Position numbers and translations under genes: made by a program | Notes under the pieces: model-generated | The model's database searches: none | What the model was told of the DNA's origin: nothing | Seen by the model: only the letters and a program-made list of their open reading frames with translations | Assembly: GCF_000337915.1 (NCBI RefSeq) | Contig: NZ_AOJE01000020.1 | Coordinates: 63,418-113,338, forward strand | Direction: 5' to 3' | Length of the DNA stretch: 49,921 nt | Source: Halorubrum saccharovorum DSM 1137 | GTDB taxonomy: Archaea > Halobacteriota > Halobacteria > Halobacteriales > Haloferacaceae | In this document: positions 1-49,921 of the stretch, in pieces | Layout: each line of letters opens with the position of its first letter | How positions within the stretch are numbered: position 1 is the first letter of the stretch

Positions 1-76
1 CTCTGTCACTCCGCCTCGTCTCTGTCACTCCGCCTCGTCTCTGTCACTCCGCCTCGTCTCTGTCACTCCGCCTCGT
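1..76. repeat. 19-bp tandem repeat, four copies, after the NaPRTase gene
   Basis: Four exact head-to-tail copies of a 19-bp unit (CTCTGTCACTCCGCCTCGT) occupy 1-19, 20-38, 39-57 and 58-76. The first 13 bases recur at 77-89, across the stop codon of the neighbouring minus-strand gene. The array may extend left of the window. There are no unique spacers, so it is not a CRISPR. Confidence 0.95.
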
Positions 77-81
77 CTCTG

Positions 82-1239
82 TCACTCCGTTCCGTACCCC
101 ACCGCCTCCGCGTCCGCGAGCGCGCGCTCCGCCGCTGCGTCGAGGTCGAACGCGTCGTCGGCGACCACGTCGCCGTCGCGGATCACCGGCTCCATGAGCG
201 ACTCGGCGCCCTCGGGGCCCGAGCGGTCCGCCAACCCGACCGCGTGGGCGCCGTCGGCGGTGCGGTACACGTCCTTCGCGTCGGAGAGCTTGCCGCGCTT
301 GGCGGCCGGCTCTCCATCGACTTCCACCACGTCGAGCGCGAAGTCGACCGGGTCGGCGTTCGAGACGTACCCGCCCACGCCGAACCCGTCGACGACGTCG
401 CGAAGCCCGCGGAGGTCGTCGGGACCGAGCCCGCCGGAGACGTACACGTCGATATCCGCGTGACCGCGGACGTCCAGCTCCCACTGCACCTCCCGAACGA
501 TGTGCCGGAAGTCGCCGCGGCGCGAGCCGGTGGTGTCGAGCCGGACGCCGTCGAGGCGATCGCCAAGCGTCTCGACCGCGCGCAACACCTCGTCGACCTC
601 GTCGGAGTAGGTGTCACACAGCGCGATCCGCGGGACCGACTCGTCGACGGCCTCGTCGAAGGCGCGCCACGCGGCCTCCTGTTCGCCCCGACCGAAGCAG
701 ATGGCGAGGGCGTGGGGCATCGTCCCCGACGCCTCTCGGCCGATCAGGTCGCCGGCGGCGACGTGCGAGAACCCGTCGAACCCGGCCAGGAGCGCCGAGC
801 GCTCGACCGCCGCGGTCATCGAGGGATGGACGTGGCGCGCGCCGAACGAGAGGACCTGCGACTCCGGCGCCGCGACCCGACAGTCGAGGGCCGCGGTGGC
901 GATCCCGGAGGCGTGCGAGAGGAAGCCGAGGAGCGAGGTCTCCAGCCGCGCGAACGCGAGGTACGGCCCCTCGATCCGCATCACCGGGCCGCCGTCGAAC
1001 AGCCGCCCCTCCGGGATCGCGTCGACGTCGACGGTTCGGCCTTCCAAGAGCGCGACCGCGTCTTTCAACCCGGCGAACAGCTCGAAGTCGCCGTCGGGGA
1101 ACTGGTCCGCGGTGACCTCGACGACGACGCGAGGATTTCTCCCCGCGTGTTCCAAGGCGGCCTCGGTCCGTTCGAAGTACGCGTCGGTCGCCCGCCCCTC
1201 GCGGACCGCGGCCGCGTCGACGATGTCGAAGTCGGTCAT
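82..1239 (-). CDS. pncB: Nicotinate phosphoribosyltransferase
   Basis: This 385-residue cytoplasmic enzyme should convert nicotinate plus PRPP to nicotinate mononucleotide, the committing step of the Preiss-Handler NAD salvage route. The sequence fits the short archaeal form. It has an N-terminal alpha/beta region, a central segment with SHASGIATAALDCRVAAP and SFGARHVHPSM (the phosphoribosyl-binding and catalytic His region), and the barrel motifs VRLDTTGSRRGDF and YVSGGL. The ATG at 1237-1239 is the first Met and sits at the end of a clean ORF. A nicotinamidase, which makes its substrate, lies about 2 kb away on the other strand. Its stop codon is itself embedded in the sequence of the flanking 19-bp repeat. 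The family call is firm. The symbol is by function, because archaeal enzymes differ from bacterial PncB in sequence. Confidence 0.9.
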   Translation of the reverse strand: MTDFDIVDAAAVREGRATDAYFERTEAALEHAGRNPRVVVEVTADQFPDGDFELFAGLKDAVALLEGRTVDVDAIPEGRLFDGGPVMRIEGPYLAFARLETSLLGFLSHASGIATAALDCRVAAPESQVLSFGARHVHPSMTAAVERSALLAGFDGFSHVAAGDLIGREASGTMPHALAICFGRGEQEAAWRAFDEAVDESVPRIALCDTYSDEVDEVLRAVETLGDRLDGVRLDTTGSRRGDFRHIVREVQWELDVRGHADIDVYVSGGLGPDDLRGLRDVVDGFGVGGYVSNADPVDFALDVVEVDGEPAAKRGKLSDAKDVYRTADGAHAVGLADRSGPEGAESLMEPVIRDGDVVADDAFDLDAAAERALADAEAVGYGTE

Positions 1240-1311
1240 AGCCGACGGTTCGGCCGCGAGGGAGGAAAAGCCCCCTGAGTCGGGCGGGCGACCTCGGCCG
1301 AGCCCGACCGC

Positions 1312-3096
1312 TCAGGGACGCACGCGACGCGCGAAGAGGGCCACCGCCGCGAGCAGGCCGACGAGCGCGGCCGAGACGCCGAATCCGGGCACGCCGTCGT
1401 CGGTGGCGGCGTCGGGACCGGAGCCGCCGTCGTCCGCGTCGCCCCCGTCGGGGCCGGCGTCGTCGCCGTCGGAGTGGTTCCCGTCGTCTGACCCGACCTC
1501 GCCGCCGACGCCGTCGTCCCCGTCAGCCCCGTCACCGTCGTCGTCTCCGTCGTCGGTCGAGGGGAGTTCGAGGTCGGCGTCCGGTCGGAGTTCGAGCACG
1601 TCGGCGGGCTCGGGACCGTGCGCGATCGTCACGGTGGTCCCGTTGCGTTCGACGCCGTAAGCCCCGCGGAAGTCCCCGTCCGCGACCTCGTACACCTCGC
1701 CCGCGGTGTAGTCGTCGCCGCCGTGGGCGGTCAGCATGCGCAGGTACGTCTCCCGGAACTCGGTCGCGTCCGCGGTCGTCTGCCACTCGGTCACCCAGAC
1801 GTACCCGTCCTCTCCGTCGACCGCGGTCGTGTCGTCGCCGCTCCCGTCCGCAGTGGCGTTCCCGTCGTTCCGGTAGGGATACAGCTCGTCGCCCGCCCAG
1901 CCGGCGGTCGACTCGTGTGCGTAGTTGTAGTTCGCGCGGGTCCGGAGCTGCTCGTCCGGCTGCGTGTGAATCCGGATGTTCTCCCGAACCGTCGCGTCCG
2001 GGTCCAACACCGCGTGGCGGTACTCGTAGCTCTGGTACCAGAACATCACGAACATCGACGCCTCGCCGGCGGTGTCCGATCCGTTGACGCCCTGGTCCGG
2101 ATACGTCTCCCAGCCGTCGGTCGCGGTGTCCTCGAAGGCGACCTCGCTGGTCTCGTAGTCGGGGTCGCGGTGTATCACCTCCGAGGTCGCGTTCGGCGGC
2201 CGGTTCATCGTCTCGTTGACGGCGCTCCACCCTCTCTCGTCGACGAGCGATTCGACGTAGAGCGCACCGTCAGAGTACGGCTGAAGGACGGTCTGGAGGA
2301 TGCCGAAGTTGTAGTTGGGGACCGCCCCTCCGCCCCCACCGCCGGAGTCTGGCGGGGCGAGACAGCTCCAGTTGGCGGCACAGCGCGCGTCGTAGCGCTC
2401 CTCGATATGGACCGCCTCGCCCTCGACGATCCCGTCGACCGCGAGGTCGGCGTCCTGCGTGGCCCCGACGTAACGGGGCCGCGTGAGGTCGTGGTACTGG
2501 TCCTGCATCGCGTGGACCAACTCGTGTGCCAGCGTCGACGGGTCGATCTGCGGGTCCTCGCCCTCCGGGACGACGAGGACGATCCGGTCTTGGCCCGGCG
2601 AGTAGAACCCGGAGACCGCGCCGCCGTAGACGCTGTCGATCGCGTCGGACGCGTTCTCGTCCTCGCCGACGACGAACAGCGCCTTCCACACCTGGTCGTT
2701 CCAGCGCCGGAACTCGGCGTCGGAGCCGCCCGTACCCCCGCTCGCGGAGCCGTTCGTGAACTCGGAGCGCGTGACGGTCTCGACCGGCACGTCCTCGCGG
2801 AAGGGGCGCTCTCGGACGTGCTCGACGCGGGCCATCGTCAGGTGCGTCAGCTCTTCCAACTCGGGCTCGGTCAGCCCGTCCGTCTGGTTGAACGCGAGCT
2901 CGTCCTCGTAGTGGGTCCCGTTCCAGCAGCCGACGAGGTCGGTCCCGTCACCGACGCCGCACTCGGCGGCGGTCGCGCTGGCCGGGGCGTCTCCCGCGAT
3001 CGCGGCCCCGGGAGAGACGGCGGCGGCCCCGCCGGCGCCGAGCGAGAGGAGGGCGATCGCGGCCGCGACGAACGAGAGGGTGAGAACCCGTCGCAT
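1312..3096 (-). CDS. Gluzincin-like cell-surface protein (Hvo_1808-like) with PGF-CTERM anchor
   Basis: A 594-residue exported protein. It opens with a Sec-type signal (MRRVLTLSFVAAAIALLSLG). A zinc-peptidase signature HELVH lies at about 191-195, followed 30 residues later by VEGEA (about 224-228), which would supply the glutamate third ligand of a gluzincin. The C-terminus is an Asp/Gly-rich linker, then PGFGVSAALVGLLAAVALFA and a basic tail, the PGF-CTERM signal processed by archaeosortase. I chose the ATG at 3094-3096 rather than the longer ORF because the signal peptide starts there and a TATA-like box lies about 25 nt upstream (3117-3126). It resembles the haloarchaeal family named after Hvo_1808. 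Peptidase activity is inference and its substrate is unknown. Confidence 0.8.
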   Translation of the reverse strand: MRRVLTLSFVAAAIALLSLGAGGAAAVSPGAAIAGDAPASATAAECGVGDGTDLVGCWNGTHYEDELAFNQTDGLTEPELEELTHLTMARVEHVRERPFREDVPVETVTRSEFTNGSASGGTGGSDAEFRRWNDQVWKALFVVGEDENASDAIDSVYGGAVSGFYSPGQDRIVLVVPEGEDPQIDPSTLAHELVHAMQDQYHDLTRPRYVGATQDADLAVDGIVEGEAVHIEERYDARCAANWSCLAPPDSGGGGGGAVPNYNFGILQTVLQPYSDGALYVESLVDERGWSAVNETMNRPPNATSEVIHRDPDYETSEVAFEDTATDGWETYPDQGVNGSDTAGEASMFVMFWYQSYEYRHAVLDPDATVRENIRIHTQPDEQLRTRANYNYAHESTAGWAGDELYPYRNDGNATADGSGDDTTAVDGEDGYVWVTEWQTTADATEFRETYLRMLTAHGGDDYTAGEVYEVADGDFRGAYGVERNGTTVTIAHGPEPADVLELRPDADLELPSTDDGDDDGDGADGDDGVGGEVGSDDGNHSDGDDAGPDGGDADDGGSGPDAATDDGVPGFGVSAALVGLLAAVALFARRVRP

Positions 3097-3116
3097 AGGT
3101 GCGATTACGGCCGACC

Positions 3117-3126
3117 CGATAAGTAG
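3117..3126 (-). promoter_or_regulatory. TATA-like box for the surface protein gene
   Basis: On the minus strand this reads CTACTTATCG, centred about 25 nt before the ATG at 3096, the spacing expected for a leaderless haloarchaeal transcript. Confidence 0.5.
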
Positions 3127-3233
3127 TTTGTCGGTGTGATCGCGGCAGCGGCGCGACCGCGAGCGACACCGGGGTGACATCGGACTGCGAGCGGCGCCGG
3201 TGGTTTTTGAGCCCGGACGCCCAACCTCCGCGC

Positions 3234-3812
3234 ATGCCGTACGACCCGACCGAGACCGCGGTGATCGTCGTCGACATGCAGAACGGGTTCTGTCACCCCG
3301 ACGGGAGCCTCTACGCCGAGCCGAGCGAGGCGGCCGTCGAGCCGGTGACCGCCCTCGTCGACCGCGCCCGCGACGCCGGCGCGAGCGTCGTGTACACCCG
3401 GGACGTGCACCCCCCTGACCAGTTCGAGGACACCCACTACTACGACGAGTTCGACCGGTGGGGCGAGCACGTCGTCGAGGGGTCGTGGGACGCCGAGCTC
3501 GTCGGCGACCTCGACGTACGCGAGGAGGACCACGTCGTCGAGAAGCACACGTACGACGCGTTCTACCAGACGGATCTGGAGGGGTACCTCGACGCGCACG
3601 GCATCGACGACCTGCTGATCTGCGGGACGCTCGCGAACGTCTGCGTGCTCCACACCGCGGGCAGCGCCGGGCTCCGCGACTACCGGCCCGTCGTCGTCGA
3701 GGACGCGCTCGGCTACATCACCGAGGAGCACCGCGAGTACGCGGTCGACCACGCCGACTGGCTGTTCGGCGAGACGGAGGGGCGCGAGTCGATCGCGTTC
3801 GAAGAAGCGTGA
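3234..3812 (+). CDS. pncA: Nicotinamidase (isochorismatase-like cysteine hydrolase)
   Basis: A 192-residue cytoplasmic hydrolase predicted to deamidate nicotinamide to nicotinate, which feeds the phosphoribosyltransferase encoded at 82-1239. The catalytic triad of the family is visible: Asp14 in VIVVDMQNGF, Lys104 in VEKHTYDAF and Cys137 in LANVCVLHTA. Metal-ligand candidates are His59 and His68 in the DVHPPDQFEDTHY segment. The start at 3234 is preferred over an upstream GC-rich extension because TGGTTTTTGA (3201-3210) lies 28 nt upstream, as for a leaderless gene. Other isochorismatase-like amidases are possible, but the NAD-salvage neighbour supports nicotinamidase. Confidence 0.88.
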   Translation: MPYDPTETAVIVVDMQNGFCHPDGSLYAEPSEAAVEPVTALVDRARDAGASVVYTRDVHPPDQFEDTHYYDEFDRWGEHVVEGSWDAELVGDLDVREEDHVVEKHTYDAFYQTDLEGYLDAHGIDDLLICGTLANVCVLHTAGSAGLRDYRPVVVEDALGYITEEHREYAVDHADWLFGETEGRESIAFEEA

Positions 3813-3925
3813 GGCTGAGAAGCGTGACGACGGGAGAGTCGAGGATCTGCTGAGAGATTCGGCGAGTGCGATACCACGGACCGGATGTCGAGCGCCAAAA
3901 TGTCGCCGTCCCTCGTGGTGCGGAG

Positions 3926-6811
3926 CTACCGTACCTCACCCCACGTGCCGACGAGTTCGCCCTCGTAGAACCGACGCTGCTGGAACCCGAGCGCGTTGCA
4001 GATCATCGTATGGCCCATGAACGAGACGGCGTAGTCGGCCATCCCGAACGGGTGGAGCTCACGCTGGTTGGCCGGTGGAAGGATAGAGCCGAGGAGACTG
4101 ATCTCGGCGTCGCCAGCCCCGAGTGACCCGGCGGCCACGCCGTCACCGACGACCTCCTCGCCCTCCGATGACTCCTCGACACCCTGCATCCGTCCGGCGA
4201 TGTCGCCGCCAGCAGCCGTGAAGGCGTCGTCGTCGATGACTGTCGCCGGTTGGTCGTTTTCATTGGGAACGTACCCGATCTGCGGACTCTTCCACATCTC
4301 GCGCTGGAGCGGCCTGATGTCGTCGAGCAGGTAGTGGTCGAAGTCCCGATCCGCCAAGTTCGCGATCCCGACCTCGATCGTCTGGATGTCCTCGGCAGAC
4401 AGCGCTCCGGCGTCCCCCACGTCGAGTCGGTCGAGGAGGTACAGGCCCGTGTCCGTCAACACGAGATCGCCGCCCGCCTCGACAAACTCCTCGATCGCCG
4501 CGACGTACTCGTCGCTGTCACGACCGACATCGTGAGAGACGACGAGTTTGTCGTACCGACGCTTGCCGGAGTTGCCACGCATCAGGCGGCCGATCTGCAC
4601 GTCGTGGACTCGCACACCCTCCATGCTCCCAGACTCCAGGTTCGGTTCGAGGTCGGCGAAGAACTGCATCGGATTGACGACGTACTCCTCCTGGGAGTAC
4701 CCGAAGGCCTCCTCCGGGTCGGGGTGTTCCTCCTCGCTCTCGACGGTGACGAAGTCGGCCTCGACCGCTCCGTCACCGTCGAACTCGATCGACCAGTCGC
4801 CTTCCGCCGGTCTCGGGACGTAGAAGCTCCGGTCGTCCGTCTCGCCGAGATCGATGGTCCGAACGGCTTGCCCTCCCGGATTGATCAGCTTCACGACGCC
4901 CTCGTCGGTCCCGCTGTCTGAGAGTCGCACTGCGAGGGAGTGCGTCCGACTCCGAGCGGGGGCGTCTGCCCGTCCGGACGGGCCCGGCTGCACCGTCCCG
5001 TGTCGGGTTTGGACCTCGGTCGCCCGTTCTCGGCCGGGGGCACCGCCATTTCCGGGACCACCGCCATTTCCGGGGCTCTCGTCGGTGTGCGACAGATCGG
5101 CCGACTTACGGGTGAGTTCCGAGGTCGTTACGTAGGCGGTGTCCTGACCGCCCGTCGCGACCGTCGCGTCGGTGTCCGCTGCGCACATCTCGGCGAACTC
5201 GCGCATCGAGATCCGATAGGTGGTCGCCAAGTGGCGCTCGATGTACGGGCGCCAGTTCACCCAGGCCCGCATCGCGAGTTCGGGGGCGACCGTGACGGCA
5301 CCGAGACCGCCGAACTCCTCGGGCTGACCCGCCCATCCGAGCAGTCCGCCGGTGATGTTGTAGCCCAGCGAGTCGTAGATCGAGCCGTAGTCGAGCAGCT
5401 CGTCCGGAACGTAGTCGTCGGGGTCGCCGAATATGGTGTCCTTCCCCGCACGGGTAGTGTCGGCGGCGATCGCCTCCGGACTCTCCCACCGGTCGGTCAT
5501 CGCCGCGTCGATGCGCTTGTTCACCTCGTCGAGGTTGTGGGTGCCGTCGTGTTCGTAGGCAGCGTTGGACTCGAGGTTCAACACCATCGTGTCCGCGAAC
5601 CCCATCATGTGGTAGTCACAGAGGTACTCGACGTTGTCGTACCCGCGGAGGTGGCCGACGGTCGACAGTGCGTCCGGGACGACATCGTCGTACCCCACGT
5701 CGTAGCCGGGTCGTACGTCGGGGGCGTCCCCGTGGTCGGCCGGCCAGAACGCGGGATTCGCCCATCCGATCGTCGGGTACTGTCGGTTGGTGTCGACTTC
5801 CGACGCGTTCCCTCGGTAGTGGCCGTAATGGGGTGAGCCGAAGAAGGATTCGTACGGGTTCGGTCCGAACTGCGGCTTGCGGACCGTCCAGCCGTCCGGG
5901 TTGACGTAGACCCAGACGATGACGATGTCGTCGAGGAGGTCGGTGAATTCGTCGGCGTCGCCGCTGACGGCGTCCTCGATGATCCGGCTCCCGGCCTCGA
6001 CGCCGGCGCGCTCGTTACCGTGGATGCCGACGATGAAGACCGCCTTGTCCTTCTCCTGGAACGACGCCTCGTCTTGAATGTCGTTGGTGAGTTCCGCGAC
6101 GTAGATGTCCTGCGGGTCGGAGTCGTCGCCGGTGAAGAAGTTCTCCCAGCCGGGCCCCTGCCCGATCCGGTGGACGCGGACCATGTCCGGATACTCCGCC
6201 GCGAGGTGGTCGAGCCCCTGACCCACCTCCGGATGCGAGAGGAAGTCGCGCGCGTTCTCGACGTCGGGGAAGACGCTGTCCGCGTAGGGCTCGTCCAGCC
6301 GCCAGAACGGGTTGGCACCCGGCGAGAAATCGACGTGGTCGATGCCGCCGATCTCGTCGAAGGCGAACGCGAGTTCCTGTGCCGTGACGTTGGCGTGTGC
6401 AGACGGACTGGGACTGTCACGCGTCACCGCCTTCGGCGCTCGGTCGTCCTCGTCGATGTCCCAGTCGGGGTCACCGAACTCGTCGTAGAACGCGTCCAGC
6501 GACCCGCCGTCCGCGAACTCGATCGCGAGAGCGGCCTCGTACTCCGCGGGCGTCGAGTTGACGACGAACTCCGCGAGGTCCGTCATCGAGTCGTCCGTGA
6601 CAGCCATTTGGGCCTCGCTCTGCCCGGCTGCCGCGCCCGGAAGCGAGAGCGCCGCTCCGGTCACGGCCGCAACCCGGAGGAACGTCCGTCGATCGACCGC
6701 CTCACCGTCGAACCTGTCTTCGTCCAGCGCCACCGCCTCTCGATAGGTGTACCGGGACGAGGTACCCGCTCGTTCTCCTGAAGCGTCTTCGCCTGTCTCT
6801 GGTTGTGTCAT
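3926..6811 (-). CDS. Tat-exported M14 zinc carboxypeptidase-like protein with C-terminal amidotransferase-like domain
   Basis: A 961-residue protein. A twin-arginine signal is visible (RRTFLR at 41-46, hydrophobic stretch, cut near AAAGQ), so it should be exported folded. The M14 core runs from about residue 190 to 540. It has zinc-ligand candidates His264 and Glu267 (HGNERAG) and His401 (CDYHMMG), the substrate-carboxylate motif DTNRQY (340-345) and a plausible general base Glu511 in VAPEL. A Gly/Pro-rich linker precedes a beta-rich prepeptidase-like segment (LINPGGQAVRTIDLG). The C-terminal third contains RYDKLVVSHDVG and EFVEAGGDLVLTDTGL, like class I glutamine amidotransferase/ThuA folds. 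Ordinary M14 enzymes are 300-450 residues, so this is a multidomain form. Activity on peptides or cell-wall material is unproven. Confidence 0.8.
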   Translation of the reverse strand: MTQPETGEDASGERAGTSSRYTYREAVALDEDRFDGEAVDRRTFLRVAAVTGAALSLPGAAAGQSEAQMAVTDDSMTDLAEFVVNSTPAEYEAALAIEFADGGSLDAFYDEFGDPDWDIDEDDRAPKAVTRDSPSPSAHANVTAQELAFAFDEIGGIDHVDFSPGANPFWRLDEPYADSVFPDVENARDFLSHPEVGQGLDHLAAEYPDMVRVHRIGQGPGWENFFTGDDSDPQDIYVAELTNDIQDEASFQEKDKAVFIVGIHGNERAGVEAGSRIIEDAVSGDADEFTDLLDDIVIVWVYVNPDGWTVRKPQFGPNPYESFFGSPHYGHYRGNASEVDTNRQYPTIGWANPAFWPADHGDAPDVRPGYDVGYDDVVPDALSTVGHLRGYDNVEYLCDYHMMGFADTMVLNLESNAAYEHDGTHNLDEVNKRIDAAMTDRWESPEAIAADTTRAGKDTIFGDPDDYVPDELLDYGSIYDSLGYNITGGLLGWAGQPEEFGGLGAVTVAPELAMRAWVNWRPYIERHLATTYRISMREFAEMCAADTDATVATGGQDTAYVTTSELTRKSADLSHTDESPGNGGGPGNGGAPGRERATEVQTRHGTVQPGPSGRADAPARSRTHSLAVRLSDSGTDEGVVKLINPGGQAVRTIDLGETDDRSFYVPRPAEGDWSIEFDGDGAVEADFVTVESEEEHPDPEEAFGYSQEEYVVNPMQFFADLEPNLESGSMEGVRVHDVQIGRLMRGNSGKRRYDKLVVSHDVGRDSDEYVAAIEEFVEAGGDLVLTDTGLYLLDRLDVGDAGALSAEDIQTIEVGIANLADRDFDHYLLDDIRPLQREMWKSPQIGYVPNENDQPATVIDDDAFTAAGGDIAGRMQGVEESSEGEEVVGDGVAAGSLGAGDAEISLLGSILPPANQRELHPFGMADYAVSFMGHTMICNALGFQQRRFYEGELVGTWGEVR

Positions 6812-6821
6812 TGTGTAACGT

Positions 6822-6855
6822 GGGTGTCGCCACCGATTAGCAGAGTGACACCTAC
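6822..6855. promoter_or_regulatory. Inverted repeat in the leader of the M14 gene
   Basis: GTGGGTGTC (6822-6830) and GACACCTAC (6847-6855) pair at 8 of 9 positions across a 16-nt gap. The repeat lies between the TATA box and the ATG of the minus-strand M14 gene, so it could be an operator or an mRNA hairpin. Confidence 0.45.
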
Positions 6856-6858
6856 AGG

Positions 6859-6876
6859 CTAATAAGTTTAATCACC
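6859..6876 (-). promoter_or_regulatory. TATA box of the M14 gene
   Basis: The minus strand reads GGTGATTAAACTTATTAG in an AT-rich patch. It is 50-60 nt before the ATG at 6811, so the transcript should have a short leader, unlike most genes here. A second AT tract with seven T (plus strand) lies at 6889-6906. Confidence 0.55.
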
Positions 6877-7083
6877 GCCGTTCACATAGGATTTTTTTAG
6901 TTTATTGTCGAGCTCGCTGACGGGATCAACACGCTCCGGCCGGATCCGCGCCGAGAGGATAGGCGGGAAGCTCGGTGAGCAGTAGGACCGGATCCGACGC
7001 GGTCTCGACGGACTCCCCGACCCCGTTATCAGCCGCGTGAATCGGCGTGTAACCCTTTTTACCGGCGACGGGGACCGTCGCGT

Positions 7084-7659
7084 ATGGAACTCTCTCGACG
7101 CGGTATGCTCGGCGGGGTCGGGGCGGCGCTGGCGGTCGGCGCCGTCGGGTTCGCCGGCGCTACCTCGGTGGCGGACGGCGTGGCGATCGGCGGCGGGACC
7201 GCTTCCGGCTGGGACACGGTCGTCGGCGGTGCGATCGACGGCGACGCGGCCGGCGACGACGAGAGCGACGAGTCCGGGTCGGTCCCGGTCGATCCCGACG
7301 CCCCGTTCGAGGCGCGACTGCTCCGCGACGGCGACGACGACCGACGGCTCTTCGGCGCCGGCGACTTGGACCGCGTTCAGGGCGTGATCGCCGAGGGCGA
7401 CGAACACCTCGTGTACGTCTCGCTCGGCGACGCGGGAATCGACGCGTTACAGGCGGGGCTGGCGGACGCCGGCGCGACGGACGATCCGGAGGGGTTCGTC
7501 GTGTCGATGACGCTCGACGGGACCGAGGTCAGGCGGGTCGAACTGGACGGGGCGACGGTGTCGGCGCTGACCGACGAGGAATGGGGCGGCGTGTTGACGC
7601 TCCCGTTCGGCGAGGAGTCAGTCGCGAAGTCGGTGTACGACTCCTTGGCCGACGCCTGA
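7084..7659 (+). CDS. Secreted or membrane-anchored protein of unknown function
   Basis: A 191-residue protein I do not recognise. The N-terminus (MELSRRGMLGGVGAALAVGA) has a double arginine and hydrophobic core compatible with a Tat or Sec signal. It is followed by a Gly/Asp-rich linker (about 38-75) and a compact alpha/beta domain with VYVSLGDAGIDALQAGLADA and GGVLTLPFGEESVAKSVYDS. The C-terminal domain faintly recalls the P1 head region of SecD-type proteins, but this is weak. CCCTTTTTACC at 7053-7063 lies 26 nt upstream, indicating a leaderless ATG. It is transcribed divergently from the M14 gene. No neighbour gives a function. Confidence 0.65.
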   Translation: MELSRRGMLGGVGAALAVGAVGFAGATSVADGVAIGGGTASGWDTVVGGAIDGDAAGDDESDESGSVPVDPDAPFEARLLRDGDDDRRLFGAGDLDRVQGVIAEGDEHLVYVSLGDAGIDALQAGLADAGATDDPEGFVVSMTLDGTEVRRVELDGATVSALTDEEWGGVLTLPFGEESVAKSVYDSLADA

Positions 7660-7692
7660 CTCCGCGCGACCCACCGGTACGGCGCAACTCCA

Positions 7693-7789
7693 GATCGGTG
7701 CCCCTCCCAGATCGGCGCCCCTCCCGGATCGGCGCCTCTCCCGGATCGGGTCCCTCCCGGATCGGCGCCCCTCCCGGATCGGCGCCCCC
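7693..7789. repeat. 17-bp imperfect tandem repeat
   Basis: About 5.8 copies of GATCGGCGCCCCTCCCG run from 7693 to 7789. One copy (7744-7759) has lost a base and others carry single substitutions. Each unit contains the palindromic GGCGCC or a variant. The array fills the gap between the secreted protein gene and the zinc-finger gene and codes for nothing evident. Confidence 0.9.
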
Positions 7790-7831
7790 GCCGAGGACAG
7801 CGGTTATGCCGGACGGGTCCGTTTGACCGGT

Positions 7832-8014
7832 ATGAGCGACGCCGAGGAGAGGGCGAACGGCGCCGGGGGCGCGGAGAGTGCCGGATCGGGGGCGACAGCC
7901 GACGCCGGCGGCCGGCCCTGTCCCCTGTGTGAGACCCCGATGTACCACCGCCACTGCAAGTACGTCTGCCCGGAGCACGGGGTCGTGTACGACTGCTCCG
8001 ACACCTTCTACTGA
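7832..8014 (+). CDS. Small CPxC zinc-finger protein (HVO_2523-like)
   Basis: A 60-residue protein with an acidic Ala/Gly-rich N-terminal half and a C-terminal zinc finger: CPLC, then MYHRHCKYVCPEHGVVYDC. The Cys/His spacing matches a haloarchaeal micro-protein family named after HVO_2523. In Haloferax volcanii, from memory, that gene also lies next to a phytoene synthase gene, which fits the order here. I use the ATG at 7832 rather than a TTG nine bases upstream. CGGTTATGCC at 7801-7810 is the likely TATA element, 27 nt away. The function is not known to me; zinc binding is predicted from the cysteines. Confidence 0.8.
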   Translation: MSDAEERANGAGGAESAGSGATADAGGRPCPLCETPMYHRHCKYVCPEHGVVYDCSDTFY

Positions 8015-8076
8015 CGCCGGCGATCGCGGCGGGAGAACCCGACCGCCGGCGGCCGGTGAGGCATCCACCGGATATC

Positions 8077-8128
8077 GAACTGTGCTGTGCGAACTGTTAT
8101 GTTCTTGCAGTCCGACCCGTATGTTATG
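8077..8128 (+). promoter_or_regulatory. Repeat-rich promoter region of phytoene synthase
   Basis: GAACTGT occurs at 8077-8083 and 8091-8097 (14-nt period). GAAC-TGTTAT-GTTC (8091-8104) forms an inverted repeat, and TGTTATG occurs at 8095-8101 and 8122-8128. The latter is the best TATA candidate, about 50 nt before the ATG. These could be regulator sites for carotenoid synthesis; this is inference. Confidence 0.45.
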
Positions 8129-8175
8129 ATTGGCGACCCGCTATCGACCTTCCCTGCCGGCTGTCAGAGGTCAGC

Positions 8176-9141
8176 ATGGTAGAGAAAACGCAGGTTGCCC
8201 GGGGGAAGCGGATCCAGCGTCGGACCGGGAAGACGTTTCACGTCGCGACTCGGCTGCTTCCGGAGCGGATCCGTCACCCGACGTACGTGCTGTACGGCTT
8301 CTTCCGGATCGCCGACGAGGTCGTCGACGCCGCGGACACCGCGCCGCCGGACGAGCAGCGGGCGGAGCTCGACCGGCTCCGCAGGGCCGCGCTGGGCGAG
8401 GAAGCGACCGACGATCCGGTGTTGGAAGCGTTCGCCGCGGTCTGCGACGAGCACGGCATTCCCGATGCGGACGTGAACGCGTTCGTCGACGCGATGGCGA
8501 GCGACATCGACACGGACCGGTACGAGACCTACGAGCAGCTGGAGTCGTACATGGACGGCTCCGCGGCTGCCGTCGGCCGGATGATGACGGCGATCATGGA
8601 GCTCGACGGGGAGGCCGAGTCGAAGGCGCTCCCCCACGCGACGAAGCTCGGCGAGGCGTTCCAGATGACGAACTTCATCCGGGACGTGCGCGAGGACGTG
8701 GTCGAGCGCGACCGGGTGTACCTCCCGCTGGAGACGCTCCGTCGACACGGCGTGAGCGAGGATCAGCTCCTGAACCTGGAGTTCGACGCCGACGTGGCGG
8801 CCGCGATCCGCGAGGAGCTCGCCCGGACCGAACGGCTCTACGAGGAGGGGGTCGCCGGGATCAAGTACCTCCCCGAGGACTGCCAGCTCGCGGTGTTGCT
8901 CGCGGCGGTGCTGTACGCGGACCACCACCGGCTGATCCGGAACCTGGGGTACGACACGGTGTCGACGACGCCGGAGCTGTCGTTCACTCGCAAGATCTCG
9001 CTGCTCGTCCGGACCCGCTGGAAGTGGCAGTGGAACAAGGATCCCGAGGCGGTGTTCTACGAGATGTGCGGCGGCTTCGACGCCGGCCGCGACCACCGCG
9101 AGCACGGGCCGCACGGGCCGGGGATCGCCCAGTCCGACTGA
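8176..9141 (+). CDS. crtB: Phytoene synthase
   Basis: A 321-residue enzyme of the squalene/phytoene synthase family, expected to join two geranylgeranyl diphosphates into phytoene, the first committed step to C40 carotenoids and on to bacterioruberin and retinal. Both Asp-rich metal-diphosphate motifs are visible: DEVVD at 47-51 and NFIRDVREDVVERDRVYLP at about 166-184. The start MVEKTQVARGKRIQRRTGKT matches typical haloarchaeal enzymes, so I place it at 8176 rather than at the start of a longer Cys-rich extension. It probably has a leader of a few tens of nt. Next come a small membrane protein gene (17-nt gap) and hisD. Confidence 0.95.
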   Translation: MVEKTQVARGKRIQRRTGKTFHVATRLLPERIRHPTYVLYGFFRIADEVVDAADTAPPDEQRAELDRLRRAALGEEATDDPVLEAFAAVCDEHGIPDADVNAFVDAMASDIDTDRYETYEQLESYMDGSAAAVGRMMTAIMELDGEAESKALPHATKLGEAFQMTNFIRDVREDVVERDRVYLPLETLRRHGVSEDQLLNLEFDADVAAAIREELARTERLYEEGVAGIKYLPEDCQLAVLLAAVLYADHHRLIRNLGYDTVSTTPELSFTRKISLLVRTRWKWQWNKDPEAVFYEMCGGFDAGRDHREHGPHGPGIAQSD

Positions 9142-9158
9142 ATGGGAGGCGGGGAGAC

Positions 9159-9368
9159 GTGAACAGGTCCCGGTTCGTCGGTCTCGCTCTCGCCGCGTTC
9201 GGAATCGTCTTCCTGTCGTTCGTCGTCCGCGGGACGACTCGGCTCGTCGCGCCCTACGAGGTCGCCGTGGCGCTGTCGGCGCCGATCCTCTTCGCCGCCG
9301 CCGCGTTGTTGGTCGGGCTGGTCGCGCTCGCGACGCTGGACGCGACCGGGATCCGGCCGCTGGAGTGA
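9159..9368 (+). CDS. Small two-helix membrane protein
   Basis: A 69-residue hydrophobic protein with two predicted membrane helices (about 5-22 and 36-60) separated by RGTTRLVAPYE. The GTG at 9159 is chosen because a purine-rich GGAGGCGGGGAG (9145-9156) lies just upstream and the gene begins 17 nt after crtB, so it is likely co-transcribed. An ATG at 9142 is out of frame. I do not recognise the family. A role linked to carotenoid membranes would be speculation from position only. Confidence 0.65.
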   Translation: MNRSRFVGLALAAFGIVFLSFVVRGTTRLVAPYEVAVALSAPILFAAAALLVGLVALATLDATGIRPLE

Positions 9369-9432
9369 GCGGGGGGTTCGGCGCCGGGGCGAGAGTCGGA
9401 ACGCCCTTTTGACCGCGGCACCGAGTCCGGGT

Positions 9433-10710
9433 ATGGATGTACGAACCGTCGCCGACCTCTCGCCGGCCGAGCGCCGCGCCTTCTTCGAGCGCGACGCGGG
9501 CGTCGACGCGGTCCGCGACGACGTGAGCGAGATCGTCGGTCGGGTTCGCGAGGAGGGGGACGTGGCACTGCGGGAGTTCTCCGAGGAGTTCGACGGCGTG
9601 ACCGTCGGCAACATCGACGTGACGGACGACGCGGAGCGCGCGCACGCCGAGCTCGACGACGCGGGCGACCCGGTGCTCGACGCGGTCCGCGAGGCGGCCG
9701 CGAACATCCGCGCGTTCCACGAGCGACAGCGCCCCGAGGACTGGCGCGAGGCGTTCGGCGACCGCGAGCTCGGCCGCCGGTTCCGCCCGCTCGATCGGGC
9801 CGGGGTGTACGTGCCCGGCGGCGCGGCGGCGTACCCCTCCAGCGCGCTGATGGGCGTGATCCCGGCGACCGTGGCGGGCGTCGACCACGTCTCGGTCGCG
9901 ACCCCGCCCGCCGAGGAGCTGAACCCGGTGACGCTCGCGGCGATCCACGAGGCCGGCGCCGACGCGGTGTACCAGGTCGGCGGCGCGCAGGCGATCGGCG
10001 CGCTCGCGTACGGCACGGAGACCGTGACGAACGCGCAGAAGGTCGTGGGCCCCGGCAACAAGTGGGTCACCGCCGCGAAGGCGGTCGTGCAGGGCGACGT
10101 GGAGATCGACTTCCTCGCGGGGCCGAGCGAGGTGCTCGTGCTCGCCGACGGGGGGGCGGACCCCGACCTCGTCGCGGCCGACCTCGTGGCGCAGGCGGAG
10201 CACGACCCGAACGCCTCCGTGGTCGCGGTCACCGACGACGCGGACCTCGCTTCGGCGGTCGCCGAGGCGGTCGACGAGCAGGTCGCGGGCCGCGAGCGCG
10301 AGGAGACGATCCGGGCCGCCCTCGACAACGAGGCCTCCGGCGTGCTCCACGCGCGTTCGATGCCCGAGGCGGTGCTGTTCGCCGAGGAGTACGCGGCCGA
10401 GCACCTCTCGATCGTCGCCGACGACGACGAGGCGCTCCTCGATCGGATCTCGAACGCGGGCTCGGTGTTCCTCGGCCCGTACTCGCCCGTGGCCGCGGGC
10501 GACTACGCGACCGGGACGAACCACGTGCTTCCGACGAACGGCGGCGCGAAGCGCTACGGCGGGCTCTCGGTCGATACCTTCCTCCGGTCGTCGACGGTCC
10601 AGCGGCTCGACCGCGACGCGCTCGACGGGCTCTCCGACACGATCACGACGCTCGCGGAGGCCGAGGGGCTGGAGGCGCACGCGGAGAGCGTCCGGAAGCG
10701 GTTCGAGTAG
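9433..10710 (+). CDS. hisD: Histidinol dehydrogenase
   Basis: A 425-residue NAD- and zinc-dependent enzyme that oxidises L-histidinol twice to L-histidine, the last step of histidine synthesis. Family motifs are present in order: VYVPGGAAAYPSSALMGVIP, YQVGGAQAIGALAYGT, GPGNKWVTAAK, the signature DFLAGPSEVLVLAD, the zinc-region QAEHDP, AAEHLSI, and a late GPYSPVAAGDYATGTNHVLP. The ATG at 9433 follows CCCTTTTGACC (9404-9414) by 25 nt, suggesting its own leaderless promoter. No other his gene is in the window, as is usual for dispersed haloarchaeal his genes. Confidence 0.96.
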   Translation: MDVRTVADLSPAERRAFFERDAGVDAVRDDVSEIVGRVREEGDVALREFSEEFDGVTVGNIDVTDDAERAHAELDDAGDPVLDAVREAAANIRAFHERQRPEDWREAFGDRELGRRFRPLDRAGVYVPGGAAAYPSSALMGVIPATVAGVDHVSVATPPAEELNPVTLAAIHEAGADAVYQVGGAQAIGALAYGTETVTNAQKVVGPGNKWVTAAKAVVQGDVEIDFLAGPSEVLVLADGGADPDLVAADLVAQAEHDPNASVVAVTDDADLASAVAEAVDEQVAGREREETIRAALDNEASGVLHARSMPEAVLFAEEYAAEHLSIVADDDEALLDRISNAGSVFLGPYSPVAAGDYATGTNHVLPTNGGAKRYGGLSVDTFLRSSTVQRLDRDALDGLSDTITTLAEAEGLEAHAESVRKRFE

Positions 10711-10795
10711 CCGCGGTTCGGAAGATCCAGTCGTCGGCCGTCGGCAGGCACTCGCCGCAGAAACGGTTATCTCTCGCTGTCGCGTCTCAGGCGAC

Positions 10796-11950
10796 ATGAT
10801 TCCCTCCCTGCCCGCGTTGTTCGAAGGGCTCACCGCGGTCGAGGCGACGGTCGCGGTCCTCGCGGTCTCCGTCGTCGCCGCCCTCGGGATGGAGTTCGTC
10901 GTCCTGCGTGTCGCCCGCCGGTACGTCTCGGCCACCGACTCCGGGTACGACGACATCGTCATCTCCTCGCTTCGCGCGCCGCTCGTCGTCACCGCCGCGC
11001 TCGCCGGGGTGTTCGTCCTCACCCAGGTCCCCGCGATCCGATCGTCCGTCCTCGTCGACCCGCAGCTGCTCGACGACATCTTCGGTCGGCCGTCGCTGTC
11101 GGTCATCGTGCTGGTGTGGGCACACGCCGCGAACGGCGTCGTGAACCGGGTCGTCGCCGCCGTCAACGAGGAGGGCAGCCGGTTCGACTTCGCGCCCGTC
11201 TTCTCGAACGTCTGGACGCTCGCGGTCCTCGTCGGCAGCGCCGGGACGCTGCTGTGGCTGTGGGGCATCGAGATCACGCCGCTCCTTGGCGCCGCGGGGG
11301 TCGCCGGCATCGCGGTCGGCTTCGCCGCGAAGGACACGGTCGCGAACTTCTTCGGCGGCATCGCGCTGTACTTCGACGACACCTACAAGATCGGTGACTA
11401 CATCGTCCTCGACGACGGCACCGCGGGGACCGTGATCAAGGTCGGCGTGCGCTCGACGACGCTTCTCACCCGCGACGAGGTGCTGGTGACGGTTCCGAAC
11501 GCCGCGCTCAACGCCGCGAAGGTGACCAACGAGTCCGCGCCGCAGAGCCGGCGTCGCGTCCGCGTCCCGATCGGCGTCGCCTACGGGACCGACATCGACG
11601 CGTTCGAGGCGCTCGCGGTCGAGGTCGTGGGGGCGGAGCCGCTGGTCCTCGACTCCCCGAAGCCGCGGGCGCGGCTCCGCTCGTTCGGGGACTCTGCGCT
11701 GCAGTACGAGCTGCTCTGTTGGGTCAGGGGACCGACGCGACGGCGGCGCGCCCAACACGAGCTCAACCGCGCGCTGTACAAGGCGCTGGCCGCGGCCGAC
11801 ATCGAGATCCCCTACCCCAAGCGCGACGTGACGGTCACCGCCGCGGCCGACGGCCCCGATCCCGGCGTCGCCGACAGGCAAGCGGGCGCTCCGTCGCCCG
11901 CCGCCGACGAGCCGGCCGCGGCGGCGCGCGACGGCGACCGGGCGGGGTGA
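10796..11950 (+). CDS. MscS-family mechanosensitive channel
   Basis: A 384-residue membrane protein. N-terminal helices (about 15-38, 58-78, 95-118, 140-160) lead to the pore helix and the MscS signature GVAGIAVGFAAKDTVANFFGGI. A beta domain follows (FKIGDYI-like YKIGDYIVLDDGTAGTVIKV, then NAALNAAKVTN), then an alpha/beta cytoplasmic domain. The tail is Ala/Asp-rich. It should open under hypo-osmotic membrane tension and release solutes, relevant to a high-salt organism. CGGTTATCTC (10764-10773) lies 27 nt upstream. The precise MscS subgroup is not resolved. Confidence 0.92.
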   Translation: MIPSLPALFEGLTAVEATVAVLAVSVVAALGMEFVVLRVARRYVSATDSGYDDIVISSLRAPLVVTAALAGVFVLTQVPAIRSSVLVDPQLLDDIFGRPSLSVIVLVWAHAANGVVNRVVAAVNEEGSRFDFAPVFSNVWTLAVLVGSAGTLLWLWGIEITPLLGAAGVAGIAVGFAAKDTVANFFGGIALYFDDTYKIGDYIVLDDGTAGTVIKVGVRSTTLLTRDEVLVTVPNAALNAAKVTNESAPQSRRRVRVPIGVAYGTDIDAFEALAVEVVGAEPLVLDSPKPRARLRSFGDSALQYELLCWVRGPTRRRRAQHELNRALYKALAAADIEIPYPKRDVTVTAAADGPDPGVADRQAGAPSPAADEPAAAARDGDRAG

Positions 11951-12002
11951 GCGGGGCAACTCGATCGTCGCCTCGGCGCCGCCGAGCGCCTCGGCGCCGC
12001 CC

Positions 12003-13058
12003 TCAGGACCGGTCGGCGAAGACGACCGCGTCGCAGTCGGCGCAGGCGCGGACGGCGCGCTCGGGGTCGCCGCTGACGCCACCGGGGCCGCCACAGCAGT
12101 TCCGGAGGGTCGTCTCGCGGACCGGCCCGTCGCAGACGGGACACGTGTCGAGGAACGCGCGGAGCGGCCGCGCCGCCCGCCGGGCGACCGCGTCGTCGAC
12201 GCCCCGCTCGCGGAGCGTCTCCGCGGCCGCCGTCTCCGCCAGCGCGACCGGGCGGCTCAGCCAGGCGTCGCGCCCGCCGGCGAGCAGGATCCGGCCGTCG
12301 TGGACCCGGCCGTCGATGCCGGGGCCGGCGAGCGCCGCCGCGCGCTCGGCGAGCGCCTCGTCGGGGCCGCGACGGAGCGCGTCGATCCGGTCGGCGAGCG
12401 CGGCGCGGAACGAGTCGTCGAGGAGGAGCGTCTCGCCGTCGTCGACGAGCACGCCGGCGTCGACGAGCGTCGCCACGAGAGCCTCCGGGTCGACCGGACC
12501 GCCGTCTCCGCGGCTCTCATTGCCCTCGTCGTCCGCACTCCCGGCACTCGGGGCGATGCCGGCGTCGTGTCCGGGACCGAGGGCCGGCTCGCCGACCTCC
12601 GCGTCGCCTTCCGCCGGTTCGCCGTTTGCCGGGTCGCCCTCAACCGGGGCGCTCTCCGCCGGATCGCCCTCAACCGGGTCGCCCTCCGCCGGATCGCCAT
12701 CGGCCGGGCCGTCCCCCGCCGCTTCGACCGTAACCTTCCCGTCGGCGAGCGAGTCGGAGTCGATCCCCGCGCGGTGGTCGGGCCCGACGTCGATCGGGAG
12801 CGGGGCGACGAGCCGCGGGGCGAACCGCGGCGTTCCGGGGACGACGTAGCCGCGGAGCCAGATCGCCGCGCCGCCGAGGGCGGCGGCGAGGAGGCCGAGC
12901 GACCGGCGGCGCCGCGAGAGCAGGCCGGCGACGACCGCGACGCCGAGCGCGTTGACGAGGGTGCAGGGGAGACAGCGGTTCTCGCCGGTGTGCTCGGGAT
13001 CGGCGAGGGCCTCGACCGCGTCGCGCAGGGCGCCGGGGCCCGACCGGTCGTCGCTCAT
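12003..13058 (-). CDS. Membrane-associated zinc-ribbon protein with acidic repeats, unknown function
   Basis: A 351-residue protein I do not recognise. Visible parts are an N-terminal region with NRCLPCTLVNA, one or two hydrophobic helices (about 35-70), an acidic low-complexity stretch of near-repeats of GDPAEGDPVEGDPAE type (about 105-150), a predicted winged-helix-like domain (VATLVDAGVLVDDGETLLLD), and a C-terminal cluster CPVCDG, CCGG and CADCD, probably binding zinc. Its ATG overlaps the stop of the upstream gene (13055-13516) in an ATGA, so the two are translationally coupled. A longer reading frame extends upstream but merely overlaps that gene. Confidence 0.65.
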   Translation of the reverse strand: MSDDRSGPGALRDAVEALADPEHTGENRCLPCTLVNALGVAVVAGLLSRRRRSLGLLAAALGGAAIWLRGYVVPGTPRFAPRLVAPLPIDVGPDHRAGIDSDSLADGKVTVEAAGDGPADGDPAEGDPVEGDPAESAPVEGDPANGEPAEGDAEVGEPALGPGHDAGIAPSAGSADDEGNESRGDGGPVDPEALVATLVDAGVLVDDGETLLLDDSFRAALADRIDALRRGPDEALAERAAALAGPGIDGRVHDGRILLAGGRDAWLSRPVALAETAAAETLRERGVDDAVARRAARPLRAFLDTCPVCDGPVRETTLRNCCGGPGGVSGDPERAVRACADCDAVVFADRS

Positions 13059-13516
13059 AGGTCCACCCCGGGAGTGTGCTGGAGCGGCTCGCCGTGGACG
13101 GCGCGGTAGGCGCGGGGGAACGCCGCGAGCCCGAGCGGCTGCACGATCCCGCCGAGCAGGGCGAGCCACAGCGAGCCGGCCGCCGTCGCCGCCGCCGCGA
13201 CCCCGACCGTCGAGAGGAGGAAGAGGGCGCTGAAGTAGCCGACCCGAAGGGGGAGCGTCGCCAGCTCGCCGCGGCGCGGCCACGCGCCGACGTCGAGCGT
13301 CTTCGCCCGGAACAGCGCGAGCGCGACGCTCCCGAACCCGATCGCGAGGAGCCCGGCGATCGGGACCGCGTCGGGGGAGCGCGTCTGGAGGACGAGCACC
13401 GCGACGAACGCGGGCGACGACAGCAGCGATATCTCCGCGCCTCCGAAGAACACGCGTTCGAGCCACTGAACCGCCCCGTCTCGTAGCCGTCCCACGGTCG
13501 CGCCGGTTGAACCCAT
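13055..13516 (-). CDS. Multi-helix membrane protein, unknown function
   Basis: A 153-residue protein with about four hydrophobic segments (LLSSPAFVAVLVLQT, IAGLLAIGFGSVALALF, VGYFSALFLLSTVGVAAAAT, LWLALLGGIVQPLGLAAFP). It is first in a two-gene unit, because its TGA overlaps the ATG of the zinc-ribbon gene. The pair may form a membrane complex; that is inference from coupling. A weak TATA candidate (CTATGGAT on the minus strand near 13547) precedes it. Confidence 0.65.
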   Translation of the reverse strand: MGSTGATVGRLRDGAVQWLERVFFGGAEISLLSSPAFVAVLVLQTRSPDAVPIAGLLAIGFGSVALALFRAKTLDVGAWPRRGELATLPLRVGYFSALFLLSTVGVAAAATAAGSLWLALLGGIVQPLGLAAFPRAYRAVHGEPLQHTPGVDL

Positions 13517-13643
13517 GACTGACAGCCACTCGGCGCTCGGGATCCATAGCCGTTCCGACGGAACCGAGAGGAGACGCGCGGGAGTCGAGAAGCGCGGTCA
13601 GTCGGCGGTCCGTCGCGAACGCGCGCGCTCGATCAACAGTGAG

Positions 13644-13654
13644 TGTTGGCAACA
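13644..13654. promoter_or_regulatory. Palindrome upstream of the ABC transporter TATA box
   Basis: TGTTG-G-CAACA is a perfect 5-bp-arm inverted repeat ending just before the TATA box. A site directly upstream of TATA/BRE often binds activators in archaea. The TrmB-type protein encoded at 18368-19444 is the obvious candidate; this is inference. Confidence 0.5.
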
Positions 13655-13656
13655 AT

Positions 13657-13668
13657 AATTATATATAG
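13657..13668 (+). promoter_or_regulatory. Strong TATA box of the sugar ABC operon
   Basis: AATTATATATAG, centred 29-30 nt before the ATG at 13693, is the clearest TATA box in the window and implies a leaderless operon mRNA. Confidence 0.8.
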
Positions 13669-13692
13669 GCGGATTTAGTAACAACAGCTGTA

Positions 13693-15165
13693 ATGGTCGA
13701 CAGTGAATCCGATCACGAGACCGGACGTGTGGGGGTATCGCGGCGACAGTTCCTGGAGGCGACAGGCGCCGCTGGGGCGGCCGTCGGGCTCGCCGGCTGT
13801 TCCGGCGGCGGGGGCGGCGACGGGCCGATCCAGATTACGATGGACAGCGAGTGGGCGGGGATCTCCGACTCGGTCAGCCAGAGCCTCCACGACGCGGGGC
13901 TCGACGAGGAGATCGAGATCGAGATCCTGCCGGGCGACTTCGAGTCGGGCGCGCGCCGGTCCGAGTTCACCTCGGCGCTGGACGCCGGGCGGGCCAGCCC
14001 GGACATCTTCATGATGGACTCCGGGTGGACGATCCCGTTCATCGCGCGCGGCCAGCTCGTGAACCTGAGCGAGGAGCTCTCCTCCGAGACGCTCGATTAC
14101 GTCCAGAGCGACTACCTCGACAGCGCGGTGAGCACCGCGAGCGACCCGGGGAGCGGCGACCTGTTCGGGCTCCCGCTGTTCCCGGACTACCCGGTGATGC
14201 ACTACCGGAAGGACGTCGTCGAGGACGCCGGCTACGACCCCGAGGGCGAGAACTGGGCGACCGAGCCGATGAGCTGGCAGGAGTTCGCCGAGATGGCCGC
14301 CGACGTGTGGGAGCAGAACGGCGGTCCCGACGGCGACGGCTTCGACTACGGGTTCACCACCCAGGCCGACAACTACGTCGGGCTCGCCTGCTGTACGTTC
14401 AACGAGACGATGACCGCCTTCGGCGGCGCGTACTTCGGCGACCACGAGAACCTCTTCGGCCCGATCGGCGACCGGCCGATCACGGTCAACGAGGAGCCCG
14501 TCCACGACACGATCCGCATGATGCGGTCGTTCATGGAGGGGCCCGACGCGGAGTACGCCCACCCCGACTTCCCGCAGATCTCGACGACCGACCTGCTGTC
14601 GTTCACCGAAGAGCCGGCTCGCGAGCCGTTCACGTCCGGGAACGCGATCTTCATGCGCAACTGGCCGTACGCGATCCCGATCAACCTCGACTCCGACAGC
14701 TTCGACCCGGCGGACTACGACGTGATGCCGCTCCCGTACGGCGTCGAGGCGGGCGAGGGCGCCTACGAGGGAACCGGCGGCCCCGCCGGGGCGCTCGGCG
14801 GCTGGCACCTCACGATCAACCCGAACACCCAGCGGCTCGACGAGTGCGTTCAGGTGCTGGAGGCGTTCGCCAACGAGGAGGTCATGACGAGCAACTTCGC
14901 CGAGGGCGGGTACCTTCCGCCGGACCCGTCGGTGACCGAGTCGGTCGACCCCGACGACGTGGGGGCGCTCGGCGACTTCCTGGACACGCTCGCGGTCGCG
15001 GGCCAGAACACGGTCCCGCGCCCCGTCACCGTGGCGTGGCCCGACCAGAGCCCGCAGGTCGCCTCCGAGGTCTCGGCCGCCTACCAGGCCGATAAGTCGC
15101 CGGAGCAGGCCATGTCCGACCTGCAGAGCTCGCTCGAATCGATCGAGTCAGACCTGGCCGAGTAA
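13693..15165 (+). CDS. Sugar ABC transporter substrate-binding lipoprotein
   Basis: A 490-residue extracellular solute-binding protein of the MalE/UgpB (CUT1) class. A Tat motif (SRRQFLE, RR at 17-18) and lipobox LAGC (lipidated Cys36) precede a Gly linker, so it should be exported folded and lipid-anchored outside the membrane. Typical features follow: SPDIFMMDSGWTIPFIARGQL, GLPLFPDYPVMHYRKDVVE, MSWQEFAEMA and, late, ALGGWHLTINPNT. It is first in an operon with two permeases and an ATPase. The neighbouring GH68 and GH32 genes suggest sucrose or fructo-oligosaccharides as ligand; that is inference. Confidence 0.93.
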   Translation: MVDSESDHETGRVGVSRRQFLEATGAAGAAVGLAGCSGGGGGDGPIQITMDSEWAGISDSVSQSLHDAGLDEEIEIEILPGDFESGARRSEFTSALDAGRASPDIFMMDSGWTIPFIARGQLVNLSEELSSETLDYVQSDYLDSAVSTASDPGSGDLFGLPLFPDYPVMHYRKDVVEDAGYDPEGENWATEPMSWQEFAEMAADVWEQNGGPDGDGFDYGFTTQADNYVGLACCTFNETMTAFGGAYFGDHENLFGPIGDRPITVNEEPVHDTIRMMRSFMEGPDAEYAHPDFPQISTTDLLSFTEEPAREPFTSGNAIFMRNWPYAIPINLDSDSFDPADYDVMPLPYGVEAGEGAYEGTGGPAGALGGWHLTINPNTQRLDECVQVLEAFANEEVMTSNFAEGGYLPPDPSVTESVDPDDVGALGDFLDTLAVAGQNTVPRPVTVAWPDQSPQVASEVSAAYQADKSPEQAMSDLQSSLESIESDLAE

Positions 15166-15177
15166 CGAGGGCCGAGC

Positions 15178-16185
15178 ATGTCAACCGACACGCGAGCGGA
15201 CGAGGGGGGATCGCTGCTCGCCCGGCCGCTCAACTGGCTGGAGACGCAGAGCGAAGAGGTGTACGCCTACGTCCTGTTAGCTCCCGCGTTCCTGCTGCTC
15301 GCGGTCGTCGCCTTCTACCCGCTGATCGAGACGTTCCGGTTCTCGCTGCTCGCGGACGCGGTGGCGTCGGCGGATCCGTTCGGCGAGTTCATCGGCCTCG
15401 ACAACTACGTCGACCTGCTGACCGGCGACACGAACTTCACGCAGCAGTTCATCTCGGTATCGACTACGGACTCGTTCCCGTTCGTCGAGTTCGGGGCGCC
15501 GTTCCTCCAGCAGGCGCTGTTCGTCACGCTGGCGTTCGCGATACTGAGCGTCCTCTTCGAGACGCTGATCGGGTTCGGGCAGGCGCTCGTGCTCGATCAG
15601 GACTTCTACGGCCGCCGGTGGGTCCGGGTGTCGATCATCATCCCGTGGGCCATCCCCATCGTCATCCAGGGGATGATCTTCTTCCTCCTGTTCAACCCGA
15701 CCATCGGCTTCGGGACCGAGTTCATGCAGTGGCTCGGCGTGTTCGGCGACAACCCGCTGTCGAGCAGTTCGGACTCGTTCATGATCGTGTTGGTCGCCGA
15801 CATCTGGAAGACGACCGCGTTCATGGCGCTGCTCATCCTGGCGGGGCTCCAGAGCATCGACCGCGGGCTCTACGACGTGGCGAAGGTGTCGGGCGCCTCG
15901 CCGTGGCAGCGGTTCCGGTACATCACCCTGCCGCTCGTGGCGCCGGCGCTGCTCGTCGCGATGCTGTTCCGGACGATGGACGCGATGCGCATCTACGGGC
16001 TGATCGACGCCACGGCGGGCTGTGAGACCGTGCCGTCGCTGACCTGCCTCGTGATCATCGCGCTGCAGAACAGTCGGCGCTGGGCGACGGCCTCCGCGGT
16101 GGCGTTCCTGACTGCGGTCGTCATCAGCGCGTTCGTCGTGTTGTACCTGCTCGCGCTGCGCAACAGCGAGGGAGGTGTCGCATGA
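15178..16185 (+). CDS. Sugar ABC transporter permease, MalF type
   Basis: A 335-residue inner-membrane subunit with six or more helices. The ATPase-contacting EAA loop is YDVAKVSGASPWQRFRYITL, followed by PLVAPALLVAMLF. A large extracytoplasmic stretch lies between the first and second helices, as in MalF-type subunits. It starts 12 nt after the binding-protein gene, and its TGA overlaps the next ATG (ATGA at 16182-16185), so the two permeases are translationally coupled. Confidence 0.93.
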   Translation: MSTDTRADEGGSLLARPLNWLETQSEEVYAYVLLAPAFLLLAVVAFYPLIETFRFSLLADAVASADPFGEFIGLDNYVDLLTGDTNFTQQFISVSTTDSFPFVEFGAPFLQQALFVTLAFAILSVLFETLIGFGQALVLDQDFYGRRWVRVSIIIPWAIPIVIQGMIFFLLFNPTIGFGTEFMQWLGVFGDNPLSSSSDSFMIVLVADIWKTTAFMALLILAGLQSIDRGLYDVAKVSGASPWQRFRYITLPLVAPALLVAMLFRTMDAMRIYGLIDATAGCETVPSLTCLVIIALQNSRRWATASAVAFLTAVVISAFVVLYLLALRNSEGGVA

Positions 16186-17180
16186 GCGCCGACCCCACCG
16201 CCGACGAGTCGGCCGACGGGGACGACCCGACCGTCGAGATGGCGGAACAGGCGAAGGCGGACGAGCCCGAACTCGACCGCGGCCTCGTCGAGGCGTGGGC
16301 CGCGAAGATGATCTCCAACCCGGACCGCGCGTACCGGGCGACGTTCTACGTCGCGACGATATTCTTCCTCGTCACGACGCTGTTCCCGTTCTACTGGCTG
16401 CTCGTGGTCGCGCTGACACCGCGGAACAACCTCTCCGAGGTCGGCGTGTTCCTCCCGGCGGGGTTCAACCCGGCGGCGTTCATCGAGGTCTTCCAGACGC
16501 TGCCGTTCCACCGGTACGTGTTCAACAGCTTCCTGATCGCGACGATCGCGACCGTCGCGGTGCTGCTCGTCGGGAGCCTCGCCGGCTACGTGTTCGGTCG
16601 GCTCCGGTTCCGGGGACGCAACGCGATGCTGCTGTTGGTGCTCGTCACGTCCTTCTTCCCGCCGGCGGCGTTCTTCATCCCGCTGAACCGGCTGTTCAAC
16701 ACCAACGTCGACGTGTTGCGGCCGCTGATCTCGGCGGGGTCGCTGTACAACACCCCGTACGCGATCTTCATCCCGCTGTCGGCGATCTTCCTGCCGCTGT
16801 CGATCTTCATCCTGATGACGTTCTACTCGCAGATCCCCGACGGGCTGGAGGACGCGGCCCGCGTGGAGGGGACGACCCGACTCGGCGCGCTGTTCCGGGT
16901 CATCGTCCCGCTGTCGGCGCCGGGCGTCGCGACCGCCGGCGTGTTGACGTTCATCTCGGTGTACAACGAGTACTTCTTCAGCTCGCTGATGACCGACGGA
17001 CGGCCCGGGAGCTGGGCCCCGATGCTCGAAGGGATACTGCGGTTCCAGGGCGAGTTCGAGGTGCTGTACAACCTCATGGCGGCGGCCAGCATCGTCGCGG
17101 TGCTGCCGGTCGCCATCCTCGTCGTCGTCGCGCAGGAGAAGATCGTGAGCGGACTCACCACGGGGGCGGTCAAGGAGTAA
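16182..17180 (+). CDS. Sugar ABC transporter permease, MalG type
   Basis: A 332-residue inner-membrane subunit. After an acidic cytoplasmic N-terminus of about 55 residues come six predicted helices. The EAA loop is LEDAARVEGTTRLGALFRVI, followed by VPLSAPGVATAGVLTFI. It pairs with the upstream permease to form the channel. It ends just before the ATPase gene (2-nt gap). Confidence 0.93.
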   Translation: MSADPTADESADGDDPTVEMAEQAKADEPELDRGLVEAWAAKMISNPDRAYRATFYVATIFFLVTTLFPFYWLLVVALTPRNNLSEVGVFLPAGFNPAAFIEVFQTLPFHRYVFNSFLIATIATVAVLLVGSLAGYVFGRLRFRGRNAMLLLVLVTSFFPPAAFFIPLNRLFNTNVDVLRPLISAGSLYNTPYAIFIPLSAIFLPLSIFILMTFYSQIPDGLEDAARVEGTTRLGALFRVIVPLSAPGVATAGVLTFISVYNEYFFSSLMTDGRPGSWAPMLEGILRFQGEFEVLYNLMAAASIVAVLPVAILVVVAQEKIVSGLTTGAVKE

Positions 17181-17182
17181 CC

Positions 17183-18310
17183 ATGGCATCAGTCACACTA
17201 GAGGGAATCACGAAACGGTACGAGGACGTAACGGCAGTCGACGACATGAACCTAGAGATCGAGGACGGCGAGTTCGTCACCTTCGTCGGCCCCTCCGGGT
17301 GCGGGAAGTCGACCACGATGGAGACGATCGCCGGCCTCACGCTGCCCACCGAGGGCACTATCGAGATCGGCGGGCGCGACGTGACGAACCTCCCGCCGAA
17401 AGACCGGGGGATCTCCATGGTGTTCCAGAACATCGCGCTGTTCCCCCACATGGACGTGTACGACAACATCTCCTTCGGGCTCCGGCTCCGGAAGTACGAG
17501 CAGGAGGAGGTGGACCGGCGCGTCGAGGAGGCGGCCGACATCGTCCAGCTGGAGGGGATGATGGACCGGATGCCGAGCGAGATGTCCGGCGGGCAGCGCC
17601 AGCGGGTCGCGATCGCCCGCGCCATCGTCCGGAATCCGGACGCGTTCCTGATGGACGAGCCGCTGGCGAACCTCGACGCGGAGCTGCGGGTCCACATGCG
17701 CACCCAGCTCCAGCGGCTCCACCGCGAACTCGACACGACGATCATCTACGTCACCCACGACCAGGCGCAGGCGATGACGATGTCCGACCGGATCGCGGTG
17801 ATAAACAGCGGCGTCCTCCAGCAGGTGGCGCCGCCGCTGGAGTGTTACAACGAGCCCGCGAACCTGTTCGTCGCCGGCTTCATCGGGTCGCCCGCGATGA
17901 ACTTCATCGAAGGGGAAGTCGTGGACGACGGCTTCGAGTCCGTCTACACGCAGATCGACTTCGACCCGGAGACCCACGGCGTCTCGCCGGGCCAGGAGAT
18001 CACGGTCGGGATCCGCCCCGAGGACGTGTTCTTGGAGGCTGACTCCCGGAAGGCGGCCTCGCCGACGAAGGCGTTCGACGCCGTCGTCGACGTCATCGAG
18101 CCGATGGGGAAGGAGGTGAACGCCTACCTGCTGTTCGACCGCGACGTGGAGGCGAGCGCCGAGGGGCGCGGCGAGGGGCAGCTCCTCATCAACCTCGCGC
18201 CCGACACGGAGATCGCTGAGGGCGACGACATCCGGATCGTGATGGACCGCGAGAACGTCCACCTGTTCGACCGGGCGAGCGGCGACGCGATCACGCACTC
18301 ACTGGAGTGA
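17183..18310 (+). CDS. Sugar ABC transporter ATP-binding protein (MalK/UgpC type)
   Basis: A 375-residue cytoplasmic ATPase. Walker A GPSGCGKST lies at 36-44, the Q-loop is in MVFQNIALFPH, the signature MSGGQRQR starts at 134, Walker B FLMDEP is at 155-160, the D-loop is ANLDAEL and the switch His is in YVTHDQ. A C-terminal OB/TOBE regulatory domain (about 240-375, with ITVGIRPEDVFLE) marks the MalK/UgpC subgroup. The start at 17183, two bases after the permease stop, is the family-typical N-terminus; the longer frame upstream is a shadow of the permease. It probably powers all import by this operon. Confidence 0.95.
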   Translation: MASVTLEGITKRYEDVTAVDDMNLEIEDGEFVTFVGPSGCGKSTTMETIAGLTLPTEGTIEIGGRDVTNLPPKDRGISMVFQNIALFPHMDVYDNISFGLRLRKYEQEEVDRRVEEAADIVQLEGMMDRMPSEMSGGQRQRVAIARAIVRNPDAFLMDEPLANLDAELRVHMRTQLQRLHRELDTTIIYVTHDQAQAMTMSDRIAVINSGVLQQVAPPLECYNEPANLFVAGFIGSPAMNFIEGEVVDDGFESVYTQIDFDPETHGVSPGQEITVGIRPEDVFLEADSRKAASPTKAFDAVVDVIEPMGKEVNAYLLFDRDVEASAEGRGEGQLLINLAPDTEIAEGDDIRIVMDRENVHLFDRASGDAITHSLE

Positions 18311-18316
18311 CGGGGT

Positions 18317-18338
18317 CGCCGGGGGAGCGCTCCCGGCG
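18317..18338. terminator. Hairpin between convergent ABC ATPase and trmB genes
   Basis: GGGAGC-GCTCCC (18323-18334) is a perfect palindrome flanked by CGCC and GGCG, six bases after the ATPase stop. It lies between convergent genes. No T-run follows, so a terminator role is only suggested. Confidence 0.3.
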
Positions 18339-18367
18339 CGGACCGAGTTTCCGAACGAGAGACGCCC

Positions 18368-19444
18368 TTATTCGACGCTCACGACCGTGATCCGGTGGGC
18401 CTCGACGGCCTCGACCATCGCGCCCCAGCCGCCGACCTCGACGGGGCCGTCGTCGGTCTCGACCACGAGGGCGACCCGACCGCCGTAGCTCGCGACGGTC
18501 TCGGCGGCCACGTCGTCGTCGCCGGTGACGATGACCTCGGAGAGGGGGCCTTCCACGACGCGGTCGGCACCGGTATCGGTGTCGGTCCCCTCGATCCGGA
18601 CACGGACCGTGTCGCCGTCCCGGAGGAGCGGGGCCACGTCGCGGACGCAGTACCGGATGTCGATGTAGTCGATCGGCGGATCGTCGTCGAGAGCGGTGTA
18701 GATCGGCTCCCAGGTGTCCCACTGGGTCGTGAGGAAGTACCAGTGGAACACGTAGGTGTGGGTGCGGTCGTCGACGAGTACGCCGTACTCGTTGGTCGAC
18801 CCGGCGTGGGGCGCGAAGCAGGTCCGCGTCCGGTCGACGATCACCACGAACGGGGAGGGGAGCCGGCGGTGGCGCGCCTCCGAGCAGACCTCGGCGAGGT
18901 CCTCCGCGTCGGGCAGCGACTCGGCGTCGCCGTTCGGCGTGTGGACGGAGAGGTTGACCCGGACGCCGTTCTCGGTTGCGGCCCGCAGCGCGGGGCGGAG
19001 CCGCTCGAAGTGCTCGACGCCGAGCGAGACGTTCACTTGCGTGTCGGCGTCGCGGATGAACTCGTCGGCGTTCTTGATCACCGTCTCAAAGCGGGTGACG
19101 ATGCTGACGGTGGACTGCTCGACGGAGGGCTCGTTCCAGCGCCGCTCGATCTCCTCGGTCGCCTCGGTGAACCGGTTCGCTCGCGTCCGGAGGTCCTCGG
19201 TGATCTCGTCGAGGCTGTTGGCGCGGGCGTACAGCGACTCCTGCTCGTAGGTCTCGATGTAGCCGGCGCTCTCCAGGTCGCGCAACACGTCGTAGATCCG
19301 GGGGTCAGGGACCCCGCTGGCGTCGGCGATCCGGGTGACCGGCGCGGAGCCGAGTTCGAGGACGGTCACGTAGGCGTCCGCCTGATACGGCGAGAGCCCC
19401 GCGTCCTCCAGGGTCTCGGTGAGTTCTTCGCGGTCCACCTTCAT
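18368..19444 (-). CDS. TrmB-family sugar-responsive transcription regulator
   Basis: A 358-residue cytoplasmic regulator. The N-terminal winged helix (about 1-75) contains LSPYQADAYVTVLELGSAPV and GVPDPRIYDVLRDLESAGYI, characteristic of TrmB. A short coiled coil (about 80-110) follows, then an effector-binding domain with HWYFLTTQWDTWEPIY, typical of the haloarchaeal TrmB subgroup. It faces the ABC operon tail-to-tail and the GH68 gene head-to-head, so it probably controls both in response to a sugar. No strong TATA lies within 30 nt of its ATG; the AT palindrome at 19601-19614 would give a leader of about 130 nt, or the start may lie elsewhere. Confidence 0.88.
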   Translation of the reverse strand: MKVDREELTETLEDAGLSPYQADAYVTVLELGSAPVTRIADASGVPDPRIYDVLRDLESAGYIETYEQESLYARANSLDEITEDLRTRANRFTEATEEIERRWNEPSVEQSTVSIVTRFETVIKNADEFIRDADTQVNVSLGVEHFERLRPALRAATENGVRVNLSVHTPNGDAESLPDAEDLAEVCSEARHRRLPSPFVVIVDRTRTCFAPHAGSTNEYGVLVDDRTHTYVFHWYFLTTQWDTWEPIYTALDDDPPIDYIDIRYCVRDVAPLLRDGDTVRVRIEGTDTDTGADRVVEGPLSEVIVTGDDDVAAETVASYGGRVALVVETDDGPVEVGGWGAMVEAVEAHRITVVSVE

Positions 19445-19600
19445 CCTCCGCGTGCGGTTCCACGGCGGCTCGCGCGGTCGCGGCGACCCGCTCCGTCCGC
19501 GCGATCGCAGCCACCCGCCGCGCCCCGGGCGACGGCGACGCCTTTCGGTCGATATCGGTCGGTACGTGGTCCTGCCATGTCCTCAACTACCACGGCCGTG

Positions 19601-19614
19601 ATAAAACGTTTTAT
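19601..19614. promoter_or_regulatory. 14-bp AT-rich palindrome between trmB and the GH68 gene
   Basis: ATAAAACGTTTTAT is a perfect 14-bp palindrome in the divergent trmB/GH68 gap. Each half resembles a TATA element for opposite directions, so it may be a two-way promoter or an operator for TrmB. Confidence 0.5.
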
Positions 19615-19662
19615 TTCCGTGACGAGGGATCGCCGCCGACCGACCGCCGGTCCGACTGAAAA

Positions 19663-19672
19663 GGCTTTATTC
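19663..19672 (+). promoter_or_regulatory. TATA box of the GH68 gene
   Basis: GGCTTTATTC, centred 27 nt before the ATG at 19694, fits a leaderless transcript. Confidence 0.55.
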
Positions 19673-19693
19673 GGTCGCTGACGGAGGACGCGT

Positions 19694-21154
19694 ATGCACG
19701 AGACGCCGGAGAGCGACGGCGGTCGCTCGCGGTCGCGGTGGACCAGAGCGCAGGCCGCGTCGATCGAGCGCCGCCACGGGAACGTCGCGCCGCCGGCGGG
19801 CGCTCCCGCGGCCGACCCGTTCCCGGAACTCCACGTCTGGGACACGTGGCTGCTCCGCGACCGACACGGCGATATCGCCGACGTGGGCGGGTACCGACTG
19901 GCGTTCTCGCTGACGGCACCGGCCGACTTACTCCCCGGGAAACGCCACGACGTGGCCGAGATACGGTGTTTCTACTCGCCGGACGGGAGGGAGTGGCGCG
20001 ACGCGGGTCCCGTGTTCGACGGCGGCGCGCTCGGCCAGCGCCAGTGGGCCGGCTCCGCGCTGTACGACGACGGGGAGGTCTACCTCTACTACACCGCCGC
20101 CGGCGACGAGACCGCCGACGAGATGACGTACACCCAGCGGATCGCGGTCGCGCACGGCGGAACGGTGCGCGCCGACGAAGGCGGGATCGAACTCTCCGGC
20201 CCGTGGACCCACGAGACGCTGCTGACGCCGGACGGCGAGTGGTACGAGACCGAGGCGCAGTCGCGCGGGATGACCTACACCTTCCGGGACCCGTGGTTCT
20301 TCGAGGACCCGGCGACCGGCGAGACGCACCTCCTGTTCGAGGCGAACGCGCCCGCGCCGGAGCGGGAGGGCGACGACCCGGCGACGGCGCACCGACGGGA
20401 GTTCAACGGCTGCGTCGGCGTCGCGGTCTCCGAGTCCGGCGACCCGCTCTCGTGGGAGCTCCGACCGCTTCTGCTGGACGCGGTCGAGGTCAATCAGGAA
20501 CTGGAGCGCCCGCACGTCGTCGTCGCCGACGGCCGCTACTACCTGTTCGTCTGCAGCCACGTCCACACGTTCGCGCCGGGCGTGACCGGTCCCGACGGGC
20601 TCTACGGGTTCGTCGCCGACGCGCTCGACGGCGAGTACCGCCCCCTGAACGGGTCGGGACTGGTCGCCACGAACCCGCCCGAGGCGCCGTTTCAGGCGTA
20701 CTCGTGGATGGCGTTCGCCCACGACGAGGAGGTGCTCGTCCAGAGCTTCCTCAACTACCACGACTTCGCGGGCGATTCGCTCGACGCGATCGCCGACCTC
20801 CCCGAGGCCGAGCAGCGCGAGCGGTTCGGCGGGACGCTCGCGCCGACGCTCCGGCTCGCGGTCGACGGCGACCGCACTCGGCTGCGCGGGACCCTCGACG
20901 CGTGGCGGATCCCCACCCCGGACGAGCCGCTGCCGCCGGCCGACGACTCGGAGCTTCCCGACGGCGACGCACTCGGGGGGCGAATCCGGGAAGGCGGGAG
21001 CGCCGGGGGGTACGTCGCGGGACCGAGCGGGGCTGTCGACGACGGGGCGGTCGACGACGGGATGATCGACGACGAGTCAGCCGACGGCGGAGGGGGCGAG
21101 TCGCTCCGCAACGCTGGATCCGGAGAGAGCGACGGTTCCCACGGCGCGATCTGA
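19694..21154 (+). CDS. GH68 fructansucrase (levansucrase/inulosucrase type)
   Basis: A 486-residue glycoside hydrolase family 68 enzyme expected to split sucrose and transfer fructose to water or a growing fructan. Catalytic motifs are in order: nucleophile Asp50 in HVWDTW, WAGSALYDDG (118-127), transition-state Asp199 in FRDPWFF, and acid/base candidate Glu271 in QELERPHVV. A five-bladed propeller of this length is normal. No signal peptide is visible at the N-terminus (MHETPESDGGRSRSRW), so it may be cytoplasmic or leave by an unrecognised route. The last 60 residues are an Asp/Gly low-complexity tail. GH68 enzymes are known from a few haloarchaea. Whether it makes levan or inulin cannot be read from sequence. 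Confidence 0.88.
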   Translation: MHETPESDGGRSRSRWTRAQAASIERRHGNVAPPAGAPAADPFPELHVWDTWLLRDRHGDIADVGGYRLAFSLTAPADLLPGKRHDVAEIRCFYSPDGREWRDAGPVFDGGALGQRQWAGSALYDDGEVYLYYTAAGDETADEMTYTQRIAVAHGGTVRADEGGIELSGPWTHETLLTPDGEWYETEAQSRGMTYTFRDPWFFEDPATGETHLLFEANAPAPEREGDDPATAHRREFNGCVGVAVSESGDPLSWELRPLLLDAVEVNQELERPHVVVADGRYYLFVCSHVHTFAPGVTGPDGLYGFVADALDGEYRPLNGSGLVATNPPEAPFQAYSWMAFAHDEEVLVQSFLNYHDFAGDSLDAIADLPEAEQRERFGGTLAPTLRLAVDGDRTRLRGTLDAWRIPTPDEPLPPADDSELPDGDALGGRIREGGSAGGYVAGPSGAVDDGAVDDGMIDDESADGGGGESLRNAGSGESDGSHGAI

Positions 21155-21250
21155 CGGTCAGAGTTCCTCCGAGCGGTCATGGGCGGGAGAGCCGGCCGAC
21201 CCCCGGACCTCGGTAGAAGGCTTATGACTAACCGTCCGATAAGTTCGGGC

Positions 21251-21748
21251 ATGGAGCGAAGGACCTCGCAGAAGCGGCCCTGGCTCGCCGCCCTGCTCGG
21301 CGCGCTCGCGACCGGATTCGGCCACCTCTATCTCCGGCGGTGGCGTCGCGCGATCGGGTGGTTCGCGGCGCTGTTCGCGGTGAGCTACGCCTTCGTCGAC
21401 CCGGCGGCGATCGAGGCGCTCGCGGCCGGCGATCCCGTCGACCCGCTGAGCGTCGCCCCGACCCTGATCGTGGGCGGCGCCAGCGCCGTCGACGCGTACG
21501 TTCTCGCCCGGGCGCAGAACGCGATCGCCAGAGCGAGAGACGCCGCCGACGGGTCGGTCGCCGCGGACGCGAGGGCGAGCGACGAGACCGGAGAGAAGGC
21601 GGAGAACTGTCCGAACTGCGGCAGGGAGGTAGACCCCGAGCTCGACTTCTGCCACTGGTGTACGGCGGACCTGTCGGGGAGCGCGGAGAGCGATGGCGTG
21701 GACGGGGGCGATAGCGGGGGCGCCGAAAGCGAGCGGTCGGGGCGCTAA
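21251..21748 (+). CDS. Membrane protein with C-terminal zinc ribbon
   Basis: A 165-residue protein. Two or three hydrophobic segments near the N-terminus (WLAALLGALATGFGHLYLRR, AIGWFAALFAVSYAF, SVAPTLIVGGASAVDAYVLA) are followed by a linker and a zinc ribbon, CPNCGREVDPELDFCHWC. The first segment with GHLYLRRWRRA resembles TM2-type small membrane proteins. The ATG at 21251 follows GGCTTATGAC (21219-21228) by 28 nt. It converges with tetR, overlapping it by 4 bp. The function is unknown. Confidence 0.75.
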   Translation: MERRTSQKRPWLAALLGALATGFGHLYLRRWRRAIGWFAALFAVSYAFVDPAAIEALAAGDPVDPLSVAPTLIVGGASAVDAYVLARAQNAIARARDAADGSVAADARASDETGEKAENCPNCGREVDPELDFCHWCTADLSGSAESDGVDGGDSGGAESERSGR

Positions 21749-22347
21749 GCGTCGACCCGCCGGAGCGTCGCGTCGACGTACTCCTCGGCGGTTGCTCGGG
21801 CACGCTCGTACTCGCTCACGTCGTCGAACACCACCGACCGGGTACGGGCGCCCTCGACGATCGTCAGCAGCGACCGCGTGACGCGGTCGGCGTCGACGTC
21901 CGCGAAGGCGTTCTCGTCGATCCCGTGATTGATGACGGCCTTGACCAGGTAACGGACGTACTCGTCGTTCTGCCGGAATCGCTCGGCGAACGCCTCGTTG
22001 TAGGGCGCCTGACTCCGCATCTCCAGCAGCGCGACGGACAGGTCGGGGTTCTCCTGCGGCGCGACGAGCAGCTTGTCGAGCAGAACCGTCAGGCGCTGTT
22101 CGGGGTCGGTGGTCTCGATCTCGCGGATGGAGGCGACGAACCGGTTCAGGATGTAGTCGAGAAACGCCGCCAACAGCTCCTCTTTCGTGTCGTAGTGGTA
22201 GTGTATCGCGGCGGTCGATTTGCCGTACTCCGCCGCGATCCGCTTTATCGTGAGATCGGCGTACCCGTACTCGCGGAGCGCGCGGTAGGTCGCTTTCATG
22301 ATCTCCTCGTCCGTCTCCGAGAAGGTCCGCCCCGATGGTTCGGCCAT
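21745..22347 (-). CDS. TetR/AcrR-family repressor
   Basis: A 200-residue regulator. The N-terminal helix-turn-helix is YADLTIKRIAAEYGKSTAAI followed by HYHYDTKEELL. The rest is an all-helical ligand domain. It is divergent from the 39-codon ORF and MATE exporter genes, the common repressor/pump arrangement. The minus strand has CGTTATTCGC (22371-22380) 28 nt before the ATG. Two sites sharing GTAAGTTC lie in the 182-bp gap. It probably represses both itself and the exporter unit until a toxic ligand binds. Confidence 0.9.
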   Translation of the reverse strand: MAEPSGRTFSETDEEIMKATYRALREYGYADLTIKRIAAEYGKSTAAIHYHYDTKEELLAAFLDYILNRFVASIREIETTDPEQRLTVLLDKLLVAPQENPDLSVALLEMRSQAPYNEAFAERFRQNDEYVRYLVKAVINHGIDENAFADVDADRVTRSLLTIVEGARTRSVVFDDVSEYERARATAEEYVDATLRRVDA

Positions 22348-22405
22348 GTCACGACGCTTCCGGCCACGGGCGAATAACGATTGCGGCCGAACGCGCGAAA
22401 CACCT

Positions 22406-22417
22406 GTAAGAACTTAC
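22406..22417. promoter_or_regulatory. Candidate TetR operator 1
   Basis: GTAAG-AA-CTTAC, an inverted repeat with 5-bp arms, lies about 60 nt before the tetR start. Its minus strand contains GTAAGTTC, repeated at 22509-22516. Confidence 0.45.
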
Positions 22418-22490
22418 CGTGCCGTCATCCGTCAGAGACGGCTGAAAAGCATAGAAGCCAGGTTTTCGTAGTATTCCTCGGCCCAGAACA

Positions 22491-22516
22491 TTTTTGACTG
22501 ACTAGTTAGTAAGTTC
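22491..22516. promoter_or_regulatory. TATA element and candidate TetR operator 2 of the exporter unit
   Basis: TTTTTGACTG is the best TATA candidate. It runs into an 18-bp near-palindrome, TGACTG-ACTAGT-TAGTAA (22495-22512), and GTAAGTTC (22509-22516). A repressor bound here would block transcription initiation. Confidence 0.5.
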
Positions 22517-22529
22517 GGTATCGACCACG

Positions 22530-22649
22530 ATGGATGATAGAGCGACGGTGAACCCGACGACTGCGTTCCGTACCGGCCCCGAACGGACAGACACGGGGGG
22601 TCGCCCCTCGGTCGACGAACTCCGAAAGCGCGCGAGGGCGTCCCGCTGA
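22530..22649 (+). CDS. 39-residue leader protein coupled to the MATE exporter
   Basis: A short ORF reads MDDRATVNPTTAFRTGPERT then DTGGRPSVDELRKRARASR and stops in a TGATG, whose last three bases are the MATE start codon. Its ATG is the first after the TATA/operator region, so a transcript of the exporter would translate it first. The C-terminal helix is basic. I know no homologue. It is either a true small protein, a translational coupling leader, or chance; the tight stop/start overlap favours the first two. Confidence 0.45.
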   Translation: MDDRATVNPTTAFRTGPERTDTGGRPSVDELRKRARASR

Positions 22650-24106
22650 TGGGGCTCATCGAGCGCATCGACGCCCTGTTCAAGGGCCCCGAGGAGTTCG
22701 ATCTCACGTCGGGCGGGATCGCGAAGCCGCTCTTCTTCCTCTCGATGCCGATCGTCGTCACCAACCTCTTCCAGACGGCGTACAACCTCGCGGACACGTT
22801 CTGGCTGGGGCAGTACAGCACGGACGCGCTCGCGGCGATCAGCTTCGCGTTCCCGATGGTGTTCCTGCTCATCTCGCTCGGGATGGGGATCTCCGTCGCC
22901 GGCAGCGTGCTCGTCGCCCAGTACACCGGGGCGGACGAGGCGCGCGAGGCCGAGTACGCCGCCTCGCAGACGGTGACGTTCGCGGTGATCGCCTCGGTGC
23001 TCCTCGGCGGCATCGGCTACTTCTTCGTCGGGGAGTTCCTGGATCTGATGGGCGCCTCGGCGGACGTGTTACCCCTCGCGTCGAGCTACATGGAGGTCAT
23101 CTCGCTGGGGCTCGTCGCCATGTTCGGCTTCGCGGTGTTCATCGCGCTCATGCGCGGGTACGGCGACACGATCACCCCCATGCTCGTGATGTTCGGCTCC
23201 GTCGTGCTCAACATCGCGCTCGACCCGTTCCTCATCTTCGGGTGGGGGCCGTTCCCCGCGCTCGGGATCGAGGGCGCAGCGATCGCGACCGTGTTCTCCC
23301 GGGCGCTGGCGCTGATCGTCGGGCTGGCGATCATGTTCCGCGGAGTGCGCGGAGTCCGGATCAACCTCCGCGATATGGTTCCCGACGCGAGCTACCTGCG
23401 CCGGCTCCTCCGCATCGGCCTGCCGGCCTCGATCGAGGGGACCGGACGGGCGGTGTCGATGAACCTCCTGCTGTTCATCGTCGCACTGTTCCCCGACCCG
23501 GTCGTCGCCGCCTACGGGATCGGCACGCGGGTGTTCTCCGTGGTCTTCCTGCCGGCGATCGCGGTCGCCCGCGGCGTGGAGACGATGACCGGCCAGAACA
23601 TCGGGTCGGGCAAACCCGACCGGGCCGAACGGGCCGCGAACCTGGCGGCCAAGACGCTGTTCGCGGTCCTCTCGGTCGCCGGCGTCGTCGTCTTCCTCGT
23701 CCCCGAGCCGATCGTCTCCGTGTTCGTCGGCGCCGAGCAGGCCGACGCCGGCCGCGTGGTCGCAGTCGGCTCGCAGTTCCTCCGCGTCGTCGCGCTGACG
23801 TTCGGCTTCATCGGGATCATGCGCGCGTACACCGGGAGCTTCCGCGGCGCCGGGAAGACGCTCACCGCCGCGGCCATCTCGGTGTTGATGCTCGGGATCG
23901 TCCGGTTCCCGATCGCGTGGGTCGCCGCCGGGCGGATCGGCGAGACCGGCATCTGGCTGTCGTTCGCGGTGTCGAACGTCGTCGGCGCGGCCGTCGCGTA
24001 CGCGTGGTACCGGCGGGGGGCGTGGCGCCGCGGCGACCTCACCGACCGTGGCGTCGCCGGCGACATCGACGAGCCGGTGGCGGCCGCGGAGTCGACGGAC
24101 GACTGA
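22649..24106 (+). CDS. MATE-family multidrug/organic cation exporter
   Basis: A 485-residue membrane protein with about twelve hydrophobic helices in two similar halves. MATE landmarks are PLFFLSMPIVVTNLFQTAYN in helix 1, then NLADTFWLGQYSTDALAAIS, and in the second half GLPASIEGTGRAVSMNLLLF. It should export cationic compounds using a sodium or proton gradient. The start at 22649 overlaps the stop of the 39-codon ORF. A divergent TetR gene suggests induction by an exported substrate. A His/Asp-rich tail is absent, and the length is usual. Confidence 0.92.
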   Translation: MGLIERIDALFKGPEEFDLTSGGIAKPLFFLSMPIVVTNLFQTAYNLADTFWLGQYSTDALAAISFAFPMVFLLISLGMGISVAGSVLVAQYTGADEAREAEYAASQTVTFAVIASVLLGGIGYFFVGEFLDLMGASADVLPLASSYMEVISLGLVAMFGFAVFIALMRGYGDTITPMLVMFGSVVLNIALDPFLIFGWGPFPALGIEGAAIATVFSRALALIVGLAIMFRGVRGVRINLRDMVPDASYLRRLLRIGLPASIEGTGRAVSMNLLLFIVALFPDPVVAAYGIGTRVFSVVFLPAIAVARGVETMTGQNIGSGKPDRAERAANLAAKTLFAVLSVAGVVVFLVPEPIVSVFVGAEQADAGRVVAVGSQFLRVVALTFGFIGIMRAYTGSFRGAGKTLTAAAISVLMLGIVRFPIAWVAAGRIGETGIWLSFAVSNVVGAAVAYAWYRRGAWRRGDLTDRGVAGDIDEPVAAAESTDD

Positions 24107-24145
24107 GCGACGAGGCGTCCGTTCGCCGATCGACGTTTCGGCCGC

Positions 24146-26467
24146 TCACTCCCCGCCGGTCGGCATCGCCTCGCCGAGCGCCCACGCCGACAGCGACGCG
24201 ATCTCCGCGCGACCGCCCTCGGCGCGCATGGAGACGCCGACCGCGTCGTCGCGGGTGGGGTACACCCGGCTCGTGAGACAGCGCCGCCCGTTCGCGTAGA
24301 TCTCGATCACGGAGCGGTCGAGGAAGACGCGCACGGAGAGCGGCTCGTCGTAGGGGGGGACCGCCATCGACTGTTCGTCGGCGAACGCGCGGGGGTCCAG
24401 ACTCGACGGGGCGCGGTCGACCGACAGCGTCCCGTCGCGCGCGTAGCGGATCGGAGTGCATTCGGCGCGATCCGGCGTCTCGAACACCGAGAGCTCGACC
24501 AGCTCGGCGTCGTCGAGCGCGATCTCTGCCCGGATCTCGATCGCCGCGCCCGAAAGGTCGAGCCGGCGGCGGTCGTCGGGCGCGAGAGATATCGCCTCGT
24601 CGGCGGCGATCCGCTCCGTCCGGAGGTCGGTCACCTCGTCGGCGGGGCGCTGGCGGAGGTCGCCGTCGGGGCCGGACTCGATCACGCGGGGCAGCGAGAG
24701 CGCGCCCGACCAGCCGGCGTCCCACTGCGCGTCCACGTCGCGAGCCTCGGGGAGCCACCCCCACGTGAGCGAGCGGCCGGCGCCGTCGTCCGCGTCGCCG
24801 TCGTCTCCGTCGTCGCCGTCGTCGCCGTCGACACCACCGCCGTCGGCGTCGCTCCCGCCCGCGTCCGTCAGCGACTGCGGCGCGTAGAAGTCGCCGTGGT
24901 CGAGCAGCCCCTCTGACTCGACCGCGAACTCCCCGTCCTCGACGCTCCCGAGGAAGTAGACGACGTTCTCGTAGTCGGAGACGTGGAGGAGCCGGCGGTC
25001 GCCTAAATCGAGCAGTTCGGGGCACTCCCACACCGCGGCGGCGTCGGGTCCCCCGGCGAGCAGGGGACCCTCGTAGGTCCACTCGGTGAGCGTCTCGGAG
25101 GTGTACAGCAGGGCCGCACCGCCGCCGTCGGCGAGACCCGTTCCGATGAGATGGTACCAGCGGCCGCCCTCGCGCCAGACGTTGTGGTCGCGGAACTCGG
25201 CGCGCCAGTGCTCGGTTTCGAGCACGTCGAGGTCGGCCGGCGGCGACTCGATGACGGGATTACCCCCGTGCTTCTCCCACGACCGAAGGTCGGGGTCGTC
25301 AGTCGTCGCGAGGCAGGGAAGCTGATCGCGGCCGTTGCCGCCGGTGTACAGCAGGGTCGGGGTGCCGTCGTCGTCGACCGCACAGCCCGACCAGCAGCCG
25401 TCGCGATCGGGGCCGTCCGGGGAGGGCGAGAGCGCGACCGGCTCGTCGCGCCACGTCACGAGGTCGTCGCTGACGGCGTGGCCCCAGTGGATCGTGTTGT
25501 GGAAGGGGCCGGCGGGGTTGTACTGGTAGAAGACGTGATACCGCCCGTCCCACCGGATCAAGCCGTTCGGGTCGTTCAGCCAGTTCGCGGGCGGCGTGAG
25601 GTGGTACTTGGGGCGGCCGCCGGGACCGTCCTCGCCGGCGGCGTCGACCCGGTCGCGGAGCCGGCGCATGTCGCCCGCGTCGGTCGGGCGCGCCGGCGTC
25701 CCGTGGTCGACCGCGACGCTCCGGAGGCAGCCCGCGACGAGGCGGTCGCGCGTCTCGGCGAGTCCCGTGGCGTCCGGGTCGCGGGGCTCGCCGTGGCCCC
25801 CGTGACCGTCGCCGCCCGGCGGGTCGGCGAACAGGACGGGCGCACCGAGCCCGACGATCGCACCTCCGCCCTCACCGCGCTCGTCGAGTTCGGCGGGCTC
25901 GGCGCGACCTCCGACCCGCCACGAAACGGCCGTCACCTCGTCCGGGACCGCGGTGTCGCCGCGGACCGTCGAGGCGAGCGCCTCGCCGCGCCGGGGGAGC
26001 ACGCGCTCGTACCCGACCGCCGGGACCGTGCCGCGGTCCCGGACGTGGTGCCGGAGCCCCTCCAGCGACGCCGTCGCCGGGTGGTCGGCGTACAGCGAGC
26101 GCCACAACACGCCGGTCGGTTCCGCGAGCGAGTCCTCGCCGACTCGGTCGGGCGGGACCGACTCCACAGAGAGGCGGTCGACCGACGCCATCGCGCGGAG
26201 CGTTAAGAGGAGGCCGCCGCCGTCGACGAGGTACGACTCGATCGTCTCGGCCGCGTCGCCGAGGGGGTCGCTCCCGGCAAGTGGCGCCGCGCGATGCCAC
26301 CAGAGCGCGTCGAAGTCGGTGGAGACGTCGCGGTCGCTGAGCCCGTCGAACGCGACCGTCTCGACCGCGATCCCGTCGCGCGCGGCCAGCCAATCGGCCG
26401 CGGCGCGCTGCTCCTCGGAGAAGTCCCCGTCGGTGAGCATCCCGACGCGGGACGGCGACGCCGTCAT
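24146..26467 (-). CDS. GH32 beta-fructosidase with N-terminal amidotransferase-like (ThuA-type) domain
   Basis: A 773-residue protein. Residues 1 to about 255 form an alpha/beta domain resembling ThuA/type 1 glutamine amidotransferase folds (DFDALWWHRAAPL, ETIESYLVDGGGLLLTLRAM). From about 286 it is a GH32 enzyme: nucleophile Asp299 in NWLNDPNG, FRDH at 425-428 (Asp427 the stabiliser, with His where Pro is usual), and acid/base Glu481 in WECPEL. A GH32C beta-sandwich with SVIEIYANGR closes it. An Asp/Gly insert (encoded near 24784-24870) interrupts the propeller. It should hydrolyse sucrose or fructans. No signal peptide is seen, so it is probably cytoplasmic. The ATG at 26467 is chosen over a TTG at 26494; GGTTTTGAC on the minus strand lies about 27 nt before it. 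Confidence 0.87.
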   Translation of the reverse strand: MTASPSRVGMLTDGDFSEEQRAAADWLAARDGIAVETVAFDGLSDRDVSTDFDALWWHRAAPLAGSDPLGDAAETIESYLVDGGGLLLTLRAMASVDRLSVESVPPDRVGEDSLAEPTGVLWRSLYADHPATASLEGLRHHVRDRGTVPAVGYERVLPRRGEALASTVRGDTAVPDEVTAVSWRVGGRAEPAELDERGEGGGAIVGLGAPVLFADPPGGDGHGGHGEPRDPDATGLAETRDRLVAGCLRSVAVDHGTPARPTDAGDMRRLRDRVDAAGEDGPGGRPKYHLTPPANWLNDPNGLIRWDGRYHVFYQYNPAGPFHNTIHWGHAVSDDLVTWRDEPVALSPSPDGPDRDGCWSGCAVDDDGTPTLLYTGGNGRDQLPCLATTDDPDLRSWEKHGGNPVIESPPADLDVLETEHWRAEFRDHNVWREGGRWYHLIGTGLADGGGAALLYTSETLTEWTYEGPLLAGGPDAAAVWECPELLDLGDRRLLHVSDYENVVYFLGSVEDGEFAVESEGLLDHGDFYAPQSLTDAGGSDADGGGVDGDDGDDGDDGDADDGAGRSLTWGWLPEARDVDAQWDAGWSGALSLPRVIESGPDGDLRQRPADEVTDLRTERIAADEAISLAPDDRRRLDLSGAAIEIRAEIALDDAELVELSVFETPDRAECTPIRYARDGTLSVDRAPSSLDPRAFADEQSMAVPPYDEPLSVRVFLDRSVIEIYANGRRCLTSRVYPTRDDAVGVSMRAEGGRAEIASLSAWALGEAMPTGGE

Positions 26468-26526
26468 ACGCCTGTTCACTCGCCACCGAGTCAAAACCGT
26501 GTCGCCCGCCCCGCCGGCGCCGGCAG

Positions 26527-26538
26527 GGGTTTTATCGT
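26527..26538 (+). promoter_or_regulatory. TATA box of the IscA-like gene
   Basis: GGGTTTTATCGT lies about 25 nt before the ATG at 26558. The divergent GH32 promoter (minus-strand GGTTTTGAC near 26490-26498) is only about 35 bp away. Confidence 0.6.
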
Positions 26539-26557
26539 GCGGACGGAACGTGTTCGC

Positions 26558-26923
26558 ATGAGCACCGAAACGGTCGACACGGGAAGCGACCCGGCGATCG
26601 AGGTGACCCCAGACGCCGCGGAGGAGGCGCTCTCGCTCTTAGAGGGCGAGGGCCTCGACACGGAGGAGGCCGGACTCCGGCTGTTCGTCCAGCAGGGCGG
26701 CTGCGCGGGTCTCTCGTACGGGATGCGGTTCGACACGGAACCGGAAGACGACGACCTCGTCGTCGAACACCACGGGCTGCGCGTGTTCGTCGATCCGGCG
26801 AGCCGGAACTACATCGGCGGGAGCAAACTCGACTACGAGCACGGCCTGCAGGCCGCCGGCTTCGAGGTCGAGAACCCGAACGTCGTCTCCGAGTGCGGCT
26901 GCGGCGAGTCGTTCCGGACGTAG
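26558..26923 (+). CDS. IscA/HesB-family iron-sulfur assembly protein
   Basis: A 121-residue A-type Fe-S carrier. The three invariant cysteines are present: Cys49 in QQGGCAGLSYG, and Cys113 and Cys115 in SECGCGESF near the C-terminus. It should receive an Fe-S cluster or iron and pass it to target proteins in the cytoplasm. An acidic N-terminal extension of about 15 residues is typical of haloarchaea. The gene stands alone, not beside suf genes in this window. Confidence 0.93.
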   Translation: MSTETVDTGSDPAIEVTPDAAEEALSLLEGEGLDTEEAGLRLFVQQGGCAGLSYGMRFDTEPEDDDLVVEHHGLRVFVDPASRNYIGGSKLDYEHGLQAAGFEVENPNVVSECGCGESFRT

Positions 26924-27009
26924 TCGGGTCGGTTGCGGTCCGCGGCGGACCGTCGGCGGTCTCACGGTCGAGTCACGCTTTTAAACGGTTCCAGCCGATA
27001 CGGACGGGT

Positions 27010-27255
27010 ATGAGTCTCGACGCGTCGACGACGGCCGACGGCGAGCGGGTGTACACGGACCGGACGCAGGTCGAGCGGGGCGCAGAGGGTCCCTTCTACG
27101 TCGTGTTCGCCGACGCCGACGGGTCCTCGCGGTGGGGGTTCCAATGCGGCAACTGCGAGTCGTTCGACACCGCGATGGACACGATGGGGCGGATCCAGTG
27201 TACGGAGTGCGGCAACCTCCGGAAGCCGGACGAATGGGACGCCGCCCACGAGTGA
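27010..27255 (+). CDS. Small zinc-ribbon protein (DUF5816-like)
   Basis: An 81-residue protein with two CxxC pairs, CGNC (in RWGFQCGNCESFDTAMDTMG) and CTECGN (in RIQCTECGNLRKPDEW), forming a predicted four-Cys zinc ribbon. From memory it resembles the haloarchaeal family DUF5816. CTTTTAAACG at 26978-26987 lies 28 nt before the ATG, so the gene is probably leaderless. The function is unknown. Confidence 0.75.
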   Translation: MSLDASTTADGERVYTDRTQVERGAEGPFYVVFADADGSSRWGFQCGNCESFDTAMDTMGRIQCTECGNLRKPDEWDAAHE

Positions 27256-27279
27256 GCGGCGACTGTGTCAGAGGGCGGT

Positions 27280-27327
27280 ACAGAGCAGTACGGGGACAGA
27301 GCGGTACGGGGACAGAGCGGTACGGGT
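27280..27327. repeat. 16-bp tandem repeat, three copies
   Basis: Units of ACAGAGCGGTACGGGG occupy 27280-27295 (one mismatch), 27296-27311 and 27312-27327 (last base differs). A degenerate part copy precedes them. The array lies 25 bp downstream of the zinc-ribbon gene. Confidence 0.85.
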
Positions 27328-27412
27328 GAAATCGCGAGCGATCGCGCCCGCGATCGCGAACGGCCGAAATCGTGAGAAAGTTTATCACGAAAGCCGGCCA
27401 ACGTCGGAGTAG

Positions 27413-27751
27413 ATGGCCACTGCGAGCATCCCACCGACGACGGAGGCCAGAGACGTCTTTCGCGAACTCGGGTACACCGTCTCCGAGGGCGGACAGGAGT
27501 TCGTCGCGGAGCGAAAATGGCGGCGCGTGCTCGTGACCGTGTTGTGCATGGAGGACGACGATCTCGAGCCGTATCTGGCCGACGGCGGCGACACACCGCG
27601 GCTCCGCTGTTTCGTCACGTGGCGCAACCGGGCGGGCGACCTGCGAGACCGGCTCGTCTCCACGAAACCCCCGTACGACTGGGCGGTGATCGGCATCGAC
27701 GCCGACGGAGAGGACTTCGCGGTGATGGAAGGTGCGCCCGGCAGCCCCTGA
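27413..27751 (+). CDS. Conserved-looking haloarchaeal protein, unknown function
   Basis: A 112-residue soluble alpha/beta protein I do not recognise. It has a helix-first N-terminus (TEARDVFRELGYTVSEGGQE), a beta-rich core (RRVLVTVLCMEDDDLEPYL, LRCFVTWRNRAGDL) and YDWAVIGIDADGEDFAVM near the end. It could be a nucleic-acid or nucleotide-binding fold, but no catalytic motif stands out. AAGTTTATCACG (27379-27390) is a good TATA box 29 nt before the ATG. Confidence 0.65.
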   Translation: MATASIPPTTEARDVFRELGYTVSEGGQEFVAERKWRRVLVTVLCMEDDDLEPYLADGGDTPRLRCFVTWRNRAGDLRDRLVSTKPPYDWAVIGIDADGEDFAVMEGAPGSP

Positions 27752-27832
27752 CGCCGGCACCCCGTCCCCGACAGCGTGCCCCCGTCCCCATCGCCTCCTT
27801 TTATATTACCGTGTGTCCAACTAGCGCGTGAC

Positions 27833-28033
27833 ATGGTGTTCAAGAAGATCACGCTGATCGGGACGAGCGAGGAGAGCTTCGACGACGCCGCCGACGACGC
27901 GATCGATCGCGCCGAGGACACGCTGGAGAACGTCTACTGGGCGGAGGTAGAGGAGTTCGGCGTCGAGTTGGAGAGCGCGGCCGACCGGCAGTATCAGGCG
28001 GAGGTCGAGGTCGCGTTCGAGCTGGAAGGCTGA
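27833..28033 (+). CDS. Dodecin, flavin-binding protein
   Basis: A 66-residue dodecin subunit. The family pattern [19 protein letters not shown] starts the chain, Trp36 in [14 protein letters not shown] is the residue that stacks on the flavin ring, and [13 protein letters not shown] is the final strand. Twelve copies assemble into a hollow sphere that stores riboflavin or lumichrome in halophilic archaea. CTTTTATATTACC (27799-27810) gives a leaderless start at 27833. Confidence 0.95.
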
Positions 28034-28108
28034 GATCGGGCCGCGCCTCGTCGAGCGCCGGTTCGATCTTTCGGCGATCGGTAGGAGTTGGGCGGTTCTC
28101 GGGAACTT

Positions 28109-28226
28109 GCTTATAAGCCGTTGAGACGGGACCGGCAGCGAATATCGCAACTCCCGGCCGCGACGGCTCGCGCGCCGACCGCACGTCTGTTTATAAGCGA
28201 TCGCCGAGGCGCCCACCTATTTATCC
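28109..28226. promoter_or_regulatory. Three TATA-like elements upstream of alaX
   Basis: GCTTATAAGC (28109-28118, a perfect palindrome), TGTTTATAAGCG (28188-28199) and CTATTTATCC (28217-28226) are spaced through the 214-bp gap. The last sits about 27 nt before the AlaX ATG and is its likely TATA box. The other two have no ATG or GTG at leaderless distance and may drive a leader, an antisense RNA or a small RNA. Confidence 0.5.
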
Positions 28227-28247
28227 GACCGCCACCACGGACCGCCA

Positions 28248-29600
28248 ATGACTGCGTCACGCGCGCCGGCGGAACCCGACGTTCGGGAGTTCGAGGCGAC
28301 GGTCGAATCGGTCGACGGCCGAGAGGTCGTCCTCGACGAGACGTACTTCTACGCCGAGTCGGGCGGCCAGCCGGCGGACCGGGGAACGATCGACGGGGTC
28401 CTCGTCGCGGACGTGACCGAGCGCGACGGCGAAGTGGCCCACGTTCTCGACGAGGGCGCCGAGACGCTTCCGGAGGCCGGCGAGACGGTCTCGGCGGTCG
28501 TCGACGACGCGTTCCGGACCTACTGCACCCGTGCGCACACCGCCTCGCACGTGCTCTACGGCGCGGCGCGCCGGACCTGCGAGGACCTCGGCTACGCCGG
28601 CTTCGACATCTCGGAGACGAAGGTACGCGTCGACCTGACGACCGCCGAGCCGCTCGACGACGCCGACCTCGTCGAGTTGGAGCGGCTCGCAAATCGGGCC
28701 GTCTGGGACTCGCTGCCGGTGTCGTGGGAGACGCTCCCCGAGGACGAGGCCCGCTCGCTCGACGGGATCGCGTTCAACACGAAGACGGAGGAGGGCGCGA
28801 TGAGCGGGACCGAGGCGGTCCGGGTCGTGACGGTCGGCGAGCGCGGCGGGGAGCGCGACGAGGAGGACGGGGAACGCGACGAGGCGGGCGACGAGAGACG
28901 TGACGGAGCGCAGGAGAGCGGGAACGCGCCGACCTGGGACGTGGCCGCCTGCGGCGGGACCCACGTCCGGAACACGAGCGAGATCGGCCCGGTCTCCGTG
29001 CTGGACCGGTCGAACCCCGGCGAGGGCGTGACCCGCGTGGAGTTCGCGGTCGGGCCGACCGCGATCGACCACGAGGCCGCGGTCCACGCGGCGGCGCTCG
29101 ACGCCGCGACCGCCCTCGACGCGCGGATCGGCGACCTCCCGGACGCGGTCGGCCGACTCCGCGATCGGGCCGACCGGCTCGAGGCCGACCTGCAGGCCGC
29201 CACGACCGACCTGCTCGCCGCGCGCCTGCGCGAGTTCCCGGCCGTCGAAGCCGACGCCGACGGCGCGACGTGGGCGGTCGGGACGGTCGACGACGCGGAC
29301 CCGAACGACCTGCGCGAGCCGGCTCAGCGCGTCCTCGGGGAGGCGGGCGCGCCCGACGCGATCGCGGCGGTCGGAACGGGCGACGCGCCGTTCGTGGTCG
29401 CCGCGGTCGCGGAGGAGGCGGCCGGCGGGGGCGGCGACGGCACGTCCAGCGACGACGGGGACGCCCCCGACGCGGGCGCGGTCGTGGCCGCCGTCACCGA
29501 CGAGTTCGGCGGCGGGGGCGGCGGCGGCCCGACGTTCGCGCAGGGCGGCGGGCTCGACGGCGACCCGGACGCCATCGTCGCGCGGCTCCGGGAGCGATGA
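28248..29600 (+). CDS. alaX: Alanyl-tRNA editing protein AlaX, long form
   Basis: A 450-residue trans-editing enzyme that should hydrolyse mischarged Ser- or Gly-tRNA(Ala). The zinc site is visible: His97 and His101 in RAHTASHVL, and Cys235 and His239 in AACGGTHV. The C-terminal DHHA1 domain ends with the Gly-rich GGGGGGGPTFAQGGGL, so this is the long AlaX form. A charged insert (GERGGERDEEDGERDEAGDE) separates the two halves of the zinc site. The stop overlaps the ATG of the next gene (ATGA at 29597-29600), suggesting a two-gene operon. Confidence 0.9.
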   Translation: MTASRAPAEPDVREFEATVESVDGREVVLDETYFYAESGGQPADRGTIDGVLVADVTERDGEVAHVLDEGAETLPEAGETVSAVVDDAFRTYCTRAHTASHVLYGAARRTCEDLGYAGFDISETKVRVDLTTAEPLDDADLVELERLANRAVWDSLPVSWETLPEDEARSLDGIAFNTKTEEGAMSGTEAVRVVTVGERGGERDEEDGERDEAGDERRDGAQESGNAPTWDVAACGGTHVRNTSEIGPVSVLDRSNPGEGVTRVEFAVGPTAIDHEAAVHAAALDAATALDARIGDLPDAVGRLRDRADRLEADLQAATTDLLAARLREFPAVEADADGATWAVGTVDDADPNDLREPAQRVLGEAGAPDAIAAVGTGDAPFVVAAVAEEAAGGGGDGTSSDDGDAPDAGAVVAAVTDEFGGGGGGGPTFAQGGGLDGDPDAIVARLRER

Positions 29601-30625
29601 CCGGGAAACTCGGCCCCGAGGCGCTCGCGGAGGTGCTCGCGGCGACCGGCGCCGACGACGCCGCGGTCGACGTGGGCCCCGCCTACGGCGAGGACGCGGC
29701 CGCGATCGATCTCGACGGCGCGGAGTCGACTCTCGTCGTCGCCGCCGACCCGCTGTCGCTGGCGGCGGACGCGGTCGGCGAGCTGGCGGTCCACGTCGCC
29801 TGTAACGACGTGGCCGCGAGCGGCGCGGACCCGCGGTGGCTCACGCACACGCTCTTCCTCCCCGACGGCGACCCCGACCGCCGGCGGACCGTCACGGACC
29901 AGGTCGACGCGACCGCCCGCGACCTGGGCGTCGCGATCGTCGGCGGCCACACCGAGGTGTTACCGTCGCTGGAGCGCCCGCTCTGCTCGATGACCGCGCT
30001 CGGCACCACGGACCGGTTCGTGTCGAGCGCCGGGGCCGATCCGGGCGATCGCCTCCTGCTCACGAAGGGCGCCGGCATCGAGGCGACCGCGATCCTCGCG
30101 ACGGACTTCCGCGAGGCGTGCGCCGAGGCGGGGGTTCCGGCGGAGACCCTCGACGCCGCCGCCGGCTTCCTCGACGAGGTGAGCGTCGTCCCCGACGCGG
30201 CCGCCGTCCGCGACGCCGCGACCGCCATGCACGACCCCACCGAGGGCGGCCTGCTGACCGCGCTGGTCGAGACCGCGAGCGCGAGCGGGACCGTCCTGTC
30301 CGTGGAGCGCGACCGAGTGCCGGTTCGACCCGAAACGGAGGCCTGCTGTGAGGCGCTCGGCGTCGACCCGCTGGCGACGTTCGGCTCCGGCGCGCTGCTG
30401 GCGGCTGTCCCCCCAGAGCGCGTCGACGAGGCGACCGAGGCGCTCGCGGGCGCGGGGATCGCGGTCGGCGAGATCGGCGAGGTGCGGGCGGCGGACGGCG
30501 GGCGAGGCGGATCCGAGGGGGCCACCGCCGACGACGGCGACGGAGCCGCCGCCGGAACGGTCCTCCTCGACGGCGACCGGATCGACGAGGCGCCGCGCGA
30601 CGAGCTGTACCCGCTGTGGGAATAG
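29597..30625 (+). CDS. AIR synthase-related protein (HypE/ThiL-like)
   Basis: A 342-residue member of the PurM/HypE/ThiL/SelD ATP-binding superfamily. Visible motifs are YGEDAAAIDLDG (metal/ATP binding in the N-domain), LAVHVACNDVAASGADPRWL, VAIVGGHTEVLP, DRLLLTKGAGIEATAILA and HDPTEGGLLTALVE. HypE normally dehydrates a carbamoyl group for hydrogenase assembly, but no hydrogenase gene is nearby and the C-terminal Cys of true HypE is absent (it ends DELYPLWE). The substrate is therefore open. It is translationally coupled to alaX, hinting at a tRNA or nucleotide-linked role; that is inference. Confidence 0.8.
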   Translation: MTGKLGPEALAEVLAATGADDAAVDVGPAYGEDAAAIDLDGAESTLVVAADPLSLAADAVGELAVHVACNDVAASGADPRWLTHTLFLPDGDPDRRRTVTDQVDATARDLGVAIVGGHTEVLPSLERPLCSMTALGTTDRFVSSAGADPGDRLLLTKGAGIEATAILATDFREACAEAGVPAETLDAAAGFLDEVSVVPDAAAVRDAATAMHDPTEGGLLTALVETASASGTVLSVERDRVPVRPETEACCEALGVDPLATFGSGALLAAVPPERVDEATEALAGAGIAVGEIGEVRAADGGRGGSEGATADDGDGAAAGTVLLDGDRIDEAPRDELYPLWE

Positions 30626-30722
30626 CGCGCGGGTCCTGGACCCTGGGCGCGGCGCGTGGCGGGGTCGCCCCTCCCCACCCCCGATCGCTCACCTTTTTCA
30701 GTATGAGATCGAATCGGACGGT

Positions 30723-31922
30723 ATGACTGGCGCACGCGTCGGCTCGTCGCTCACCGACGAACAGGAGGCGATCCGCGACCTCGTCCGCGAGTTCGCGGCC
30801 GAGGAAGTCCGACCCGAGGCCGGCGAGGCCGACGAGGCCGAGTCGTTCCCGGAAAACGTCTGGGACGGGCTCGCCGAGCTCGGCCTGACGGGCCTGACGG
30901 TGCCCGAGGAGTACGGCGGCTTCGAGGCCGACGAGACGACCTACGCGGTCGTCAACGAGGAGCTGGCGTACGGCCATCTCGCGGTCGCGACCGCCCTCTC
31001 CGTCCACTGCCTCGCGACTTCCTGTATCGCCGAGTTTGGGAGCGAGGCCCAACGGGAGCGCTGGCTGCCGGAGATGGCGGCAGAGGGACGCCCCGTCGGG
31101 ATGTTCTGTCTCTCCGAGCCGCACGCGGGGTCGAACCCGGCCGAGATGTCGACGACCGCCGAGTACGACGCGGAGACCGACGAGTACGTCCTCGACGGAG
31201 AGAAGCAGTGGATCACGAACGGGGAGCGCGGCGGGGTCGCGATCGTCTTCGCGAAGGCCGTCGACCCCGACGCCGAGAAGGCGACGGGCGAGGGCGACAC
31301 CGGCGACGCCCGCGGCTCGATCACCCAGTTCCTCGTCCCGGCCGACGCCGAGGGGTTCGAGGTCGGGAAGAAGGAGGAAAAGCTCGGGCTCCGGGCCTCG
31401 GACACGACCGGCATCTCCTTCGACGGCTGTCGGGTCCCGGCCGAGAACCGTCTCACCGAGGAGGGGAAGGGGCTCTCGGCCGCCTTCCGGACGCTCACCG
31501 GCGGCCGGATCGGGATCGCGTCGCAGGCGGTCGGGCTCGCGCAGGCCGCCTTCGACGAGGCGACGGCGTACGCCGCGGAGCGCGAGCAGTTCGGCGGCCC
31601 GATCGACGACATCCAAGCGATCCGCCACAAGTTCGCGGAGATGGCGACCGACATCTCCGCGGCCCGGCTCCTGGTTCGCGAGGCGTGCCGGCAGGCCGAG
31701 GCCGGCGAGGACAACCGCGTCGCGGCCTCGCAGGCGAAGTACCGCGCCAGCGAGACCGCGATGTCGGTGACCAACGAGGCCGTGCAGATCCACGGCGGCT
31801 ACGGCTACACGACCGAGTTCGACGTGGAGCGGTTCTACCGCGACGCGAAGATCACGCAGATCTACGAGGGGACGACGGAGATCCAGAAGACGATCATCGC
31901 GCGGGGGGTGGTGGGCGAATGA
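30723..31922 (+). CDS. Acyl-CoA dehydrogenase
   Basis: A 399-residue FAD enzyme oxidising acyl-CoA to enoyl-CoA. Family landmarks are CLSEPHAGSNPAEMSTTA and GEKQWITNGERGGVAIVF (FAD/substrate loop), GGRIGIASQAVGLAQAAFDE, HGGYGYTTEFDVERFYRDAK, and the catalytic base Glu382 in QIYEGTTEIQ. The Glu position fits short/branched- or short-chain enzymes. ACCTTTTTCA (30691-30700) lies 27 nt before the ATG. Its stop overlaps the start of a HAD hydrolase gene (ATGA). No electron-transfer flavoprotein genes are in view. Confidence 0.95.
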   Translation: MTGARVGSSLTDEQEAIRDLVREFAAEEVRPEAGEADEAESFPENVWDGLAELGLTGLTVPEEYGGFEADETTYAVVNEELAYGHLAVATALSVHCLATSCIAEFGSEAQRERWLPEMAAEGRPVGMFCLSEPHAGSNPAEMSTTAEYDAETDEYVLDGEKQWITNGERGGVAIVFAKAVDPDAEKATGEGDTGDARGSITQFLVPADAEGFEVGKKEEKLGLRASDTTGISFDGCRVPAENRLTEEGKGLSAAFRTLTGGRIGIASQAVGLAQAAFDEATAYAAEREQFGGPIDDIQAIRHKFAEMATDISAARLLVREACRQAEAGEDNRVAASQAKYRASETAMSVTNEAVQIHGGYGYTTEFDVERFYRDAKITQIYEGTTEIQKTIIARGVVGE

Positions 31923-32635
31923 CGGCCGACGACGCGCGGGCGATCGAGACGGCCGACGACGCGCGGGCGATCGAGACGGCCGACGGCGAGCGAGCGGTCG
32001 AGACGGACGGAGACGCGCCCAAGAGCGCCGCCGGCGTCGTCCCGAGCGTCGACCGGCCGATCGATCTCGCCGCGTACGACGCCGTCGTCTACGACCTGGA
32101 CGGCACCCTCGTCGAGCTCGCGGTCGACTGGGGCGCGGTCGCGGAGTCGGTGCTCGACGTGTACGCCGAGCACGCGATGATCCCCCCGACCGAGGAGCTG
32201 TGGGGTCTGCTCGAAGCCGCCGGGGAGTTCGGGATCCGCGACCCGGTCGAGGACGCCATCGCGGTCCACGAGCGGGCCGGCGCGCGCGACTCGGTCCTGC
32301 TCCCGCTCGGCGGGCGGCTGATCGAGGCCGTCGAGGAGATCGACGGTGCCCGGAACGCCCCTCCAGCGGGCGTCTGCTCGCTCAACTGCGAGGAGGCCTG
32401 CCGGGTCGCCGTGGAGACCCACGGGCTCGGGGGCGCGCTCGACCCGGACGCGATCGTCGGGCGCGACACGGTCGACACGCACAAGCCGGACCCGGAGTCG
32501 CTGCTCGCGGCGGTCGAGCGGCTCGGCGCCGAGCCGGCGCACGCGTTGTTCGTCGGCGACTCGCGGCGCGACGCCGTGGCGGCGGAGCGCGCGGGCGTCC
32601 CGTTCGCATGGGCGGCGGACCTGATCGACCGGTGA
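31919..32635 (+). CDS. HAD-family phosphatase with repetitive N-terminus
   Basis: A 238-residue hydrolase. HAD motif I DLDGT (nucleophile Asp59, acid Asp61), a helical cap, motif III Lys in DTHKPDPESLLAAVERLG and motif IV FVGDSRRDAVAAERAG are all visible, as in phosphoglycolate-phosphatase-like HADs. Residues 2-28 are three tandem copies of a nine-residue unit (TADDARAIE), two identical in DNA (31922-31948 and 31949-31975). This segment lies before the fold and may be a recent expansion or upstream of the true start; no later ATG is obvious before the catalytic motif. The gene is coupled to the acyl-CoA dehydrogenase gene by ATGA. Confidence 0.85.
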   Translation: MTADDARAIETADDARAIETADGERAVETDGDAPKSAAGVVPSVDRPIDLAAYDAVVYDLDGTLVELAVDWGAVAESVLDVYAEHAMIPPTEELWGLLEAAGEFGIRDPVEDAIAVHERAGARDSVLLPLGGRLIEAVEEIDGARNAPPAGVCSLNCEEACRVAVETHGLGGALDPDAIVGRDTVDTHKPDPESLLAAVERLGAEPAHALFVGDSRRDAVAAERAGVPFAWAADLIDR

Positions 32636-32653
32636 TAGCGGTCGGGTAGGGGT

Positions 32654-32935
32654 TCAGTCGCCTGCGTCGTCGGGATCATCGTCCGCCTCCGCCACCCCGC
32701 CGTCGCCGGCGTCGGTGCGCCGCGCGTAGACGGCGACGGCGACGGCGGTGACGAACCAGATCGGGGCACCGACTCGGACGGCGAAGGCCGCGCGGGCCGG
32801 CCACGAGTCGAGGGTGACGAACGCGGAGAGGGCGGCGACGACCGGCGCGCCCACGAGGATGGTGACGACGAACGTCGTCTGCATCACCCAGCCGTAGTCG
32901 ATCCCCTCGTACTCGGCCCGCTCGACAGGTTGCAC
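32654..32935 (-). CDS. Small two-helix membrane protein (DUF5822-like)
   Basis: About 93 residues. YEGIDYGWVMQTTFVVTILV opens the first helix, APIWFVTAVAVAVYARR the second, and an acidic tail follows. From memory this pattern matches haloarchaeal DUF5822. The start is uncertain: the GTG at 32935 is used, but a TTG at 32962 or an ATG at 33079 (overlapping the panB start) would also be in frame. TTAAAG on the minus strand near 33045-33053 could be its TATA box, sharing the panB promoter patch. The function is unknown. Confidence 0.6.
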   Translation of the reverse strand: MQPVERAEYEGIDYGWVMQTTFVVTILVGAPVVAALSAFVTLDSWPARAAFAVRVGAPIWFVTAVAVAVYARRTDAGDGGVAEADDDPDDAGD

Positions 32936-33077
32936 GACGAGTCGTCCGTGGCGGACGTGCAAATCGGTGACGGTCCGCAGACGAGGGGAGAGGCGATCGG
33001 TCGCCTCCGAGGTTCCGGGGGCGACCGGACTTCCGGATTCCGGCGACTTTAACGGGTTGCCCGGCAGTGTACGAGCC

Positions 33078-33884
33078 ATGACCACGACTCGGGGACTCCG
33101 GGAGGGCGACGATCCGATCACGATGCTGACCGCCTACGACGCCCCGACGGCGGCGGTCGTCGACGAGGCGGGGATCGACGTCATCCTCGTCGGCGACAGT
33201 ATGGGCAACGCCGCCCTGGGCTACGACTCCACGCTCCCCGTGACGATGGCGGATGTCGAGAGCCGGACCGCGGCGGTCGCCCGCGCGGCCGAGGACGCGC
33301 TGGTGGTCGCCGACATGCCCTTCCTCTCCTTCGGCGTCGACGAGGCGGAGTCGGTGCGCAACGCCGGACTGCTCCTGAAGGAGGCGAGCGCCGACGCGGT
33401 GAAGATCGAGAGCGGCCCCCACACCGTCGAGATGACCCGGCGGATGACCGAGGTCGGGATCCCGGTGATGGCGCACCTCGGCTTGACGCCCCAGCACGTC
33501 AACCGTCTCGGCGGGTACACCCGACAGGGGACCGATCAGGACGCCGCCGAGGAGATAATTGACCTCGCGGGCGCGCACGCCGAGGCCGGCGCGTTCGCGC
33601 TCGTGTTGGAGCACGTCCCGGCGAACCTCGCGGGGGCGGTGACGGAGGCGCTGGAAATCCCGACGATCGGTATCGGCGCCGGTCCGAACTGCGACGGGCA
33701 GGTGCTCGTGATCAACGACGCGGTCGGGTTCGGCGAGTGGTCGCCCCCCTTCTCGGAGCAGTTCGGCGACGTGCGCGGCGAGATGCTCGACGCGGTCGCG
33801 GCGTATCGCGACGCGGTGGAATCCGGGGCGTTCCCGACCGAGGAGCACTCGCACGTCCAGTCGGATCTCGACGACCTGTACTGA
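33078..33884 (+). CDS. panB: 3-methyl-2-oxobutanoate hydroxymethyltransferase
   Basis: A 268-residue ketopantoate-forming enzyme, first step from 2-oxoisovalerate toward coenzyme A. Motifs: ITMLTAYDAPTAAVVDEAGI, ILVGDSMGNAALGYDST (Mg2+-binding Asp region), ADMPFLSFG, VKIESGPHTVEMTRRM (Lys/Glu of the active site), VMAHLGLTPQHVNRLGGY and IPTIGIGAGPNCDGQVLV. GACTTTAACGG (33045-33055) lies 28 nt before the ATG, indicating a leaderless gene. The next gene is unrelated. The length is normal. Confidence 0.95.
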   Translation: MTTTRGLREGDDPITMLTAYDAPTAAVVDEAGIDVILVGDSMGNAALGYDSTLPVTMADVESRTAAVARAAEDALVVADMPFLSFGVDEAESVRNAGLLLKEASADAVKIESGPHTVEMTRRMTEVGIPVMAHLGLTPQHVNRLGGYTRQGTDQDAAEEIIDLAGAHAEAGAFALVLEHVPANLAGAVTEALEIPTIGIGAGPNCDGQVLVINDAVGFGEWSPPFSEQFGDVRGEMLDAVAAYRDAVESGAFPTEEHSHVQSDLDDLY

Positions 33885-33950
33885 GGAGCGCGGCGATCCG
33901 CGTCGAGTCCCGCCTCCGAGCGCCGCGCCGAAACCGCCGCACCCGGCGTG

Positions 33951-33960
33951 GAGTATATAC
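33951..33960 (+). promoter_or_regulatory. TATA box deciding the GTG start of the DUF460 gene
   Basis: GAGTATATAC is centred 27 nt before the GTG at 33983. No ATG lies at that distance, so it supports a leaderless GTG start. Confidence 0.65.
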
Positions 33961-33982
33961 GCGACAACTACCTACACCACGT

Positions 33983-36037
33983 GTGACTACCCGGACGATC
34001 CGCGCCCGCGACCGGCCGGTGTTCGGCGTCGACGTGCACAGCGGCGACGTTCGCGGCGACGACCCCTCCTACGCCCTCGTCATCCTGGACCCCGTCGACG
34101 AGGACGACCCGGACGCGCCCGACGCGGACGGGCCGATGGCGCGGGTCACCCGCGACGTGGTGTCGTTCCGGAAGCTCTGCCGGCTGATCGACGACCGCGA
34201 GCCCCTGTACGTCGCTACCGACAACGCCTACGAGCTGGCGGCGGACAAAAGCGAGCTCGTGGGGTTCCTCCGATCGCTGCCGGACGGCACGCGGCTGGTG
34301 CAGGTGACCGGCGCGGAGCGCCCGGAGCCGCTCTCGCGGGTGGCCTCCAGACACGGGATCCCGTACGGGAAAGAGCCGATGAAGGAGGCGGAGGCGTCGG
34401 CCCGGCTGGCAGCGGCCAACGTCGGCCACGAGGTGACCGCCTTCACCGACGAGACGCGGGTGAAGGTGTCTCGCGGGCGCTCGACCGGGAAGGGCGGGTG
34501 GAGCCAGGACCGCTACACCCGGCGGATCCACGGCAACGTCCGGAAGCGGACCCGACAGGTCCAGTCGAAGCTCAAGGAGGCGAACCTCGACTTCGAGCGC
34601 GACGTGACCGAGAAGTACGGCGGCTACGCGAACGCGACGTTCGCGGTCGAGGCGCGCCCCGAGGACATTCCGGTGTCGAACTCGCGCGCCGGCGACGTGC
34701 GCGTCGAGGTCGAGCGCGAGCGCCGCGACGGGATCGAGTACGAGCCGCTCGTGCAGCGGCGCGACCGGGTGATCGTCGGTATCGACCCGGGGACGACGAC
34801 CGCGGCCGCCGTGGTCGGGCTCGACGGCACCGTCCACGCGCTCTACTCCTCGCGGACCGCCGACACCGCCGACGTGACCGAGTGGATCATCGAGCAGGGC
34901 CGCCCGATCATCGTCGCCGCCGACGTGGAACCGATGCCGGAAACCGTCGAGAAGTTCCGGCGGTCGTTCGACGCCGCCGGGTGGCGGCCGACCACCGACC
35001 TCCCGGTCGACGAGAAGCTCCACCGGACCCGCGAGACCAACCACGCGAACGACCACGAGCGCGACGCGCTGGCGGCGGCGCTGTACGCCTACGACGACCA
35101 CGAGGACCAGTTCGAGCGCATCGCGGCGAAGACCCCGCCCCGGCTCGACCGCGGCGCGGTGATCGCCGGCGTCGTCGCGGGCGGGTCCTCGGTCGAGGCC
35201 GTCATCGAGGATCTGAGAGACGACGAGAGCGGCGGGAGTGACGGGAGCGGCGACGCGGACGCCGACGAGACCGATCCCACCGAGTCCGAGCGCACCGAGG
35301 AGGAGGAGACGATCCGGCGACTCCGCGATCGCGTCGACCGGCTGGAGTCGCACGCGGAGTCGCTGGAGGAGGACCTCGACGAGCGCGACGAGCGGATTTC
35401 GGAGCTGGAGGGCGAACTGGAGGAGGCGAAACGCGAGGAGCGCATCGAGGCGCGGAGCCGGCGCGCCGTCTCGCGGCTCGAACGCGAGACCGACCGGCTG
35501 GAGCGCGAGCGTGACGAGGCCCGAGAGCGGGTCGCGGAGCTCGAAGGGAAAGTGGAGACGCTGAAGGAACTGTGGCGGCTCGACCACTCGAACTTCCACG
35601 ACGTGGCCGACGACCGGGGGCTCGTCAGCGTGAAGGTCGTGGAGCAGTTCACGCTCGACGCCATCGAGGCCGCGGACGAGGCGTACGGGCTCGTCGCCGG
35701 CGACGTGGTCTACCTCCGTGACGCCTCGGGCGCGGGGCGCCGGACCGCCGAACGGCTGGCGGAGACGGAGCCGCGCGCCGTGATCCGCGACGGGAACCTC
35801 TCCGACGTGGCCGATCAGGTGCTCTTCGATCACGACGTGCCGGTCCTCCCGGCCGACGCGGTCCCGGTCCGCGAGGTGGACGAGCTGGCGGTCGCGAGCG
35901 AGGAGGCCGTGGCGGCCGCCGTCGACGACTGGGAGCGACGGGCCGAGCGGCGGCGGAAGGCCGAGAAGCAGGAGCACCTCGACCGGATCATCTCGGAGCA
36001 CCGGGCGGGGCGGACGCTGCCGGAGACCGAGGAGTAG
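33983..36037 (+). CDS. DUF460 protein: RNase H-like domain plus long coiled coil
   Basis: A 684-residue archaeal protein. The N-terminal third has GVDVHSGDVRG, then a lysine/arginine-rich middle (RRIHGNVRKRTRQVQSKLKE). The RNase H/RuvC-like core begins at VIVGIDPGTTTAAAVVGLDG and carries later acidic positions in IIVAADVEPMPETVEKFRR and NDHERDALAAALYAY. A coiled coil of about 130 residues follows (ETIRRLRDRVDRLESHAESL onward), then a C-terminal alpha/beta part. The family is widespread in archaea and uncharacterised; nuclease or junction-related activity is inference from the fold. The GTG start is supported by a well-placed TATA box. Confidence 0.85.
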   Translation: MTTRTIRARDRPVFGVDVHSGDVRGDDPSYALVILDPVDEDDPDAPDADGPMARVTRDVVSFRKLCRLIDDREPLYVATDNAYELAADKSELVGFLRSLPDGTRLVQVTGAERPEPLSRVASRHGIPYGKEPMKEAEASARLAAANVGHEVTAFTDETRVKVSRGRSTGKGGWSQDRYTRRIHGNVRKRTRQVQSKLKEANLDFERDVTEKYGGYANATFAVEARPEDIPVSNSRAGDVRVEVERERRDGIEYEPLVQRRDRVIVGIDPGTTTAAAVVGLDGTVHALYSSRTADTADVTEWIIEQGRPIIVAADVEPMPETVEKFRRSFDAAGWRPTTDLPVDEKLHRTRETNHANDHERDALAAALYAYDDHEDQFERIAAKTPPRLDRGAVIAGVVAGGSSVEAVIEDLRDDESGGSDGSGDADADETDPTESERTEEEETIRRLRDRVDRLESHAESLEEDLDERDERISELEGELEEAKREERIEARSRRAVSRLERETDRLERERDEARERVAELEGKVETLKELWRLDHSNFHDVADDRGLVSVKVVEQFTLDAIEAADEAYGLVAGDVVYLRDASGAGRRTAERLAETEPRAVIRDGNLSDVADQVLFDHDVPVLPADAVPVREVDELAVASEEAVAAAVDDWERRAERRRKAEKQEHLDRIISEHRAGRTLPETEE

Positions 36038-36147
36038 GGGAGAAGGCGGACGGGAGGTCTGCCGGACCGTCCGCCGGCCACCTCCTACTCGCCATCCGTC
36101 CGCACGCATCCAGAAGTCATATGACCGACAACCGCGCAGTCGGGAGT

Positions 36148-37134
36148 ATGGACGCTTACGAGCGGATCACCCGGAACGCGGCCGAGGTGGTCACCGAGGA
36201 GGAGATCGAGGCGCTGGCCGACGACCCCGACGGGAAGCGGGCGTACGTCGGCTACGAGCCCTCGGGGGTCCTCCACATCGGGCACATGCTCACCGCGAAC
36301 AAGCTCATCGACCTCCAGGAGGCCGGGTTCGAGGTGACGGTCCTGTTGGCCGACGTGCACGCCTACCTCAACGACAAGGGGTCGTTCGAGGACATTCGAC
36401 ACACCGCCGAGCGCATGCGCGACCAGTTCATCGCGTACGGGCTCGACGAGTCGAACACGCAGTTCGTGCTCGGCTCCGACTTCCAGCTCGACGACGATTA
36501 CACGCTGGACCTCCACTCGTTGGAGCTGGAGACGACGCTCGCGCGGGCCGAGCGCGCGATGGCCGAGATCACCTCCGGCGACTCGGTGAAGGTGTCGCAG
36601 GCGGTGTACCCCCTGATGCAGGCGCTCGACATCCCGTACCTCGGCGTCGACATCGCGGTCGGAGGGATGGAACAGCGCAAGGTCCACATGCTCGCGCGCG
36701 ACGTGCTCCCGAGTATCGACCGGGAACCGCCGACGAGCCTCCACACCCCGCTGATCGCGGATCTGGGAACCGGCCGCGGGAAGATGTCCTCCAGCGAGGG
36801 CGTCACCATCTCGATGGAGGACTCCCGCGAGGACATCGAGTCGAAGGTGAACGACGCGTACTGCCCGCCGACGGCCGACCCCGAGCCGACCGACGACGGC
36901 GAGGCGCGGGAGAACCCCGTCTTGCAGGTGTTCGAGTACCACGTGTTCCCGCGGTTCGACGCCGTCGTGGTCGAGCGCCCCGAGGAGTACGGCGGCGACC
37001 TGAAGTACGAGACGTACGACGCGCTGGAATCCGATCTGGAGTCCGGCGAGCTCCACCCCGCCGACGCGAAGGGCGCGCTCGCGGAGTACCTCGACCGGCT
37101 GATCGCGCCGGGGCGCGAACAGCTCGCGGAGTAG
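36148..37134 (+). CDS. tyrS: Tyrosyl-tRNA synthetase
   Basis: A 328-residue class I synthetase of archaeal/eukaryal type charging tRNA(Tyr). The HIGH motif is at 43-46 (VLHIGHMLT) and the KMSKS-like loop is KMSSS at 212-216 (GRGKMSSSEG). YEPSG and QAVYPLMQALDIPYLGVDIA line the tyrosine site. I start at the ATG at 36148, giving MDAYERITRN, rather than 36121, because AAGTCATATG (36114-36123) lies about 29 nt before it. It converges with the NucS-like gene, with an 11-nt gap. Confidence 0.95.
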   Translation: MDAYERITRNAAEVVTEEEIEALADDPDGKRAYVGYEPSGVLHIGHMLTANKLIDLQEAGFEVTVLLADVHAYLNDKGSFEDIRHTAERMRDQFIAYGLDESNTQFVLGSDFQLDDDYTLDLHSLELETTLARAERAMAEITSGDSVKVSQAVYPLMQALDIPYLGVDIAVGGMEQRKVHMLARDVLPSIDREPPTSLHTPLIADLGTGRGKMSSSEGVTISMEDSREDIESKVNDAYCPPTADPEPTDDGEARENPVLQVFEYHVFPRFDAVVVERPEEYGGDLKYETYDALESDLESGELHPADAKGALAEYLDRLIAPGREQLAE

Positions 37135-37144
37135 GCGGCTTCAG

Positions 37145-37915
37145 TCAGTTTCCGCGCTGTTTCTTCCCTCCCGCCGCGTGTCCCTCGTGCTCGCAGCTCC
37201 CGTCCAGGCAGCCGCGACCGGCGGCCGTCTCGAAGATCGGGAGTCCGCAGTCGCACTCGTCGACGACGACGCCGGAGGGGATCGAGAATGAGGTCTCGCA
37301 CTCCGGACGGTTTTCACACGCGAGATAGACGCGGCCGGGCGCGGATTGGACGGCGAGGTCGCCCTCGCAGTCCGGGCAGTCCCAGACCCGGTCGAACCGA
37401 TCGCTGACGGCGGCCTCCATGGGATCGCACGCGGGGTCGAGACAGAGGTGGAACGGCTCGCCGCGCTCGATCCGGATCTTCGGGAGCCCGCAGTCGTCGC
37501 AGACCCCGTCGGTGACGCTCGCGCCCGCCGGGAGCCCCCACCGCTCCTCGCAGTCGAGACAGACCACGTCGCCGCGCGAGCGCACGAGCACCCCGCCGTC
37601 CGCCGGGCAGGTGCCGACCGGGAGCCCGGCTTCGGTGATCGGCAGAGCGCGACTCGCGGTCGCCTCCTCGGCGACGACCCGGAGCCGGCGGGCGCCGTCG
37701 CGGGCGGTGACCGAGAAGCCGTCGCCGTCGCCCTCGACGACGACGGAGTCCGGACGGGTGAGCCACGCGACCGGCTGGTAGCCGTCGGCGTCGTGGACGA
37801 GCGTGGTGTCGTCGGGCTTGATCAGGACGACGACGCGCCCGCGGTGGGTGCGGGAGCGGTCGCCGCGCTCGGTCACTCGGCAGTCGCCTGCGAACACGCG
37901 GAGTCGTTCGGGCAT
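37145..37915 (-). CDS. NucS/DUF91-like protein with C-terminal topoisomerase-type zinc fingers
   Basis: A 256-residue protein. The N-terminal part (RVVVLIKPDDTTLVHDADGY and PVAWLTRP) resembles the DNA-binding domain of endonuclease NucS (DUF91). It is followed by about four Cys clusters: CPADG with CLDC, CDDC with a CLDPAC, CPDC with CENRPEC, and CDCG with CLDGSC. These resemble topoisomerase I C4 fingers. The NucS nuclease domain itself is missing, so this is probably a DNA-binding rather than cutting protein. The minus strand has CGCTTTTCACCC (37935-37946) 26 nt before the ATG. It follows the helicase gene on the same strand. Confidence 0.75.
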   Translation of the reverse strand: MPERLRVFAGDCRVTERGDRSRTHRGRVVVLIKPDDTTLVHDADGYQPVAWLTRPDSVVVEGDGDGFSVTARDGARRLRVVAEEATASRALPITEAGLPVGTCPADGGVLVRSRGDVVCLDCEERWGLPAGASVTDGVCDDCGLPKIRIERGEPFHLCLDPACDPMEAAVSDRFDRVWDCPDCEGDLAVQSAPGRVYLACENRPECETSFSIPSGVVVDECDCGLPIFETAAGRGCLDGSCEHEGHAAGGKKQRGN

Positions 37916-37996
37916 ACGTCGGGTGGCGCGGGATGGGTGAAAAGCGGTCGGAGCGTGGGTTTATGCGGGATGTAGAGCGGTCCGCCGACCGAGCAC

Positions 37997-40339
37997 CTAC
38001 GCCACTCGAACCGTCCGCGTCGCTCTGACGGGCATCAGCGGCAGGTCGGGGAAGACGACCTCGACGACGAACTCCAGCTCGTCGGCGTCCGGCGGGCCGA
38101 ACACGCCGACCGGGACCGTCGTCTCGCCGTCGAGGTACGTCGTCGTCGCGGTCATCTCCACGTCGTTGACGGTCACCCGGATCCCCGCGCGGGCGCTTCC
38201 GGAGACGGCCGCCACGGTGACCTCGCACATTTCGTTTTCGCCGACGGCAACGGTGTCGGGGAAGTCGCCCCAGTCGACGTCGACCCGGGGGCAGTCGCGG
38301 GCGGCGTCGACGATGCGCTCGGCGACGGAGCCGCTCAGGCCGGCGTTTTCGAGTTCGTTCGCCCCGGCGTCGACGGCGGCGGCGGGGGAGGTGAGCCCGG
38401 CGTCCGCGAGTCGCTCGGCGCGGCCGGAGCCGACCCCGTCGATCGCGGTGAGCGCGACCGCCTCGCGGGAGACGCCGTGCTCGACGCGCGCCTCGACGCG
38501 ACACGCGAGGTTGGCGGCGCGGGGGCCGGCGAAGCGGTCGAGGAACTCCGAGAGCGCGGCGAGCAGGCGGAGCGCGTTCTGCCGGATCACCCACGCGTCC
38601 GAGCGCAGGTCCGAGGGGATCGAATCGGCCATCCCGGCGAGCAGGATCGCGAACACCTTGCGGTGGCCGTCCTCCAACTCCGTGTCGCGGCCGTCGAGGA
38701 TCCGGTCGATCGCGTCCGACTCGGCCGAGCGCGCCGAGACCGAATCGAACTCGCCGGCCGACGCCACGGTCTCCAACACCGAATCGACCGTCAGCGTCTC
38801 GCGGTCGGCGAGCCGACGGAAGCGGCGGGCCGTGTCGAGCCGGAGGTAGTACTTCGAGGCGAGGCGTCCGAGCGCCGTCGGCTCGATCGCGAGGTCGTCG
38901 TCGGCCGCGACGAACCCGTCGTCGACGAGCGATTCGAGGGTGTCGCGGACGCGGTCGCGGAGGGTGCCGAACCCGTACTCGTCGGGCTTCGACTCGGCGC
39001 GGACGTAGTAGAAGGTCGTCTCCAACCACTCCATCACGTCCTCCAGCCCGCGGATCGTCCCCATCGAGATCTCGGCGTTGAGGTGCGACTCCAGTTCGGC
39101 GGCGAGCCGCGACTCGATCTCTTTCCCCTCCTTCAGCAGTTCGCGGTACTTGTCGGCGTCCGCGCGGTCGCAGACCACCCACCCGTACCCCACGTCGTCG
39201 TAGCCGGGACGACCCGCGCGCCCGAGCATCTGGAGCACGTCGAGCGGCGAGATGTCGGTCTCGCCCTCCAACGGATCGTGGTACTTCGTGTCGCGGATGA
39301 CGACGCACCGCGCCGGGAGGTTCACCCCCCACGCGAGCGTCGACGTCGAGAAGAGGAACTTGATCTTCCCCTGCTTGAACCACTCCTCAACGCGGTCGCG
39401 GTCCTCCTTCCCGAGCCCGGCGTGGTGGAAGCCGACGCCGTCGGTGACCGACTGCCGGAGGGTGTCGTTGGTGAGCTCTTTCGCCTCGTTGTGGAAGTCG
39501 TAGTCGCCCCGCGAGTCGATCGGGATGTCGCGGTCGGTGATCTCGTCGCGCGCCTTCTTGGCCGCCTGCACCGTGTCCTGCCGCGAGGAGACGAAGACGA
39601 GCGCCTGCCCGTCCTCGCGCACGTGCGGCTCGGCCAGGTCGAGCGCGCGGTAGAGCCGTCGGTACTTGTCGGCGAAGGCGTTCGAACCGTGCGAGTACGT
39701 CTTCACGCCGGTCTCCAGATCGACCGGGCGGTACTCCTCGCCGAACTCGTAGGTCGTCTCCGCGGGCGCGTCGAGCCACTCGGCCACGTCCGCGACGTTC
39801 GGCATCGTCGCCGAGATCGCGACGACCCGGGGGTCCTGCAGGCGGCGGAGCCGCGAGACGGTGACTTCGAGCACCGCGCCCCGCTTCTCGCTGTCGAGCA
39901 GGTGGACCTCGTCGATGACGACGCAGTCCACGTCGGTGATGAAGGAGTATCGCCCGGAGTCGTGTTTGCGGGTGGCGCTGTCGGCCTTCTCCGGCGTCGT
40001 CACGAGCACGTCCGCGCGCTCCGCGCGGCGGGGGTTCAGGTCGCGCTCGCCGGAGACGACGTACACGGAGTAGCCGAGCTCCTCGAACCGCTCCCACTCG
40101 CTCTCCTTCTCGTTGGTGAGCGCGCGGAGCGGCGCGACGAAGAGCGCGGTTCCCCCCTCCGAGAGCGTCTTGCAGATCGCGAGCTCGGCGAGCGCGGTCT
40201 TCCCGGAGGCCGTCGGCGCTGAGGCGACGACGTTGTGATCGGTCTCTAAGATCCCCGGCAGCGCCTCGCGTTGCATCCGGTTGAACTCCTCGAACCCGAA
40301 GGCGTCGGCGAACTCCGGCACCGCGTCCGCGACCTTCAC
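37997..40339 (-). CDS. Ski2-family DNA/RNA helicase (Hel308/Brr2-like)
   Basis: A 780-residue superfamily 2 helicase. Walker A is APTASGKT at 41-48, DEVH at 143-146, SAT at 175-177, and motif VI is QMLGRAGRPGYDDVG. A winged helix and ratchet/Sec63-like region follow, with helix-hairpin-helix AIDGVGSGRAERLADAGL. The end is an Ig/FN3-like domain (CEVTVAAVSGSARAGIRVTV), as in Brr2/Mer3-type proteins, an addition to standard Hel308. The GTG at 40339 begins VKVADAVPEFADAF and fits the family; no TATA box supports it well, and a TTG at 40417 is the alternative. The role is probably repair or remodelling of DNA forks or RNA. Confidence 0.87.
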   Translation of the reverse strand: MKVADAVPEFADAFGFEEFNRMQREALPGILETDHNVVASAPTASGKTALAELAICKTLSEGGTALFVAPLRALTNEKESEWERFEELGYSVYVVSGERDLNPRRAERADVLVTTPEKADSATRKHDSGRYSFITDVDCVVIDEVHLLDSEKRGAVLEVTVSRLRRLQDPRVVAISATMPNVADVAEWLDAPAETTYEFGEEYRPVDLETGVKTYSHGSNAFADKYRRLYRALDLAEPHVREDGQALVFVSSRQDTVQAAKKARDEITDRDIPIDSRGDYDFHNEAKELTNDTLRQSVTDGVGFHHAGLGKEDRDRVEEWFKQGKIKFLFSTSTLAWGVNLPARCVVIRDTKYHDPLEGETDISPLDVLQMLGRAGRPGYDDVGYGWVVCDRADADKYRELLKEGKEIESRLAAELESHLNAEISMGTIRGLEDVMEWLETTFYYVRAESKPDEYGFGTLRDRVRDTLESLVDDGFVAADDDLAIEPTALGRLASKYYLRLDTARRFRRLADRETLTVDSVLETVASAGEFDSVSARSAESDAIDRILDGRDTELEDGHRKVFAILLAGMADSIPSDLRSDAWVIRQNALRLLAALSEFLDRFAGPRAANLACRVEARVEHGVSREAVALTAIDGVGSGRAERLADAGLTSPAAAVDAGANELENAGLSGSVAERIVDAARDCPRVDVDWGDFPDTVAVGENEMCEVTVAAVSGSARAGIRVTVNDVEMTATTTYLDGETTVPVGVFGPPDADELEFVVEVVFPDLPLMPVRATRTVRVA

Positions 40340-40504
40340 GGCGGACCACGCCCGTGGGCGACTCGACGGCGACCGAGAGTCGTTCGCATCACGTCGAACG
40401 GGGGGCTTCGAGAGCAAAGGCGTTTCTCATGCGGTCGGCCCGACGGAGCCGATCGGGAGCCGCCGACCCCGAGCGTTTACGTGACCACGGGTCGACCGCC
40501 CGGT

Positions 40505-40867
40505 ATGTTACCGTCGTCGCCGGTCGTCATCGGTGCCGCCGCCGTGATCGCACTGCTCGTTCTGTTAGTCGTCGTCCGTCGCCTACGCGCCCCGTCCTCG
40601 GAGGCGCGCGAGTCGAAACGCGCCCACGACGCCGCCCAAGAGCGCGAACCGCCGGTCGAGATCGGCGAGACGTACGAGTTCGGCGTCACAGAACTCACCG
40701 ACCACCACTCGGGCGAGGAGGTCGCCGTCGGTAAGGTCGAGGGGTTCGTCGTCTTCACCGAGGACATCCCCGGCGACGTGACGAAAGGCGACGTGATCCG
40801 CGCGAAGGTGCTCTCGTTCAACGACGGCCGCACCTCCGCGGACGCGACGTTCGTGACGAAGGCCTGA
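40505..40867 (+). CDS. Membrane-anchored TRAM-domain protein
   Basis: A 120-residue protein: an N-terminal membrane helix (VVIGAAAVIALLVLLVVVRR), a charged linker, then a TRAM beta-barrel (GETYEFGVTELTDHHSGEEV, ending IRAKVLSFNDGRTSADATFV). TRAM domains bind RNA; membrane-tethered single-TRAM proteins are common in haloarchaea and may act as RNA chaperones near the membrane, which is inference. GAGCGTTTAC (40471-40480) lies 28 nt before the ATG. It is divergent from the helicase gene. Confidence 0.85.
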   Translation: MLPSSPVVIGAAAVIALLVLLVVVRRLRAPSSEARESKRAHDAAQEREPPVEIGETYEFGVTELTDHHSGEEVAVGKVEGFVVFTEDIPGDVTKGDVIRAKVLSFNDGRTSADATFVTKA

Positions 40868-40934
40868 CGCGGAACCGCACCGCCCGGCACCGATCGGTTT
40901 TCGCCGACACGGATCACCTCCGCTCCGAGCATGA

Positions 40935-40944
40935 GGTTCATACG
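40935..40944 (+). promoter_or_regulatory. Putative TATA element of mcm
   Basis: GGTTCATACG is centred about 29 nt before the mcm ATG. It is a weak match but at the right distance for a leaderless gene. Confidence 0.4.
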
Positions 40945-40968
40945 TGGTGGCGCCGAAGTGGTTTCGTA

Positions 40969-43900
40969 ATGGCTCAGGCCGGGAATCAGGACCTCACGGA
41001 GCGGTTCATTCAGTTCTACCGTAACTACTACCGTGAGGAGATCGGACAGCTTGCGCAGCGATACCCCAACGAACAGCGCTCGCTGTACGTCGAGTACGAC
41101 GACCTCTACCAGTTCGACCGCGACCTCGCCGAGGACTTCCGCACGAAGCCGGAGCAGATGCGCGAGTACGCCGAGGAGGCGCTGCGGCTCTACGACCTCC
41201 CCGCAGACGTCAGCCTCGGGCGCGCGCACGTCCGGATCGAGAACCTCCCCGAAGGCATCGATATCCGTGGCATTCGGGTCCACGACGACCACATCGGAAA
41301 GCTCGTCTCGATCAAGGGCATCGTCCGCAAAGCGACCGACGTGCGTCCGAAGGTGACCGAGGCCGCCTTCGAGTGCCAGCGCTGCGGCACGATGACGTAC
41401 ATCCCCCAGAGCGACGGCGGCTTCCAGGAGCCCCACGAGTGCCAGGGGTGTGAGCGACAGGGGCCCTTCCGCGTCAACTTCGATCAGTCGGAGTTCATCG
41501 ACTCTCAGAAGCTCCGCATCCAAGAGTCCCCCGAGGGGCTCCGCGGCGGCGAGACCCCCCAGAGCATCGACGTCGACATCGTCGACGACATCACCGGCGA
41601 GGTGAGCCCCGGCGACCACGTCACCTGCGTCGGCGTCCTCCACATCGAGCAGGTCGAGCAGGGCAACGAGAAGTCCGCCATCTTCGACCTGTACATGGAC
41701 GGCGTCTCCATCGCCATCGAGGACGAGGAGTTCGAAGACATGGACATCACGGAGGCGGACAAACGCGAGATCATCGAGCTCTCCAACCGCGACGACATCT
41801 ACGACGCGATGGTCGACTCCATCGCGCCCGCCATCTACGGCTACGAGGAGGAGAAGCTCGCGATGATCCTCCAGCTGTTCTCCGGCGTCACCAAACACCT
41901 CCCCGACGGCTCGCGGATTCGGGGGGACCTGCATATGCTCCTTATTGGCGACCCTGGTACCGGAAAGTCACAGATGATCAGTTATGTAGAGAATATTGCT
42001 CCGAGATCAGTTTATACTTCGGGTAAGGGATCATCCGCTGCAGGGCTGTGTGTCACCGGCGATACGAAAATACACACTTCAGACGGGTTCGTACCGATCC
42101 GCGAGATCGCGACAGAGTACCATCCGAAACCGGTCGATGTGGAGACGAGTAGCACCGCAGAGCACGATCTCTACACCTTCGATCGAGCGTCTGGAAGGAT
42201 CGACCTCGCCGAGAGTTCCCACGTCTGGCGGATGCCGGAGAAGCCGTGTCGGCGAATCGAGACCGCGCACGGAAAGGATCTCGAAGCATCTGTCAACACG
42301 CCCGTCCTCGTCTGCGACGAGAACGGGATCGAGTGGAAGTCGATCTCGGACGTCGACGCTGGCGACCACATCGGGGTACCGAAGTACACCGACATCGATC
42401 GTTCGTCCCCACCAGTCGGTGAGTACGTCGAATTCACGGAGGAGAAGATCAAGCCGACGGCTGAATCGGTTGAGTTCCTTCGCGGCGAACTCACGGACGA
42501 GTTCGGAACGCTCCGCGACGCCGCGGCCGAACTCGGCCTTTCCGAGGACTTCGTGTACGACACGCTCTCAAACCGACACATACCACTCGATAAATTGGAC
42601 ACGGTTCTCGCAGCGATCGGTACCGCTATCGATGATATCGACATCGATCGTGTGATGCTTCGCCACGGCAGCGGTGTTACGATACCCGATGAGTTCGACG
42701 CGGATCTAATGTATTTGATCGGACTCGTCTTCGGCGACGGTGACGTGATGGTTTCCCGTCGTGGTGGAAATCGCGGTCACGTCCGTATCTCGAACTCCGA
42801 CGAGGAGCTGCTGGAACGTGCCGCAGACATCATCGAGACGAAGTTCGGCAAGTCTGTCGATATCGAGTATCAGGAGGATCGTGTCCCCTGTGTTCGCCTT
42901 CACAGTGCGACGGTTGCCCGTTTCTTCAGCAACGTCGGCGTCGAGTCGCCAAAAGACGATATCGCCCTCGATCCGAAGCTCACGACCGCCGAACACGCCG
43001 ACGCCTTCCTACGGGGCCTGTTCGACGCTGACGGATCCGTGTGTGGACGCGATAACGGCGGATCCAGCGTTCAGTTTTCGACCGTCTGTAGCGAACTCGC
43101 CGAGCAGGTTCAGCTGATGTTGGAAACGTACGGCGTACGGTCTCGGACACGCGAGCGCGATCGCCGCGGGACCTACGAACGTGCCGACGGCCACGAGATC
43201 GAGTCGACATCGGTTCAAACGCATCTAGCGATATATGGGAAAGAGGTCGATCGGTTTGCCGGCCAGATCGGATTCCGGTCGACGAACAAGTCCGGTGCGT
43301 TGGACAAAATTGTCAACGACGCACCTCGACGCGGCGAATTTCTGCCTATCGGAAGTACTCTCGCTCGTACCGATGGAGGCGCAGGTAAATACTGGCAGAA
43401 TCTGAACCGTGGCGAGGACCCGAGTCGCGAGCGGACTCTCTCGATGATCGATGACCTCGATCTCGGCGACGTTGGCCCCGACGTAGAGGAGGTAGCCAAC
43501 GCGGATCTCGTCTGGGACGAAGTCGTTGACACCGAGGACACCGGCGAGAAAGAGGTGTTCGACCTAACGGTTCCGGACACGCACAACTTCCTCGGGAACG
43601 GACTCGTGACACACAACACCGCTGCGGCCGTGAGAGACGACTTCGGCGACGGACAGCAGTGGTCGCTCGAAGCCGGGGCTCTCGTCCTCGCAGACAAGGG
43701 GATCGCCGCGGTCGACGAGCTGGACAAGATGGACTGCGTCACGGGCGACACCCTCGTCACGCTCGCCGACGGCCGCGTGGAACGGATCGACGAACTGGCG
43801 AGAGAGGCCGCCGAAGACGGCGAGATCGAGGAGCTCTCGAACGGTCGCCGCATCCGCGACGTCGACCTCGACGTCTGGTCGATGGACGAGGAGGGAGAGC

Positions 43901-46578
43901 TGGTCGAGCGTCCCGTGTTCTCGGTCCACGAGTACGACGCACCCTCGGAGCTGACCCGCGTGACGACGGAGACCGGCGAGTCGCTGACGGCGACGGCCGA
44001 CCACCCGTTCTTCGTCCTGGACGACGGCGAGCGCGTCGAGCGCGAGGCGGCCGCGCTCGACGCGGGCGACTGGGTGTACGTTCCCCGCGAGATTCCGACG
44101 AAGGCGGCCGACGGCGGAACGATGGCCGCGAACGGCGGCGATCGGCCGGCTGCCGAGCCCGTCGACGACGAGGGAGTCGACCCCGCGACCGCGAGCGTCC
44201 TCGGGTACCTCTCCGGCGACGGGAACGTCTACTACGACCGCGACGAGGGCGTGTACGGCGTCCGGTTCACCAACGCGGACGACGAACTGCTGGCTGACTT
44301 CGAGCGAGCGGCGCGGGCGACGTTCGGCTCGGAACCGAGGCGTCCTCCGAGCGAAAAGCGTGAGACCGGCGTCGAGACGGTCCGCGTCACCGGAAAGGAG
44401 CACGCCGACGCCGTCCTCAACGCCGGGATGAGCCTCGGCCGATACGACGAGAAGTGCTTCCCGACCGCCGTGTCGGCCGGAAGCCGCGCGGCGAAATCGG
44501 CGTTCGTCCGCGCGCTGGCCGACAGTGAAGGACACGTCGACGAGTCGGCCGGGAACGTTCGGATCGCTTCCGCGAGCCGGGACCTGCTGGAGGGCACGCA
44601 AACCCTCCTCTTACAGTTCGGCGTGTCGAGCCAGCTCCAGCATCGCGAGCGAGACGAGAGTCGAGACGTGTACTACCTCACGGTGACCGACGCCGACTCG
44701 CTCGCGGCGTTCCGCCGCGCTATCGGGTTCACCGCCTCTCGAAAGGCGGAAGCGATCGACCGCGTCGTCGACGCCGCCGACGGCGACCGCACAATTCTGG
44801 ACGTGATTCCGGAGATCGACGGCGTGCTGTCGGAGTGTCGCGAGTCGCTCCGGCTTCACCAGAGCGAGTGCGGACTCGACGCGGTCACGTATCACGACTT
44901 CGAGAGTGGAACGGCGAACGTGTCGCTCCACCGCGCCCGCCGGGTGCTCGCCGCGTTCGAGGACAGATTGGAGGCGGCGACCGCGGACCGATCGATGCTC
45001 GGCGACGATCCGTCGTGGGAGACTCTCTCCGAGATGCGCGGCCGGTACCACGTGTCGCAGTCCGAACTCGCGGAGGGAACGGCGCTGTCACAGCAACAGA
45101 TCTCCCGCGGGTGGGGCGAGAGCGACGAGGTTCACCAGATAGTGACCGACCGACTCCGAGAGACGCTCGTTGCGGTCGAGGAGACCGATCTCGGTAGCCT
45201 ACGGGAGTTCGTCCGCGGAGACGTGAAGTGGCGCCGGGTGGAGTCGGTCGAAACTGTTCCCCCGGAATCGGCCGAACACCGCAGCGAGGTGCTCCGGCAG
45301 CGGCTCGCTGACGTTCTCGGCGGCCCCGTCGAGAACGTTGAACAGCGCGCACGGAGCCTGATCGAACGCGGTCCGGTCGGAGACAAGAGGGTGGAGTTGG
45401 CGTCGGCGCTGGAGGCATACGGCGTCAGTCAAGGGGATGTCGCGTCGTCGCTCAACGTGGATCAGGCGACCATCTCGCGGTGGCTGTCCGGTGCCGTTGA
45501 GACGGGCCGACTTGAGGACCTACGAGACGCGATCGCGAGCGAAGTGGACGCCGTCAAGGCGGAGCTCCGGTCGATCTTGGCCAGAATCGAGGACGGACGG
45601 ACCCCGAAGGTGTACGACCTGACAGTCGAGGAGACGCACAACTTCGTCGCGAACGGCGTGGTCGTTCACAACTCCTCCGACCGCTCCGCGATGCACGAGG
45701 GCCTCGAACAGCAGAAGATCTCCGTCTCGAAGGCGGGGATCAACGCGACGCTGAAGGCGCGGTGTTCCCTGCTCGGCGCCGCGAACCCCAAGTACGGCCG
45801 GTTCGACCAGTACGAGCCGATCGGCGAGCAGATCGACCTCGAACCCGCGCTCATCTCGCGGTTCGACCTGATCTTCACGGTGACGGACAGTCCGGACCCG
45901 GAACACGACTCCCGGCTGGCGAAACACATCATCAAGACGAACTACGCGGGGGAGCTGAACACCCAGCGCGAGGAGCTGGCGAGCTCGGAGTTCACGCCGG
46001 AACAGGTCGCGGAGGTGACCCAAGAGGTCGCGCCGGAGATCGACGCGGAACTGCTTCGGAAGTACATCGCCCACGCGAAGCGCTCCTGTTACCCGACGAT
46101 GACGGAGGAGGCGAAGGACCTCATCGAGGAGTTCTACGTCGATCTGCGTTCGAAGGGCGCCGACGAGGACGCGCCGGTTCCTGTCACCGCCCGGAAACTG
46201 GAGGCGATGGTGCGGCTCTCGGAGGCGAGCGCGCGGGTCCGTCTCTCGGACACCGTCGAGCGCGAGGACGCCGATCGGGCGACCGACATCGTCGAGTCGT
46301 GTCTCAAGGACATCGGCGTCGATCCGGAGACCGGACAGTTCGACGCCGACGTGGTCGAGACGGGTACCTCGAAGAGCCAGCGCGACCGCATCAAGAACAT
46401 CAAGGGACTCATCGCGGACATCGAGGAGGAGTACCAGGAGGGCGCGCCCGTCGAGGAGGTGCTCGACCGCGCCGGCGAGATCGGGATGGACCCGGGGAAG
46501 GCCGAACAGGAGATCGAGAAGCTCCGGACGAAGGGCGAAGTGTACGAGCCCAAGCAGGGCCACCTCCGAACGACGTAG
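40969..46578 (+). CDS. mcm: Replicative helicase MCM precursor with two inteins
   Basis: An 1869-residue precursor. Removing two inteins (361-883 and 923-1568) leaves a 700-residue MCM, the usual haloarchaeal size. The host protein forms the hexameric fork helicase. The N-terminal domain carries a four-Cys zinc finger (Cys136, 139, 158, 161). The AAA+ domain has Walker A GDPGTGKS at 327-334, Walker B with DELDKM at 916-921, and in the last part the Arg-finger segment PALISRFDLIF. A winged helix ends it. Both inteins sit in the ATPase core, one after Walker A and one directly after Walker B, so splicing is essential for function. The reading frame is intact throughout. GC and codon choice change sharply at 41934. 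A small gene starts immediately after the stop. Confidence 0.96.
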   Translation: MAQAGNQDLTERFIQFYRNYYREEIGQLAQRYPNEQRSLYVEYDDLYQFDRDLAEDFRTKPEQMREYAEEALRLYDLPADVSLGRAHVRIENLPEGIDIRGIRVHDDHIGKLVSIKGIVRKATDVRPKVTEAAFECQRCGTMTYIPQSDGGFQEPHECQGCERQGPFRVNFDQSEFIDSQKLRIQESPEGLRGGETPQSIDVDIVDDITGEVSPGDHVTCVGVLHIEQVEQGNEKSAIFDLYMDGVSIAIEDEEFEDMDITEADKREIIELSNRDDIYDAMVDSIAPAIYGYEEEKLAMILQLFSGVTKHLPDGSRIRGDLHMLLIGDPGTGKSQMISYVENIAPRSVYTSGKGSSAAGLCVTGDTKIHTSDGFVPIREIATEYHPKPVDVETSSTAEHDLYTFDRASGRIDLAESSHVWRMPEKPCRRIETAHGKDLEASVNTPVLVCDENGIEWKSISDVDAGDHIGVPKYTDIDRSSPPVGEYVEFTEEKIKPTAESVEFLRGELTDEFGTLRDAAAELGLSEDFVYDTLSNRHIPLDKLDTVLAAIGTAIDDIDIDRVMLRHGSGVTIPDEFDADLMYLIGLVFGDGDVMVSRRGGNRGHVRISNSDEELLERAADIIETKFGKSVDIEYQEDRVPCVRLHSATVARFFSNVGVESPKDDIALDPKLTTAEHADAFLRGLFDADGSVCGRDNGGSSVQFSTVCSELAEQVQLMLETYGVRSRTRERDRRGTYERADGHEIESTSVQTHLAIYGKEVDRFAGQIGFRSTNKSGALDKIVNDAPRRGEFLPIGSTLARTDGGAGKYWQNLNRGEDPSRERTLSMIDDLDLGDVGPDVEEVANADLVWDEVVDTEDTGEKEVFDLTVPDTHNFLGNGLVTHNTAAAVRDDFGDGQQWSLEAGALVLADKGIAAVDELDKMDCVTGDTLVTLADGRVERIDELAREAAEDGEIEELSNGRRIRDVDLDVWSMDEEGELVERPVFSVHEYDAPSELTRVTTETGESLTATADHPFFVLDDGERVEREAAALDAGDWVYVPREIPTKAADGGTMAANGGDRPAAEPVDDEGVDPATASVLGYLSGDGNVYYDRDEGVYGVRFTNADDELLADFERAARATFGSEPRRPPSEKRETGVETVRVTGKEHADAVLNAGMSLGRYDEKCFPTAVSAGSRAAKSAFVRALADSEGHVDESAGNVRIASASRDLLEGTQTLLLQFGVSSQLQHRERDESRDVYYLTVTDADSLAAFRRAIGFTASRKAEAIDRVVDAADGDRTILDVIPEIDGVLSECRESLRLHQSECGLDAVTYHDFESGTANVSLHRARRVLAAFEDRLEAATADRSMLGDDPSWETLSEMRGRYHVSQSELAEGTALSQQQISRGWGESDEVHQIVTDRLRETLVAVEETDLGSLREFVRGDVKWRRVESVETVPPESAEHRSEVLRQRLADVLGGPVENVEQRARSLIERGPVGDKRVELASALEAYGVSQGDVASSLNVDQATISRWLSGAVETGRLEDLRDAIASEVDAVKAELRSILARIEDGRTPKVYDLTVEETHNFVANGVVVHNSSDRSAMHEGLEQQKISVSKAGINATLKARCSLLGAANPKYGRFDQYEPIGEQIDLEPALISRFDLIFTVTDSPDPEHDSRLAKHIIKTNYAGELNTQREELASSEFTPEQVAEVTQEVAPEIDAELLRKYIAHAKRSCYPTMTEEAKDLIEEFYVDLRSKGADEDAPVPVTARKLEAMVRLSEASARVRLSDTVEREDADRATDIVESCLKDIGVDPETGQFDADVVETGTSKSQRDRIKNIKGLIADIEEEYQEGAPVEEVLDRAGEIGMDPGKAEQEIEKLRTKGEVYEPKQGHLRTT
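41934..42048 (+). other. Low-GC extein tract encoding Walker A, flanking intein 1
   Basis: By hand count 41941-42000 has 26 G+C of 60, against 40 of 60 in 41881-41940. Codons unusual here (AGA, TCA, GTA, ATT, TAT, CCT) appear although the protein sequence (LLIGDPGTGKSQMISYV) is fully conserved. This looks like DNA of foreign origin converted along with the intein. Confidence 0.75.
42049..43617 (+). other. MCM intein 1 (523 aa, with LAGLIDADG endonuclease)
   Basis: Residues 361-883 of the precursor. Block A starts at Cys361 (CVTGDTKIHT) after the extein SGKGSSAAGL. Blocks F and G are EVFDLTVPDTHNFLGNG and LVTHN, and Thr884 is the +1 nucleophile. The LAGLIDADG pair is YLIGLVFGDG (42712-42741) and FLRGLFDADG (43006-43035), both acids kept, so the endonuclease may be active. 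In block B the expected TxxH reads S441-V-N-T444, so the usual His is Thr. Its GC is far lower than its surroundings (31 of 60 in 42061-42120 and in 42601-42660), indicating recent arrival. A helix-rich segment (LRDAAAELGLSEDFVYDTLS) precedes the endonuclease. Confidence 0.93.
43735..45672 (+). other. MCM intein 2 (646 aa, with LAGLIDADG endonuclease and helix-turn-helix inserts)
   Basis: Residues 923-1568. Block A starts at Cys923 (CVTGDTLVTL) one residue after DELDKM-D. Block B is canonical (TATADHPFFV). The LAGLIDADG motifs are LGYLSGDGNV (44200-44229) and RALADSEGHV (44509-44538, Glu as second acid). Block G is VVVHN and Ser1569 is the +1 residue. Two XRE-like helix-turn-helix segments follow the endonuclease: YHVSQSELAEGTALSQQQIS (45046-45105) and GVSQGDVASSLNVDQATISR (45421-45480). 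The second lies inside an insert of about 110 residues between VKWRRVESVET and VYDLTVEETHNF, which are normally adjacent strands. GC is host-like (43 of 60 in 43981-44040), so it is an older resident than intein 1. Confidence 0.93.
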
Positions 46579-46887
46579 ATGGACCGGATCTCCGCGATAC
46601 GGAACGTCGAGGACGCGCTCCGCGCGTTCGAGAACGGCGACGCCGACCTCGCCGACACCGAGCGACGCGTGGCTGCGGTCCTCCGGACGTACGCCACCGA
46701 GTTCGACGGCGACGGCGACGTGTTCCGTGCGGTCGGCGAAGAGCCGGTCGACGGGACGATCGTGGTCGCGCCCTCGGCGCCCGCGGCGCGGGAGCGAGTG
46801 CTCTCGCTTACCGGCTCCGATCGTTTAGAGTATCAGACAGAAGATGAATCCGACTCTGTCCCCGAATTCGACGTGGAACGAGTGTGA
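46579..46887 (+). CDS. Small acidic protein directly after mcm, unknown function
   Basis: A 102-residue protein I do not recognise. The N-terminus is helical (MDRISAIRNVEDALRAFENG, then DADLADTERRVAAVLRTYAT), the middle is TIVVAPSAPAARERVLSLTG and the tail is acidic. Its ATG begins at the very next base after the mcm stop, so it must be read from the mcm transcript, and translation is probably coupled. A role with MCM or its processing is inference from position. Confidence 0.75.
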   Translation: MDRISAIRNVEDALRAFENGDADLADTERRVAAVLRTYATEFDGDGDVFRAVGEEPVDGTIVVAPSAPAARERVLSLTGSDRLEYQTEDESDSVPEFDVERV

Positions 46888-46896
46888 TCGCCGTAC

Positions 46897-46919
46897 CGGT
46901 TCGGAACCGATAAGTTCCG
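46897..46919. promoter_or_regulatory. Nested inverted repeats around a TATA element
   Basis: CGGTTC-G-GAACCG (46897-46909) and CGGAAC-cgataa-GTTCCG (46902-46919) are perfect, overlapping inverted repeats. The TATA-like CGATAAGTTC (46908-46917) lies inside the second, 28 nt before the GTG at 46939. The layout suggests a repressor site. Confidence 0.55.
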
Positions 46920-46938
46920 GAGCCGATCAGCCGCGTTC

Positions 46939-47277
46939 GTGCTGCTGGTCGTGACGTATTCGGCGGCTGCTCGCACCGGCCTCCGGAACCTGTGCCGCCG
47001 CCACGAAGAGGCCGTCGCGCGGCGATTCGGACGCGCGGCGCTGCTCGACGGGACGGTGTACGCCGCGTTCCTCGCGCTCCGACTGCGCGAGTCGTACGGC
47101 GGAGACGTACAGATCGAGCGGACGGAGCCGTTCAACGAGTTCGTCGCGCTCGACGAACGGGTCCGCGAGGCGGCAAGCGCGTACGCGAACCGCGACGCGA
47201 AGTCGACGCCGTACGCCGCGTTCGCCGCCGGGACCGACCATCCGGACCCGGACTCGATGCGAGGCGACGAGCTGTGA
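46939..47277 (+). CDS. Small protein of the mcm locus, unknown function
   Basis: A 112-residue alpha/beta protein (from GTG: VLLVVTYSAAARTGLRNLCR onward) with VARRFGRAALLDGTVYAAFL and TPYAAFAAGTDHPDPDSMRG. The GTG is supported by a TATA-like box 28 nt upstream. Its stop overlaps the GTG of the next gene (GTGA at 47274-47277), so the two are translationally coupled. I do not recognise the fold. Confidence 0.7.
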   Translation: MLLVVTYSAAARTGLRNLCRRHEEAVARRFGRAALLDGTVYAAFLALRLRESYGGDVQIERTEPFNEFVALDERVREAASAYANRDAKSTPYAAFAAGTDHPDPDSMRGDEL

Positions 47278-48086
47278 GCGGTGCGGACGGACGGTGCGAT
47301 CGAGAGGGGTCCGGCGAAGCGCCCGAAAGCGACGCGACCGCCGTCGCTCCCGGGCCGGAGCTTCCCGAGCCGGACGCCGTGATCGGTCGCGTTCCGACGG
47401 GAGAGAGCCTCTGGCGTGAGCTCGCGGCGGCGGCCCGGACGCGCGGTCTGGCGTCGTCGATCGGAGACGAGCTGATCGAGATCCGCGACGCGCTCGCCGC
47501 GATAGAGGTCGAGCCCGTGGATCTCGACGCGGCCCGGCGTCGGGTCGCGGCCGCGAGCGGCGAGGAGGAGCGGCTGAAGGAGCGGGTCGCGGCCCTCCGC
47601 GGGGGCGTACAAGCGCGCCGGGAGATCGAGGCGGAGACCGAGGAGGCCCTCGGCGACCTGGAGTCGGCGGCCGCGGAGCTGTCGGCCGCACAGAGCGATC
47701 GTATCGCGGCCGAGCAGGCGCTTCACCGCGCCCGCGAGCGAGCCGCCGACGCCCGCGACGCCCGCGAGCGACGCCTCGAGCTCCGGGATCGGCTACGGAA
47801 CCGGCGCCGAGACGCGCGCCGAGAACTCGCGCGCGAGGTGTACTCGGCGTTCCGCGACGCGCTGTCGGTCGTTCCGGGCGCCGATCCCACCGACGCCGGC
47901 GCGGATCCCGGGGCGTACGACGGCCCGCCTCTCGCGGCGTCGCTGGCGGCGGTCCGGATCGCAGAGATCGACGGACCGGTCGTGCTCGGTTCGGGGGCGA
48001 TCAGGTGGATCGCCACCCGCGGCGGCGCGGTGCCGGAGTCGGTGATCGACGCGTCGGTAGTCCGGCCGTGTCGGCGGTCGCAGTAG
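47274..48086 (+). CDS. Coiled-coil protein of the mcm locus, unknown function
   Basis: A 270-residue protein starting with GTG. An unstructured acidic N-terminus of about 40 residues leads to IGRVPTGESLWRELAAAART, then a long Arg/Glu/Ala coiled coil (about 75-190, with KERVAALRGGVQARREIEAE), and a small beta-rich C-terminal domain (AAVRIAEIDGPVVLGSGAIR). The shape is reminiscent of SMC-like or scaffold proteins, but there is no ATPase motif. Translation is coupled to the previous gene. Confidence 0.7.
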   Translation: MSGADGRCDREGSGEAPESDATAVAPGPELPEPDAVIGRVPTGESLWRELAAAARTRGLASSIGDELIEIRDALAAIEVEPVDLDAARRRVAAASGEEERLKERVAALRGGVQARREIEAETEEALGDLESAAAELSAAQSDRIAAEQALHRARERAADARDARERRLELRDRLRNRRRDARRELAREVYSAFRDALSVVPGADPTDAGADPGAYDGPPLAASLAAVRIAEIDGPVVLGSGAIRWIATRGGAVPESVIDASVVRPCRRSQ

Positions 48087-48087
48087 G

Positions 48088-48507
48088 TTAAAACGAGATG
48101 TGTGAAGTCGATCCGGGACCGTCGTCGCCGTCGTTCACGCCGCCGTCGTGGAGGTACTCGTAATGCTCGTCGGTGAGCAAGACTGTGTCGTCCTCGACCG
48201 CGATATCGACCCCGGGGAGCGCGGTTCCCGACGCCTGGCCGTTGTCGCACTCGCCGGAGCAGGCGTCGAACATCGACCCGTGCCGCGGACAGATGATCTC
48301 GCCGTCGCGGATCGCCGCGCCGCGACCCGTGTCGAAGCGCTGGTCCTCGTGCGTGCAGTTGTTGACCCACGCCCTGACGCCGGGGTCCTCCTCGCACGGG
48401 ACGAGGATGACCTCCGTCTCGTTCCCGAAGGCGTCCGCGGCGGTGAAGCGGTACGAGCCGCTCGCCGGGACCTCGGTGCGGTCGGCGATCGGGGTTGCGT
48501 CCGACAT
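48088..48507 (-). CDS. Rieske [2Fe-2S] domain protein
   Basis: A 139-residue soluble Rieske ferredoxin-like protein. Cluster ligands are Cys51 and His53 (NNCTHEDQRF) and Cys73 and His76 (IICPRHGSMFD). The second half includes LPGVDIAVEDDTVLLTDEHY and a Gly/Asp-rich tail. There is no signal peptide or membrane helix, so it is a cytoplasmic electron carrier rather than a bc1-type subunit. The minus strand has GGCTTTTCGA (48531-48540) 29 nt before the ATG. Confidence 0.9.
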   Translation of the reverse strand: MSDATPIADRTEVPASGSYRFTAADAFGNETEVILVPCEEDPGVRAWVNNCTHEDQRFDTGRGAAIRDGEIICPRHGSMFDACSGECDNGQASGTALPGVDIAVEDDTVLLTDEHYEYLHDGGVNDGDDGPGSTSHISF

Positions 48508-48627
48508 GGGAACGGCGTAGGGGCGTCCGGTCGAAAAGCCTGCCGACCGGTTCGGCCTTCGGCCCGCGTCGAGTTCGGGATCGGCCCGTTCGATGGGTTT
48601 TATCCGACTGTACCGCGTGGGTCCGGT

Positions 48628-49626
48628 GTGAGTCAGTTCGATCGGACCGCCGGCGCGGACACGGGAGCGGAGACCGACGCGGCCGTGGAGACTGACGCGG
48701 CCGTGGAGACTGACGCGGCCGCGGAGACCGACACCGACACCGACGGCGACCTGACGCCCGCCCTCCGGACGGAGTCCCGAGTGCTCCCCGCAGAGGTGTT
48801 CGCCACGCTCGGCAACGACACGCGAGTCGACATCCTGCGCGCCCTCCTCGAACTCGGCGCCGACGAGGAGCCCGTGAGCTTCACCGATCTCTTCGAGCGG
48901 GTCGACATCGACGACAGCGCCAACTTCAACTACCACCTCCGCCAGCTCACCGGCCACTTCGTCAAGCGGAGCGACGACGGCTACGAGTTCCGATACCCCG
49001 GACGTAAGGTCGTCAGCGCCATCTTCACCGGGACGCTCACCGATCGCGCGCAGGTCGGGTTCTTCCCGGTCGAGGGGTCGTGTTACGACTGCGACGGCGA
49101 CCTCCACGGCTGGTACGTCGACGACACGCTCACCGTGGGCTGTGCCGACTGCGGCACGATTCAGGTGAGCTACCCGTTCCCCTCCGGCGGGCTCGACGAC
49201 CGCACGACCGACGAGCTGTTGCAGGCGTTCCACCACTACGTCCGCCATCACTACTGCCTGGCCGCGGACGGGGTCTGTCCCGAGTGCACCGGCGCGGTCG
49301 AGACGACGCTCGTCCGCGATCCCGACGACGAGGACCTCGACGTCGCCGTCGAACACGTCTGCGGGCGGTGTAACTACCGGCTGCGGTCGACGGTCGGCGT
49401 CACGCTCTTGGACCACGCGGAGACGCTGCTGTTCTTCTCCGAGCGCGGCGTCGACCTGAACACCGAGCCGTTCTGGGGGTTCGACTGGTGCGTGAGCGAC
49501 GAGCGGACGACGGTCGTCTCCGAGGACCCGCTCCGGGTCCGGCTCTCGCTCCCCTGCGGAGGCGACGAGCTTCAGGTTGTCGTCGATGAGTCGGTGAACG
49601 TGGTGGAGACGACGCTGATCGAGTGA
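48628..49626 (+). CDS. Winged-helix (ArsR-like) DNA-binding protein with zinc-binding C-terminus
   Basis: A 332-residue protein. After a repetitive acidic N-terminus comes a winged helix (VFATLGNDTRVDILRALLEL, then DDSANFNYHLRQLTGHFVKR), typical of haloarchaeal ArsR-like regulators. The C-terminal two-thirds contains several Cys pairs (SCYDCDGD, GCADCGT, VCPECTG, VCGRCNY), probably zinc sites, and resembles DUF7351-like regulator tails only vaguely. The GTG at 48628 is set by GGGTTTTATCC (48595-48605), 27 nt upstream. Its target is unknown; it is divergent from the Rieske gene. Confidence 0.8.
   Translation: MSQFDRTAGADTGAETDAAVETDAAVETDAAAETDTDTDGDLTPALRTESRVLPAEVFATLGNDTRVDILRALLELGADEEPVSFTDLFERVDIDDSANFNYHLRQLTGHFVKRSDDGYEFRYPGRKVVSAIFTGTLTDRAQVGFFPVEGSCYDCDGDLHGWYVDDTLTVGCADCGTIQVSYPFPSGGLDDRTTDELLQAFHHYVRHHYCLAADGVCPECTGAVETTLVRDPDDEDLDVAVEHVCGRCNYRLRSTVGVTLLDHAETLLFFSERGVDLNTEPFWGFDWCVSDERTTVVSEDPLRVRLSLPCGGDELQVVVDESVNVVETTLIE
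48670..48723 (+). repeat. 18-bp in-frame tandem repeat in the regulator N-terminus
   Basis: Three 18-bp units (GAGACTGACGCGGCCGTG and one-base variants) at 48670-48687, 48688-48705 and 48706-48723 encode ETDAAV, ETDAAV and ETDAAA. The array lengthens an acidic, disordered tail ahead of the winged helix. Confidence 0.9.
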
Positions 49627-49671
49627 GTGGGAGAGAGTAAGCCGGCATACGCGTCGCTCGCGGAACGAAAG

Positions 49672-49705
49672 CACCCGCCGAGCGGGCCGAACGAGCCGGC
49701 GGGTG
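49672..49705. terminator. Hairpin between convergent regulator and sod genes
   Basis: CACCCGCCG (49672-49680) and CGGCGGGTG (49697-49705) form a perfect 9-bp stem with a 16-nt loop, midway between convergent genes. A second weaker stem, GATCGG/CCGATC, lies at 49726-49748. There is no T-run, so a termination role is unproven. Confidence 0.4.
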
Positions 49706-49767
49706 AAAGGTAGAATACCTCGCTGGATCGGCCGAATCCGGACCGATCGAATGCCCGTCGAGGTTCG

Positions 49768-49921
49768 TTACTCGAACAGCTCGACGGCCTGCTCGTAGCG
49801 GGTCGCGGGCTCGTCCCAGTCGACGACCTCGAAGAAGTTGTCGACGAACTCGCCGCGGGCCGGGCCGTAGTCGTGGTAGTAGGAGTGCTCCCACACGTCC
49901 AGCGCTACGATTGGGTGACCG
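49768..49921 (-). CDS. sod: Superoxide dismutase (Mn/Fe), C-terminal fragment at the window edge
   Basis: The last 50 residues of an Fe/Mn superoxide dismutase are readable. ALDVWEHSYYHDYGPARGEF contains the conserved metal-binding Asp and His (DVWEH), followed by VDNFFEVVDWDEPATRYEQA and the end VELFE. The gene continues beyond 49921, so it is cut by the window, not truncated in the genome. The enzyme detoxifies superoxide in the cytoplasm. Mn versus Fe use cannot be told from this part. Confidence 0.93.
   Translation of the reverse strand, partial: GHPIVALDVWEHSYYHDYGPARGEFVDNFFEVVDWDEPATRYEQAVELFE

Follow-up and report, generated by a model that had tools for sequence, protein, structure and literature searches.

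The window analysed here, a stretch of 49,921 nucleotides from Halorubrum saccharovorum DSM 1137, carries an ABC importer, a TrmB-type sugar regulator, a GH68 gene, a zinc-ribbon protein, TetR, MatE, and a convergent GH32 gene in this order, with a spacing of ~4 kb between GH32 and GH68 (Table 1). The start of the GH32 gene was taken at an ATG (the mechanical ORF begins 9 codons earlier at a TTG), and this GH32 is the only one found in the window's genome. Elsewhere in the window, a 1869-residue frame at 40969-46578 (+) encodes a replicative helicase MCM with intein(s), with intein splicing, LAGLIDADG, and MCM domains, and a 1072-aa frame at 8164-11382 (-) gave no Pfam match at E 0.001.

Table 1. 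Features of the GH32 gene and of the neighboring sugar genes (positions are those of the window).
Feature	Position	Strand	Remarks
ABC importer, whole	13693..18310	+	
ABC binding protein with Tat signal	13693-15165	+	
ABC permeases	15178-16185 and 16182-17180	+	
MalK-like ATPase	~17183 (inferred start) to 18310	+	
TrmB-type sugar regulator	18368..19444	-	
GH68 (levansucrase/inulosucrase family)	19694..21154	+	convergent with GH32 gene; signal peptide not obvious by eye
GH32 β-fructosidase with N-terminal DUF4960/ThuA-like domain	24146..26467	-	773 aa + stop
DUF4960-related, ThuA/GATase1-like N-terminal domain	25688..26467	-	~residues 1-260
WWH, residues 56-58	26294..26302	-	identical in 79/79 copies
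P106-D107, start of the loop holding N295 and W297 in BT1761	26147..26152	-	P 79/79, D 76/79
Y153	26009..26011	-	79/79
W183	25919..25921	-	79/79
Helix and linker before propeller, residues 261-284	25616..25687	-	P261 78/79, R271 79/79
Five-bladed GH32 propeller, residues 289-608	24644..25603	-	Pfam Glyco_hydro_32N
NDPNG with presumed nucleophile D299	25562..25576	-	invariant in 36/36 rows
FRDH (425-428), presumed stabilizer D427, H replacing P	25184..25195	-	alignment
ECPE (481-484) with presumed acid/base E481	25016..25027	-	alignment
Acidic low-complexity insert, residues 539-559	24791..24853	-	pLDDT <50
C-terminal GH32 β-sandwich, 612-762	24182..24634	-	Pfam

The catalytic part was identified by Glyco_hydro_32N (PF00251; E 2.8e-67, 227.9 bits) and Glyco_hydro_32C (PF08244; E 4.1e-24, 85.8 bits), both above the Pfam cut-offs. 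D299 (in WLNDPNG), D427, and E481 are invariant in 36/36 aligned homologs, and as in GH32 enzymes generally they would be the nucleophile, the transition-state stabilizer, and the acid/base, respectively. A proline after the stabilizer aspartate (RDP) is usual in this family, although not needed for membership; the window enzyme has FRDH at this site and retains the aspartate itself. The best structural match of the GH32 part was the Thermotoga maritima invertase (1uyp, Z 44.3), while the endo-levanase BT1760 reached a Z of at most 32.5. The propeller, the sandwich, and the D/D/E triad are common to the window enzyme, this β-fructosidase, and the GH32 invertases, but the T. maritima enzyme is a 432-residue chain with no N-terminal domain and presumably carries FRDP instead of FRDH. 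ARAGORN predicted a tRNA-Val(gac) at 24464-24545 (-), within the C-terminal GH32 domain, which is probably a false positive.

The initial annotation described about 255 residues of α/β fold ahead of the propeller, and this was borne out by the Pfam limits, which leave ~1-260 and a linker, and by the model of residues 1-282 alone with a 36-row alignment (mean pLDDT 87.2, pTM 0.85). The ThuA/amidotransferase-like character that it gave to this fold was likewise confirmed by matches to ThuA-like and class I amidotransferase folds, but the closest relative is a more specific one. A phmmer search of the PDB with the window domain alone recovered one protein in two sequence versions, the levan surface glycan-binding protein (SGBP) 8a9y/8aa2 (8a9y_T, E 1.1e-6), and the 36-row profile against solved structures matched the same protein at E ~2e-13, the next match being at 0.59. 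On the predicted fold, Foldseek ranked the DUF4960 domain of the levan SGBP first (E 1.8e-11), and VIA-align also placed this solved member of the family first (8aa2_G, Z 22.4, 219 residues aligned, rmsd 3.0), ahead of ThuA 1t0b (Z 17.8), other ThuA-like proteins (16.5), and amidotransferases (at most 15.7) among the best 50. Pfam DUF4960 (PF16324) at E up to 1 matched 35 of 36 domain copies and ThuA matched 8, the window copy giving no match to Pfam ThuA at E up to 1. Because the DUF4960 score of the window copy, 20.4 bits, lies below the curated cut-off of 29.2 (the best copies reach up to 51.5 bits), we class its domain as DUF4960-related and not as a member; its identity as a relative of the levan-binding DUF4960 domain is well supported.

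The C-terminal DUF4960 domain of BT1761 (SGBP-lev), the closest solved domain in both sequence and predicted fold, also works beside a GH32 enzyme. It is reported to bind levan as part of a separate protein of the Bacteroides levan utilisome, to resemble ThuA 1T0B by DALI, and to depend on W297 and W359 for levan as judged by ITC (PMC7618045). Another DUF4960 domain was reported to bind levan in Lev-Lev5, a Prevotella-like protein from a human gut metagenome with an apparent affinity of 10-20 nM, whose likeness to the archaeal domain lies in the DUF4960 family and the Rossmann-like/flavodoxin-like fold; the same report states, as a bare count, that 5 of 103 Pfam DUF4960 sequences carry GH32 domains (PMC10076258). 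The haloarchaeal arrangement differs from that of SGBP-lev, where the domain sits in a separate surface lipoprotein and the partner is an endo-levanase; the archaeal domain is fused to GH32, and the catalytic part is invertase-like. In Bacteroides finegoldii, the two are again separate neighbor genes, in contrast to the haloarchaeal fusion: within a SusC-SusD locus, 28 bp separate the DUF4960 gene from the GH32 gene that follows it. The ThuA-like proteins (1t0b, 4pxy, and 4e5v; Z 14.7-17.8) were solved as separate proteins and are less similar to the N-domain than the levan domain. GH42 β-galactosidases likewise hold an amidotransferase-like domain within a glycoside hydrolase, but this middle domain comes after the barrel (aligned range 395-613 in 5xb7) and is a weaker match than the levan domain.

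With a purpose-made profile for the N-domain, 141 of 382 haloarchaeal genomes, belonging to 39 of 85 genera, gave a match. Pfam DUF4960 gave matches in 81 of these 382 genomes (55 over the cut-off), PF00251 gave matches in 160 of 391 genomes, and a phylum-wide draw yielded DUF4960 in 15 of 392 genomes, all inside the window's order. The fusion, which had been called unusual, is so among GH32 at large, but within one branch of the haloarchaeal GH32s it is the norm. Among the fetched haloarchaeal proteins, FRDH was found in all 80 distinct domain-bearing GH32s (84 before four loci fetched twice or with an identical GH32 were merged; two of the 80 have the domain only in part or split) and FRDP in all 13 domain-less ones (excluding three GH32 fragments that lack the motif region), with L001, L002, L039, L053, and L129 skipped as repeats. 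Every FRDH enzyme among the 80 distinct sequences had the N-domain, in full or in part. In a tree of 59 GH32 rows, 36 domain-bearing rows fell on one side of a branch with a support of 98/97; the tree was midpoint-rooted, and they form one clade if the root lies elsewhere. The proposal that FRDH marks a subgroup thus stands. Of the domain-less rows, eleven make a separate group whose nearest neighbors are the enzymes of Salinibacter and Bacteroides, and another five sit next to the domain-bearing group, four of them as one long-branched set consisting mostly of tandem repeats. The seven bacterial GH32s in the tree, which are few and plasmid-derived, comprise six with FRDP and one without a readable motif. 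The simplest account is a single fusion and a single motif change on one branch. Because both lie on the same branch, it cannot be argued that FRDH is functionally coupled to the N-domain.

Several other arrangements were seen in these collections. Three haloarchaeal frames (L070, L071, and L073), from 1271 (start cut off) to 1422 aa, hold two tandem GH32 domains, the first without the NDPN or EC motif and the second with both. In the genome G111, which includes L072 and L073, GH32 matched five times; four of these matches fall on one contig in a span of ~27 kb, and that contig also has GH68 matches. At L140, L141, and L142, the N-domain and GH32 are split between frames or broken into pieces, or much of GH32 is missing, and these loci are either pseudogenes or sequencing errors. 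A 195-residue frame (L076:2978) holds the first half of the N-domain only, no GH32 being found in the retrieved stretch. Among plasmids, the window domain as query matched six records, all with haloarchaeal genus names, and a BT1761 fragment matched three, one from Bacteroides and two haloarchaeal. The N-domain search of viral contigs gave 15 pattern matches, none confirmed, and the BT1761 fragment against genome contigs gave 103, again none confirmed, although a search by exact 8-mer patterns says little on absence.

The GH32 gene is often linked to GH68. Among the matches listed, GH68 lies no more than 15 kb from 113 of 140 GH32 frames of at least 665 aa (99 within 3 kb), and 110 of these 113 neighbors are on the strand opposite to GH32; the N-domain is absent from at least four of these 140. 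Shorter GH32 frames, among the matches listed, had GH68 within 15 kb in 1 of 11 cases, and this lone frame is cut by a contig end and still holds part of the N-domain. On pHTUR01 of Haloterrigena turkmenica, TrmB, GH68, a binding protein, GH32, two permeases, and an ATPase lie side by side, and GH32 and GH68 are convergent in Natronorubrum aibiense as well.

Judging from the scan for Tat patterns, the domain-bearing GH32s are probably cytosolic. Among 68 domain-bearing rows, counted with repeats, a single one has a Tat-like pattern, and it lies upstream of the likely start; among 13 domain-less GH32s the pattern was found in 6, three more show RR and a hydrophobic stretch by eye (9/13), and one of the remaining four is truncated at its start. 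Hydrophobicity exceeded 1.2 in 14 of 68 domain-bearing rows (highest, 1.99) versus 7 of 14 domain-less rows, a measure that separated the groups poorly. By a similar scan, 17 of 22 GH68 rows were leaderless, the other five having a Tat or hydrophobic start (two of them are the same Haloterrigena gene); near domain-bearing GH32s, 16 of 17 distinct GH68 genes were leaderless, the exception being that of Haloterrigena. For the Halomicrobium GH68, SignalP was reported to give no signal and PRED-TAT to predict one, and inulin was purified from the medium (PMC8066391). Growth on external levan or inulin has been reported for some haloarchaea and was credited by the authors to GH32 and GH68 genes (PMC9726719). 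Because the location comes from scans, the GH68 signal predictions conflict, and haloarchaea grow on levan or inulin, the cytosolic setting is what we infer.

Eleven residues of the N-domain side (W56, W57, H58, P106, G119, Y153, P158, W183, G206, G208, and R271) are identical in 79/79 aligned copies, from which L056, L065, L079, L080, and L109 were left out as repeats or partial. W56, H58, the GG pair, and P106 are also common to all ten rows of the alignment with the Bacteroides domain. The levan-binding residues are another matter, as far as the alignments tell. At the BT1761 W297 position, the archaeal copies have, in the sequence alignment only, T, V, or A after P106, then G, or a gap; 17 of the 79 copies have a tryptophan at the next residue, column 111, where the window has E. 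The Trp-rich stretch of B. finegoldii DUF4960, the expected W359 site (the W359 letters of BT1761 itself being unseen), is absent in 8/8 aligned archaeal copies, and the W359 region thus appears to be missing. With W297 out of place, a direct carry-over of levan binding is not supported, and therefore the ligand may differ, it may be held otherwise, or binding may have been lost.

The N-domain is under purifying selection and is no remnant. In 16 close pairs its dN/dS was 0.08-0.52 (0.05-0.26 for the GH32 part), all values being below 1, and it was above the GH32 part in 14 pairs and below in two. A decaying module is in keeping with the faster evolution of the N-domain in three window pairs (0.31-0.52 vs 0.15-0.17) and with the frameshifted or deleted copies of a few genomes, but the dN/dS values, the eleven invariant residues, and the 0/80 FRDH enzymes fully without the domain speak against it, and we reject this reading, which we regard as hardly credible, for the sequence constraint on the domain. 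Nor is the domain a decayed relic in all haloarchaeal GH32s, the outcome that would have undone the initial annotation: the 13 FRDP GH32s showed no such domain, and it is constrained where present. A second active site, also suggested there, would suit a fold superfamily with many enzymes, such as ThuA- or amidotransferase-like hydrolases. However, no conserved cysteine, the class I glutamine amidotransferase nucleophile, was found in the 79 copies (36/79 in the Cys-richest column), the elbow column 89 is T in 42, S in 34, and G in 3, column 91 is variable, and the nearest fold relative binds rather than cuts. We consider a second enzyme very improbable and reject such a site for want of a conserved nucleophile.

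Sugar binding, the other role suggested for the domain, is plausible, because the closest solved domain binds levan. We favor, at a probability of roughly 0.45, a probably cytosolic β-fructosidase whose non-catalytic, DUF4960-derived N-domain recognizes a fructosyl ligand and assists the propeller; both the ligand and the location of this enzyme are what we infer. Sucrose or short fructans would enter via the ABC importer or be made by the neighboring GH68. The N-domain would recognize the fructosyl ligand (a fructo-oligosaccharide or sucrose) near W56-W57-H58, P106-D107, Y153, and W183, and would hold it close to the GH32 propeller or signal it there, and the propeller, of the sucrose/fructo-oligosaccharide type, would then cut off fructose. 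The enzyme would correspond to the DUF4960 and GH32 pair of Bacteroides, but linked in cis, in the cytosol, and with a changed binding site.

Nearly as likely as fructosyl recognition is a structural or oligomerization role, in which ligand binding was lost and the N-domain serves as a scaffold like the GATase-like middle domain of GH42 (the 'trimerisation domain' of Pfam). The fold matches include GH42 enzymes (5xb7, Z 14.3; 4oif), and Glyco_hydro_42M matched 1 of 36 copies, but this match is weak (E 0.19) and the levan SGBP domain stands well above the GH42 row (Z 22.4). Among the matches listed, the N-domain almost always shares a frame with GH32, which fits a scaffold equally, and only one domain frame is shorter than 690 aa (G263, 248 aa), still with a partial GH32 downstream. 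The full-length model (pTM 0.89) suggests a fixed mutual position of the domains, and the lack of a tryptophan at the W297 position points the same way. Against it, the invariant residues include several with aromatic or polar side chains (W, W, H, Y, and W), some at the BT1761 ligand loop, although they could serve the fold or a domain contact instead of a ligand. It is unlikely, in our judgment, that the domain is an allosteric sensor of a non-fructan metabolite such as a sugar phosphate; the probable cytosolic setting, the altered pocket loop, the conserved H58 and D107, and the nearby TrmB sugar regulator agree with such a sensor, but no direct sign of such a ligand appeared in these analyses.

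The DUF4960 domain, the GH32 enzyme, and even their co-occurrence are already known. In the open-licence literature (titles and starts of abstracts), no description was found of the haloarchaeal domain-bearing group, its FRDH mark, the Tat absence, or the GH68 linkage, and nothing relevant was found on an archaeal GH32 and ThuA architecture. The fructosyl-recognition reading offers a hypothetical function for an unannotated domain on the sole GH32 found in the window's genome, and joins the levan-catching domain of gut Bacteroides with the little-studied sucrose and fructan metabolism of haloarchaea. It raises the question of why an apparently cytosolic enzyme, often beside an apparently leaderless fructan synthase, retains a domain of polymer-binding descent. 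As a speculation that we think improbable but worth stating, there may be a haloarchaeal cytosolic fructan cycle, in which a leaderless GH68 makes an inulin- or levan-type store or osmolyte from imported sucrose and the DUF4960-GH32 enzyme senses and mobilizes it. If this were true, the N-domain would sense fructan inside the cell, in cis with the hydrolase to which it is fused.
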